Source: Hemileia vastatrix (taxonomy: Eukaryota; Basidiomycota; Pucciniomycetes; Pucciniales; Zaghouaniaceae). Taken from it: 64,000 nt of DNA. The position numbers were made by a program, and so were the translations under genes. Of this stretch, positions 1 to 64,000 are shown in pieces; positions within the stretch are counted from its first letter, which is position 1, and every line of letters begins with the position of its first letter. Below the pieces are notes generated by a model that was not told the DNA's origin, searched no databases, and saw only the letters and a list, made by a program, of their open reading frames with translations. Where the stretch lies: the NCBI GenBank assembly GCA_030280995.1, contig JASXTE010000005.1, positions 20,850,501-20,914,500 on the forward strand, given 5' to 3'.

Positions 1-235
1 AAAATAAAACCGGAAAAAAAAAAAAAAAACAAATACAAATTAAAATTTAAAAAAAAAATAATAATAAAAATAAAAATAAAATAAAAATAAAATAAATAAT
101 AAAAAAAAATAAATAAATAAAAAATAAAATAATAAAAATAAAATAAAAAAATAAAAAAATTAATTAAATAAATAAAAAATTATTTTATTTCTCAGTTTTA
201 TTTTTTTAGTTTTCATTCTTTTTAGTTTATTCATA
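1..235. repeat. A-rich low-complexity tract
   Basis: Almost pure A/T made of AAAATAAAAT-type runs, changing to T-rich sequence near the end. No coding potential is visible. It could be the A-rich end of a retroelement or simple intergenic sequence; nothing decides between them. Confidence 0.85.
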
Positions 236-289
236 TAGTTTAGACAGGAAACAGGGTCTAGGGGAACTCAATACCTATGGGATTTTACT

Positions 290-1240
290 TCAAGACATCT
301 GTTAGTCCTCCAAGACTTTAAACTGGCTACTGTTCAAGACTTTCCTTAAGGGTTTTATACAAATTTCGGAGCTGTTAGTCCTCCAAGACTTTAAACTGGC
401 TATTTTTCAAGACTTTCATTAAGGATAATTTTCTTTATCTTGACATCTGTTAGTCCTCCAAGACTTTAAACTGGCTACTGTTCAAGACTTTCCTTAAGGG
501 TTTTATACAAATTTTGGAGCTGTTAGTCCTCCAAGACTTTAAACTGGCTACTGTTCAAGACTTTCCTTAAGGGTTTTATACAAATTTTGGAGCTGTTAGT
601 CCTCCAAGACTTTAAACTGGCTAAATTTCAAGACTGTCATTAAAGATTTTATATTGGAGCTGTTAGTCCTTCAAGACTTTAAACTAAATTTCAAGGATGT
701 TCAAGATTTTATGGATATTCTTGGAGACGTATTTTTTAAATTTTTTTTTATCAATCAAATGTTAGGTCCACCAAGACCTTAAACTGGACTATTATCAAGT
801 GTTGGGTCCACCATGACCTTAAACTGGATTTCTTATCTTTTATTTATTTGGTCCACCATGACTTTAAACTGGTAGTTCATTCATTGTTTAGTCCACTATG
901 ACTTTAAACTGGAAAATTAATATCTGCAGGATAATTCAACATTCATTGGACCACTATGGCCTTATACTGGATTACTTGTCGATCAATTGTTTGGTCCACT
1001 ATGACATTAAACTGGATTATCAAATTTATTCAATCTTTGGTCAAGCCTAGGCCTTACTTAGGAATATATCAAGATATTTATGCACTTAAACGATCTTTGG
1101 TCCACCAAGACCATAAACTGGCAATCGATTATATGTTTGGTCTACCAAGACTTTAAATTGGAATGTCAATCTTGTTTGGATAACTCAATTCAATCTTTTA
1201 ATTTATCACTGTACACTAAGACTCTAAACTGGTTATTCAA
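290..1240. repeat. Degenerate tandem repeat (minisatellite)
   Basis: The first half holds about six units of 72-74 bp. They begin near 299, 372, 446, 520, 593 and 660, and each contains a variant of TCCTCCAAGACTTTAAACTGG followed by a CAAGACTTTC segment. From about 760 the array passes into shorter units of about 40-50 bp built on TCCACCATGACTTTAAACTGG, with roughly ten further copies that decay towards 1230. The conserved core is the TTTAAACTGG box. Short open frames inside the array are by-products of the repeat. Confidence 0.9.
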
Positions 1241-1821
1241 TCATTTCTGGAATTGGGTGCTGATAGCTTTAGGAGGTTAAAATTTTAGGTGGTGATGATG
1301 CTAAGGAAAGCATAATGGTTATTTAGGTGAAATTTGTGGCGCTTTAACATGGTCTAAAGTTAATATTATTATTGGAAGCCTGGCAAAAGTATTTTATGGG
1401 TTTTCTGTATAGCAAAGTTTGAAAATTGTGATGAAGGAATCAGAAGTTAGGATGGTAGTTGGATTTTAGGGAATGATTTTTTTTTAGTGCCTCATAGTTA
1501 GGCCATTTTTTTTGGTGTGAAGCTTGGAGGACCTTATGGCAAGATTGGAATCATAGAATTCGGCTCAGTGGGGGGCCCTATGAGGTTGGAATCAGGAGTA
1601 TTCGGCTCATAGGAAGATCCACTCTCTCAATGCTGTGACAAGAAGGAAGACTGGTATATGGGAGTCTGAAGGGATTCAAACCTTGCTCTCAGTAGTGGAA
1701 TCATCACAAGATTTATATTATTTTATTTTATGTTATATCAAGCCAGAGAAGAAAGAAAACATCATTTATGTTGAAAGTTTAAGAAGACCAAGCAAAAACA
1801 AAATTTTATCAAGTTATACTG

Positions 1822-2514
1822 TTAGAAAAGATAATTTCTTTGAAATTGTTCAACATCATTATCAAAGCTTTGCATTAAAATTCTTCTTTTCATGAGGTCT
1901 TCATGGTTATTAGCTGGAGTTTCTTGAAAATAGGCCAGCATTTTTCGTTTCAACTCATTAGTAAAGTCAAGAAAAAGATAGCAATGAAAATTTGGGTAAT
2001 GATTGATATAGTCCGTCTTCACTCTACCAACATCATCAGTGTTGGTTATTTCGACAGCTACAAGTTCAAATATGTTATTAAGTCATAGGTTTAGTCAATT
2101 TTGATTAAATGTTTTTTTTAGTAAGATAAATAGGGTCTTACATTTAGAGCCAGGAAACATAGTCTCAGCAAAGTTAGTTGGGGGTACTGGCGTTATAGGA
2201 TTAGGATCTTGTGAAGGCAAAATTAGGCCGGGATCCGTTGATGAAGATTGAACTTTTGAAGCCATTTTTGATCTTATTCGTTTTAAGAAGACAGGAATTT
2301 TGGATCGCTTTTTAGAAGTTGAGGGATCAGGGAGAGCTGCTGGTCCTAAATATACGTTTGTTTTAGAAGGAACTATTGGCCGGTTGCATTTGACTTTTTT
2401 CACACGGCATAAGTCGCAAGCTGTTCTTCCAGGAAGATTAGGGTTGGACATTAAACAAGGTACCTGGTATCGAGCGCAGAGTTCACATGGAGCGACAAGT
2501 TCTTTGGAAGACAT
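1822..2514 (-). CDS. Small protein with Zn(2)Cys(6)-spaced cysteine motif
   Basis: Two exons fit well: 2514-2142 and 2057-1822, joined across an 84-nt intron with a GTAAGA donor and a TTGTAG acceptor. The product is about 202 aa. Residues 10-38 hold two CX2CX6C blocks (CELCARYQVPC and CDLCRVKKVKC) separated by 12 residues. That is exactly the spacing of a fungal Zn(2)Cys(6) binuclear cluster, so DNA binding is likely, although the rest of the protein resembles no regulator I know. A Lys/Arg-rich stretch follows (STSKKRSKIPVFLKRIRSK). The second exon is hydrophilic and ends FQRNYLF. The gene points towards the minisatellite. It may be a mobile-element accessory gene or a host gene; I do not recognise the family. 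Confidence 0.55.
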
Positions 2515-2559
2515 ATTGATGAAGATGAATTTTATAGTTGATTAAAGAAGATGGTGGTT

Positions 2560-3650
2560 GAAGGTTAAAGATGAATATTGTGTTCGACCACTTATGCAAA
2601 GTTTTAAGAATGGGGACATTCTCGATTGGAGGGAGGATGTGGTAGCCTAAAGTTTAGTACGGCACCTAAATATGTAAATGGAGTTATTACGGTGTGCAAG
2701 ATTGGAGTTATTATTTTTTATTTTTTATATATAAAAGGGTTTTATTTAATTTATTTGAGTTTTAAATATGAAGAAATTGGTCACGAGCAAATGCCTACAC
2801 AAAAACAATTTATTTTACGGAGAAAACTTATTTTTACGGCCTGAAAAATTTATAAGTATCAAGTCAAGTCACTCAAGAACCTTGGGAAATTTTCCCAGAA
2901 TTTTTACTATTTTTCTTATATTTTTAAATGAATTTTAAAGTTTTATAGAAATATTTACGTTTTCAAAAATTACTTAACTTTGATGAGTTTTCACGGGGTA
3001 ATTAGAGCTGCGCAGACTACGAAAATTAGTTTGGTATGTAAAGGGGAAGTAGCTCTATTATGTGTAATTTTTCTAGGTTTTTTATTATAGTTTTAAGGTT
3101 CTAATTGAGTCCGGAAGTCCGGACGGACTCCGTACGGACTCCGTACGGGCTCCGGATTGACTCTGGAAGAGCTCTGGAGGGGAAAACTTAGGCACGTGAC
3201 TAGGAATACTTAAGCGCTTCTCAAACTCAAAATTGAGAGGGGGGACACATCATACAGCTTAATCATTGACCACCACGGTCTCATTTTTTATTACTCAACA
3301 AATTAAAATAAATTGTAATACCCTTATAACTTTATATTTTATATATAACATTTTAGAAATACTACTCAACAATTTAAATCACACTTCATACAGGGTATCT
3401 TTAGAAAGGTCTTCGTCGCTGGGACTTGATTATTGCTGTCTCATAAAAACTTAAATTATTATAAAAACATAAAAGTCAATCTTTTCAGATCTTTCACTGG
3501 TACACCTTAATTGTTGTTATCAGTATTTCTTTCTCAACAGCCACTTTCTTTAAATCTCAATAAGCGTTAATTATTTTAGAGTTTCATTATTTTTATTAAT
3601 CAGATCCAAGTAGATTGGTTAGCTTAGTGATTTAGAACACCTACTTTGAT
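2560..3650. other. Intergenic, no gene recognised
   Basis: A+T-rich sequence with only short non-conserved frames. The one standout is a G+C-rich patch at about 3108-3180 containing repeated CCGTACGG and GTCCGGAC palindromes, reported as a finding. The copia homology to the right begins abruptly near 3657 without a gag gene or a recognisable 5' LTR. Confidence 0.6.
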
Positions 3651-3656
3651 ATTTTA

Positions 3657-6600
3657 TTGGAAGGACGGGGTTTTCGGCTAAATCCACATATCTCCTCCGG
3701 ATTCTGCTTACAGCAAGGCGACTGTAAGAGTTTACCTTACCATAATGGCACAGACTCAAAAGGCATTTTTGAAACCAGGGCAACGCATCATGTCACTGGA
3801 GACGTACGTTTGCTTTCTGACTTAAAAATGTTACAAACACCAGTATCCGTTAAAACAGCTACTGACTTGGCTTCTGCCTTTATTACTGGTTATGGCAACA
3901 TCATGATAAAAGGGGCGGGAGACAAAATAATTACTATAAAAAATGTATTTTATTGTGATAAAGCAAAATCAACCCTTATATCACCTTTTGATTTATTCCA
4001 GAACGGTATTTGTCTCACTTTCAATAATAATCATGATTTTATAGCCAAAAAAGATTCCGAAATTTTGTTTATTGCTCCTTTATCTACTCCTGATCGCAAA
4101 TGGACTGTCACTCTAGTTTATCCTTGTATGCTAGATGTTAAACATTTTGCAATGGGTTATTTTAACTCTCTGTCATCTGCGTCCTTGCCTGCTCCATTTG
4201 TTTCCAAACCTGTAACTAACATTCCATATCCTAAAGCCTTACCAAATTCGATTATGGACTGGCACCGCAGGCTAGGACACACCAGCACACGAGTTCTTAA
4301 GCGTATTTCCAAACTAGGTCTCTGCCATGGCGCACCATCTTATATTCCCCACTGTCGACTTAATTGCGATACCTGTGCAGTATCAAAAATTAACTGGCAA
4401 AATACGTGTGTCTCAAATAAACGGGTCCACAATCTTATGGACGTGATTGTGTCTGACCTTGTTGGGCCAACGTTAGACGTCTCTGAAGCTGGGGAAATAT
4501 ATGTGGCCACCTTCAGAGAATTGTTTTCAACTTATGGCAAAGTCTTCATCCTCAAGAAAAAATCTGATGTTTTGGATGCTTTTATTAGTTTTAAGAATCG
4601 GCTCTAAAATGTCACCAACTGTTGCCTTAAAATACTCAGCACCAACAATGGTAAGTAATAAATGAATAAAAAGTTCTCTGAATTCCTGTTGCATCATGGT
4701 ATCCTACACGAACACTTGATGCCATACCATCATGAACAGAACGGTATGGCAGAATGCTTTAATGAGACCATTGGGGAAATAGCTCGGACCATACTTCTTG
4801 CCGCATGACTCCCTGATACCTTCTGGACCATGGCATACTGCTGGGCTTCATACACACATGTAACTAAGAGCACTCCTTATCAGATTATTTTTAGTCATCT
4901 TGCAGATCTATCTCCCATTAAAATATTTTGCCAGTGGGCTGATGTTCACATACCCACTGAGAAGTGCACTAGGATGGAACCAAGAGCAATGAGATGCAGG
5001 GTTGTAGGTTTTGTGAACAGCAGGAGAGGTTGGATTTTCTGGCACCCTGAAACCAACTCTTTTGTCCAGTCAGCTATGGCTAATTTTATTAACAAAGGTG
5101 AAGAAACTGATGAAAAATGTCTTACTTCCACATATGATCCTGGATCTGTATCAAAGGGTGACTTATTGTTCATTCTTAACAAACTACGTTTTGGAAATTT
5201 TACAGCTGAAGAGACGGTTGCTAGTCAGGATACTTTAGTGGAGTACATCAACAATAACTCATTAGATTTGTCCGATAGAGTTCCCCGCACTTATAAACAA
5301 GCTGAAAAAGACCAGATGCAGATCAATGGCATCAAGAATGTCAAGACGAGTTGCAAAACATGTCTAACATGAAAGTCTGGGACCTTGTTCCCTTACCTGA
5401 CGGAAAATCAGTTACTGGAGTCAGATGGGTGTTCATGCTAAAACAAGATGAATTTGGTCGTATCATCAAACACAAGGCAAGGTATGTAGCTCAAGGTTTT
5501 AAACAAGTACCTGGTGAAGATTTTGGTGCCACTTTTTCCCCAACAGCTACGTTTGCCTCTCTCCAACTCATTCTTACACTTGCTGCCACTTATAACTGGC
5601 CAGTGAAAACTGTTGATGTTACAGATGCTTACCTCCACAGCGACATAGATGAAGAGATTTATGTTAAACGACCTGATGGTTTCCAATTGGGTAACCCTGA
5701 CTATGTTTGCAAGCTATGAAAGTCCTTATACTGCATGAAGAAAGCAGCTAGGTGTTGGTGGAAACATTTAAGCAGTATCTTAATGAAGCTAGGTTATAAG
5801 TCAAGTAATCAAGATGCCAGTGTTTATGTCATGGCAAAAGAAGGTGCTACAGGGATGTTATGGATCCATGTGGATGATGGGATAGTAATGGGGAGTAGTG
5901 AAGCTGTGCTGAAAATTCTGGAAAAAGATATGAGTAAGTATATGAAAATTAGATGGTGCGATAATATTTCATCTATTGTGGGATTGGCTGTCTCCAGGTG
6001 TGACAAAGGCTTCACCATTCACCAACCAGGGCTTGTGAACAAGATCCTTAATGAGCACAATGTCACTGGATTAACATCAAATTCACCCCTACCAACAGGT
6101 CTTTCTTCGACTTCACTGCCACAGAAGACACATTCTCCAGTTGAACCTTTGAAGTTTTTATCAATCATCAGGTTGTTTTTGTATCTTGTAGCTGGTTCAA
6201 GGCCTGATTTAGCGTTTCCAGTCAACTTCCTGGCACGGTATGCATCAAAGCCAGGTAAAGATGAATTGAATGCGCTAAATCACCTTTAACAATACCTAAA
6301 ATTTACAAAGGACCTGAAATTTCACTTGTTTCCAACATGTCATCTTACACCCTCAACAAAGGTCTACTGTGATGCTACATGGGGCGGTGAGTTTACCAGA
6401 GCCACTGGAAGCCATATCCTACTAGTCAACAACTGCCTCATATTATGGCAATCCAAGCAACAATCTCGTGTTGCCACCGCCTCATTGCATTCAGAGCTAA
6501 TGGCCATGTCTAATGCTACAAGGCAAGCACTATGGATGAGGAACCTGCTTAGAGAAGTAGACTTATGTCATGGACCCACAAAATTACTGTGTGACAATAA

Positions 6601-6817
6601 GGGAGCCATTGTGGCTGCAACAGACAACCCTTCAGACAAAAGGAGTAGACATGTTGAACATGATTTTTATTTTGTGAATGAACAGGTTTATCGCAAAGAA
6701 ATAGTCATTGATTGGGTGGCATCGAAAGATCAAGTAGCTGACCTTCTGACAAAAAACCTTGGACCTATTCACCACAGAAAATTTGGGGGGGTATTGCTAG
6801 CAATACCCCTCATTTAA
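3657..6817 (+). pseudogene. Ty1/copia Pol polyprotein relic (PR-INT-RT-RNaseH)
   Basis: A Pol region in copia order, cut into several frames. Near 3770-3800 the protease site appears as ETRATHHVTGD where copia proteins have DSGATHH, so the catalytic Asp is lost. At 4255-4390 there is a GAG-pre-integrase HHCC finger (DWHRRLGH...CDTC). The integrase core starts near 4437 (VIVSDLVGP) and breaks at 4605. Its continuation carries HHEQNGMAE near 4735 and a TGA at about 4806. Reverse transcriptase runs from about 5350 (VWDLVPLPDGK) to 6290 with the active site HVDD at about 5870; there is a TGA where KLWKSLY is expected (5716) and a TAA at 6286. RNase H follows with VYCDATWGG, SELMAM and LLTKNLGPIHHRKF. 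Gag is absent. The element is non-functional and rather old. Confidence 0.9.
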
Positions 6818-7660
6818 AAATGTTGGGAAGTGGTTGGAAAGCTGTTGGAAGGCTGTTGGGAGTTCATTGTGAAACCAGATTTAAATTAATTGGACAAAGA
6901 TTTGGTAATCAGTTAGACCTAGGTTCAACCAAACTCAATCACAGGTTTCTTGGAGCTTGGTGATTACTTTGATTTTGATCTGAGCACAGATTGAGCAAAG
7001 CTTGAACATATCACTTAACATATCATAATATTCACTTTCCCATCTTCTGGAAAGCAAAATTTGATATTCGTTCTAAGAATATCTACATATATTTTCTTGC
7101 CAAGTTGGTAACAGAAGGTTAAACTGTAGTATCTCAATTATTACACTAGACTACATAGATATTTGATAAAACATACAATTCAAATCAATTTTAATATTAT
7201 TGAGATCACCATAAGTGTCTTTCCAAAGACTTACAAAAAGTATGTTAGTATCAAGACATCGTTCTAGGTAGTAGTTTCAATTTGGATTTTGAACTGACAT
7301 CTAAAGCATTTTACTATTAGACAGAAACATAAATAAGTGTAATAAGAGTGAAATTATTCTATTTTGTGATTATAATGTAACAATAAAGCACATTTTTATT
7401 GAGAAAATTTTTCTTCCTCCACAAACCAAAATTTACTCTATAGGCTCAAGATTTATTTTTAAGCCATATTATTCATTTCAGTTATCATTGATTTACTTCC
7501 AATATTTATTAAAAAGATAATAATAATACATGTGAAAGAATTATGAGCTTAGCATAGCATATGCTAAAAAGTTATTTTGTCGTTTTATTCAAAACTGATT
7601 CTTCATTTTTTGATTCAATTCATCTTTTAACAACCACTATCTTCAGATACTATTCTTACT
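6783..7660 (+). repeat. Probable copia 3' end/LTR remnant and intergenic
   Basis: After the RNase H domain there is a run of seven G, a polypurine-tract candidate, then a perfect palindrome TATTGCTAGCAATA flanked by G4/C4. The same block, read on the minus strand, occurs at 42397-42430, also next to copia C-terminal coding sequence, so it marks the 3' end of this copia family. Sequence from about 6820 to 7500 is therefore probably LTR. I could not fix the LTR end or find a 5' partner. The rest, up to the SNF2 start, is A+T-rich promoter-side sequence. Confidence 0.45.
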
Positions 7661-7664
7661 TAAT

Positions 7665-10093
7665 ATGTCAAATCTCAGATGTGTTGGACAGTTCTCAATA
7701 ACAATCGATCAAATTTATATGAATGTAATTTCAAGATTTCAAAACTCACCGACCCCCACGATTTTACAGCGAGGCCATTCGAATGTTCATATTTTTGGAC
7801 TATTTGAAGAAAGAAAACCAACCCTTGTCGGTAATCTTTCTCAAGTGCAGAGTCAGCACATTGGACCACTATTGGGTGACATTGGCTCTGGATCTCACCA
7901 TTTAAACCAAAGAAGTGCCTTGAATCCTATGAAGCCTTTCTATTTTCATGCTTACTTGGTTCCAGTTTTTGGTAATCAGTATCAACTTTGGGGATGCCTC
8001 TTTTCTTCAAGTACACTAATCAGTCTTGCTAAAGAAGCATTTTCTTCTGCACAAATCGATTTATGTCCAATCCTGAACTACAACTCCACTATCTTTTTTA
8101 ATATCCCGCATGTAATTTTTGAAGGCTCTTTCCAAATATCTCAGAGTACTCAAGATTGGAAAGCTGATCAACTTATCCGAGGAATCAAAACAGTTCTCAA
8201 AACACATCAACTTCAAGCAATAAATTTTATGATTGACAATGAACGAATGTTAAAGGAAAAGTTGGATATCATGTGGAGGCACCAGGACAACCATTGGCTT
8301 AGAACTGGATTTGATGACTATAAAGATCAGTTTCCTAACAATCAATTAATGCCTGAAGGAAACGGGTCAATACTTGCTGATGATATGGGTTTGGGAAAGA
8401 CACTTTCAACTCTTTCTCTTATAAGTGCAACTCAAGGTGAAGCAAGACAATTCCAGGTATCAGAAAATCAAGAAGGTATTAATCGGAGTTCAGCCACACT
8501 GATTATATGCCCCCTGGCAACACTATCAAATTGGATCAATGAAATAAGTGTGCACTTTGAAGATAATGCGCTTCCTTTCAAGGTTCTTTATGGGAAGGAT
8601 TGTCAAAATACTAATGTCAATGAGCTACAGGACACTGCTATTGTTTTAATGACCTATGAAATAGCTAGCCCAACAATGTCAAAAAATCAAAGCCAAAAAA
8701 AGATACCGGTGACTCAAATGCTCTTTTGGTATAGAGTTGTTTTAGATGAAGCTCAGTTAGTGCCCATTTCTATATCTAAAACTTAAAACTTAATTTTTAT
8801 AATCAATTTTTATAAATATTCTTTTAGTTACATTAAAAATCCTTACTCGCAGAGGGCTCAAACAATATTTGACTTGGAATCCCAACACCGACTATGCTTG
8901 ACTGGAACTCCACTTCAGAACAGGCCCACTGACCTTCAAAGTCTCATATTTTTTCTTAGAATCGAAAAGTGGCAAGAAGACTGGTTATGGAAGAATTTCC
9001 TTTTTCCAGGTTTGCAAAAAGGAAAGGCTAATTCTATCAAATCAATCAATCACTTAATGAAAGTCATAAGCCTACGTAGAACAAAGGATGCAATTTTGTC
9101 TCTTCCAAAAAAGATTCAAAGGGGGATATCGGTTCAATTAGCAGATCCATGGAGGTCTAAACTTGATGTGCTTCAAGAAGGATTCACTGAGCGATATGGG
9201 CCCTCCAGAAGCACTGACTTCCCTTGGGACTCATCTGAGTTTCTAAGAGAGCTGATGATTTTAAGAAAATTCTGCAACCATCCAATCTACAAAAATCTGG
9301 ATGAAACTCCAACTTTTGATTTCACCTGGCAGCATTCCGCAAAGATTTGTCATCTTATAGGCCACTTAAAAAACTTTTTGTCTGGTGAAAGGGATATAAA
9401 TTTTCCAAAAGCTGTTATATTCTCCAACTTTGCAGACTTTTTGCAGATGTAAGTGATTCTATAATGAATTGTTTTACAAAATTGTGTTGGATTATTAAAA
9501 ACAATTTTCTAATATTTCAAAATAGAATAAAAATGGCTTTAGATGACCACAATATTAGGTATACCCAGCTTACGGGTGAACTCAGCCGGACAAAGCGAGA
9601 CAAAAATATGCATGAATTCCATTTTAATAAAAATTGCCAAGTTTTGGTTGGAATGATTCAGGCTGCAGGAGTGGGTATAGATCTCAGGTGTGCTCAAAAT
9701 GTATATATAATGGTGAGCTCAATGTCTTTTATTTCATATTAAGAACAAAAATATTAAATTTTTTATATGTTCAATGTTGAAATAGGAGCCAAATTGGAAT
9801 CCAGCAGTTGAGCAACAGGCTGTTGATCGGCTGTATAGAATGGGGCAGCAAAATGAAGTAAATTTTTTGAATTATTTTGTACAAGGAAGTATAGAATTCA
9901 GTATGTATAAGATTCAAAGGAAAAAAATGGAGCTAACAATGTAAGCCAAATTTCATTTCTATAAATTTTAATGATAATAGTAATCATTAAAATTATGTTT
10001 TGGTTTTCAAGGCTAAGTGTCCCAAACAGTGGAAATGAGGAGTATGAGTGTGCAAACCTATTATTAAGGGAGTTTGTCAATCACTCACATTAG
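7665..10093 (+). CDS. SNF2-family helicase/ATPase (Rad16/HLTF-like), five exons
   Basis: Exons 7665-8755, 8828-9448, 9526-9712, 9786-9940 and 10012-10093 join in frame across four short GT-AG introns to give about 711 aa with no stop. SNF2 proteins use ATP to move along DNA and remodel chromatin. Visible motifs: KTHQLQAINFM (Q-like), ADDMGLGKT (Walker A, about residue 235), DEAH (about 361-364, split by intron 1, then YIKNP), LTGTPLQNR (about 387), QAAGVGIDL (about 615) and DRLYRMGQ (about 646). Order and spacing fit the Rad5/Rad16/HLTF/ULS1 branch, but the RING insertion of that branch is missing and the N-terminal 200 residues are unplaced. Its 3' end overlaps the end of the convergent gene to the right by about 17 bp. 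All catalytic motifs look intact. It is probably cargo of a mobile element rather than a housekeeping remodeller. Confidence 0.88.
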
Positions 10094-11196
10094 AGGAAGA
10101 AAGAATTTCAAGGAGAGCAGGTAAATTTATGGGATTTTGAGGATTTAAAAGTCTGAGTTGTTGAGTATTTAGAGATGCAAGATATAAGGGAGAATAACAG
10201 TCATTCGGCAAACCCCGGGGGACATGAGAAGGATTAAGGTTAGGGGATAATGTTGAAACCAAACTGATTCTTTTGTACAAGGCCAAGTCCTTTAGCACAC
10301 TTCCAGAGTAGGTTGAATTATCTCGAATATCAAAGTGTTGTTGGTCAAGATATTGTGCAACTTTAGAAAAATCTTCAGACCTCCATTCCATTAAGATACG
10401 TCTTAACAATCCATCATTATCAATTTCGGTGTCTGAACAACACTTGATGTTTGTGAAAAGGTTGTGATAAGTTTCACAATGTGGAAGTTTTTTAAGAAGT
10501 TTAGTTCGGTTAACTGAATTCTAAGAATCTTTGTTATTTGAAATAAAGGTCATAAATAAAAACGGTTTAAAAAAAGGGATTTTCATACTTTTTTTTTATT
10601 CTATATTTATGCTTTCTCACTTTGATTATTTCTTGAGAGCTATGAGAATCCTTCCCAAGTCTTAATCTATCAGCATGACCTAAAAACCAACGGTGAAGAA
10701 CTCCTATTTGATTTGAGAAGCTAATTTGAGTTGAGTCAATTGGATATGCAATCAAATTATTTGTTTTTAAGGCATTGTCCCAGTGTTTAATGAGAATATT
10801 TGCCAAGACCTGGTTCCATTTGTCAAACCAATCTAGGTTCCAAGCGAAAGTTGATCCTGGGAAACCACACATGCGAAGGTGATCAATAAAAGATTCACGG
10901 AAAATTGGTGGAAACTTTTCCGAAACGGCTGAATTTGATTCTGGATGAGGTAGTTCAAAGGCAATGTTGCAAGAATTCATGTTGAATGATGAAAATCTGT
11001 CTAATTGCTCTTCAGTAGGGTTTTGTTTCCATCCATTTGATTCTGGTGACATATCCAAAAGTGAACGACAAAAATTGTGTATAGATCTACAAAAGTGATA
11101 ATTGAATGGAGGCAAAGTCTCATTAAAAATTCTATTAAGTGTTCTTGTGTTTGTGGGCAGGTTTCCATGAGGAAAGTAAGAGCTACTAGGGTTCAT
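10077..11196 (-). CDS. ORF2-like protein paralogous to the Tnp2 partner protein
   Basis: Exons 11196-10621 and 10520-10077 join across a 100-nt intron (donor GTGAGA, acceptor TTCTTAG) into about 339 aa without a stop. The protein is not an enzyme I recognise. It aligns with the protein at 16075-17734 in three places: a WNQV block after an aromatic-rich stretch, an EWRSEDFSKVAQYLDQ block against GWRNPELNDLFKKMDK, and a C-terminal module VPRGLPNDCYSPLYLASL against VPKYLPKNCYSETFLQGL, followed by an I(N/D)L motif. Proteins with this C-terminal module accompany Tnp2 transposases in rust genomes, as I recall the family. It converges on SNF2 and diverges from Tnp2 across about 1.07 kb. Function unknown; DNA binding or an assembly role is inference. 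Confidence 0.75.
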
Positions 11197-12269
11197 AAAT
11201 AATTAGATTAAGAAAGTGTTCAATTAAATTAAACAAAGAGGAAGGATAAATTGTTGAGCTCCAAAACTTTATGATCAAAGTTGATTTAAGGAGAAATATC
11301 ACAAAAATTAAGAATAAGAAATATTTCGACTTTATGGAATTATAATATGCATAAATTATATTTTTATATGCAACTTGAACTCAAAAGGAATGGTATAAAA
11401 TAAAGAGAATGATTATGTGATAAAAGAAGACTCATTTAAGAAACGGATTTTTTTTCTTTTCAAAAAATTCTTCCACAAAAATAATTTGTTAAATGTGAGG
11501 CTATGTTCATTTTTTGATTACCAAAAAATTATTTTTGGTCCAATATGATAGTAATACATATTCTATTGAGTAATTTTTTTCAACCTGAATAAATAGACTA
11601 GAGTGTCACTTCATCACATTTATGTATGAAAAGTTATACAAGGTTTCAGCTTTTATGTAATTCTTTAAGGTTTACACTTTTGTAGCATCTATTATTTGAG
11701 TATTTTTGATTTTTTCTTTATAGAAAATTCTACCTAGTACAGACCAATTTTCAAATTGAAAGAAATATGTTTGTGATTGTTTTTTACAAAATATTAAACT
11801 TATTTTTGGGTTTAACTTTGATTTTTGGGGTAATTTTTTAAAAATTATGTTAAAAATATGGATTACTTTTCTTATAGTCCATAACTAAGAATTTTTATCA
11901 AAATCAAATAATTATAGGGTAGTTAGATATAACTCAGAAGGCATTTGATAGAAAAATAATTAAGATGCTTGTGCGTACAACAGAATTTTTTCTATGATAG
12001 AAAATATTCTGATAAACATGCATGCATTGTTTTACAAATGCAGAGAGTATACAGAATACAAATAAAGTAGACTGCATAACTTTAAATTAATATATAATTT
12101 ATCCGATTAAAAATTAAACATTTAAACTTAAATAATTTCAACACATATTCCATAATATTCTTTTGATAAAAAAATGTAGCTTATATTAGCTAATGCCTTT
12201 CAAAAAAAGGAATACCTTCAATCGGTAACTTTGAATAGCTAACTTATTCCTACAATTATCACAATTACA
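11197..12269. promoter_or_regulatory. Divergent intergenic region between ORF2-like and Tnp2 genes
   Basis: About 1.07 kb of A+T-rich sequence between two divergent starts, so both promoters should lie here. I see no convincing TATA box or repeat that stands out from the base composition, and no additional gene. Confidence 0.4.
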
Positions 12270-15200
12270 ATGCCTCCATTTTTTCATGTATGTCAATGTC
12301 AAGATCTTGGATGTGTCAATAGAAAGTATCAAACTTCTTCTGGGTCCTTTGAAGTTGGTATGGCTTTCAAAAGCTCTAATTCTTATGCAAAACATCAAGA
12401 GGAAAGAAATAGGAAGGCCCAGATGGTTATTTCTTCCAACAATCCACTTAACATTGGAAGTTCCCGCTCCACAGAAACAGTAAGCTGTATATCTATAGTT
12501 CAATGTTAGAATTAAAGTCTTTATGATGTTTCAATGATTTATTACATAGGGGCAGTTGCTATTGGGAGCAGAAGTATCTTCAACAGTCTCTAGAAACTCA
12601 AATCTTGGGGAACGGTATAGCCAAATAATTATGTGGCAGGCAGCAAAGCTTTCTCTGATTGATCATTTGAGCAAAGAAGGTTGTACTCAATTTTTGGATG
12701 AAGAAATTAAGAAGCTCAAACTTCTAGGTGATAGTGGAATACTGGATTCTGATAGCATTGTCCGCCTGGTCCCACGCTCGATAGATACAGTTTTTAGTCG
12801 ATTAAAGCTCAATGAATCATTTTTCACTAAAACATGCTGTCCTAAATGCTTTGCTCTTTATGAGTATAACTCTGAATCTCAACCATCTATACTATGTTGC
12901 AATCAACCGTTTCTTTCATCATCAAAGCGCTATTTAAAAATGTTTGGAGCAGGACAAATTGCAGTTAAATGTGATGAAAGGCTGTATTTGATGGAGGAAC
13001 ATCAAGAACATGTAAAATACTTATCTCTTAAAACATTTCATCACCATTCTTTTATCGACTGGCTTAAGGAAAAGATCAAACTGTTCAAATTTGAGCTTCT
13101 GATTGAGAAGAAAACCCCTGTGGCAGAACGTGTAGAGTGTGATTTGATGAAGGATGTTTGTGATGGTTCAATTTGGAAAAACTTTCCCATAACCACTCCA
13201 GCTCTGGATAGCAATGATGATGAATATACAATAACTTCAGGCAACTTAATGTTTACTTTATATGTCGACTGGTTAAGGCCTGGTGGCAATAGGATTGGAG
13301 GTCATCAGAAGTCTGTAGGCAATATTATGATGGTGTGTATGAACCTACCTCAAGAAGATAGATACAAAATGGAAAATCTTTTTTTGTATTCTATTATACC
13401 CGGACCAACAGAACCCACAAGTGAACAGCTTTATCACCTTCTAAAACCACTGGTTAATGATCTACAAACTCTATGGGATGGTATATTGATTGAAAAGACA
13501 CATCTTTATCCACGAGGCCCGAAATTAAGAGTTGCATTGTTCTCTTTGATAGGTGACATTCCTGCAATACGAAAATTGGCTGGCTTTTTGAGTCACTCTG
13601 CAAAAATGTTCTGCTCTTTCTGTAATATCTCTAAAGATGAAATTAGTGAAAAGAATGTGGGAAATTTTTCATTACGGAATCATGAGGATCATATGTGCTG
13701 GGCAACAAAGTGGAAAAATTCTAAGTCACATTGGGAGCGTGTATCAATTGTTCAAAATCATGGGGTACGATGGAGTGAGCTGAATAACCTTGAATATTGG
13801 CGTCCAACTGAATATTCCTCAATTGATGTTATGCATTCACATATGCTTGGCAACCTAAAAGATCACAGTCTAAGCTATTTTCAAATCCAAAATGCAGCAA
13901 AAGATCTAGAAAGAAAACTGGAAAAGGATAAAAATTGGCATGTAAGAGAAGAAGATGATGATTTCTTTTCTGATACTTCACTGCACAAACATTCGAAAAA
14001 ACGTAGAAGTAGCTTAAGCACCACGAATAATGATGATGATGATACAAGACACACGAGACAGCACAAGCGGCAAAGACGTACGAGTTCAAGACAGTCATCA
14101 AGTCATCATGGACTAGATAATGAAGGATTGGGAACAAATCAATCAAGAAGCCAGAGTAGGTCATCCAGCTCCAAATTTATTCCTCCATATAGCGATGTGG
14201 CCTCAATACAGTCTCACAGCAGTGACAGTAGGAATTTATTGTATAACTTAAGGCAAAGAAGCATTAGCATATCACAGAGTGAAGGATCTCACTCATCAAA
14301 TGAGACAGCTAGAGATGAAGAAAATAAAAGGAAAGGTAAGGAGAAAGAAAATGAAGGTAGTAGTAATCCACGAATCACAGCAGCAGAGCTACAGGTTGTA
14401 TGGAAGATGATTGATCAAGTAAGAAGACCTTCCTGGCTAACACGAGTTCCAAAATCAGTAGGATCTAAAAAGGCAGGATCCCTCAAGGCAGCAGAATGGC
14501 ACATGCTGTATACTCTCTACTTCCCTTTGTCACTTATACCCCTTTGGTTTGAAAAATTTAAAGAATCTGAATCTTCAGCTTCCTCAGCTGATAAACCAAG
14601 AGAATATTATCTTCTCAAGTCACTTGTAACATTATGCTCGATCACCAATTTTTTAACATTAAAAAATATACAGACTAATGAGCTTAAAGATCTAGATCAA
14701 TTTCTGTTAGAGTATCGTGAGTGCCTTGAAGAGGGTTGGAAGAATATTAATGCAAAGCCAAATCTGCATATCACTCAACATTATCCTGAAATGATAAAGC
14801 GTCTTGGTCCACCATCAGGTACAGCTACTTGGTCTGGAGAGCGGGTGAATCATATATTATCTGAAATTCCAAACAATCACCATCCACGTATGTAATGTTT
14901 GTAAGCAATGATTTAAAAACTCAGCTGTGCTAATTTATTAATATTTACCACAGGAGAGATACCGCTAACAATGCTCAAACATTGGTATCGGAAGTCTAGG
15001 GTATTAGATCTTGGTGAAGCTGAAGATAATGATCAATGTGAGACTAAAAAAATCCATATTGATCTCGATAAACAAAACAAATGGATCCATCTAAGTATGG
15101 CATTATTTACTAAATGGGTAAGGGCACTAATGGGAAAAGAAACTTCAAGACGGGCTTTGACACCATCGGAGAAAAGTGGGGATCGGGTAGTTGAAAATGT

Positions 15201-15657
15201 AGCAAGCATATTGATACATGGAAAGAGGTTTACTAGTTACCATCAACACATTGCTAATTCAACAATTGAATTCTACTATGGAAAAGATAGCCAGTTTGGG
15301 CAAATTGATGATCTTTTCAGATCAAAGGAAGAGATTGATCAAATATATTTAATAGTAAGTCCTTTCAAGGAGCTCCGTCCAGAAGAAACATCAAAGGATC
15401 CCTATGAGCTTTTCCCACAAGTGCATTGTCAGTTAGTAAGAGTAGCCAAAGCAACTCAAATTGTGATTAAGAAAGATGCAATAATTGGACATGCAGCTAC
15501 TGTCAAGCACAAAAAAGAAATGTTTGGAATCAAAGACGAGGTTGTCACTGCCATTGGACTGCAGACAGTAGTGAGTGAAAAAATTAATCAAATTTATTTT
15601 CTGTTGACTAACATCTTTGTGTTAATTTGGGATTGGGGAAATTTGTAGGATTGGTGA
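12270..15657 (+). CDS. Tnp2-family (CACTA/Plavaka-type) transposase, four exons
   Basis: Exons 12270-12479, 12550-14887, 14954-15570 and 15649-15657 join in frame to about 1057 aa. Tnp2 proteins (Pfam Transposase_21) cut and paste CACTA-superfamily elements. Residues 1-50 hold CQCQDLGC and Lys/Arg-rich sequence. The RNase H-like core is recognisable by YVDWLRPGGNRIGG (about 305, first Asp candidate), IPGPTEPTSEQLYHLLKPLVNDL, GDIPAIRKLAG (about 404, second Asp candidate) and CSFC (about 425). A disordered Ser/Arg/Asp-rich insertion covers about 520-680. After it come LKAAEWHMLYTLYFP, TATWSGERVNH (about 832, a possible Glu) and IPLTMLKHWYRKS. The last exon is only three codons and is the least certain; reading through would add about 25 residues. 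No internal stop is present, so the gene may be active. It is followed after 420 bp by the co-oriented ORF2. Confidence 0.87.
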
Positions 15658-16074
15658 TATTTGTAAATGGTGAAAGAAATAATTCAATGCTTGATTAAAA
15701 AATGCAATGCATCCAACTTACCTTATCATAAATCAGTGAACAATTACTTTGGTTGCTTTTATTGCGAGAGAACCCATGCTTTCAATGAGTCATTTTTATC
15801 TTAAATGTAAGAATGAAAGAAATAAAATCATGATAATGAGAAATATGATAAAATTTTTACTTAATGAATGATCTTCTTGCTCATTCATCTACTATAAATA
15901 GTTTGACCTTCCAACTTTAGCTGATAGCTATATATTATTCACTTTATTTTTCGACAAGAGAACATACATGTTTACAAGACTATATACATAGTATCTTTTT
16001 TTACTTTAGCTTTGATAGGTATAAATTTTAACAACTGATTATTTTTATTTTATTTTATTTTATTACAGTTCATT
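15658..16074. other. Tnp2-ORF2 spacer
   Basis: A+T-rich spacer between two co-oriented genes of the same presumed element. A run of TTTTATTTTATTTTATTACAG just before the ORF2 start could be a branch/acceptor of a 5'UTR intron. Nothing else is visible. Confidence 0.35.
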
Positions 16075-17734
16075 ATGGATGATAATTTTGAAGGGATGTC
16101 TGTTGACCCAACCGATTCTGATTGTTTTCCGCCTCAACATACTAATACTGGAAATACTCCTCCACCACCCTCTGCTGATCCACCTCCAGATGCATCTCAA
16201 TCTGTACCACCTAATCCCAATCCAGGCCAAGAGTCTCATTCAGAACCGAGAAATTTTAATCCCAATCATCCTTCTGCTTCTGAAAGTGCTAATCAGCAAG
16301 CTGATCAGCTAGGAAGAGATTGGGCTAGTGAAGTATTGAGGGAATTTTTCGGAGACCAATCATCATCTGCTCAGCCTAACCAAGGAGCAAGCACAAGTGG
16401 AGCAGGTAAGTCAAATTTGTAGTGTATTCTTTTATTGAAAAATAACCAATTTAATTAACTTATTTGAATTGTTAGTGAATCCCTCAATCATTATGGGTAT
16501 CAGTGATTACCACAGACTCAATTCAGCAGAGTCTCATGAGCAAGAACGGGGGTTAAGGGCTGTAAGAGGCTTAGTTAGAGGGAATGATGTTCCCAGGAGC
16601 TCGGACAGTCTAAATAGAAATATTTACCACTTTCTGAAGTATTGTCTTGGGGGACCAACACAAATATCAAAATATCCTGCGAGCCCAACACCTTTGGAGA
16701 TTGAAAATTGGAAAGATTGGAGCCAATTCAAACTAAAAACCATTCAAACTGTCCTAACCCAAGTCCAATCTTCTAACCGTGCCAATTCTGCAGCTGATTG
16801 ACAATTTCTGATAACCAATTCTATAGCCTTCTTGCGATCCAAAATTCGACTACCTGAATTTTTTCCAGCACCTGAGCCTCGAGGACTAAAAGGAGGAGCA
16901 CCGATCCCACTTTCTGTCAAAAGAAACTTAGAGTGTGAATTGCAAGAAAAAGGTTTTTGGAAATTCGCGTTTGATTGGACTTGCCGTGATTTTTCAGAAT
17001 CAACTTGGAATCAAGTCATGGGAAGCATAGTATGCGACCACTGTACCAGATGGCTCACCACCTTGAATACAATCGATCAGTCAAAGCTTCAGTTCACTCA
17101 ATGTGTTATTGAGAAATGGGTAGTTAATAAGGGGAAGGAGATGATAAGGTTGTTTGGGCAAGAAGAGGAAAGGGTAGCAAGAGAAAAGATTGAAAAGAGG
17201 GCAAGGGCACAAGTAAAACGTTATCGGACCAAGGTAAGTTTTTTATTTTACTTTGCTTTTTGTTATTATGAAGCTGATTTAGTTGGAATTCAGATTGCTA
17301 GTGCACGCTACAAGTTAGCAAGAGATCTCTGCAGTGATGTGCCAGGTTTTGTTGTGCTTTTTCATGATACTAGGTGCATCTCTGATATCGAGGAAGGCCC
17401 AGCACCAGCCCCAACTGCACCTATCCGAGCTATTCCTGGATGGCGAAATCCTGAACTCAATGATTTGTTTAAAAAAATGGATAAGATGACAAAGGACTTA
17501 GCCCATACACCAGCTCAAAAAAAATCAGCATTAAAAACATATTCACGGTCATCAGAAAGGACAGTTGCACAAAATGGTATATTCAATGTTCCCAAATACC
17601 TCCCCAAGAATTGCTATTCAGAAACATTTTTGCAAGGATTATCTGTGAATGAACGTGAGTCACTTGGGGTTGGAGCTGATATTGATCTGGTAAAGATTTG
17701 GGAATCAATTAATAGAGCATCAACATCATCATAA
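16075..17734 (+). pseudogene. ORF2 partner of the Tnp2 element, one in-frame stop
   Basis: Exons 16075-16405, 16476-17233 and 17294-17734 join in frame to 509 codons, interrupted once by TGA at 16799-16801. The surrounding frame (SNRANSAAD, stop, QFLITNSIAFLRSKIRLPEFF) is clearly continuous. The N-terminus (to about residue 110) is Pro/Ser/Asn-rich and disordered. A WNQV block, a strongly charged helix (EEERVAREKIEKRARAQVKRY), then ASARYKLARDL...DTRCISDIEE...WRNPEL and the C-terminal VPKYLPKNCYSETFLQGL module follow. The DTRCISD...WR pattern matches the protein that sits next to Tnp2 transposases in rusts. The stop differs from an Arg CGA by one C-to-T transition. No intron of plausible size removes it, so this copy is probably inactive unless the stop is recoded or edited. 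Function unknown. Confidence 0.75.
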
Positions 17735-17944
17735 CTTAGGTATAACGGTGATCTTCTGTGTAATATAGCTATCTTATATTGAATTTTATGTATTCTGTTT
17801 TTTTTCAAAGCAGCTTGGTAAATGTTATAAAGTGATATTGAGAGAGAGTAACATTTTATTTAAGAAAAACAAATAATGTATGAGATATAAAAATGTATTT
17901 TCAACAAATTGATGGTCCATACCTCTTTATGTCACATTTATGTA

Positions 17945-19895
17945 TCCATATTAATTTCAATCGAATTTAATGTTGACCAATACATAGTGAATACACGCTA
18001 TGCCACTTATACTTGCCAGGCATTGCTACCATTAAATATGCCAGTATCAAAAATTAATTTCGATCGAAATTAATGAGCATGATAATCATGAATTTCTGGA
18101 GTCAACTGCTTATTTTTATGCATGGTGCCTTGCCAACATTAATTTCAATTGAAATTACTTTTGATACTGGCATATTGCATGGTGTCTATTCCTGGAAAGT
18201 GTAAGTGGCATAGTGTGTATTCATTACGTATTGGTCAACATTAATTTCAATAGAATTTAATATTGACATTTTCATATTGAACCCAAACCAGCAAACGACC
18301 CAAAAAATTCTTCATAAAACTGCTCATTAATTTCGATCGAAATTAGTGAGCACCATATACATATTGAATGGTAGTTATATCTGGTGTGTGTAAGTTGTAA
18401 AGCTTGTGTTCAATGTTTATTGGTCAACATTAATTTTGATTGAAATTAATATTAATGTGTAAATGATATTTACATGCTCAATATGCATTGTAATGTGTTT
18501 ACTTTAGAATAGAGTGCCCTACTTTTCATTTTACATAAAAATGCTTGGTGGCATGTCAAATTCAATTTTTATTAAAATTAATGTTGACATGTTACCATGC
18601 ATAACAGTAAGCAACTGACTGAATAAATTGATGATAATCATGAACCTTAATTTCGATCGAAATTAATGTTGCCAAGTGCAGATTGAAAAAAAGCTATGCC
18701 ACTTACACTAGCCAGGCATATCTACTATTTATTATGTATTGGTCAACATTAATTTTTATAGAAATTAATATGGATATGTAAATTTTATATTTACCCTCAA
18801 CATGTATAGTAAATTTCAATACTTAAAAATACTTGCCGTCCTTTACATGTCATGCAAAAAAGCATTATATCATTTCAACATTAATTTTGATCAAAATTAA
18901 TGTTGGCATGCCATTATGCATTGAAACAACTAACTGACTGAAAAAGTTCATGATCAAAATGCTCATTAATTTTGATCAAAATTAATTTTGACCAATACAT
19001 ATTGAATATAAGTAATCTCTGCTTACTCAGACCAGATATAACTACCATTCAATATGTATATGGTCAGCCTTAATTTCGATCGAAATTAATGGGAAGTTTT
19101 ATGAAGAATCTTCTGGGTTGTTTTCTGGCTTGGGTTCAATATGCAAATGTCAACATTGAATTCAATCGAAATTAATGTTGACCAATACATAATGAATACA
19201 CACTATGCCACTTACACTTTCCAGGCATATATACATGCAATATGCCAGTATCAAAAGTAATTTTGATCGAAATTAATGTTGGCAAGGCACCATGCATAAA
19301 AATAAGCAGTTGACTCCAGAAATTCATGATTATCATGCTCATTAATTTTGATCGAAATTAATTTTTGATACTGGCATATTTAATGGTAGCTATGCCTGGC
19401 AAGTGTAAGTGGCATAGCATGTATTCATTATGTATTAGTCAACATTAATTTCGATTGAAATTAATATGGACATGGACTATGCATAAAATTCCTATAAGTA
19501 TAGGTAAGCTAAGCAGTTAGATAAACTGGTTTGATCAAGTACACCATATAAAAATTGATGTTTTAATGCCTTGGTTAATTTCAATCAAAATTAATTTTAA
19601 GCCATGCATGTTGAATTTTATCTATGTCTGTGTAGTCCATGTGAAATGGCTTGTATTCAATATGCAGGGGTCTATATTAATTTCGATCGAAATTATGAGG
19701 TTCATTGCCTCATAAATTTGATGGTTTCTGTCAGTGTTTCATGCATGGTGCCATGTGATACTTGTTGATTCCTATCAAAATTAATTTCAACACCAATATA
19801 TTGAATACAAACCATGGCACTTACAGTACTTGGTCATAGCTAAAATTCAATATGCTAGTCTCAAAATTAATTTCGATAGAAATTAATCAGGATCC
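17945..19895. repeat. Array of about 20 copies of a 20-bp CpG palindrome within a larger inverted repeat
   Basis: The motif TTAATTTCGATCGAAATTAA or a one- to few-base variant recurs about every 70-140 bp from 17951 to 19885. Intact CGATCG cores lie near 18062, 18336, 18657, 19080 and 19686. Spacers fall into two main families and occur in both orientations. The spacer containing CACTTACACT...CCAGGCAT near 17966-18050 is inverted near 18165-18240, direct near 19183-19255 and inverted again near 19365-19440. A spacer with GATAATCATGAATTTCTGG near 18075 is inverted near 19279-19345. The outer parts (about 17.95-18.44 and 18.97-19.46 kb) thus form an imperfect long inverted repeat, with direct repeats between them. 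No ORF is present. A protein-binding array is the natural guess. Confidence 0.92.
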
Positions 19896-20919
19896 ATGAA
19901 GTTTATCAATAGTGTATGAGTTAAGTTTCAAGTCATATGTTTCATCATTTTCTTGCACCCATTTCTAGGTTATCTCAACAATTTTTTTCAAGTTTTATTA
20001 TATTAATCAAAACTGTGGTAAGTTGTGAAAAATTAGCTAATCCAAATCTCAAATTGAATATTAATATTTTAATAATTTTGAATGTTGCTTAAGGTATTTC
20101 ATTGGGTGATTCATAATAATATTTTATCAACTTAGTAGTCCTATAACTTTTGAAAAGTAACAATTTTGGTATAGTTAGGGACAACAATGCAATATCTTGT
20201 GCAGACTAAGATATATTGCAAAATAAAACTATTCAATTTTTTTTTCCCTTAGTTGTATCCAAGTTTATCAAAGGTTTGGTCACAGTGCCCACACCCTAGC
20301 CTGACACTCCTCCTGTCACTTAAAAAACAAATTCTTATCTTAAATTCTAATGTTACCAATTTTATATTTATAATTCATTTCTTGTTTGATGAGGCATATC
20401 AGTATATATGTGAATCTCGCATTGTCATCTGAAAGTAAATTTAACAAATATTCATAAAGGATTATCCTTTTTTTCATATAATATACTAATTAAGTGTATC
20501 TCAATTGTTTAGGAGTAAATTCTAATTTAAAAAATTTTGTATTTACCCGTGGCAATTTGCATATGGGATATAAATTTGTTATTATTTGTTTTTCACACTA
20601 AAAGTCCCCAAAGAATTACTAGTATTTTCTGTTAGCTACATCAAATTTCGCTTCAATATAAACAGATTGTGATTTAGCATGTTACTCAGTTTACCCCACT
20701 ATGAATAATACATGTTAAAAAAAGCTCAAATAATATAAAATCCCCCTCTTTATGTTTTCTGTTTCTTTCATCCTCACTTTAATTTTAATCTTATTCAATT
20801 TTTTATCCTATTAAATTATCAACTTCAATTTTCTAGAATAGAGTTTCTTATAATTATTCATCATATTACATCATAATTTTTTGATATCGAATACTTTTTT
20901 TTAATATTCATTAATCAAT
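19896..20919. other. A+T-rich intergenic sequence
   Basis: Follows the palindrome array and precedes the unknown six-exon gene. The last 150 bp are pyrimidine-rich and A+T-rich, as expected of a promoter/5'UTR, but no specific motif stands out. No gene seen. Confidence 0.4.
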
Positions 20920-23347
20920 ATGTCTAGTATACAAAATCCTACACCTCCACTTTGTATGTATATCATGTTCCTCTCTCTTAATTTATATATTTCACTTATG
21001 TTCTATATCTTTTTTTTTCAAAAATTTGATTTTCCAGCACCCAAATGTGTTTCATCCCACTCTCTGATTGATACTCGCTTTGAAGCTTTTGAGCTTGCAC
21101 CATGTCTTCCACATGGCATGGCACCTAACCCTCCTGTACTTAGCAATGAGAGGCAGGAAATAACAAGAGTTCAGTATCGCAATTTACTTGAATTGGCTAG
21201 AGATAAAACAGAAGAGCTTGTCAAGATCCTTAACAATAATCCTTCTCCTTCATATTTATCTAACCCTTGTAATGACTTACTCCAATATGTGAAAAGCCTT
21301 GAAAAATGTATGTTCATCACCTTTTTTGTCTCCTTTTAAATTAGTAGATAAGATTATTAATATTTTTTTTCTTCATATATATTTGTAGCTTATGAGGAGG
21401 GTATGATTCCTCCTGATGAAGTCATTGTCATTAGGGATGATGATGAGACAGATGAACCATCAGCTTCAACTCATGCTTCAACTTCTAAGGAAAATCTTGA
21501 AACACCTGTTATCCGCTCCAAGAAAAAGAGATTATCCCAAGGCTCCTCTTTTGTTCGACGTATTAAACCGGCTTCTGCTAATGAATTTTCTGATGTATCA
21601 AATAATAAATCTCAAAAAAAAAGCAAAGGTTTTGATAATGAGTATATTCTTGTTTCCTTTTTTTTTATTGTTATTCTTTTATCTTTAAAATTCAATCATA
21701 TATCTCTTTTATTGCTTACATATTGTACTTTTTATCTTTCTTTTGATATTTTGTACCAGAAACTCACCTGCTGTAGATTGTTCCATCCATAAACACCCTC
21801 TCCCTGATGAAGATGATGAAAAGAGCAATGAAAATAGCGATGATCAACTGTCAGAATATGAAGCTATGCTTGTTCATCAAAAAAAGCAAAGTTTAAAATC
21901 TTCTTCAAGACATGTTGATATGTTTGATAAAGATGATGATTCAAACAGCTCATCACCAAATTCCTTCATTTCTAAGAAGCAATACCCATCACCTCCTAAA
22001 TTACCTACTTTGACCTCTTTGAAAGCTTCTCTACCAATGAAATCAACTCCAATCAAGATATCGAAAAAACCTCTAACTTATTCACCCTCAGTTCTAAAAG
22101 AATCTGATTTGCAGGAGGAATTCTGTAAAATTCATAATTTTTATAAAGGTAGAATCAGCACTGCAAAGGTCCTCAGGTCGTGGTTGGAAATTGTTACTCT
22201 CCTCGAATTACGCTCTTCTACTTCTTCCCAAGAACCCATGTCAAATATTCCAATGTTTACTTTTCATTGGGAAAAATCTTGTGGAGAAGATTGGCTTTCA
22301 AAACTTACTGAGTTATGTAAGTTACCATAATTTTTAGTCTTGACTTTTGTTCTTTTACTTATTTTTTTTTCCTTTTGTAGCAAATATTTTTTTAGAGATT
22401 GATAGCTCACAGCTATGGGTACTCGATAATATTGATTTCAAAAAAATGGAAGATTTATGTGATCCTGATGGTTTAAATACTGAAATTCTTTCCTCAACAA
22501 AGAAAACGGATCACCCTGAATCCAATCTTATCCGAATGCTCATGAGATTAATGATCCCAAGTGACCACTGCCGTTCTTCATGGGTATCTCTTATATCATC
22601 TTCACTTTATCTGACCGCACATGAATTCAGCCAGCTTCCATCACATCAAAACATTAACTCAGATTGTCCATTTGAACGTGGTCTTCAGCTTCTAGCTCAC
22701 CTTTCAAATCTGAAGAGTCCGATTTCTGATGGCTTAGAAGTTGGTCCCACTGCACTTCAAACCCGTGATATATCAATGTCAACTCTTCTTCAAATCAGCA
22801 ATATTATCATTGATATAATTATGTCAATTATCATTCTTAAATCAAAATATTGTGCTGCAACAATATCAAGTGGCAAGACTAGTGAAGCTCAACAATCAAG
22901 TGAGAAAAACGAAAATACTGAACTGACTATAATGAGAGAGAAACAAAAGGCTGCACTAAACAAAATAAATTCTGAATACTCCCACCACCGATATCAATCT
23001 TTCACATTCTATATAATTGATGGTGTCCGTGGTTTATTTCTGAGCTCTCAAGATCATAGATTGGCTTCAGCAGCTGATTGCTTGGAGGTAATATCAGAAG
23101 TTAAGTTTCTTAATTTACATGAAAAAAAAATCATTTGATGGAAGAAATAATTTGGAAAAATTTAAATAACTATATTTTAACATTAATAAAACCTTTTATA
23201 GGCAAGTGTGATCCATTTCCTTTAAAATTTGATACCCCAAGTCCTCCGGGAATTGCTAGGGCTATTTCTGCAGATTTTCTTAATCACTGGAGCTCCATTC
23301 AGCCAGTATCACCTTTTTTTGCTAAACACAGCCTTTCAATAAATTAA
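20920..23347 (+). CDS. Unknown six-exon gene in the Tnp2/Tet cluster
   Basis: Exons 20920-20953, 21038-21307, 21389-21641, 21760-22316, 22381-23087 and 23207-23347 join in frame to about 653 aa with no stop. Five in-phase GT-AG introns make a real gene likely; the last acceptor (CAAG before 23207) is the weakest. I do not recognise the protein. The first 300 residues are acidic and basic by turns, low in complexity and rich in Ser (DDDETDEPSAS, RSKKKRLSQ, DEDDEKSNENSDDQ), probably disordered and nuclear. The second half (LWVLDNIDFKKMEDL onward to DHRLASAADCLE) is predicted by eye to be helical with conserved-looking hydrophobics. It converges on the Tet-like gene. An accessory protein of the element is inference. 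Confidence 0.68.
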
Positions 23348-24146
23348 TATTCCAACATGTAAATAGATAAAGTTCTGTCTATATGATATATCTTGTATAA
23401 TTCAAGTTATTTTCCTTCAAATACGTCAAAAATGTGACCATCTTTGAAATTTATTAAGTAACCTTTGACATGATTTTCTAAATTAATTATTAAAAAAAAT
23501 TATTGTAAGTCCAGCAATAACAAAGATTTTAAAATCTACTTATATGATTTCAAATACTTGTATTAAATTCTTAAATATTTTATTGTTTATATAAAAATAT
23601 GATAACTGCTCTAGTTTTGTTACTTTACCTTTAATATTATATAATCTATTAATTATTACAAATATTTTCGTTGATTGTAACATTTTTAATCAGAAGTAGA
23701 ACAATTTAAATAATTAAATGAGTACATTCTTAAAAAAATACAATTTAATCTATTATTGATTCAAAATTCTTTCTTCAACTCTTTATTATTAACTTTTTTA
23801 TTAATAAGCCTGTTTGACCTAAAATACTATACAGTTAATTTGGTAGCATTAAAAGCACATTTTTATGGCTAATATATTTCAAATTCTTTATTATAGTTTT
23901 TTTTATTTTAGAACCTTTGCTACCAATTTAATAAAAATGACATTTAAAGATTTCACAACTTATATATTTCCTCAAAAGTAAATCAATTTTTCTTATAATA
24001 TTATGAAAAAAAATTATTTTATTTCACAAATAAAAAAAATAGATAATACTATAATTATCAAAACTGAAAATGTTACAGCTACTCCCAGTATTTATCATGT
24101 TTAAATTTGCATTAAGTTGTGTATATACAATATAAATTTTTAATAT
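23348..24146. other. Convergent intergenic sequence
   Basis: 800 bp of strongly A+T-rich sequence between two converging genes. It must hold both 3' ends. No repeat or RNA gene seen. Confidence 0.4.
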
Positions 24147-25355
24147 TTAAATATCTAGATTTTTTAGATTTGTCTTAACATTAGATAAATAATACTTTGC
24201 TGATTCTATTTCTTCCTCTATTAAGTCATCTCTTTTCAAAAAAACTCTCAAAGCACTAATCAAATATTCTAACCTAAATTTTTCTTTTTTAATTTCTAAG
24301 TATTCTGAAATATCAATATCAAAAACATTAAGCTTTTCTATAGCATGAAAAAGTCTAGTGCTGATTTGAATAGAAGAACCTATCCTAGTGAAGCCAGGAA
24401 TTTCATGACATCTTGAGGTGAAATGCCTTAGTTGATTGGCAGGCCATAATGTCACTGTTATTCCATTAGTTGCTTCAAAGTTGATTTTACTTCGAATTTC
24501 GGGAAACATAAGTTCTCCACCTATTTGTCGTGGTTGGGTCTTATCATACTTCATATGAATGGTGTTTTTTTCTGTATCTTTAGGAAAAAATATTCCTAAA
24601 GTATACTCACTTGCATCCTTATCGAGATGAACCTCATTAGAGAACCCATTACCATTCCCTCCAGATGTCCAAGTTAAATTACTAGCAAACGGTACACCCT
24701 TTTCTTCACTAGAAACTTTTGAAAATCCAGGAATACCAAGTTTTGCGCAAAGATTAGTTGCCTCATTGTACTTTACATATGATATTTTTTTAAAAAAATA
24801 TTCAAAGTACATTGCAATCCTCTTCATTCGTTTTTTATATTCATCTGTTTTTACAATATCATCAGTGTATTCATCTGCAAGGAAAAGCATTCAAAAATTC
24901 AGTATTTAAATTAAAAAAAGTGATACTTACGAATATGTAAAGATTTCTTTCTATCTAAAATAAAGCCACCACCAAACATTTTTCCAAAACCACCAGCTCT
25001 TTGATGATAACCATTATTTTTAATTTCATGTTCGCAGTAAGAAAGATCCTTAATGCATCGCACCGTAGCTTCTAACATATCTAGTTCTTTGAGCTCATGA
25101 ATTTCAAAAGTCTGCACAAGAACATTAGGTATTAAGACACCTTTTGGTTTATAAATACTACATCCAGGAAAAAAATTGTAATAATTATTGCAATCTGTCA
25201 TATTATTTGCATAAGATCGTGCATAGAAATGTGGCTTCTTCCCGTTTGTATCCATTCCAAGAGCGTTTACAAGTTTAATTCCAGTAGCAATGTCTTTCGC
25301 CCACCTATTGTTAGAATTCTTCCCTGGCCGTTTTTTTTTTCAAATCGTTACTCAT
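24147..25355 (-). CDS. Tet/JBP-like 2OG-Fe(II) dioxygenase
   Basis: Two exons, 25255-24931 (extendable upstream) and 24874-24147, flank a 56-nt intron (GTAAGT...TTGCAG) and give at least 350 aa. Tet/JBP enzymes oxidise 5-methylpyrimidines in DNA using Fe(II) and 2-oxoglutarate. The double-stranded beta-helix signature is visible: VHLDKDASEYTLGIFFP (HxD iron ligands), QIGGELMFPE, INFEATNGITVTLWPANQLRHFT (distal His) and TRIGSSIQIS (possible 2OG-binding Arg). The layout matches the Tet-like oxygenases multiplied in Puccinia-type fungi. Upstream codons (KNSNNRWAKDIATGIKLVNALG) are in frame and look coding. An ATG at 25355 would add them, but a run of ten A at 25331-25340 puts it out of frame by one base. 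All iron ligands are present, so activity is plausible. It is the only gene here with a predicted DNA-modifying role. Confidence 0.82.
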
Positions 25356-26700
25356 TGATGGTTCAATCCTAAGAGAATTCAATTTTGATTTAAAATAGAA
25401 AAAAATCAAAAAATTAGAAAATAGTAACATAATTTCAATTATCAGTCAATGATACCTTTAACTTTATCATATCTTCAATATTAGAAATACAAAAGTTAGC
25501 ATATCTACATATTAGTAAATTTATATACTTTTTCTTTATTTCAAATATTAAGAAAGCGTTTCAAAGGTATACTTTATTAAATTATACATATAAAGAGTAT
25601 AGCTTTATCCTGTATGCATTCAGCAAGTACAAGATTTGGCTCTACACTTAATATTAATAATATAATGAAAGTATAACTCCAATACACTAGTAATATTAAA
25701 AAATTTACAGAATTATGATATCCACATATATAAAATGAAAAATCTTGCTCTGGTCAATATATTGACTTAGAAAGTTATACTTCAATAAATTATTAATTTT
25801 TAAATTGTAGCATTGTCCTGTATGCTTTCAGCAAGTACGAGACTTTGAAACAACTTAAAAATCAATAAATTAAAGGTAAAGTACAAACAATCTAATTATT
25901 ATTATGAAAAGCAAAACATTATCCTGTATGCTTTCAGCAAGTACGAGATGATGTTTTACTTTTCATATTAATAATATAATGGTTGAGAAAGTATTAAAGA
26001 AATATAGAAAAATGATAAGCAAAACATGAACTTACATGTCTATAAAATCTTCTTCCATTTGTAGCTGATTGATCAAAATTAATTATAAAGTTTATTTTAT
26101 AATCACTGTTTTAAAAAATAGATGTTTAGATAAATAAATTGAACATTTTTGATAAGGAATAAAGAAAAGTAAATTGACAAACAAATAAAAAAACTTTAAT
26201 TTAACTGAAAAAGAATTATTTTATAATGAATCAAAAGGGTACAGTAAAAGATACCATAAAAATAAATTCAGAATTAGAATCATTAGATTAACTTGTCAAA
26301 AGTGTAAAAAAGTGTAACAAACCAAAATGATATGAAATGCAATAGCAAGAAAAATTTGCTTACCGGTAATCAGATAAGGTCAAGAAAATAGTACCAATAA
26401 TTCAAAATGATAAAGCAAAAATATGATTGATAATTTTTGAAAAAGGTAAGTGAGAAAGAGAAAGGAAAAATAAATTGGGTGGCAAACAGATGTATATATC
26501 ATGAATTTTCACTGATCACATTTTCAAAAAAATGCAGCTCTCCAAGTCATATGATAAACTTCATCTAAATTCCAAGAATGATGTTGCCAAGGCACTGTAC
26601 ACAGCATGATCATTTTTTCCTATGCATATACTAATTCCAGCTAGAATTTACTTGGCTGCATGTTGTACAGATGCACATTTGTGGAACACTGAATTTCACA
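25356..26700. promoter_or_regulatory. Upstream region of the Tet-like gene with a thrice-repeated motif
   Basis: A+T-rich and without a recognisable gene. A motif close to CCTGTATGCTTTCAGCAAGT, continued by ACGAGA, occurs three times in the same orientation near 25609, 25815 and 25921. The first copy has two changes. Because it lies in the 250-570 bp upstream of the oxygenase start, it could be a regulatory element, or an exon/intron piece repeated by local duplication. Nothing else is visible. Confidence 0.5.
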
Positions 26701-26728
26701 TCTAAAAAAAATTGACGCCACATAATTC

Positions 26729-27799
26729 TAGCTACCATGTTTCATGTAGCTAAAAAACATACACTCATCACATTTAAATTTACATTGCGCCAAAATTAAT
26801 TCATTTTTGAATTTTTTTAAAGGAAACTTTAATGTGCACCACCTATTTCTAAAATATGAACCTCCGCACCATATTAAATTGGGAGACTTTTAATTATGCA
26901 ATTTTTTTGCCGTGACCTTTTTCCTGATCTTACTTGGTTCAAAATATTGAAACATGGCCAATGTTGATGAAAGAAACATTTGATTTTGTTTCTATGTGTA
27001 ACAATGGAAGGCTGTTTCTTACTGGCTGAAGAGTGTTGTATATTTTATTTGAACAAATTTTTATTTTTTTATGTATTTTATTTAAAAAATTTACTTTTTA
27101 TTGCAGCCAGATTTATACTGGCTGCTTTTTAGAAACCTTAATTTATGACCCAAGCCTTTGAAATTGGCTTGGGTCCCTTACATTGCAATTTAGTACTTCC
27201 AGCCAGGTTTCCCCTGGCTGGAAGTGTCTCTTTCAAGCAATCGAAGTCGCTAAAAGCGACTTCGATTGCTTGCTGTAATGTTTGCCACCCTCCCAGCTAA
27301 TTTACTAGGCTGGGAGGTGGCCAAAGCAGTGTGCAACGCGTGTTGCACAATCGCTACCATATTTCATGCAGCTGATATCAAGTCAGCTGCATGCAGCACA
27401 TGCAGCCTGCATTGCTGCTGCATGCAACGCGCATTTCTGCTGCATGCAATGCGCATTACTTGCAGCAGCGATGCGTGTTGCATGTGCTGCATGCAGTGCA
27501 TTGCACAGCCAGTTTTTTTCTGGCTGTGCAATGCACACAGAGAAACCAAAGTCCCTGCAAGGGACTTTGGTCTCTAAAATGGAAGCGACTTTCCCTACCA
27601 GGTGCAATCTGGTGGGAAAGTGAGAGAAACGTTAGACCGAAGTTGTTTGAAAGTAACTTCGGTCTTAAAAACATTAAAAATCATAAAAAAAAATGAGAAA
27701 TGTAGAAAGAAAAAAAAAATTAAAAATTAAAATGTGAGTATAAGAAAAAAAATAAGTTCTAGTGATACCAAAAATCCAAGCCAATTTCATTTGGCTTGG
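26729..27799. repeat. Consecutive array of about twelve unrelated hairpins
   Basis: Perfect or nearly perfect short-loop inverted repeats follow one another: 26729-26752 (7-bp stem), 27103-27125 (8), 27147-27175 (10), 27195-27225 (13), 27234-27272 (18 bp, AAA loop), 27284-27321 (14 with one bulge), 27331-27348 (7), 27365-27393 (11), 27391-27492 (outer 14 bp with inner stems), 27496-27536 (17 bp, T7 loop), 27545-27571 (12, GCA loop), 27588-27621 (13 with one bulge), 27634-27665 (11) and 27776-27799 (9). Stem sequences differ, though CAGCCAG/CTGGCTG recurs in three and CCAAGCC in two. The block is G+C-richer than its surroundings. The small open frames here are by-products of the symmetry. Confidence 0.93.
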
Positions 27800-29954
27800 T
27801 TATTTAATAATTATTTTTTAATACATTAAATTTAAAATTCAAACACCATAAAATATATGAATTTTTTTTATATGAATATTATAAATTTAATCTACCTCTT
27901 TCTCATAATTATATTTATAATTTTGTTTTTTTAATTTTTGACATTTGAGTTTATTTTTTGGAAATACAAAATTAAATTTTCAACTAAATTTTTTAGTAAG
28001 GTAAAATAAATTATAAATTTGAAATTTTGTAATTGAATAATGAAAAAAAATTTAAATTTATTTAAAAAATATTTTTGTTAGAAGAATACAAATATTTTAA
28101 GGGTAGAAATATGGTGCAAATTGTAAGTAAAAAAAATTATATTTTTTTTTGTGAGGGGTTATTTCTATTTTTTAAAATATTTTTCAAAAACATTCATTAA
28201 ATACTGAATTAAATTACTTTGAAACTCAAATTTTTTGTAAAATAATTAAAAATGAAATAATAATATTGTTGTATTTGATATAAAATTTGAATTGGTAATA
28301 TTAATGTCTCTTTAAGTAAATTTGAAAATCATTTAAAAAGACCATGTTGATAAGTACTTCATTTTTGATATACAATGGTTATATATATATCTTATATATA
28401 TTTCTTGAGTTTTATTTTTATATACATTCAATAAAATTTGTAATATAAAATGCCATTTAATAATTAATTAATGTTCAACTTAGTTATAACAACTTCATAT
28501 TTAATACCAGCCACTAGTATTTACTTTTTAATTTAAAACTCCAATATAATATGAGAGTATCCTTATTTTGTCTGTATATAATGAACAACAATAACAGACC
28601 ATAAATGAGTAAGTAATTAATTACAATAAATAGTTGAAGAATAACCTATAAGAAATGATAAGTTTATCAAAAAGAGTACATTAAAAAAATATACTTTTGA
28701 ATTTTTTTCGATATAATTTGGGTAGTTAAATGAAAATTTAAATTATCAGACATCAAAATGGATAAAATCTAAAAGTAGTGTTTATATAATAAGCCTCATA
28801 TAAAAAAAGGATAAAAAATCTACTATGTAACTAAATTATTAAATATTAAGGTATTATTAAAATTATTGAAAAACTTATTTTACAGTTATAATGAAATCTA
28901 AATGTGAAAATAATGGTGGGATAATAGTAAGACTATGTGGAAACACTTTAATTTATACATACTTTCAACTATGTTCAGATAAAAAAATTGTTAAAATTGT
29001 ATAATAACATCTAGTTAATAGTGATGCAATTTTATTTAGATCAAGAATAAATTTTTCTGAGGAAAAACTAATTAAATTGAGATATGGCCATCTCCTTTCA
29101 AGAGATAGAGTAATAATAAAAATTTAAAAAATTATAATAAGTATTCTTAATCACCATTTTTGAAAAGTCTCTAGTAAAATTCATTATAATATATCATTCA
29201 TTGATTACATTATATGGAGTTTCATCTTGAAGTAGTGATGTGCAGCTTTGAACTTATGTTATGAAAAACAAAAAAGTTAAAAAATATATAGTTATACTAA
29301 TGAAAAAGCCAAAAATAAAAATACTATTATAAATTAAAAAAATAAAACTACATAAATTTTATTCTGCTCTAATGATGGAAGGGTACTATGTATGAATTTC
29401 CACATGTTAAATCCAAACCTGCTTTAAGGCTAGTTTACAGGTAGAGCTATTAAGTTTCCTTAAATTCTAAAAATAACTTATGCATTTTACTAATTATTTT
29501 TTTCTTGTTTTCTTTCCAAAGTTGTTAGAGTTGCTTAATTAATACTGTTATCTTGATTGTAAGATATATAATTTTTTTTGAATACATGATTTATTGTTTC
29601 AAAAATTATATTATAAATTTAAATCATTTATTTCATTTTCTAAAGCTTCATTGTCAAAGACACAACTCCATTTTCTATTACTTAACAAATATATAAAATG
29701 TGATAGTAAAATTTGAGGAATTTTCTTTTTGAGAGGGTCAAACTATATTGTGAAGATTTTTATCTAGAAATTCTTGTACTCTAAAACCAAATAATTTTCT
29801 CCCTTAAGTAAGCCATTTCAAAAATATGAGAATATAAACAAGAATATTAACTTATCTTATTTTTATTTTCTTTACTGAAAGTTTTAGTTCAATCCCTTTT
29901 TTTATATGACATTAGTATAAAAACATAGTTAAATGCTACTATATAATTAATTTT

Positions 29955-29995
<41 letters not shown>

Positions 29996-31704
29996 TTAGA
30001 AGGTCATCCTTTTTTATTTACTTGAATAAATGGCTCAATTATAATACCCAACACTTATTAATGTTTCCCAAACTCAATAACAAATTTCTCATATGAAATA
30101 TTAGCTTCTAATATAAGAAGTTTATCTATAGATGATATTCAACATGTGATTTTACTTTTTAGATTCAGCTAAAATTAAACAAAAGGAGAAATCATGCATA
30201 TGTGTATAAATGGTAACCATATGTTACTTAGAGGATTGTGAAATTCACTCATCAGAATGGTTTAAGTATTAAAATAAATTGAGGTCATTATTTTCTAGTA
30301 TTTGAAACTAATTAGGAAATTATTCTAAAAATATATTTTAATGTGTATCATGTTTAAAAAGTTGGAAATATGATTTTTGAAAATTGTGAGTTTCTTATGA
30401 GATACCAAGCTTTAGTTTACATTGTTTCAAGTAGAATAGAATTTTAGTATTAGAAATTGAAAGCAATGTACCATTATCAGATTTTAACTGTGTTCTACTT
30501 ATAGAATGATTACATAACATTAAACATTATTTAAATCAAAAAGGTTTAAAAGATATTTAGAATTTTACCAAATTTCACCATTTATTAATCTTTGATTTGA
30601 AAACAAACTATGATGTACACTCACTAGAAATAAGCAATCCCAATTTTAACATAATTTATCAATCCAAAAATAATGAGTCAATTAACATGAAAATATATAT
30701 TATTTCAAAACCAATTCTCTAGATTTAAAATATGATGCTTTAATGAAAAATTATTACAAAACTTTAATGCAATGAAGTCTCTTAAAAAATTCAAAAATAG
30801 AATATTAAAACAAGTAATTTCTGCAAAAAAAACTACTAACTATTGTAGATAAAGCATAAAAATAAGTCATATTTTTTAAAAAAATGTTCTAACAATATTT
30901 ATTTTTGTTAAAAAAATCAAAACATTGTTAAGTTTTCTTGTTATAATAATGTTAAAATCCACTAAACATTATCTAAAGGTGGTAAAATATGTTAAAAATA
31001 AGTTGAATTTTATGAGATAAAAATCAACAATTTTGTATCATTTCCTGTTGTGCTATGACTTTATTCCACCCTTTTTATCTGATTCTTCCGGTATTACTTT
31101 GCTATGATCACTAGTTTTCAAGTTAAAATTTACAAATTTTCATTATACTTGATAATATGAAAAATAACTCAAACTTTTATAACTACAAAATAAGATTTTG
31201 TAACTCCTTCTTTCAATCAATATTTGAAGAAATTTTTAGTTTATTTGAGTAATGATTTTAAGAATAACAAAAAATTTGAAATTCACAAGGAATTATTTCC
31301 AGAGACTATAATTATTTACTTGTGTAATGCATGAGCTACTTATCAATGATGTAAAACATCAGAAAAGTAAGTTATAGTTATAAATCTACAGATTATACTG
31401 TTTCTGGTATATATATCTTCAATAAATCTTTTAAACTTATCTTAGCCTACATACCACACAATAGAAAATCATTATATTAAAAAAGGAAAAAATTCTATGA
31501 TAATATCATAAAGAATGATAACCATGGATTAATATTCCATAAAAATGGTTAATAATATTTTAAGAGAACCTAAATCAGTATTCTTTCATCAAAATATATC
31601 CTTTTTGTCTTTGTAATTTATTCCAAACAAATTTTTTGAAAGTTGAATCTATATATCTAATGCCAAAACCACTATTAAGTTCCCTCTTAGACTTTTTAAG
31701 AAAT

Positions 31705-31735
<31 letters not shown>

Positions 31736-32660
31736 TATTTATCAAAAATTGAAATAAAGAATAAAAACATAATTTTATTTACCTTTAATTATTTAAATAT
31801 AGAGTATTTTCAGAATGCATTGTGGTTACTTGTGAAGGTTAGAAGATTTGAAGTTGGATTTATGAGTTTTTAGAAGGGCAAATATTGTAAAATTCTTTCA
31901 TAAATATTTATTTCATAGTTTCAAATGTTGAAATCTACAAACTAATGGGATTTAAAACTATATTGAGATTTAAAATCTGTTTTCTACTCAAGTAAAATAA
32001 AATAAAATGATGATATCAAAATTGAAATTAAGTTTAAACTTTTGATATGCTCTATCTTCAATTTTATTGATAGTGCATCAAAAATTTAATAATATTTTTT
32101 TTCCTTCATCACTTTTTACATAAAAGATAGTTTTATCATTTTATGAATTAAAGATTGCTTATATAAATTTAACATCTATGTCAACTGTTTATGACTATTA
32201 ATCTATATAATAAATTTTTTAGAAGAAAAAATAACATCAGTATATACTGACTTTGAAATTATTCAATTTAAAATAGTTTACAGGTAGATAATGAAGGGTG
32301 ATTTCATTTTTGAATATGAATTATAGAAGTCTTATTTTGTCAATTTTAATTCTTTTTGAGCTCAAATGTATCCACCGCAACTTATGTAAGAATAAAAATT
32401 ATTTTTATTGAAATTTACATGAGAAAGTATGCCTATTATTCAAAATCAAACTTGCTCTAATGGTGTTTTTCAATCATTATTTCCATTCATAACAATAAAA
32501 AACATTTCAATTTGCTGATGTTTTAGTTTTTGATATCCCCAAGTTTATATCTCAGGTGTACTATTCACAAAATTATTAAAAATATAATTTTCGAAATACA
32601 TGATAAACTTGAAAGTGAGGGGGCATTAAATTTTTAAAAATGAATTCTAAATTCAGGATG
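27800..32660. other. A+T-rich region without genes
   Basis: Nearly 5 kb of very high A+T content with stops in all frames. It contains an (AT)n microsatellite near 29959-29988 and a TA-rich one near 31704-31736. I found no transposon ends, tRNA or recognisable coding relic. It could be old mobile DNA eroded by C-to-T mutation. Confidence 0.7.
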
Positions 32661-32665
32661 GATAG
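32661..32665. repeat. Target-site duplication GATAG (left)
   Basis: GATAG directly precedes the left LTR and is repeated exactly at 41419-41423 after the right LTR. This defines one intact Ty3 insertion. Confidence 0.95.
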
Positions 32666-33481
32666 TGTCAAGGTACACTTTTAGTCTAGAAGATTTTGTA
32701 CGTAGTTCTACGAGGATTTAAAAGGCTTAAATGGATTTTCAACAAATTTGTACGTATTTCTTAATTCAAAGATGAATGTTTTACTCAATGACAGAGGTAG
32801 GATTAAAATATTAATATAATTTATAAATTAGAATTACGCTATTGTAAGTACTAATGATATAGAATATAAGAATAAGTGTTTATTTGGTTATTGTTGTAAT
32901 AAAATGGTTTGGTAAGATAGAATGATTAAAAGACAACAAAAAGAGAGGCCTTTTATAGGCAAAGGAGAGACAAAGCACAGAAATCAAATTCTAAAAACAG
33001 TAGGGAAAAAGAGAGAAAAAGAACATTCCAGAAAGAGTATTTCAAATAATAAAGTTATTCCAAAAAGAAGGCGTCAAAAAAAAAGATGTATTTACAGAGT
33101 ATGTCAGAAATACATCAATATTTTTAATATTTACTGTAAATGTCAATTCCAAATAAGAAATTTGATTTATTTGTATATATTTAATATTATTTGAATATTT
33201 AAATCTTATTTTATCTTTGTATTTAAATATAAAGTTTTATTTTTCCCAACCTGTCAATTGAGCACGGTGTTAGAGAAAATATAAGGGACAAAATTATAAT
33301 TATAATTTTACTTATTTATTTAATTAATTAATTTAATTTTAACATTCTGTAACTAGTTAATTTATAACTAATGTTAATGTAACTAAATGATAATTAAATA
33401 ATAATTAAAGATGATAAGGTGCGGCTTCATCCAGTAAATAATTCCTTATTTCACTGGGTAAGTCCAGTAGCTTGGCTGACA
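32666..33481 (-). repeat. Ty3 chromovirus copy 1, 3' LTR
   Basis: 816 bp starting TGTCAAGG and ending GGCTGACA on the + strand (TGTCA/TGACA inverted termini). It pairs with 40604-41418; by eye the two differ at four bases and one A in a homopolymer. The element reads on the minus strand, so this is the 3' LTR. The adjoining polypurine tract on the minus strand is AGAGTAAGGGAG. A TATAAAAGG box lies on the minus strand near 32949-32957. Confidence 0.95.
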
Positions 33482-33518
33482 CTCCCTTACTCTAAAAAAA
33501 AAAAAAATAATAAAAATG

Positions 33519-33899
33519 CTATGATTTTTTCTTCTTATACTTTTTTAGTAGAGTAGGAAGATTAGATATCTCCTTCCCAGGTATCCAAGAATCATATTCA
33601 GATGATTTATTCTTGAATCTCAATAAGTATTCTGTACCTTTCTCAGCAGTGACTATTCTGTCATTTAATATTTTTTCAATTTCTGCTGTCTCAGTGATTT
33701 CATTTGGGGTTTTCTTTGGTCTACCCCTCCTTCTTGGAAATAAATCACTATTGGATGTGTAAGGTTTCAAAAGAGATATTGGAAAAACAGGATGTTTTCT
33801 GTCATATGGGGAATACAGAATAACTTCAACTGCATTATCTCCAATCATTCTTCTGACAACAAAAGGACCAACAAATGGATCTTTTACTTTGTTATTACC
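33519..33899 (-). pseudogene. Chromovirus copy 1: Pol C-terminus with chromodomain, cut off by a stop
   Basis: Continues the Pol frame beyond the TAA at 33900-33902. It contains the integrase C-terminal SH3-like part (DPFVGPFVVRRMIGDNAVEVILYSPYDRK), a RGRPKK basic motif and a chromodomain (EIEKILNDRIVT...YLLRFKNKSSEYDSWIPGKEI). Chromodomains direct integration to modified chromatin. In the sister copy the same position reads Gln (CAA), so one C-to-T change separates this module from the rest. Confidence 0.85.
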
Positions 33900-36800
33900 T
33901 TATAAGTTGAAGTGGACTGTAGAAATCAACACTTCATCACCCTTTTTAAAAGTGTATTCTTTATGGGATTTGTCCCATCTTTTCTTCTCATATTCAAATG
34001 ATTTTTCAATACATTTTTGAGCATGATTTCTGCATAGTTGTTGCATTTGAAGAAAAGATTTTACACCAGGATGTATATCCAATTTAGGTATTTTGTTATT
34101 GAGAATTTGGGCAGGAGTATTAGGAACATATCCAAGCCAGAGCTCAAAAGGCTTCCTTTGAGTAACAGAATGAACAGTGCTATTATAAGCAAATTCTAAC
34201 CCAGGAAGTAAGGTAACCCAATCATGAGTGAATCTGTCATTATCTTTATACTCAAGGCCAAAGGCACAATATCTTCTTATCATGTCCTCTAAAGTCTGAA
34301 TCATTCTTTCAGCTAAACCATCAGTCTGAGGGTGATGGGCAGTAGAAAGTTTCAGATCACAACCACAAACATCCATCAGAGACATCCAAAATTCAGAAGT
34401 AAATTTAGGGTCTCTGTCAGAGATTATGGCTTTAGGAAAACCAGCAGTATTAAACATATGAGACCACCATAAGAAAGCTAATTCTTTAGTGGAAACATCC
34501 TTGTGGGTAGGGATAAATTTACACATTTTTGTGAATCTGTCCACAATAACCCAACAAGAGTTATAACTGTCTTTACCAGCAATAGGTAATCCTGTTACAA
34601 AATCCATGTTTATTATTTGCCATGGGGCATCAGGAGGTTCAATATGTTGCATTAATCCTGCTCTTTTACCAGTTAATCTTTTTGATTTTTGGCATGAATC
34701 ACAGGATTCAACATATAATTTTGTGTCTTCAGACATATTAGCCCACCAAGCAGTGTTCTTAATTCTGATCATTGTTTTGTCAAGATCAAAATGTCCAGCT
34801 AATATGTCATCATGACAAATTTTCAAGATGATTTCTTTCATAGAAGGAGGAATAACAATAACATTACTCAACTTTCTTCTATAATATAGATATCCTTCAT
34901 CAATTGAAAATTTTCCTTTTTCCAAACCTTTTTGGTACTTTGGTGGAAGGGTTTTAATTAATGCTTGTATTGAAGCATTCTTTGGATCATTTAATATGGT
35001 GCATAACTTTTTCAAGTCAGTGTCCTTATCATATGATTCCAGAATAAGCTGTAATAGTTCTTCCTCCATATCAACCACATATATCCCATGGATATGGATA
35101 ATTTCATCCTCAGGATCATATGCAGGATTTGAGTCATCATTTGGTAAGGGTAACCTTGATAACATATCCACATTTGAGTGACCAATACCAGCTCTGTGAA
35201 TAATTGTCATTCTCCCTCTGTACTCTTGAACAGCCAGCTGCCATCTAAACATATGTCTATTAGGTGTTTTCAAGTTTAAAAGGGATTTAACTGCACTGAA
35301 GTCAGTGACAAGTTCAAATTTCTGGTCATCTAGGTAATAATGAAGCTTTTCTAGAGCCCATACTACAGCTAAACACTCTAATTGAGTAGCACCATATTTC
35401 AATTCACTATTTCTCAAGGTTCTTGAAATATAACAAATTACTACTTCAGAAACTTTATCATTTATCACTTGTTTTTGATGGAGGGCAGCACCAAGACCAA
35501 TGAAACTGGCATCAGTGTACAAAACAAATGGTTGATCAAAGTCAGGTAAAGCAAGAATTGGTGCTGACATCAAACAGTGTTTCATAGTGTCAAAGGCTCT
35601 TTGTCTTTCACTATTCCAGACAAAAGCAACATCCTTTCTAGTTAATTGGGTAAGGGGTAAAGCTATGACTTGGTAATTTTTAATATACTGTCTATAGTAT
35701 CCACACATTCCCAAAAAACTTTGGAGCTCTCTTACTGTTGTAGGGGCTTTCACCTGTTGTATGGCTGCCACTTTGTTCTGGTCAACACATATCTGTAAGC
35801 CTGAAACAACATGACCAAGAAATTTTAAAGAATGGAAACCAAATTTACATTTCTTCAAAGCAAGTGTCATATTTATTTCGTCCATTTTCTGGAATACTTT
35901 ACACAGGTGTTTAAGATGGTCCTCAAATGTTTTTGAGAATATAATGATATCATCAATATAAACCATCAGCCAACCTTCAATTATCTCTTGATGGAATGTG
36001 TTATCCATTACTTTTTGGAAAACAGAAGGGGCATTTTTAGGGCCAAATGGCATCCTAATATACTTATAAATACCCATATGAGTGGCAATCATCAGAAAGT
36101 TCTGAGAGTTTTTCTCAACAGGTACCTGGTGATATCCCTTATTACCATCCAAACAGCTGATATATTTAGCACCCTGTAAAGTAGCATGTATAGAGCTGAT
36201 TCTAGGTAAAGGATAGATATCATCAACAGTATAAGTATTTAGTGCTCTATAATCACCACATAACCTGGCTTTATCTTTCTCATAAGAAATTAGGACAGGT
36301 GAGATAACACAATATTTAGGTGTTTCAACTACCTTTTCAATAATATTCATTTTTAAAAGGGTAGAGATATTTTCTTCAATATCTTTTCTCTTTGTGGGAG
36401 AAGCAGGATAAGGCTTCTTCTTTAAACTAGGTGGTATATCAGTTAATGGGCAAGACAATGAAAGTTTCATTTCCTCTTTAACTAATCCCAGTTCATGTGA
36501 CCCATGAGCAAAGGCCATAGGAAAAGATTTTATCAAGTTAATGATGGAATCTTTATCCTCACCAGAAAGTTGTTCTCCAAAAGAGGCATTGTCAATTTCA
36601 GACCTAAGGGCATGCATTTCCTTTGTAGATCTTCCTTTATATTGAACCACATAATTACATGTGTTCAATTCTGGTTTTAATAATTTTTTAGGGGAGGAAA
36701 TTTTAAATTTTCTCTTCCCATTCAACCCCATTGTGAAACATTGGTTTGAAGGATCCAATTTTATGCCATACTTGGTTAAAATATCATTCCCTACAATAAA

Positions 36801-39542
36801 CCAATTGCTCAAGTTATCATTTTTCATGACAACAAAATCACAAATAGCTCTTACAAAACCATGGTTATATTTAAAAAACACTGTGGCTTTGTATTTACCA
36901 ATGGGGGACAAAACAGAGCCATACCCTCTCCAATTTTCAGAAATGATAGGCAACAGTTTAGATTTATAGTCTTGATCTACTGAGGCAAGTGCTCTTTCAG
37001 ATACTACACTTCCTCCAGCTCCAGAATCCAGAACAACTTCAATGCTGGTTCCATTAATCAAGACTGGTGCCTTAAGAGGGGCAATAACAATTGAGTTATC
37101 CTCAATGTTCTTTATGATCTCAGCATCCTCAACTGTAGATAAATCATTATTATCAATGTCAATAGTATTTAAATAATGAATATCTTCTTCCAGCATCAAG
37201 ATTTCTTGTTGAGATTCATATGAAATATTGCTGGCACAATCACTTGATGTATCATCCAGTGCCACTGTGTCATCAGCATGCTCCTCTGTTTGTTCCACAA
37301 GATTTATCTTCTTGTCACAAACATGGCCTTTCTGCCAAGGCTTGTTGCACTTGAAGCAAGTGTTTGTTGCATACTTCTTTGGTGCAATAGGGGCAGAAGG
37401 TTTACCAACCTTTTCCAGAGGTTTTTGTTGGTAAGTGGAGGGTTTCTCCAAAGGGGTCCTAGGAATGAATCTTCTTGCATCATACTTATTGTTTAGAAGT
37501 ATCTCATTGCAAGTATTAATGAAAGAAGAGGGTTCTTTGGAGAACTCAGTCCTAGCCACAATCAAGTCTCTCAGAGACATTGGTAATTTATAGAGGATCC
37601 TGTCCTTCCATAAATCAAACTCCATATTTGGGTCCATTGCCCTTAAGATTTTTACAAGTTTCATTAAAAACTCAATAGGTTTATCAGTAGAAGAGCTATA
37701 TCTAGTTTCCTCATACTGCCTTTGTTGATCCATTCTGAACTTGGAGCCACCAAATTGTGCTATAATTAATTTCTTCCAATCCTCCCATGAATAGTCATTC
37801 CCATCCAGGAGAACAGATTCATACCACATCAGGGCAACATTAGTGAACAAAGAAATTAATTTGGACACAATTTCCTCATCTGGGAGTTTGTAAGAATTTT
37901 TTAAATTATCAATTCTGCAAATAAATTGTTGCCAATCAGAGGAAGAATCACCATCAAATGTTGGGTACTGGTCAAGTTTTGGCCAATTCTTTTGATTTGA
38001 AGGAGTCTCCTTAGTACTAGCTTGTTTCTGAGTAAGAAGCAGCTGTAATTTCTCTAATTGTGCTGAAATCTCATTGTTTAATCCTTCTGTTGCAGATCCT
38101 GGTGCATCATCAGTTTTTGATGGAAACTCAGTGTTATCAACAGGTATTTCTGGATCAATTTTTATTTTAGATGAACTAGCCACAGGTACTGGTTGAGAAT
38201 CCTGCACTATATGTTCCTTCACAGAATTGTCAGAATATTTTTGGTCATTTAACAATGAGTTCAATGTTTCTTCAATGGTTGTTAGTCTTGTTTTCATTCT
38301 TGGAAGACTAGATAAACTTTCATTGACAGTTGCAAAAGATAATTGATTTTTATGTTGAAAAGATGAAAAATGGTCACTCAATCTTTTCAGATTTATCTTA
38401 TCTATCTCTACCTCCTGGCAACAGGCAGATACAGTATCTTTTAGTTTAGACAAATCATTTTTTATATTTTGCCATAAAGCAATTTTCTTTTCATTGGTTG
38501 CTTTGTAATGAGACAATTCATCAGAGACTCTCTGTGCTTCACTTTTTAATGCTTGATAACCCTGATCAGTTAACAAACTATTATATCTCTGAGTCAATTG
38601 CATATTGTTCATTATATGATTTTTCTTGGCAATAATATCTCTCAAGTGCTCATCATTAATTCTTGCTACATCCGGAGTGTTTCTCAATAAGGAAACTGAG
38701 TAACTTTCCAGACTCTCATAGAACTCAGGGTCAAGAGTTTCATCAATCACAGCCATATCAGGATTAATCATTGAGGTAGCAATTAAAAGTAATGGATTGG
38801 ACACATGAGATAACTGTCTACTATTCCCAGCCTCTATAGGTCTCAAGGTTTCATCTTGCCTTCCAGATTTACCTGAAGGAACAGAGTCAGCCACAAGAAA
38901 AGGCACTTGAGAATCAATAGAGGGACGTACCAGGGTTTGCTGGGTATCACCATATTGGGCTTCCTTCTTCTTTTGCCTCCTTGATAAGGGTGGGGAGGAG
39001 TGGGGTTTGCCTGGGTGGGCCTTGATGGACCTACCTGAGGTAATTGATGCTGATTTTGAGCTAAGTAGTCCCACTGTGTGTTGAGCCAGTCCCACTGCCA
39101 CTTTGACACTTCTACCATCTCTTGGGATTGGGGAGCCAATTGTTGTTGATCCCTGGGAGGAAGAGGTTTCCTTTTCTCTTGGAGAGAAGTATTTGTTCTT
39201 TTCTCCCATTCTTCCAAGGCATCTACCCTTACCTTTAGTTTTAAGCTGTCTGTCTTTAACTCCTTTATGTGGGTTGACAGATTCTTTATCTGCTGGGACA
39301 ACGGCATCTTTTTTATCTTGAAGCCTCTTGGAAGCTCTTCTGGTGGGTTTGTCCTGGGTTTCTGATCCTGAGTATTGTCCACTAGGATTTCTACTTCTTC
39401 CATTTCCACATCCTGTTTGGGGCAAGGATTTATTAGTTTGAGAAATTCTTCTTGTTAAAGGAGAACTTACAGAAGTAGGCTCATCATAATCAATTAAGTC
39501 TAGTTCTTCTTCACGTGCAGTAAAACCACTTTGATCAGTCAT
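33900..39542 (-). CDS. Ty3/gypsy chromovirus Gag-Pol polyprotein (1880 aa, truncated at C-terminus)
   Basis: One open frame of 1880 codons. An N-terminal charged region and coiled-coil stretch lead to a Ty3-type capsid (PTFDGDSSSDWQQF, about residue 530), a zinc knuckle CFKCNKPWQKGHVC (about 735), the aspartic protease DSGAGGSVV (about 843), reverse transcriptase with YIDD (about 1193), RNase H (LYTDASFIGLG, about 1340), an integrase HHCC finger (CHDDILAGH...CDSC) and the catalytic core (MDFVTGLP, SDRD, HHPQTDGLAE, about 1645-1740). It makes the virus-like particle proteins and enzymes of the retroelement. All visible catalytic residues are intact. The frame ends at a TAA that replaces Gln of the sister copy, removing the chromodomain. 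Start ATG at 39542 is about 1.06 kb after the 5' LTR. Confidence 0.95.
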   Translation of the reverse strand: MTDQSGFTAREEELDLIDYDEPTSVSSPLTRRISQTNKSLPQTGCGNGRSRNPSGQYSGSETQDKPTRRASKRLQDKKDAVVPADKESVNPHKGVKDRQLKTKGKGRCLGRMGEKNKYFSPREKETSSSQGSTTIGSPIPRDGRSVKVAVGLAQHTVGLLSSKSASITSGRSIKAHPGKPHSSPPLSRRQKKKEAQYGDTQQTLVRPSIDSQVPFLVADSVPSGKSGRQDETLRPIEAGNSRQLSHVSNPLLLIATSMINPDMAVIDETLDPEFYESLESYSVSLLRNTPDVARINDEHLRDIIAKKNHIMNNMQLTQRYNSLLTDQGYQALKSEAQRVSDELSHYKATNEKKIALWQNIKNDLSKLKDTVSACCQEVEIDKINLKRLSDHFSSFQHKNQLSFATVNESLSSLPRMKTRLTTIEETLNSLLNDQKYSDNSVKEHIVQDSQPVPVASSSKIKIDPEIPVDNTEFPSKTDDAPGSATEGLNNEISAQLEKLQLLLTQKQASTKETPSNQKNWPKLDQYPTFDGDSSSDWQQFICRIDNLKNSYKLPDEEIVSKLISLFTNVALMWYESVLLDGNDYSWEDWKKLIIAQFGGSKFRMDQQRQYEETRYSSSTDKPIEFLMKLVKILRAMDPNMEFDLWKDRILYKLPMSLRDLIVARTEFSKEPSSFINTCNEILLNNKYDARRFIPRTPLEKPSTYQQKPLEKVGKPSAPIAPKKYATNTCFKCNKPWQKGHVCDKKINLVEQTEEHADDTVALDDTSSDCASNISYESQQEILMLEEDIHYLNTIDIDNNDLSTVEDAEIIKNIEDNSIVIAPLKAPVLINGTSIEVVLDSGAGGSVVSERALASVDQDYKSKLLPIISENWRGYGSVLSPIGKYKATVFFKYNHGFVRAICDFVVMKNDNLSNWFIVGNDILTKYGIKLDPSNQCFTMGLNGKRKFKISSPKKLLKPELNTCNYVVQYKGRSTKEMHALRSEIDNASFGEQLSGEDKDSIINLIKSFPMAFAHGSHELGLVKEEMKLSLSCPLTDIPPSLKKKPYPASPTKRKDIEENISTLLKMNIIEKVVETPKYCVISPVLISYEKDKARLCGDYRALNTYTVDDIYPLPRISSIHATLQGAKYISCLDGNKGYHQVPVEKNSQNFLMIATHMGIYKYIRMPFGPKNAPSVFQKVMDNTFHQEIIEGWLMVYIDDIIIFSKTFEDHLKHLCKVFQKMDEINMTLALKKCKFGFHSLKFLGHVVSGLQICVDQNKVAAIQQVKAPTTVRELQSFLGMCGYYRQYIKNYQVIALPLTQLTRKDVAFVWNSERQRAFDTMKHCLMSAPILALPDFDQPFVLYTDASFIGLGAALHQKQVINDKVSEVVICYISRTLRNSELKYGATQLECLAVVWALEKLHYYLDDQKFELVTDFSAVKSLLNLKTPNRHMFRWQLAVQEYRGRMTIIHRAGIGHSNVDMLSRLPLPNDDSNPAYDPEDEIIHIHGIYVVDMEEELLQLILESYDKDTDLKKLCTILNDPKNASIQALIKTLPPKYQKGLEKGKFSIDEGYLYYRRKLSNVIVIPPSMKEIILKICHDDILAGHFDLDKTMIRIKNTAWWANMSEDTKLYVESCDSCQKSKRLTGKRAGLMQHIEPPDAPWQIINMDFVTGLPIAGKDSYNSCWVIVDRFTKMCKFIPTHKDVSTKELAFLWWSHMFNTAGFPKAIISDRDPKFTSEFWMSLMDVCGCDLKLSTAHHPQTDGLAERMIQTLEDMIRRYCAFGLEYKDNDRFTHDWVTLLPGLEFAYNSTVHSVTQRKPFELWLGYVPNTPAQILNNKIPKLDIHPGVKSFLQMQQLCRNHAQKCIEKSFEYEKKRWDKSHKEYTFKKGDEVLISTVHFNL

Positions 39543-39545
39543 TTT

Positions 39546-40603
39546 AAGATTCTACTGAAATGAAGGAAAAGAGACAAAATTAATTAGTCTTTTATTTTTA
39601 ATTTTTATTTAACAGAAATAAAATAAAAATAAATAAATAAAAATCTTTTTAGGATAAAAATCAACTTAAATAAAATTAATAAAAAAAATTTAAAACCAGG
39701 ATAATGCAATCAACTGTAGAAATAAATTAGAATTTCTATTAATTTTTATTTTCAGGATTTAAATCAACTAATTTATTACCAGGATTTATTGTCAACTGAA
39801 ATAATCAAATATGAATCTTTATTAATAAAAATTATTTTAACTGATTAATTAACTACCAGGACTTAATGTCAACTGAAGTAATTTAAATATGAATTTTATT
39901 ACTTAAAAAGATTTATTGGATTACCAGGACTCAAAGTCAACTGAAGTAATGAAATGTTAATTATTTATTAAAAAAAATATATAATTGTCAGGACAATTTG
40001 TCAACTGGAACAATTAATTAATCAGGACAAATGTCAACTGAAAAATTATAATAATTATTTTATTTAATAAAATATATTATTGTCAGGACAGTTTGTCAAC
40101 TGGAACAATTAAAATTCAAATTAATCAGGACAATTGTCAACTGAAAAATGATAATAATTAATATTAATATATAATTATTTTATTACCTCTGGGACTAAGA
40201 ACAGTTATTGCTCTATTATGGTCAACCAGGAAAAATAAAAAAAAATATAATAATAAAATTAAATTCCAATTACCAGACACCTCCCCCTGCAAAATGAGCA
40301 AATTAATGCCACTTACAGAGTGCTGAGTAAAAGGAAATACGTAGCAAATGAAGAGTGAAGAGTAACCCACAAATAGTAATCACAATAATTACCACGATAT
40401 ATACGATCTTTAGTCAGTATATGAACTTAAGTTTTGGAGCGCGGTTCGATTCCCGTTTGCAGCAAAAACTTTTATCACGTGACGTATGACGTTCGTTGTT
40501 TTCTTGCCTCCACTCGTCCTTTACAGGTGCTTCTACGCCGATGGTCCTCTCGATTACGCCTCAAGTAATGTTGCGCCGTCAATATTTCGGAAAGGTTCCC
40601 AAT
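39546..40603 (-). promoter_or_regulatory. Chromovirus copy 1 untranslated leader
   Basis: Between the 5' LTR and Gag. A primer-binding-site candidate TGGGAACCTTTCC starts two bases after the LTR (about 40601 downward on the minus strand). From about 39690 to 40150 a short box (CAGGA, then about 6-10 bases, then GTCAACTG on the + strand) repeats around ten times. Around 40476-40494 lies a compact G+C-richer cluster with CACGTG and two TGACGT boxes, typical bZIP/bHLH-type sites. At 40439-40463 there is a tRNA T-arm-like string (GGTTCGATTCCC). Confidence 0.7.
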
Positions 40604-41418
40604 TGTCAAGGTACACTTTTAGTCTAGAAGATTTGGTACGTAGTTCTACGAGGATTTAAAAGGCTTAAATGGATTTTCAACAAATTTGTACGTATTTCTT
40701 AATTCAAAGATGAATGTTTTACTCAATGACAGAGGTAGGATTAAAATATTAATATAATTTATAAATTAGAATTACGCTATTGTAAGTACTAATGATATAG
40801 AATATAAGAATAAGTGTTTATTTGGTTATTGTTGTAGTAAAATGGTTTGGTAAGATAGAATGATTAAAAGACAACAAAAAGAGAGGCCTTTTATAGGCAA
40901 AGGAGAGACAAAGCACGGAAATCAAATTCTAAAAACAGTAGGGAAAAAGAGAGAAAAAGAACATTCCAGAAAGAGTATTTCAAATAATAAAGTTATTCCA
41001 AAAAGAAGGCGTCAAAAAAAAGATGTATTTACAGAGTATGTCAGAAATACATCAATATTTTTAATATTTACTGTAAATGTCAATTCCAAATAAGAAATTT
41101 GATTTATTTGTATATATTTAATATTATTTGAATATTTAAATCTTATTTTATCTTTGTATTTAAATATAAAGTTTTATTTTTCCCAACCTGTCAATTGAGC
41201 ACGGTGTTAGAGAAAATATAAGGGACAAAATTATAATTATAATTTTACTTATTTATTTAATTAATTAATTTAATTTTAACATTCTGTAACTAGTTAATTT
41301 ATAACTAATGTTAATGTAACTAAATGATAATTAAATAATAATTAAAGATGATAAGGTGCGGCTTCATCCAGTAAATAATTCCTTATTTCACTGGGTAAGT
41401 CCAGTAGCCTGGCTGACA
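40604..41418 (-). repeat. Ty3 chromovirus copy 1, 5' LTR
   Basis: 815 bp, nearly identical to 32666-33481, with the same TGTCA/TGACA ends. As the upstream LTR in the element's orientation it carries the promoter; TATAAAAGG is present on the minus strand at 40895-40887. The near identity of the two LTRs means a recent insertion. Confidence 0.95.
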
Positions 41419-42396
41419 GATAGTATTTTTTCTATTTTCACAAATGAACAATTTTTTGTTTCAATTAATCCAGAAAGAAAATTTTGTTGTAAGCATATTA
41501 TATTATATTTATTATGATTTTAAATACTATATTTTCAAGATTTGTGTTTAATATTTCCTGTGAAAGTTAATGTTAATGTGAATTTAAAGTAAGCTTGAAG
41601 AAATTTAATCAATAGGCATATTGGATATTTAAAATAATATTTTGCTCCAATCTTGAATCATCCTGGGCTAAACAATATCCCAAATAAGGTTTTTGTGGGT
41701 CAATTTGGATTTAAGTAGGATTAAGTGAGGTTTAATAAAGGACAGATAAAAGGCTAAATTCATTACTAGTGACTTTTTTCTCAAAATAGTTATAAAATAT
41801 GTATCATTCTGGAATCAAGCTTCAATAAAGTTGAATTGAAACAGAGATAATTTCTAGCAGCACAACACCATATTTACAAAGGTGTAAAATACCTCAAATA
41901 TTACTCATAATATAGGAAGGCAAGGAATCTACAAAATTCACATTTCAAACGAGGATTTATATTTTGAATTTGAAATTGAGAAATGGAATATTATTTTCCA
42001 ATTTAAATATCTATTAGTCATTTTACCAAAAGTTTTCAGTAATCAGATTGAATTTTGATGGTATTTTGTTGTAGATTAATCATTTTGATGAGACATTTAC
42101 TCAAAATTACTGGTTTCGTTTCTAATATTCCATGTGAAATTCATTACGAATCTTTTTGAAAGTGAATAGTTGACATATTGGATATGCAAAAGCTTATGTT
42201 AGATCAAAGTGAGATCAAAGGGAGTTTAACTGATGATCAAATTAGGATTTTACAAGATCAAACGGTGATCAATGTAGGTTCATCTTGAGCTCAATTTGTG
42301 ACAAATCTCTGACTAAATGTAAGGCCAAACAATTTCCTACATGGTGATGATGTGTGCATAATTCAAGCATAGATTTGTGGCTCAACGGAGTTCAAG
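41419..42396. other. GATAG duplication, then copia LTR-like/unassigned sequence
   Basis: Begins with the right-hand GATAG duplication (41419-41423). Then come about 970 bp of A+T-rich sequence without a gene. Its right part, read on the minus strand, follows the copia 3' end at 42397-42430 and is probably LTR of that second copia copy; it looks only distantly like the sequence after 6820. Confidence 0.4.
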
Positions 42397-42600
42397 CAAG
42401 GGGTATTGCTAGCAATACCCCCCCATTTTTTCTGTGGTGATTGTGTGGAAAGAAAAAAGACATCTGCTTGGGGTTTTTTAGCTTTTCTCCTTCTTTTTCA
42501 TGTTAATGATATCCTTTATTTTTTTCTCTCTTTTCATCTATTCACATTTCTATTAAATAAACTTTAGAACAACAAACATGGTTGTAGCAAAATCACTAAG
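42397..42600 (-). pseudogene. Copia Pol C-terminal fragment, second copy
   Basis: Read on the minus strand, the sequence ends in HHRKNGGVLLAIPLA, then a stop. The copia element at 6.8 kb ends in HHRKFGGVLLAIPLI. The shared nucleotide block includes the G7 run and the TATTGCTAGCAATA palindrome. Upstream, the CAAGCAGATGTC string resembles the code for QVADL of the RNase H C-terminus. Only this short tail remains. Confidence 0.7.
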
Positions 42601-42608
42601 AGGGGGGG

Positions 42609-42892
42609 TGTTATAGCTAGATAATGGTAGACTTAGTGATTACGTGTTATGTACATAGTATCTAGTATAAAAGCCATGGTGCAGCTGACGTGTCTAACTC
42701 CGGTTCACTCCAGACAAAGCGCTGACACTGCTACCATAAAGGTGAGGGAATAATCCCTTTATGTTTCCTATTCTTTATCATACTTATGAAATATATTCTC
42801 ACCAATTTCTATCGGTTTGTTTCTCTCGGTGTTATTAAGCATAGATATCTGTGACATTTACTTAAACCTTACTTGTGTACCGCTACCTCATA
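42609..42892 (+). repeat. Copia-type LTR fragment/solo LTR with TATA box
   Basis: Starts TGTTATAGCTAG directly after a purine tract (AGAGGGGGGG), which is the normal polypurine-LTR junction. It contains TATAAAAG at 42666-42673 and ends near CCTCATA, where a MITE begins. No partner LTR is visible, so it is the 3' LTR of a copia element whose body is gone. Confidence 0.7.
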
Positions 42893-43083
42893 CAGCCATA
42901 TTGGAAACGGTTGGTGCAGTTTTACAAAAAATTAAAAACCTCTGGATAGATCAATGGACATTTGACAGGATATTCAGCTTCCTATCACGAAAAACTTGTC
43001 ACTTTAACTGTCAAACGTCAATCATTCTGTCCAAATGTTTAGATTTTTTTGCTTAGGTGCACCAACCATTGTCAATATGGCTG
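42893..43083. mobile_element. 191-bp MITE, same TIR family as the 5.28-kb transposon
   Basis: The ends are 26-bp inverted repeats beginning CAGCCATATTG and finishing GGTTGGTGCA (three mismatches), flanked by TA on both sides (42891-42892 and 43084-43085). The same CAGCCATATT...TGGTGCAG ends bound the 5.28-kb element at 47244-52519. The interior is non-coding. It is a non-autonomous derivative that the larger element's transposase could mobilise. Confidence 0.85.
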
Positions 43084-43099
43084 TAACTCACATAACCAT

Positions 43100-43380
43100 A
43101 ACACTGAGCACATCCTTCTTTTCTGCCCTGCTCACTTACAGCTACTTGGGAAAACCTTGCTCTTTTTTTGCCCCTCATCTTCCGCCAAAAGTGGTTAAAA
43201 CTCATGTTTTTGGCAGGGAGTGGAAGGCCAAAACACAGCAAGCTTTTCCCAAACAGTTGTAACTCAACACCGCATCCTGTTAAAGGCTGCTCAAAAACAC
43301 AATATTTGCTTCACCACATCCAATCTTCTTTCACCTTCTCCTGTTGCCCCACTTGTTGCTAAATTTCTTATTCTCTGGTA
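43100..43380 (+). pseudogene. Relic of the SAM-like partner gene's 3' end
   Basis: Translation near 43260-43375 reads RILLKAAQKHNICFTTSN...SPVAPLVA. This matches WRALLKAACQHNIPFATSC...SPITSLVAA at 50640-50741 in the 5.28-kb transposon. The fragment is eroded and has no open frame upstream. It shows that an older copy of that element once lay here. Confidence 0.6.
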
Positions 43381-43496
43381 GATTCCCCAATAATGTTCTC
43401 CTGTCACAGTAGTCACTTATATTTACCTTTTTATTGCCCTGTGTTTCCTCCTCCCTGTTACAGTTATAAACTGATAAAATAAGTCTAAAATATGTA

Positions 43497-45056
43497 CAGT
43501 GGCTGGACTGAAATTTTCACCTGGTGCATGCATAATCCGGATTATCAGCTTTTTTTTTTTCTTCCTGCTACCACCACCAACGCCACTCACACCTCAGGGT
43601 AAGTACCAATTTCTCATTTTTCTTTTATATTTTACTAATATCACTTTTTTTTTATTTTTCTCTTTCTTTTTCTTATTAATTTTTTAAGTTCAATCCTTAC
43701 CTGCATTTTCACCTGACCCCTGCACCTATGACACAAGCCCGAGCCAAAAAGAGGCACTTGACGACTGAAGAGAAGGCGAAGATAGTTGGCATGTCAATGT
43801 GGGGGGCCAATCCATACCAAATATCAAGGTGTTATGGGATTCCTCGGGCCACTGTGCGTGATATCATCAAGAAACATGATATCACTGGCACAGTGGAAAC
43901 TGCCCAACGCCCTGGCCGACCTCGCATTTCTTCTGATCGTGACCTTTGGGAAATCAGCCAAGTCCTGTCAAAAAACAGAAGATCAACATTAGCTGAAATT
44001 ACAGACACACTTACAAATGAAATCTCACCTCGTACACTTCGAAGGGGTGCACATGAACTTGGATTCCATAGCCGAGCTGCTGTAAAAAAGCCATTTATTA
44101 ACTCCTCACACAAAACTCGCCGCCTCAAGTTTGCTCAAGCACATTTGCACTGGACTAGTAACAATTGGAAGGCTGTGCTATGGTCCGATGAATCTAGTTT
44201 TGAAATTGGAAAGACAACCCGTCAAACTTTAGTGTGGCGTCAAAGTCAGGAAAAGTTCAAAAATGATTGTCTTGTACCCACTTTCAAGAGTGGGCAATCC
44301 TTGCTAATGGTTTGGGGTTCTTTTCATAGCAATGTTAAGGGGGTCCCCTTGTATTTCTTCCAGCAAAACAACGAACAACTAAAGATTTTATTGAAAATGT
44401 TTATATCTCAAACTTACTCCCTTGGCTTGCAAAAAATGATGGACGCAACCGGCTAATCTTAATGGAAGATAATGCCCCGATTCACACCTCACACCTTGCT
44501 GCTCAATTCCATGAAGCAATTAACTTATGCAAGATGATAAACTGGCCAGCACAGTCTCCTGATCTCAATCCAATTGAGAATGTATGGCGAGAAATCAAAG
44601 ATTCTATTTCTCAACTTTATCAACCAAAAACAATCCCTCAGATGCGCGAGGCCATTCAAATGGCTTGGGATGACCTTCCAAGCAACATACTAGACAATTT
44701 AGTTGCATCCATGCCTGCTAGGATGCAGGCTGTTGTTGATGCTGAGGGTGGCTCCACCCGCTGGTAAGGTGAGGTAACTTTTTTTTTAGTCATTTTTCAA
44801 AATTTTTTTTGATGAAATGTCTTATCATACTCTCTAGTTATAATGCTGAAAGGCACAGTCTTGTCACCTTGCTCGTTCTCAAATTTCGAATTTGGGGTTT
44901 TTTTTATAAAAATGTTATCCGATTAAAAAATAAATGTTATGGCTGTTTTCTACATGGTGGTTAGAGTCGGAAAGATATTAGGACCATGTATGTAGAATGG
45001 ATAATCGCTGAGTTATGAGAAAAAAAAAACAGGTGGAAATTTTTGTCCGGCCACTG
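43497..45056 (+). mobile_element. Tc1-like DNA transposon (1.56 kb)
   Basis: Terminal inverted repeats begin CAGTGGC(T/C)GGAC and run to the CACCTG at about 25 bp; they are flanked by TA at 43495-43496 and 45057-45058. One transposase gene lies between them. The size, TA target and CAGT ends are typical of Tc1/mariner. Confidence 0.93.
43728..44767 (+). pseudogene. Tc1-type transposase with one frameshift
   Basis: The first frame (43728-44456) has an N-terminal paired helix-turn-helix (LTTEEKAKIVGMSMWGANPYQISRCYGIPRATVRDIIKK), a GRPR-type linker (RPGRPRISS) and the first catalytic Asp in WSDESSFE. The second (to 44767) has the second Asp in EDNAPIHTS and the Glu in SPDLNPIENVWREIK, about 35 residues further on. 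The frame changes near 44355-44365; from there the alternative frame reads into EDNAPIHTS without a stop. All three acidic residues are therefore present, and a single indel inactivates the copy. An intron with donor GTAAGT near 43599 and acceptor near 43687 may lie in the leader. Confidence 0.9.
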
Positions 45057-45091
45057 TACTTCACACAATAAAGTTGAAGTCGACGTCGAGT

Positions 45092-45394
45092 TGTTAGAAA
45101 AATAAGATTTATTAATCGGTACTCTCAAATTATTACAAACAGCACTATTTAACTATTTACAAAGATTAGCGTTATTAGCTATTTATGTCTGTTATGGTGT
45201 TACCATACTATGTACTTAGCTAGTCTCTCATCAGTATATAGTGTAGCCTCCGAGTACATCGGAGACCTTTCCCTGGTTCTGCAAGGCATCATTCTCTACA
45301 ATGTCTTGTTCATAATCATATTTCCCGTTCATCTTTCTTATATTTATAATCGTGAGAAGATATCCCATGACACTCCCTTGTGCTCGCCCTAACA
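45092..45394. repeat. Solo LTR (TGTTA...TAACA)
   Basis: 303 bp bounded by 5-bp inverted termini, with the tract TAAGATTTATTAATC at one end and GACACTCCCTTGTGCTCGCCC at the other, typical of fungal copia/gypsy LTRs. No coding sequence is attached. Flanking 5-mers do not match, so the duplication has decayed or the limits are off by a few bases. Confidence 0.55.
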
Positions 45395-45449
45395 TGTATA
45401 TACTCCAAATGTGTCTTCCCTCCTTCATGCCCCTAGCTGGGTGAGATTG

Positions 45450-45595
45450 TATGAAATAAAAATAAAATTAAATAACTACCCTATTTAACTATATACAAAT
45501 ATTAGCCTTATTAATCTTTTATGTCTTATTCATTATTACATTTCCCCTTCATCTTTATCTATTTATACCCGTGAGAATCTCATTCCCAACAAAAA
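45450..45595. repeat. Diverged partial LTR of the same family
   Basis: Repeats, with many changes, pieces of the preceding LTR: the TATTTAACTAT...ACAAA(T/G)ATTAG(C)...TTATTA...TTTATGTCT order and the GTGAGAA...TCCCA segment. An older insertion of the same LTR family. Confidence 0.5.
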
Positions 45596-45722
45596 TGTGT
45601 TGCCTATTTAAAAAGGACGGGGATGGGTCGGAAATATACTTTTTTGAACAGGCAAATAATTTTTTGTGAGTGAGGCTTTAATTTTTTCGTCCAATATTCC
45701 GCAAGCTTTTGTGACTTGGCTG
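45596..45722. mobile_element. Truncated MITE related to 52782-52973
   Basis: The right half matches the MITE nested at 52.8 kb: TTGCCTATT...(G/T)AACAGGCAAAT, then AATATTCCGCAAGCTTTTGTG and the ACTTGGCTG terminus followed by TA. The left terminus is missing. Confidence 0.7.
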
Positions 45723-45915
45723 TATGTACATACATCACAACGTTACAGTTTTATTGTCTTTGAGAAAACTCATCTTGCGCTGCAGCTTGAAGACAATTAC
45801 CGACATCTACAACATCACACAAGATGTCCTTCCCTCGATCTCTGTATGATTTCGGACCTAATATCCTGTCCATCAATCAATCTATTGGATCTCAAATATT
45901 GGAGTCAGAAAGACC

Positions 45916-45922
45916 TATAAAG
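45916..45922 (+). promoter_or_regulatory. TATA box of the Gly-rich secreted protein gene
   Basis: TATAAAG lies 89 bp upstream of the ATG at 46005, a normal position for a fungal core promoter. Confidence 0.5.
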
Positions 45923-46004
45923 AGCGGTATTCTGGTATGATTTTGTCTCGCCATCAGCAATCAGTTATCAAACATTTACATTCATAATTTCTTGATAATT
46001 CAGA

Positions 46005-46529
46005 ATGAATAAAATCATCAATTTTATCTTATTGCTTTCCTGCTTACTTGGTTTTCTGTCTGCTCTGCCTGCTTCACTCGAGAATATTCATGAAGTTGGA
46101 GGAGCAGAATCTCGTAGTTCATTTGGGGTGGGTGCAGGGGTTGGAGTTGGTGTTGGAGGCGTGATTGGAGGCGGGATTGGAGGTGGGGTTGGGGGCGGGA
46201 TTGGAGGTGGGGTTGGAGGTGGAGTTGGAGGCGGGATTGGAGGTGGAGTTGGAGGCGGGATTGGAGGTGGGGTTGGAGGCGGGATTGGAGGTGGAGTTGG
46301 AGGCGGGATTGGCGGTGGGGTTGGGGGCGGGATTGGAGGTGGAGTTGGAGGCGGGATTGGAGGTGGAGTTGGAGGCGGAATTGGAGGTGGGGTTGGAGGC
46401 GGAATTGGAGGTGGGGTTGGAGGTGTGGTTGGAGGCGGGGTTGGAGGTGGGGTTGGAGGCGGGATTGGAGGTGTGGTCGGAGGCGGGGTTGGAGGCGGGA
46501 TTGGAGGCGGGATTGGATTTAGGATTTAA
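46005..46529 (+). CDS. Secreted Gly/Val/Ile-repeat protein
   Basis: 174 aa. Residues 1-20 are a clear signal peptide (basic start, LLLSCLLGFLSA, cleavage near A20 or A23), followed by a short acidic linker (LENIHEVGGAESRSS). From about residue 40 to the end the protein is a tandem repeat of the octapeptide GGIGGGVG, encoded by a 24-bp unit in GGAGG(C/T)GGGATTGG form. It ends in GIGFRI. It has no Cys in the mature part, and no homology is assignable from such low complexity. Secreted Gly-rich proteins in fungi are often wall or surface proteins, and in pathogens effector candidates; that role is inference. The repeat should vary in copy number between strains. Confidence 0.72.
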   Translation: MNKIINFILLLSCLLGFLSALPASLENIHEVGGAESRSSFGVGAGVGVGVGGVIGGGIGGGVGGGIGGGVGGGVGGGIGGGVGGGIGGGVGGGIGGGVGGGIGGGVGGGIGGGVGGGIGGGVGGGIGGGVGGGIGGGVGGVVGGGVGGGVGGGIGGVVGGGVGGGIGGGIGFRI

Positions 46530-47243
46530 ATGGCCTAAATAATATTGGGTGTGTAGATGGTTGAGTACCTATCCCATTTTTCTACAGCTAATGAATTTCG
46601 ATGCGTGAACCAGGGACACCTAAGTTTCTTGGAATTGTAAGTTGGAATAACCAAAATTACATGTATGGGCCATGAGGGAAAAAATTATTTTCGTCAAATT
46701 TTACTTAATTTTTTGTGGGGTTCTCGTATCCAAGTTTCTCAATCTATTTATATTCAGGCTTTATTTATGTGTATTATTTTTTTAATTGGAAACCTTTAAT
46801 TGTACTTAATACGCAGTTTTAAACTTAGAACAATGGTTGTGTTTATATCTGATTTTTATCATAATGAAAGCTTAATAGCCCTGATAACAAGTAAAATTAT
46901 TGGGGAATCTATTGTTCTGTAACCCCAGACCTGAGAGTCAGTGTCTGTCTTCTCTTATGCCGAAAGGTATAAGAGAAGAGTGGGTTACGGTTCAATATTA
47001 TATACATGCGGCCGATTTGTGACCTAACCTTGTTTGTCTCCATCACTACACCAGCAGAATTGACCAGCTTTGCATTACCCATTACAAGTTCTTTATATAC
47101 ACTACTCATAACTGTTATGGTTATGAATCCTTATAACACTAAGCACCAAGTAAGATATCCCTGATGGGGATGGATATTCATGAGCAAGTTGGGGATATTG
47201 TAGGGAGTGACATAAGGACAGAAAAATAAGTGTAAGAAAAATA
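46530..47243. other. Intergenic with a GAAA-loop hairpin and half a MITE
   Basis: No gene. A 13-bp stem with a GAAA loop lies at 46949-46978 (see finding). From about 47140 to 47241 there is one terminus of the GATATCCC...GGGGAT MITE family found complete at 52.5-53.2 kb, directly abutting the 5.28-kb transposon. Confidence 0.6.
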
Positions 47244-47368
47244 CAGCCATATTAGCAATTCTTGGTGCAGCAAGCCAACAAAAGGGCAAGTTAGGCACAA
47301 CATTTTTGACTGACAGAGACTGACATATCTGTCAGTGCTTGGCAACCAGTCTACAATTGATCCACACC

Positions 47369-50300
47369 ACCATGCTGCCACCAGGTCTCCCCTACCCAGG
47401 TTTCTCTCCTCCCATCCACCTCATCCACTCATCTATCCTTTTGATTGTATCAACCCCTTCCTTGCCATCCTCACCATCCTCACCCCTCTCTTCCACCACT
47501 ACTGGTGCCTGGTTTTCTTTCATTGGTAAGATAATATTTGTTTGTTTGTTTTTTCTTTTTTGTCGTATTTTTCCTATTTTCACTGATATTTTTTTTCTTT
47601 TTGATGTTGTCTCTGCCAGTGATAAAGCCAACCTCTCTGACTCTTGAACACAATACTGGATCATAAACTTTAGTATGTTTCATTTATTTCATTTTTTCCA
47701 TTGTTTTTCTTATTTTTTTGTTTTTATGTCTAGGTACAGATAAAACCAACCACTCTGACTTTCCAACAAAATCCTGGATCATAAAATTTAGTTTGTTTCA
47801 TTCATTTCATTTTTTTCCTTTATTTCATTTTTTTTGTTCTTTTTCTTATTTTTTGTTGTTTATGTCTAGATACAGAAATAATGGATTTACCCTTTGTGAA
47901 CCCCCCTCTCAACAATGATGAGGAAATCTTCAGCTATGACTTCTTCAATGTATCACCTTCTGAAGTATCAAGACCAAACAAATTTCCATCTCCTTCTGAA
48001 GTTTCAGGACAAATCAAAAATTCTGTATCACATGTTGTTAGAGTTTAAGTTTAATAATTAATATAAATTGTTAAAAAAAATGTGGCGACAATGGGCCAAT
48101 GAAATAATAAATGTAATATAATAAAATGATGTAATAATAAAATTAATGAGGGGACAAAGGCCCAATAAAAGATGATGATGATGAGCTGGAGGCAATGGTC
48201 TGACGGCAAGACTGAATTGGTGGTGTGGGAATAATGCCCAAGTTGAAGATGATCAGGGAACGACAGCTGGAGTTGAGGATGATGCCGGGACAAAAGGCTG
48301 GTCTAAATGTGGTGCCGGGATGACGCCGGGAACAATGGTTGGTCTTAACAATGGTGCCGGGACTACTGGCCAGTCTTAATGATGGTGCCGGGACAATGGC
48401 CGGTCTTGATGATGGTGCCGGGACTACTGGCCAGTCTTAAATGATGCGGGGAAACTATGGCCCGACTTAAATGATGATGCCGGGATGATGGCCAGACTTG
48501 GATGGTTTAGCGAAGCGGGCAAAGGCACAACGGATCTCAAGGCTGGTGATGGTTGGTGAGCAACAAAAGATATCGTTCAACAAATGAATCTTGCGATCTT
48601 TTATGCTCTCCAATCATCACTAGGTTTATGATAGAAGCAAACTAGGGCTAAAATATGTGATAGTGCTTTTCTAATAAATAGATATATATATGTGTGTAGA
48701 TATTATATTTTATGTATTTGTAGGTATGTTTATAAGAAAATGTGTTGTAATGAGTGTCATGAAATGTTATATACTGCATTAAGTGGCATAAACTAGTCAA
48801 TAGGAAGGGACAATAGATAGAAATAGATAAAGTAAATATAAGAGAGAAAACAAGTGACCGAAGGAGTCTAACATGACTCTTAAATTCTGACACATGTTAC
48901 ATCGGACCTTATCTCTCCTACCAGGTGAGCTAATTCCTTCTCAGGCCATATTACAATTTACATAGAGTTCACAATCTACACGCATAACAAGAATAAACCA
49001 ACTATCACCCAAAAACAATTGTCTAATGATGAAGATCAAACTATTGCTTTAGAAAAGATACATTCTGAGCCAGAAAAGCTCTCATTTGTCTGGGAGGCTT
49101 CAAACCATGATCTTGAGACATTTCGACAACATGTGATGCAAAAAATTAAGGATGAAGAAGAAAGTGTTTTGGCCACACATATACAGAAACAAGTTGATTG
49201 AGGAATTGTCTCATGGTGTGGAATTATCCCCCTACGTAGAGAGTTCTCTATTCAGAAGAAGAAAAAAATTGATAGTGTTGATATTTTAAAGGAATATCTC
49301 AATCTTGCTGTAATTTTTTTCAATAAGCAAAAAGTTTCTATCTTACTCAAACACAATGATCCCAGACCTGCAATAAAGGTAAGTAATTGTTCCTTTTTTT
49401 ATTTTATTATTTTTGCCTCTCCTCTAATTTTTTTTTGCTTTAATTTTTTAGAGGGGATCTCAAATAAAACAATTGAAGCAGTCTAATGTAGTAGATTCAT
49501 CATCAGAAGAAGAAGATAAAAACAATGATTTACATCAAACACTGGGCATGAAAAAAGATGCTCTACACTATGAAAGAGTCAAGGTGCTGCTTCAAATACA
49601 TAAAAAAACGTAAAGATCTCACACATGGAGAACTTGTCCACTGTTGCATCAACCCAGCCAATCCACAAGAATATTTCACCCTAACTTTTGAGAAGGCTAA
49701 CACTTGGGCTGATGCTATGGTAAGTTATCTCACATATCATTTTATTTTTTATACTTTTTTTAGTTGTTTACCTATTTATTTTTGCAGAATGCCAACCCTT
49801 GTGAAGTGACTTACTTGATCCCCCCCATTTCACCTGAATTTGCATACAAGAGCATTACTAAAAAACTGTGCTCTTCTGATCCTGGCCAAAGTGAACAATT
49901 TTCTTCTCCACTTGAAGTCCAAATCAAATCTCAAGCAGCTTCATCCTCACCTGAGTTACCTATATACTTTTCAGACAAAGACCCTAACTAAATGGAAGCT
50001 TTCTTCAAGGAATCAAGTGTGGATATTGAAAACTCAAAACTGCAAGATGGACTTGGGAAAATGGGACTTACACACTGGTCATATTTCCAAGATTCTATCC
50101 TGCATGAGTTGATTGAGGTGGGGATTCCTGATGCACTAGCAAGAGCATGTGTCTGAACCTCCAAACTGTATAGTGCTCATGTTTAGGAGCTTCAGAGGCT
50201 CAAGAAACGTGCAAAGGGTAAGTAACCTGAATCTGTGTTGTGGCTAGGTAGAGATGTAAAATATGATCATATGTTTTCATTCAACTGTATCCACACAATG

Positions 50301-50743
50301 ATCCTCACTTTTTACTTACTTTATTAACTGTCTGAGAAATGAATAAATATAAAATATTTAACATATTATTTTCAAATTTGGATGAGTGATGAGTCGTGAG
50401 TGTGTTGGAAAAATTGTAATTTTAAAGATCTAATATCATATTATATTTCATAAATGCTGTTTAGACTCCCAAGATCCCATGCCACTGTGTTCACACAATG
50501 TTTCTCTGGCCACTCTCCCCTTGAACATTACCTTTTCTGATTCAATGCCTCACCTTCTCCCAACTGTCATCTATGCACTTTTCCCTCAAAAGATATTCCA
50601 GAAAATGTCTTCCTCCTCTCCTGCCCCACTCACCAAGATCAATGGAGGGCTCTCCTGAAAGCTGCCTGTCAACATAATATCCCTTTTGCCACATCTTGTC
50701 TTATCTCTCTCTCTCCCATAACCTCGTTAGTAGCTGCTTAAAA
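47369..50743 (+). pseudogene. SAM-like partner gene of the 5.28-kb transposon, degenerate
   Basis: Exon pieces are recognisable on the + strand: a Pro/Ser-rich leader inside the TIR (47369-47525), a start-like MDLPFVNPPL at 47881, then after the inserted LTR LSFVWEASNHDLETFRQHVMQKI (49076-49145), ALHYERVKVLLQ and THGELVHCCINPANPQEYFTLTFEKANTWADAM (to 49719), an intron, NANPCEVTYLIPPISPEFAYKSITKKL (49789-49867), GLGKMGLTHWSYFQDSILHELIEVGIPDALARA (50055-50150) and WRALLKAACQHNIPFATSCL near the end. The MGLTHWSYF...L..VGI..A.A pattern resembles the SAM-like domain common in basidiomycete transposon-associated proteins. Stops at 49199, 49988 and about 50153, and frame changes, make this copy inactive. 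Confidence 0.6.
48036..48989. repeat. Probable solo LTR containing a GCCGGGAC minisatellite
   Basis: Bounded by TGTTA and TAACA, and interrupts the transposon's + strand gene. The middle (about 48280-48500) holds around seven units of about 30 bp built on GATGGTGCCGGGACNA and TGGCC(A/G)GTCTTAA. I could not confirm a target-site duplication, so the exact ends are provisional. Confidence 0.5.
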
Positions 50744-50929
50744 ATATTATATTCCATGTATAAAAAGTAAATTACAAATACAATCATTAATATTCTAAAA
50801 TACATTAGTTCACTCAATATAACCACTAGCTTTAAAAAGACCATGCATTAATTCTTTGGTGAAGAAAATCTCAATAAATAATCTTATAATATCTTCATCA
50901 CCTTTATCTCCAGATAAGTGTGCATAATG

Positions 50930-51891
50930 TCACAACTTATATCTCAAAACTTGGAATGCCTTTTCAATTGGGTTCAGATCTGGAGAATACACAGGTAGAT
51001 AAACTAGACAACATTTAAATTTTTCAACTATTTTTGAAATGCGGCCTGAATGATGGAAGGCTGCATTGTCCATCACCAGTACGCTATTGGGTCCAGGAAA
51101 AGGAGACATCATTGGAAGCTGTTAAAAAAACAAATAACAAACATAATTACCCCCACCAAATAAGGAACAAAATACATACCAGGATATTTTCCAGATAAAA
51201 TTCAAAATTCACTCCACAAAAAATTTCTGTTTGAATTATAGATGCAACTAGACCAGATTAAGATGCTGCAGGAATTATGTTGAGTCTAAATTTACTTGTA
51301 GGATTTGGCATCCTTTTTGTTTGGTCACCTAATTTTTCCCACCCATCATCATGGTCAACCTCTTCCATAGAAATTCCAGATTCATCTGGTATTGAAGATG
51401 AAACTAATGAGGATAAGATTGAGAAATATTTGTAATCAAATAATGCTTACCTGTGAATACAAGGAAAGAAGGGTCATATTCATCAATTAATGACATATAA
51501 ACAATTTTTTTGTTGTAATCCTGCTTTGGATGAAACTGTTGCAACACCTTTTTACTCATGTGAAGACAAAACTCAAGTTCCTTGTGAATAGTAGCTTGAG
51601 AGATATGTAAGTCACACATTTCCTGAAATTCTGTTTGTAATTCACACTGATATTTTTTAGGGTCAATTGCCAGAATCTTCTCCAAGAAGTCACATTGTTC
51701 ATCCAAAAGTTTGAATGGCTGCCCATGTTTGAGATAAGTGGAAGTGTCAGTCACCACAGCTGGAGCCAACAGCATAAAGAGTTTTGATGAATCAACAAGC
51801 CATTTTTCAAGTTGATCTCATCTAATGAGTCACCATCTAACAAAGCCATTACAGCTTTCACCTTAAATTTAGGATCATATTTAATATACAT
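50930..51891 (-). pseudogene. DD34E transposase of the 5.28-kb transposon
   Basis: Exons 51891-51451, 51385-51180 and 51118-50930 with GT-AG introns. N-terminal part: YDPKFKVKAVMALLDGDSLDEI, a helix-turn-helix of the kind used to bind TIRs. The first catalytic Asp falls in the DESGIS that opens exon 2, the second in VMDNAAFHHSG and the Glu in SPDLNPIEKAF 34 residues on (DDE_3 type). Two lesions are visible: one base too few in an A-run near 51805-51812, which changes frame, and an in-frame TAA at 51260-51258. Otherwise it is complete. A leader lies in the right TIR at about 52391-52240 and may be spliced on. Confidence 0.82.
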
Positions 51892-52528
51892 CCTAAAAAG
51901 TTTGAGAGAAAAAATATAATAAGCAAAAAAAATGCAAAAAAAATAGAAAAACAAATATACTTAATTAGAAATGAGTAGGAAATGAAAAAGATATGTCTGT
52001 CAACAAGAGTTTGGTAGTGGCTTCAGAAATAAAAGGAGAAGAAAAAATTAACATAAACAACAAAAAAATAAGAAAAATAATGGAAAAAATGAAATAAATG
52101 AAACATACTAAAGTTTATGATCCAGTATTGTGTTTGAGAGTCAGAGAGGTTGGATTTATCACTGGAAGAGACAACAAAAAACATAAAAAAAATATCAGTG
52201 AAAATAGGAAAAAAGAAACAAAAAAATATTATCTTACCAATGAAAGAAAACCAGGCGCCAGTAGTGGTGGAAGAGAGGTGTGAGAATGGCAAAGATAGCA
52301 AGGAAGGGGTTGATACAATCAAAAGGATAGATGAGTGGATGAGGTGGATGGGAGGAGGGAAACCTAGGTAGGGGAGACCTGGCGGCATCATGGTGGTGTG
52401 GATTGATTGTAGACTGGTTGCTGAAAACTGATAGATATGTCAGTCTCTGTCAGTCAAAAATGCTGTGCCTAACTTTCCCTTTTGTTGGCTTTCTGCACCA
52501 AGAGTTGCCAATATGGCTGTACATACAC

Positions 52529-53159
52529 TTCACACCAAGTGAGATATCCCTGATGGGGATATCTAATGCTAGTTAGGGATATTGTAGGGAGGGACATAAG
52601 GGTAGAAAAAATTTTCAGAAAAATATGTGGGAGAAAAAAAAGTGTAAGGAAAATATTTGCAAAATAAGTATGTGAGAAAATAAGTGTGAAAAAAATATCT
52701 TTCAACCATGGGAATTTTTTCTAAAATTTTTTTTCTCCAAAAAAATGATTTTTTATTTCATTTTTTTTTTTCTGTTTTTTACAGCCAAGTCTCAAAAGCT
52801 TGCAATATTTTTGACAAAAAAAATCAAAGTTGTTCTCACCAAAAAATAATTTGCCTATTCAAAAGTTTTGGGAATCAGGGAGGGGTATATCTTTTTGAAT
52901 AGGCAAATCATTTTTTTTTGGCAAAACTTTTATTTTTTAGTCAAAAATTCCACAAGCTTTTGTGACTTGGCTGTACAATTTTTTTTTGAAAAAAAATTTT
53001 TCATGGTTGCAAATGATTTTTTTTACACTTAGGTTTTTTGCACTTATTTTTCTTGCACATTCTTTTCTTACATTTATTTTTCTGACCTTATGTCTCTCCC
53101 TAAAATATCTCTAACTTTCTCTGGATATCCCCATAAGGGATATCATACTTGATGCGTAG
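52529..53159. mobile_element. MITE with GATATCCC...GGGGATAT ends
   Basis: Left end CACCAAGTGAGATATCCCTG, right end, inverted, CGCATCAAGTATGATATCCCTT; the inverted homology continues about 90 bp through GGGA(T/C)ATAAGG(G/T)(T/C)AGAAAAA-like sequence. The interior is A+T-rich and non-coding. It is split by another MITE. Partial or complete relatives lie at 47140-47241 and 53160-53596. Confidence 0.75.
52782..52973. mobile_element. 192-bp MITE nested inside the 52.5-53.2 kb MITE
   Basis: Ends CAGCCAAGTC(T/A)CAAAAGCTTG in inverted orientation, flanked by TA (52780-52781 and 52974-52975). The interior carries TTGCCTATTCAAAA and its inverse TTTTGAATAGGCAA, so nearly the whole element can fold on itself. 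A truncated relative is at 45596-45722. Confidence 0.88.
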
Positions 53160-53596
53160 CAATAAGTGTGAGAAAAATGTGTGAAAAAAAATGTGTGAGA
53201 AAAATAAGAAAAATATCTTGCAAATATGGGAAATTTTGATTTTAATTTTTTTTTCTTAAAATTATGATTTTATATATTTATATATATTTTTTCCTATTTT
53301 TTCACAATATTTTTTTTTTGGGAAAATAAATTCTCAATGTTGCAAATCATTTTTTTACACTTACTTTTCTCACCCTTAATTTACTTGCATTTACTTTTCT
53401 TACATTTATTTCTCTGACCTTATGCTCCTTCCTAAAATATCCCCATTGGGGATTTTTAAGGTGGAAATGAATACTGTCCAATATGGGGTTTGAACCCATG
53501 ACCACCTGATACATGCTGGCTGCTCTACCACTGAGCTAATCAGACCAATACAGGTGAGGTGCATCTACCACAGGGATATCTTACTTGGTGCGTAGT
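53160..53596. mobile_element. Third MITE of the GATATCCC family, interrupted by a tRNA-like insert
   Basis: The interior repeats that of 52529-53159 (AAGTGTGAGAAAAA..., GTTGCAAATCATTTTTTTACACTTA, TTACATTTATTTCTCTGACCTTATG). The right terminus begins AAATATCCCCATTGGGGAT near 53437, is interrupted for about 115 bp by the tRNA-like sequence, and resumes as AGGGATATCTTACTTGGTGCGTAG at 53574-53597. Confidence 0.7.
53475..53545 (-). tRNA. tRNA-like gene, probable pseudo-tRNA (anticodon unclear)
   Basis: On the minus strand a complete acceptor pairing (GTCTGAT with ATTGGAC, two G-U pairs), a D arm GCTC...GAGC with AGTGGTA loop, and a T arm ATGGG-TTCAAAC-CCCAT with the A box TAGCTCAGTGGTAGAGC and B box GGTTCAAAC are intact. 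The anticodon arm GCCAG-CATGTAT-CAGGT has an A-A mismatch and A instead of U33. Read literally the anticodon would be TGT (Thr), but this is unreliable. No CCA is encoded. It sits inside a MITE end. Confidence 0.65.
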
Positions 53597-53599
53597 GTA

Positions 53600-55763
53600 T
53601 GAGAATTTACACTTGCGGGTCAAATTAGCTTTGGTATGCATATTTTACAGAAAATAGCCACTAAAATTCCACACTCATCTATTTTCAGTCTCTTGGTAAA
53701 AGTTCAAATCAGTAATGTTTTCAGTAAATTGTGTATCTTTCCACAAAATATTGAACCATTAGTGTAACTCATTTTCTGTGCTGCCATTTATTCAGTAATT
53801 CATCTCACTTGCTCAACCTTGCAACACCTTACTACCACCAATTCATTAAAACTTCACTCTTACCAAACACTACATTACTTGTCATTCTCTTACTCAAAAC
53901 TAATTTTCTCACTTCTCATCATCACATCAGACTCAAAATTATCATTTTATTATATTATAATACTTTTTAAATAATGTCTACACCTCAAAGCTCCAACAAA
54001 ATTGAAAATGAGTCTGCCCAAAGTAGTCTTTCATTAAGCATGCATTACCAGTATAAAAATCTTTCTCTATAATTTTTTTTGGTTTCTATGTAGTTGAATT
54101 AGATGTTTGATTGAGGTAATAGGTAGTTAACAAATGTGTAAGAAGCAGATATTCTTCTTCCATGTCTAATAAATCATCAAGGAAATTTAATGGCATGGAA
54201 AATGCAACAGTTGAGTGAAGAAAACTTAGTATGGAGGAAGAAGGGATAGAAGAAATAAGTGCCATGGAAGGAGAAATGTTATTGAATAAACTGAGAAACA
54301 CAAGTGATGAATATTTTGTGTAACTTGCAAAAAGTGAATTTTTTCAAAAATGAGTGTAGAATGATATCATAAATTTGTGCAACTCAGAAGTAATATGCAT
54401 TTAAGTGGGAGTTACACAACCAAACATGTGTGGATGCTCTAAGGGCATCTACCACCATGTTGGTAACACCCCGCTCTATGCATAATTAACCAACTTTTGG
54501 AATAATATTCCGGCATTGTCACTGCCAACAAGAAAGTGTCATATTTAAATTTTGGGTGGTAATATCCAGAACACAAAACGAGACATAATGTCTCATAATA
54601 AAACTTGACATCTGGATTTTGCAATTGTCATGCACAGGCCATGAATAACACCACCTACACACCCTGATGTTTAAACTTAGTTCAATTCAAAACTTCAAAC
54701 ACCACAGCAAATGCACCATGCACCTGTGAAAACCATTAATGATGCAAACATCATTATGAACACCATCAGCTTATTCCACTTCCACCCATCAACAGCTCAT
54801 TTATCTTTTAACTCTGCCTCATCCAATCCTCACTAATTTTGTAATTTTTTTAATTAGTTTTCAGGGATCCTTATGAGATTCAACTTGAGGAAAAAGTTTT
54901 TTTTGGGTAAAGAGTTAAAGGCTTTAAGGATTTTATAAGAAGGTTGAGGGACAAAATTATATTTAAATTTGCTTATTGTATTAATCTGGTAAAGTCATAA
55001 AATGAAAATTAAAAGTAATCCTATTAGCTTAGTGAAAATAAATTAATTCAATGTATTAAGTTTTGCAAAAAATCAAAACTAAAAAAGATGAGTATAATGG
55101 CCCTTTAATGTCCCCATTGCTTATTAGGGGGTGTCAATTCTAGCAAATCCAAGCTAAACTTAAGAGGCAATTTCAAACCAAATCAGCGCTTAAATTTTGC
55201 AAAAAAGTCACTTATTTCAAAAATGGGTGTCAGTTATGACCTCAAATCAACACTTTTTTCCCAATTTTTTTTTACAAAACCACATTTTGGCTACATCATC
55301 CCTTCCTTGCCCACCCCATCTCTGTTTCATGTGGCACCCTGACCTCCATCCTCTCATCAATACTTGGCAAACACCCCTCACTGAGATTTTGAACATTTTC
55401 TTGTGAAATTTTAACCAAGCATGTTTTTCCCCTTGTTTTTTTTATATTTTCAACCTCTTAATCACTTTGCTTGTGATTTACCAATCTCATAGTGCCTCCC
55501 AGAAATTCTAACACTCAAAAGGTAACTCAAAAAATGCTTCATCACAAAAGAATCCTCATAAAGTAAGCCCCTCACCTGAAAAATCAAAGTCAGTACAGCT
55601 TAAAAAGGAAGATTATCTCATCATCATCAACTTCCTCAAAATAAAATCAAATTATGATGCTTTTTTTGAATGTGAAAAGTCCACTTGTATTGGACATCCA
55701 CCTTCATCAAAGGTCAATGGCTACTTATGAGGGGGTCTCAAAAATTACCAAACATGCCTAGTG
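53600..55763. other. Intergenic, no gene recognised
   Basis: A+T-rich. An ATG at 53974 opens a 30-codon frame (MSTPQSSNKIENESAQSS) that could be the start of a lost gene, with nothing following. Around 54443-54665 a palindromic block (GGGCATCTACCACCATGTTGGTAACACC and, near its right edge, ATGAATAACACCACCTAC) looks MITE-like, but I could not define the ends. Confidence 0.4.
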
Positions 55764-56550
55764 TGTTTCAATGGGTCCTAATGGTCTAGAAGTTTTTACA
55801 GCGGTTCAAACGGCAGTGAAGGTGGAAAACTCAAGGATTTCAAAGCAAGTACATAATTTTTATCTTTTGTGTTTAATTACTCAAATAAAAGGTATAGGGA
55901 TAAGATTATTATTACTTATAAGGTTTATATTTACACAAACACAAGTACTAAAACAGTAGTAGTAGTAATAAAATGGATTTTGATTTGTATATAATAAAAT
56001 TATAAGTTGTATGGAATGAATAGAAACAGCACAAAGTGGAAGGCCTTTTATAGGCAAAAAGGAGAGAGAGCACACGTAGTTAAGAAGCCTACATAAAAGG
56101 GTGTGAGAGAAAAGATCCTTCCAAAAGAAGAAATTACAAATTACAGAGAGTACTAAAAAGATGCGCCATTAAATAATATTTTAATATATATCAATTTATT
56201 TGATATATCTTGAAGATCACTTTTAAATGTCACACTTAGTACAAAACAATTTGAATTATAAATTTTTAGATTTTAATATAATTTGAATTTTTTTCCTTTT
56301 TAGTATTAGTATATATTTATCTCTTTTAACCTGTCATTAATCATGGTGTTAGGGAATAAAAAATATAAGGGACATTAATATTAATTTAAATATTTACTAA
56401 ACTTAATTATTGTAATTAGTTAATTTATTACAAGTAATTTTAAAGTAAATATAATATAATTAATAATAAAATAAGAAATAAAAAAGGCATGGCTTCATCC
56501 CAGTAAATAATTAATTATTTTACTGGGTAAGTCTAGCAGCCTGGCTGACA
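55764..56550 (-). repeat. Ty3 chromovirus copy 2, 3' LTR (diverged)
   Basis: Ends in GGCTGACA like copy 1 and shares GTCTAGAAG, GGCCTTTTATAGGCAAA, the CCTGTCA(A)TT...GGTGTTAG segment and the CAGTAAATAATT...ACTGGGTAAGTC block. It is about 790 bp but much diverged from the copy 1 LTR. The polypurine tract AGAGTGAGGGAG adjoins it. The 5' LTR is missing. Confidence 0.8.
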
Positions 56551-56582
56551 CTCCCTCACTCTAAAAAAACAATAAAAAAATG

Positions 56583-59500
56583 CTATGATTTTTTCTTTTT
56601 ATATTTCTTTAGTAGAGTAGGAAGATTAGATATCTCTTTCTCAGGTATCAAAGAATCATATTCAGAAGATTTATTCTTGAATCTCAATAAGTATTCAGTA
56701 CCTTTTTCAGCAGTAATTATCCTGTCATTGAGAATCTTATCAATTTCTTCTGTTTCAGTGATTTCAATAGGGGTCTTCTTTGGTCTTCCCCTCCTTTTGG
56801 AAAATAAATCACTATTGGATGTGTAAGGTTTCAGAAGAGATATTGGAAAAGCATGATGTTTCCTGTCATATGGAGAGTACAAGATAACTTCAACTGCATT
56901 ATCACCAACCATTCTTCTGACAACAAATGGACCTAAAAATGGGTCTTTTAATTTGTTATTACCTTGTAAATTGAAGTGGACTGTAGAAATCAGTACTTCA
57001 TCACCCTTTTTAAAAGTGTACTCTTTATGGGATTTTTCCCACCTCTCCTTCTCATATTCAAAAGATTTTTCAATACATTTTTGAGCATAACTTCTGCAAA
57101 GTTGTTGCATTTGGAGAAAAGATTTTACAACAAGATGTAAATCTAATTTATGTATTTTGTTATTGAGAATTTGGGCACTAGTATTTGGAACATATCCAAG
57201 CCAGAGCTCAAAAGTCTTTCTCTGAGTAACAGAATTAACAGTGCTATTATAAGTGAATTCCAAACCAGGAAGTAAGGTAACCCAATCATGAGTGAATCTG
57301 TAATTGTCTTTGTACTCAAAGCCAAAGTCACAATACCTTCTTATCATGTCCTCTAAAGTCTGAATCGTTCTTTCAGCTAATCCATCAGTCTGGGGGTGAT
57401 GGGCAGTAGAAAGCTTCAGATTAAAACCACAAACATCCATCAGAGACTTCAAAAATTCAGAAGTAAATTTAGAGTCTCTGTCAGAGATTATGGCCTTTGG
57501 AAAACCAGCAGTATTAAACATATGAGACCACCACAAGAAAGCTGATTCTTTAGTGGAAATATCCTTGTGAGTAGGGATAAATTTACAAATTTTTTGAATC
57601 TGTCCACAATAACCCAGCAAGAGTTATAAAGGTCTTTCCCAGAAATGGGTAATCCTGTTACAAATTCCATGTTTATTATTTGCCATGGTGAATCAGGAGC
57701 TTTAATAAGTCGCATTAATCCAGCTCTTTTCCAGTCAATCTTTTTGATTTCTGGCAAGAATCACAGGATTCAACATATAGTTAGGTGTCTTCAGACATAT
57801 TAACCCACCAAGCAGAGTTCTTAATTCTGACCATTGTTTTCTCAAGATTAAAATGTCCAGCCAATATGTCATCATGAAAAATTTTCAAGATGATCTCTTT
57901 TATAGAAGAAGGAATAACAATAACATTACTCAAGTTTCTTCTATAATAGAGGTAGCTTTCATCAATTGAAAATTTACCTTTTTCCAAAGCCTTCTGGTAA
58001 TTTTGTGGGAGGGTTTTAATTAATGCTTGTATTGAAGCATTCTTTGGATCATTTAATATGGTGCATAGCTTTTTTAAGTCAGTGTCCTTATCATATGAAT
58101 CCAGAATAAGCTGTAATAGCTCTTCCTCCATATCAACCACATATATCCCATGAATATGAATAATTTCATCCTCAGGATCATAAGCAGGATTAGAGTCATC
58201 ATTTGGTAAAGGTAACCTTAATAACATATCCACATTTGAGTGAACAATACCAGCCCTATGAATAATTGTCATTCTCCCTCTGTATTCTTGAACAGCTAAC
58301 TGCCATCTGAACATATGTCTGTCAAGTGTTTTTAAGTTTAAGAGGGATTTAACTGCACTGCAGTCAGTGAAAAGTTCAAATTTTTGGTCATCCAGATTAT
58401 AATGTAGCTTCTCTAGGGCCCACACTACTGCTAAACACTCCAGTTGGGTAGCACCATTTTTCAATTCACTATTTCTCAAGGTTCTTGAAATGTAAAAAAT
58501 TAATACCTCTGACACATTATCATTCATAACTTGTTTCTGATGGAGAGCAGCACCAAGACCAATAAAACTGGCATCAGTGTATAAAACAAATGATTGATTA
58601 AAGTCAGGAAAAGCAAGAATTGGTGCTGACATCAAACAATGTTTCATAGTGTCAAAAGCTCTTTGTCTTTCACTGTTCCAGACAAAAGAAACATCTTTCC
58701 TAGTTAATTGGGTAAGGGGTAATGCTATGACCTGGTAATTTTTAATATACTTTCTATAGTATCCACACATTCCCAAAAAACTCTGGAGCTCTCTTACTGT
58801 ATTAGTAGCTTTCACCTGTTGTATGGCTGCCACTTTGCTCTTGTCAACACATATCTGTAAGCCTGAGACAACATGATCAAGCACTTTTAAAGAATGAAAA
58901 AAAAATTGCATTTTTTCAAGGCAAGTGTCATATTTATCTCATTCATCTTATGTAACACTTTACACAGGAGGTTAAGATGGTCTTCAAATGTTTTAGAGAA
59001 TATGATGATATCATCAATGTAAACCATCAGCCATACTTCAATTATTTCTTGATGGAATTTGTTATCCATAACCTTTTAAAAAACTGAAGGGGAATTTTGG
59101 GGGACAAATGGCATCCTAATATACTTACAAATACCCATATGAGTAGCAATCATCAGAAAATTCTGAGAATTCTTCCCAACAGATACCTGGTGATATCCTT
59201 TATTACCATATAAACAGCTGATATATTTAGCACCTTGTAAGGTAGCATGTAAAGAGCTAATTCTGGGTAAAGGATAGATATCATCTACAGTATAAGTTTT
59301 TAATGCTCTATAATCACCACATAACCTGGCTTTATCTTTCTCATAAGAAATTAGGACAGGTGAGATAACACAATATTTAGGTGTTTCAACTACCTTTTCA
59401 ATAATATTCATTTTTAAAAGGGTAGAGATATTGTCTTCAATATCTTTTCTCTTTGTGGGAGAAGCAGGATAAGGCTTTTCTTTAAACTAGGTGGTATATC

Positions 59501-62097
59501 AGTTAATGGTAAAGATAATGAGAGCTTCATTTCTTCTTTTACCAATCCTAATTCATGTGACCAATGAGCAAAGGCCATAGGAAAAGATTTTATCAATTGA
59601 AAGATGGAATCTTTTTCCTCACCAGAAAGTTTTTCTCCAAAAGAAGCTGTGTCAATTTCAGACAGAAGGACAGGCATTTTGTTAGTAGATCTTCCTTTAT
59701 ATTGAAATACAGAATGGCATGTGTTCAAACCTGGTGTTAATAATTTTATGGGGGAGGAAATTTTAAATTTTCTCTTCCCATTCATCCCCATTGTGAAGCA
59801 TTGGTTTGAGAAATTCAATTTAATTCCATATTTGGTTAAAATATCATTTCCCACAATGAACCAACTACTTAAGTTATCATTTTTCATAACTACAAAATCA
59901 CACATAACTCTTAAAAAACCATGGTTAAATTTGAAAAATACTGTGGCTTTGTATTTAACAATGGGGGACAAAACAGAGCCATAAACTCTCCAATTCTCAG
60001 AAATGATAGGCATAAGTTTATATTTATAATCCTGGTTCACTGAAGAAAGTGCTTTTTCAGATACTACACTTCCTCCAGCTCCAGAATCTAAAACAACCTC
60101 AATGTTATTTCCATTAAACTAGACTGGTGCCTTGAGAGGGGCAATAATAATTGAGCTGTCCTCAAGATTTCTTATGATCTCAGCATCTTCTACTGTAGAT
60201 AATTCATTATTCCCAATTTCAATATTATTCAAATAATATATCTTTTTCCAGCATTAAAATTTCCTGGTGAGATTCATATTAAATATTTCTGGCACAATCA
60301 CTTGAAGTATCATCCAGTGCAACTGTGTCATCAGCATGTTCCTCTGTTTGTTCAACAAGATTTATCTTCTTGTCACAAACATGGCCTTTCTTCCAAGGCT
60401 TTCTGCATTTAAATAAAGTGTTTGTTGCATACTTTTTAGGTGCAACAGGGGCAGAAGGTTTACCAAATTTTTCAGGAGGTTTTTTTTGGTAATTGGAGGT
60501 TTTCTCCAATTAATCTCTAGGAATGAATATTCTAGAATCATACTTGTTATTTAAAAGTATCTCATTAAAAGTATCAATAAAAGAAGAAGGTTCTCTTCAG
60601 AACTCAGTCCTAGCAACTTTTAAGTCTCTCAGAGACATAGGCAATTTATAGAGGACCCTGTCCTTCCATAATTCAAACTGCATATCTGGGTCCATTGCCC
60701 TTAGGATCTTCAAAAGTTTTATCAGGAACTCAATAGGTTATTCAGTAGAAGAAGAGCTATATCTAGCTTCCTCATACTTCCTTTGTTGAGCTAACCCAAA
60801 CTTAAAACCACCAAATTGTGCTTTAATTAATTTCTTCCAATCTTCCCATGAGTAGTAATTTTTATCTAAAAGGAAAGATTCATACCACATTAGGGCAAAA
60901 TTGGTAAATAAAGAAATCAATTTAGACAAAATTTCTTCATCTGGAAGTTTAAAAGAACTCTTAAGGTTATCAATTCTGAAAATTAATTGTTTCCAATCAG
61001 AGGAAGAATCAACATCAAATGTTGGGAATCGGTCAAGTTTTGGCCAATTCTTTTGATTTAATGCAGTCTCCTTATTACAAGCTTGTTTCTGAGTGAGAAG
61101 AAGCTGTAACTTCTCCAATTGGGAAGTAATCTCATTTTTCAACCCTTCTGTAGATGAAAAAGGTACATCATCAATTTTTGATGGAAACTCAGTAACATCT
61201 ACAGGCATTTCTGGCACTAGTTTTACTTTAGATGAACTAGGTACAGGTACAATTGGAGTATCCTGTGCAACAGGTTCTTTCAAAGAAATGTCAGAATATT
61301 TTTGGTCATGTAACAATGAATTCAATTTCTCTTCAATGGTTGTTAGCCTAGTCTTCACTCTTGGAATACTAGATAAAGTCTCATTTATGGTTTCAAAAGA
61401 TAATTGGTTCTTATTTTGCAAAGATGAATAATGGTCACTTAATCTCTTTAATTTCAATTTATGTCCCTCTAGTTCCTGGCAACAGATAGACACAGTGTCC
61501 TGTAATTTAGACAAATCATTCTTGATATTTTGCCACAAAGCAACTTTCTTCTCATGAGCTACTTTTTACTTATAAAAATCATCAGAAACTATCTGTAATT
61601 CACTTCTCACTGATTTATAACCCTGTTCAGTAAACAAACTTTTAAATTTCTGAGTCAATTGCATTTTGTTCATTATATGATTTTGTTTGGCAATAATATC
61701 TCTTAAATATTCATCATTAATGTTAGCTACATCTGGAGTACTTCTTAATGGGGAAACAGAATAATTTTCCAGATTCTCATAAAATTCAGAATCAAGTGTT
61801 TCATCAATAATAGCCATATCAGGATTTATCATTGACGTGGCAATCAATACTAAAGGATTAGTTACATTAAAATATTGAGCAATCTGCCTACTACAGACAG
61901 CCTCTACTGGTCTCTAGGTATCATCTCCTCTTCTAGAATTACCTGAAGGAACTGAATCAGTAACAAGAAAGGGTACTTTGGCTTCAATAGAGGGGCTTAC
62001 CATGGTTTTGGAAAAAATTGAATTTGATTGTTCTTCCTTTTTCTTCCTCCTTGGTAGGGATGAGGAGGTGTTGGGTTGAACTGATGGGGCCTCAATC
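56583..62097 (-). pseudogene. Ty3 chromovirus copy 2 Gag-Pol relic
   Basis: Colinear with copy 1 over nearly the whole polyprotein but broken into at least nine frames: integrase and chromodomain 57620-56583, integrase start about 57757-57488, RNase H/HHCC 58911-57781, RT palm 59069-58887 (YIDD kept) and 59411-59076, protease-RT 60040-59414, zinc-finger region 60509-60279 (first Cys of the knuckle changed, LFKCRKPWKKGHVC), capsid 61538-60738, and the N-terminal part 61847-61566. The integrase-chromodomain junction reads NLQGNN, where copy 1 has a stop. About the first 200 Gag residues and the 5' LTR are gone; the match stops at about 62097, where another element begins on the opposite strand. 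Confidence 0.9.
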
Positions 62098-62102
62098 TAA
62101 AT

Positions 62103-64000
62103 ATGGCGCCTGTTCAATGCACTTCTCATCCCATGGGCGCTACTACTAGAGCTTGCACTAGGTATTGGCCAACCTCATTACGTCCTTTTTCTCGCTTTCA
62201 CTCCCTTGAATTGCTTGATTTAAGGGAGCATGAACATTCAATTCAATATTTAGAGGAAATTACTCAGGTTTTCAAGGACTCTAGTGAAGAAGATGAAGGA
62301 GAGGACACCATGCACAAGGCAACATCAGCCCCAGCTGCTAAACTTTCAGGCCAGCCTTCAAGTCCTGGCCCAACTGCTTCATTGGAGGAATTCATGAAAC
62401 TTCTGTTTAAAAACCTCACTAATACTAACTCATCTGAAGGATCTAAATTTAAAACTCCTTCAATGTAGTCTCCAGACAAATTTGATGGAGAGAATCTTGA
62501 CAGATTGTATCCCTTCTTGAAAACATGCAAGCTACTATTCCACAATGACCCTCAAACATTTAGTATGGATTGTTCCAAGGTTATTTATGCCTCTTCTTAT
62601 TTATCAGGAAAGGCTTCATGGTAGTTCAAAACTTATCTGGTCATGCTTTCCTCAATAAAAACTCACTTACTCATTAATAATTGGGAAAAAATTGTGGACC
62701 AACTTTTTACATTGTTTGGTGACCCTAATGAAACTGACAACTCACAGATCAAACTTCATTTCCTTTGAATGAGAAATAATGGTAAAGATTCTTAGTATAT
62801 ATCAAATTTCAGAGCTTTACAAACTTGAGTTAGTTGGAATGATGCTTCTCTTAAATATCATTTCAAAAAGGGACTTCCTTTGTGGATTCTGGACCAATTG
62901 AATCTTTGCAGGCATAAAATGGAGAGTTTGACAGCCTTAATGGATAAGACCCTCAAACTTGACAGCAAAAATTAAGGAAAACTTCAAAAAAGGTTTAACA
63001 CGCAAAAATCTCATGGTTAAAACAATCATTCCCGAACATCCCAATCAACCCAATCAAAACCCAGTCACAAGGGAAAGGAGAAGTCTAAACCCAAAATCTT
63101 GACTCCTGGATATATCAGTAAGTTATTGGATCCAAAAGCGGAACTAAAGGAAGCTGAAAGTAAAAGACAGACAGATAATGGGTTATGTAAGCATTGTGGA
63201 GCTTAACACAAGTTGGATGATTGTACAAAATTGAAGGAAAGGGAAGGCAAAAGTTTAAATTCAAAAAAATAGAAGATAGTTTACTTGTGTGCAAAGCAAA
63301 CTATTTTATTTCTCCCAGTGCACAGAACCTCTATTTCTTAAGGACTGGAGTTGCCATTGACCATTTGAGATTTATTCTTTTTTAGGAGGATATACCCTTC
63401 ACTTATCTCATTGAATCTTGAGCTTCAATTTCATTTATCAGTTTAACTTTTTCCAAAAAACTTAAGCTGACATTTTTAGATACCAATTGAATTCCATTTT
63501 ATTTGGTGAAATCAGAGAAACCCAAGTATTGGGTTAGTAAGAAAGTTTTATGGGTTTTCAACTTTCCAAATTCTCCTTCCTTTTAGTGGGAATTAACAGT
63601 CTTGGTTTCCCTGAGGATGGAAGATACCATTCTTGGCCATGACTTTTTAATGCATTTGAATCCTGAAATTAATTGGTCAGAGGGATTGATCACCCCTCAT
63701 TCTAAGTATATTTCTGATTCTTCAATGCAGGTCAATATGGAGTTAAAAAACCCATATGACCCAGTCCTGCTATAGGACATATCTCTGCAAGATGATTTTC
63801 AACCATCTGATTTTTCTCTAAATAAGAATTTGGCTAACCTTTCTAGCTCAGTTACTTCACTCAAAGAGGTTTTCAACAGCCTCAAAGTAAACAATTATTG
63901 CTCTCTAAATTCAGGTCTACCCTCAACAAACTCCTTTGAGGATGAAGAGGACAACCAAATCAACATTGAAGCCATTAAAACAACTCTACCGGAAGTTTAT
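62103..64000 (+). pseudogene. Gag-protease part of a different Ty3/gypsy element, incomplete
   Basis: Opens MAPVQCTSHPMGATTRACTRYWP. An acidic linker is followed by a Ty3-type capsid (SPDKFDGENLDRLYPFLKTCKLLF, FTLFGDPNETDNSQIKL), a CCHC knuckle near 63187-63225 (CKHCGA, stop, HKLDDC) and a retropepsin region near 63590-63680 (ILGHDFLMHLNPEINW). Stops at 62466, about 62622, 62766, 62793, 62826 and in the knuckle make it non-functional. Many are TAG/TGA/TAA where Trp, Gln or Arg would be usual, as expected of C-to-T or G-to-A decay. The element continues beyond the window; RT is not reached. Confidence 0.82.

What the first reader, a model, noticed from the sequence alone, without database searches (positions are those of the whole stretch)
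7665..27799. Tnp2 transposase, SNF2 helicase and Tet/JBP oxygenase in one cluster: candidate giant transposon with its own chromatin/DNA-modification cargo
Seen: within 20 kb lie an uninterrupted SNF2 gene (five exons), an uninterrupted Tnp2 transposase (four exons), two ORF2-like partners, an unknown 653-aa gene without stops, a Tet-like oxygenase with intact HxD...H ligands, a palindrome array and a hairpin array. Known: Tet/JBP genes in basidiomycetes are repeatedly captured by DNA transposons, chiefly the KDZ class. Linkage to a Tnp2/CACTA-type transposase with a SNF2 remodeller would be a different arrangement. Inference: the set moves together and may rewrite methylation and chromatin at its insertion sites.
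Basis: partly seen in the sequence, partly recalled or inferred. Interest (0 to 1): 0.88.

Follow-up and report, generated by a model that had tools for sequence, protein, structure and literature searches.

The report
Giant jumping gene carrying chromatin tools
A 27,000-base cut-and-paste jumping gene, present in very many nearly identical copies in this large (probably rust-fungus) genome, carries its own transposase plus a chromatin-remodelling motor and a DNA-demethylase-like enzyme, a set that could let it resist the host's silencing.

Summary
SNF2, two ORF2-like genes, Tnp2, an unknown gene and a Tet-like oxygenase lie inside one EnSpm/CACTA element at window 6770-42439. It ends in 41-bp inverted repeats (CACCACAGAAAA...TTTTCTGTGGTG), has a 3-bp duplication (ATT), and holds a later Gypsy insertion; without that it is 26,912 bp. 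Six copies elsewhere are collinear over the ~22 kb read, at about 98.6%, and 0.1-0.6% apart. In 11 of 11 elements with both ends read the duplication matches; in 5 more the right end was not found. An SNF2 tag occurs 1,266 times genome-wide (reversed control 0); 78 of 100 listed exact left ends have it 2.4-2.7 kb inside. So the set transposes together and amplified recently. TET-bearing EnSpm elements in rusts were published in 2025, and SNF2 domains are enriched in wheat rusts (2016); my searches showed no paper joining SNF2 and TET in one CACTA element. Best mechanism: an autonomous CACTA element with an anti-silencing kit. Structure and mobility are shown; the anti-silencing role is inferred and untested. 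Against it: C-to-T differences private to copies concentrate at TCG, and CpG content shows no special protection.

The parts
6770..42439 (.). Complete EnSpm/CACTA element, 35,670 bp here (26,912 bp without the nested Gypsy and its 5-bp duplication)
   Evidence: Termini and TSD; collinear copies
6767..6769 (.). Target-site duplication ATT, left
42440..42442 (.). Target-site duplication ATT, right
6770..6810 (+). Left terminal inverted repeat CACCACAGAAAATTTGGGGGGGTATTGCTAGCAATACCCCT, containing a perfect 22-bp palindrome
   Evidence: 95% over 41 bp to the right end, inverted
42399..42439 (-). Right terminal inverted repeat
7665..10093 (+). SNF2 ATPase gene, 5 exons, 711 aa
   Evidence: open in 7 of 7 copies
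10077..11196 (-). ORF2-like gene (minus), 2 exons, 339 aa; 3' end overlaps that of SNF2
   Evidence: open in 6 of 7 copies
12270..15657 (+). Tnp2 (EnSpm) transposase, 4 exons, 1057 aa
   Evidence: PF02992; invariant acidic and C(2)C columns; open in 5 of 7 copies
16075..17734 (+). ORF2-like gene (plus), 3 exons; in-frame TGA at 16799 in this copy only, of seven
   Evidence: open in 4 of 7 copies
17945..19902 (.). Array of ATTAATTTCGATCGAAATTAAT-like palindromes inside a large inverted duplication
   Evidence: same length (2149-2150 bp between anchors) in 6 of 7 copies, left anchor not found in C128
20920..23347 (+). Unknown gene, 6 exons, 653 aa, no Pfam match over its cut-off
   Evidence: open in 5 of 7 copies
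24147..25339 (-). Tet-like 2OG-Fe(II) oxygenase, 2 exons, 350 aa from the inner Met; HxD and distal H present by reading
   Evidence: PF20515; open in 7 of 7 copies
27080..27820 (.). Hairpin array
   Evidence: fold z -22.9; span between anchors 880-1039 bp in the 6 of 7 copies where both anchors were found
32666..41418 (-). Gypsy LTR retrotransposon nested in this copy, TSD GATAG (32661-32665, 41419-41423); absent from the 5 other copies read across this point
   Evidence: the last bases of the LTR and the TSD read by eye

Best explanation
It is a ~27-kb autonomous EnSpm/CACTA DNA transposon. Tnp2 (DDE transposase), probably helped by the ORF2-like partners, cuts at the CAC..GTG ends and inserts with 3-bp duplications (shown: ends, duplications, collinear copies; inferred: which protein does what). 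It carries an SNF2 ATPase and a Tet-like oxygenase as an anti-silencing kit: SNF2 would open or slide nucleosomes on the element and Tet would oxidise 5-methylcytosine there, keeping its genes and ends usable despite host methylation (inferred, not tested). The kit moved with the element through a recent burst (shown by near-identical copies).
For: One unit: six copies collinear with the window from 6763-6770 to about 29.5 kb (28.8 kb in C128) at 98.5-98.7%; 5 of these 6 also align towards the right end. Duplications match in 11 of 11 elements with both ends read; the right end was sought in 16 and not found in the fetched stretch in 5. Copy number: 1,266 SNF2 tags and 1,942 end tags, left plus right together, reversed-pattern controls 0. 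78 of 100 listed exact left ends have the exact SNF2 tag 2.4-2.7 kb inside, 0.05 expected by chance. Recent: over two aligned segments of 11.1 and 7.3 kb, five of the six copies differ from each other by 0.10-0.29%. Coding kept: all six genes are open in 3 of 7 copies (TET from the inner Met), and SNF2 and TET in 7 of 7; pooled dN/dS of five genes, window against C26, 0.41. SNF2 groups with rust (Puccinia) proteins only, support 100/99. Precedents: TET+ EnSpm in rusts; SNF2 in other DNA transposons.
Against: No methylation, expression or enzyme data. C-to-T differences private to single copies are strongly TCG-biased (39 of 96; TCG is 2.6% of C sites), so copies are still hit by a methylation-like mutator. 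CpG observed/expected in the element's gene stretches (0.34-0.56) is far above the Gypsy ORF regions (0.03) but like the copia flank (0.39) and a Tc1-like gene (0.48), and is 0.08 in the element's own AT-rich part 27830-32650, so no special protection is shown. dN/dS of Tnp2 is 0.59-0.99, i.e. weak or no constraint over this short time. Two older, 96%-identical copies each carry a stop in the SNF2 stretch read, and dN/dS between them is 1.1. At 10 sampled left ends with SNF2, TET sequence was at the expected place in only 6, and one of the misses (C2:16431676) has both ends, a matching TSD and 27,230 bp: possibly a TET-less or interrupted copy, unresolved.
Confidence: 0.85

Rival explanations
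1. SNF2 serves transposition itself: related to Rad5/HLTF-type ATPases, it helps repair or replicate the gaps left by excision and insertion, while TET alone deals with silencing.
For: The listed database relatives outside the rusts are mostly RAD5B/HLTF-like and other SNF2 proteins (best 120 of 7847). SNF2 helicase in the DNA transposons Inton and Enton is described as potentially involved in transposition (PMC3627910, passage).
Against: No RING or HIRAN Pfam match in this SNF2, the parts that (recalled) make Rad5/HLTF a repair factor.
Confidence: 0.3
2. SNF2 and TET are passive cargo captured by chance and spread by hitchhiking, without benefit to the element.
For: TET genes seem passively transferred between transposon families (Kojima). 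One copy with both ends has no TET at the expected place. Tnp2, ORF2 and the unknown gene are broken in some copies.
Against: SNF2 open in 7 of 7 copies and dN/dS 0.23-0.26; TET open in 7 of 7 from the inner Met, dN/dS 0.25-0.50 on few changes. SNF2 is present in old 96% copies too (2 of 2 tested), so it has been retained.
Confidence: 0.2
3. Separate mobile elements that happen to lie together in this window (nested or adjacent).
For: The window is transposon-dense; the first TIR scans found no convincing pair.
Against: Same order at six other places, with one pair of ends and matching TSDs in the copies read at both ends.
Confidence: 0.02
4. Segmental duplication rather than transposition.
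For: Units are large (27 kb).
Against: Sharp shared ends and perfect 3-bp duplications in 11 of 11 elements with both ends read; more than a thousand dispersed SNF2 tags.
Confidence: 0.01

Closest known systems
TET+ EnSpm transposons of rust fungi (Kojima 2025, PMC12730594; outline with abstract, passages, section 23 and part 1 of section 24 read)
   Same: EnSpm-type transposase, CAC..GTG ends, 3-bp TSD, TET/JBP gene, rust hosts
   Different: SNF2 has 0 occurrences in the main text; supplements and figures were not seen, so an unnamed extra gene there cannot be excluded. Whether this TET falls in the PU clusters was not tested.
Inton and Enton DNA transposons with SNF2 helicase (Kapitonov et al., cited in PMC3627910; one passage read)
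   Same: DNA transposons that carry an SNF2 helicase
   Different: No TET mentioned in that passage; their relation to EnSpm and to this SNF2 was not tested
VANDAL transposons with VANC anti-silencing proteins (PMC10398659; search listing only)
   Same: A DNA transposon encoding a protein that counteracts epigenetic silencing of its own family
   Different: VANC is described as sequence-specific; plants, not fungi; unrelated to SNF2/TET as far as I recall
Large plant CACTA elements, e.g. 20.5-kb soybean CACTA (PMC2613891; search listing only)
   Same: Very large CACTA element
   Different: No SNF2 or TET known to me (recalled)
JBP2 of kinetoplastids (recalled, no call)
   Same: SNF2 ATPase joined with a TET/JBP dioxygenase
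   Different: One fused host protein acting on thymine, not two genes on a transposon

Membership tests
EnSpm/CACTA superfamily | Tnp2-type transposase (PF02992) with DDE and C(2)C residues | tested here: met
   PF02992 E=6.6e-14; D240, D336, C355, C358 of exon 2 invariant against 5 relatives; the last E aligns with one of them, P0121
EnSpm/CACTA superfamily | H(3-4)H motif | not tested
   Not located on a reference alignment
EnSpm/CACTA superfamily | Inverted termini CAC..GTG | tested here: met
   41-bp TIR 95% in the window, same ends in the copies read
EnSpm/CACTA superfamily | 3-bp target-site duplication | tested here: met
   11 of 11 elements with both ends read; right end not found in 5 of 16 sought
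EnSpm/CACTA superfamily | Subterminal repeats at both ends | tested here: inconclusive
   Beyond the TIR and its palindrome only short weak matches (best E 0.011) between the first 895 and last 1016 bp; the palindrome array is internal
TET+ transposon of rust fungi (PU type) | Tet-like oxygenase inside the transposon with HxD..H | tested here: met
   PF20515, HxD and distal H by reading the sequence, inside the ends
TET+ transposon of rust fungi (PU type) | Phylogenetic place among PU-type TETs | tested here: inconclusive
   None of 1846 candidates scored E<=0.001, so no tree was made
KDZ (Kyakuja-Dileera-Zisupton) | KDZ transposase and 7-8 bp TSD | tested here: not met
   Tnp2 transposase instead, 3-bp TSD

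The most novel reading that the evidence does not exclude
A CACTA transposon has assembled a two-step epigenetic escape kit, a dedicated SNF2 remodeller plus a TET oxygenase, that acts on the element's own chromatin. This kit drove a burst of about a thousand 27-kb copies against a TCG-directed methylation or mutation defence, and the rust-only SNF2 expansion is largely transposon-borne.
Probability: 0.35. Interest if true: 0.88.

Novelty: new variant of a known kind. Interest (0 to 1): 0.74.

Why it matters
It gives a defined, recently amplified, multi-copy element in which host methylation, a transposon-borne demethylase-like enzyme and a transposon-borne remodeller meet. The number and freshness of copies make the anti-silencing hypothesis for TET+ transposons testable by comparing copies within one genome. 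It also offers a possible explanation for the enrichment of SNF2 domains in wheat rusts (PF00176, ratio 2.56, q 5.77e-12 in a table of PMC5295586).

Tried and rejected
First TIR scans: began at 6800, just inside the true end, and asked for CACT ends only, so both missed it. The true ends came out top of the wider scan, but I first took that inverted pair for two copia ends; the genome copies corrected this. Taken alone that match is not strong (best score 16 of 18, reached in 1 of 200 Markov sequences). The 47.1-53.6 kb inverted-repeat element was considered as a source of CACTA ends and dropped. The scan of viral contigs with the SNF2 alignment kept 80 loci at 24-29% identity, unused. TET protein search: no hit; PDB: one irrelevant hit, E 0.49. 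AlphaFold on the TET exon and an exon of the unknown gene: pLDDT 34.9 and 37.6, unusable. Tnp2 database search: 6 relatives, too few for neighbour tests. An intronic reading of the ORF2 in-frame stop was considered and dropped when other copies proved open. Special CpG protection of the element was considered and not supported. Genome-wide counts for TET, Tnp2 and each end separately were not obtained: the TET tag search and the exact left-end search stayed unanswered, those for Tnp2 and the right end were not sent.
Full report
What is there. By splicing at GT..AG sites I obtain SNF2 (711 aa, 5 exons), Tnp2 (1057 aa, 4 exons), a 653-aa gene (6 exons), a Tet-like oxygenase (350 aa from an inner Met) and two related ORF2-like genes. 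Pfam names SNF2 (PF00176, PF00271), Tnp2 (PF02992) and the Tet-like superfamily (PF20515). The 653-aa protein, the minus-strand ORF2 and the longest ORF of the plus-strand ORF2 match no family over its cut-off.

The host. The window lies at G000:C260:20850501-20914500 of an unnamed 747.6-Mb assembly. It is probably a rust fungus: the SNF2 groups with Puccinia proteins only (34 database rows plus the window on one side of a branch with support 100/99; 16 other rows on the other; two rust-like rows under 400 aa were dropped beforehand). The best match is 44% identical over 100% of the query, in P. triticina. The species is not known to me.

One element. Six copies of SNF2 were chosen from the listing and read from 8 kb before to 22 kb after the SNF2 start. 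All six are collinear with the window from its position 6763-6770 on, at 98.5-98.7% identity over the main aligned blocks, up to about 29.5 kb where the reading stops (28.8 kb in C128, which has an extra ~0.8 kb near 17.9 kb). The sequence to the left differs. The shared start is CACCACAGAAAATTTGGGGGGGTATTGC; an inverted copy ends at window 42439. The window element thus runs 6770-42439, flanked by ATT on both sides; its left flank is copia coding sequence. A Gypsy at 32666-41418 with duplication GATAG is nested in it. Five other copies read across this point lack the Gypsy; for the sixth (C338) the fetched 2 kb matched nothing in the window. Net length is 26,912 bp.

Ends and duplications. 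Left ends were read in 17 elements and right ends sought in 16. In 11 both ends were read, and all 11 have identical 3-bp flanks: window ATT, C121 TAT, C26 ATT, C50 ACA, C531 ATT, C128 ATT, and five on C2 ATA, ATT, TGT, AAG, TAT. Nine of the 11 measure 26,900-27,230 bp, C128 28,609 and the window 35,670. In the other five the right end was not in the fetched stretch. At 10 plus-strand left ends on contig C2 chosen for having an SNF2 tag, the Tnp2 site is present in 9 of 10. At the place expected for TET, TET sequence is found in 6 of 10, other, shifted element sequence in 2 of 10, and none in 2 of 10. One of the last two, C2:16431676, has both ends and a matching TSD but holds there DNA that matches only repeats in the flank of another copy; whether it lacks TET is unresolved.

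Copy number and age. Protein searches scored only the best candidates: 119 places for ORF2-minus and 63 for SNF2, near-identical. A 40-base SNF2 tag (up to 2 mismatches) occurs 1,266 times and the end pattern 1,942 times, with 0 in both reversed controls. The end pattern matches both ends, since the right end differs by two bases, so about 970 elements with two ends is an estimate, some 26 Mb or 3.5% of the genome; counts per end were not obtained. Of 100 listed exact left ends on four contigs, 78 have the exact SNF2 tag 2.4-2.7 kb inside on the same strand; 20 of 98 exact tags there are without such an end. Two of the 22 left ends without tag were read further in and do carry SNF2, 96% identical to the window's and each with a stop in the stretch read. 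So an older subfamily also has SNF2. Over two aligned segments (11.1 and 7.3 kb), five of the six copies differ from each other by 0.10-0.29%, C128 from them by 0.44-0.63%, the window from the six by 0.69-1.07%.

Integrity and selection. Over seven copies, SNF2 is open in 7, TET (inner Met) in 7, ORF2-minus in 6, Tnp2 in 5, the 653-aa gene in 5, ORF2-plus in 4; all six genes are open in 3 (C26, C50, C338). In C26, C50 and C531 an upstream ATG is in frame with TET (384 aa), in the other four not. Raw dN/dS, window against up to four of the six copies (C26, C50, C338, C128): SNF2 0.23-0.26, 653-aa 0.18-0.32, TET 0.25-0.50, ORF2-minus 0.43-0.64, Tnp2 0.59-0.99. Pooled over these five genes against C26 it is 0.41, on 31.5 synonymous and 49.5 nonsynonymous changes; ORF2-plus was left out. 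Numbers are small and Tnp2 shows little constraint over this short time.

Mutation pattern. Of 239 differences private to one of seven copies (114 of them to the window, where the direction of change is not settled), 96 are C to T or G to A. Of these 39 are in TCG, a context holding 2.6% of C sites (p 7e-36). Kojima's paper cites TCG hypermutation of repeats in Pucciniomycotina (section read). So this element is, or was, exposed to such a process. CpG observed/expected is 0.34-0.56 in the element's gene stretches but 0.08 in its AT-rich part 27830-32650; it is 0.03 in two Gypsy ORF regions, 0.39 in the copia flank and 0.48 in a Tc1-like gene. This does not single out the TET-bearing element.

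How it works. Shown: an EnSpm/CACTA element with a transposase open in most sampled copies (5 of 7), dispersed as one 27-kb unit, recently. From family knowledge (recalled): Tnp2 performs DDE cut-and-paste; PF20515 proteins are Tet-like Fe(II)/2-oxoglutarate oxygenases; SNF2 proteins are DNA-translocating ATPases. Inferred: SNF2 and TET act together to keep the element accessible and unmethylated. The rival that SNF2 works in transposition or repair is not excluded.

Known or new. TET+ EnSpm elements in rusts are published (PMC12730594). SNF2 in other DNA transposons is mentioned in PMC3627910 (one passage). SNF2 domains are enriched in wheat rusts (PMC5295586, passages). The library searches listed no paper that, from its listing, joins SNF2 with TET in one CACTA element; not all papers found were listed (10 of 34), the library lacks most subscription papers (Iyer et al. 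2014, recalled, is not held), and figures and supplements were not seen. I therefore rate it a new variant of a known kind.

Noticed in passing
window 33900-39551 (-) and 56563-61900 (-): Gypsy ORF regions with CpG observed/expected of only 0.03; the nested Gypsy still keeps an 1883-codon open frame, as if evolved to have almost no CpG.
   Followed up: partly
window 27080-27820: Run of successive perfect or near-perfect hairpins, fold z -22.9, length variable between copies; purpose unknown.
   Followed up: partly
window 17945-19902: Palindrome array inside a large inverted duplication, its core not found elsewhere in the window; possible binding sites for an ORF2-like protein.
   Followed up: partly
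own genome G000: At least 150 places match the Tet-like family PF20515 (150 scored of 10,849 candidates; 0 of 14 control genomes), the listed ones scoring above the window's Tet, so other Tet families abound.
   Followed up: no
window 47136-53598: Element with outer inverted repeats CACTAAGCACCAAGTAAGATATCCC and internal long inverted repeats; it holds an uncharacterised ORF at 51404-51817 (no Pfam match).
   Followed up: partly
window 43680-44767: Tc1/mariner-like transposase.
   Followed up: no
window 45999-46529: Open frame of Gly-Val/Ile repeats from a 12/24-bp tandem array, with a signal-peptide-like start by eye.
   Followed up: no
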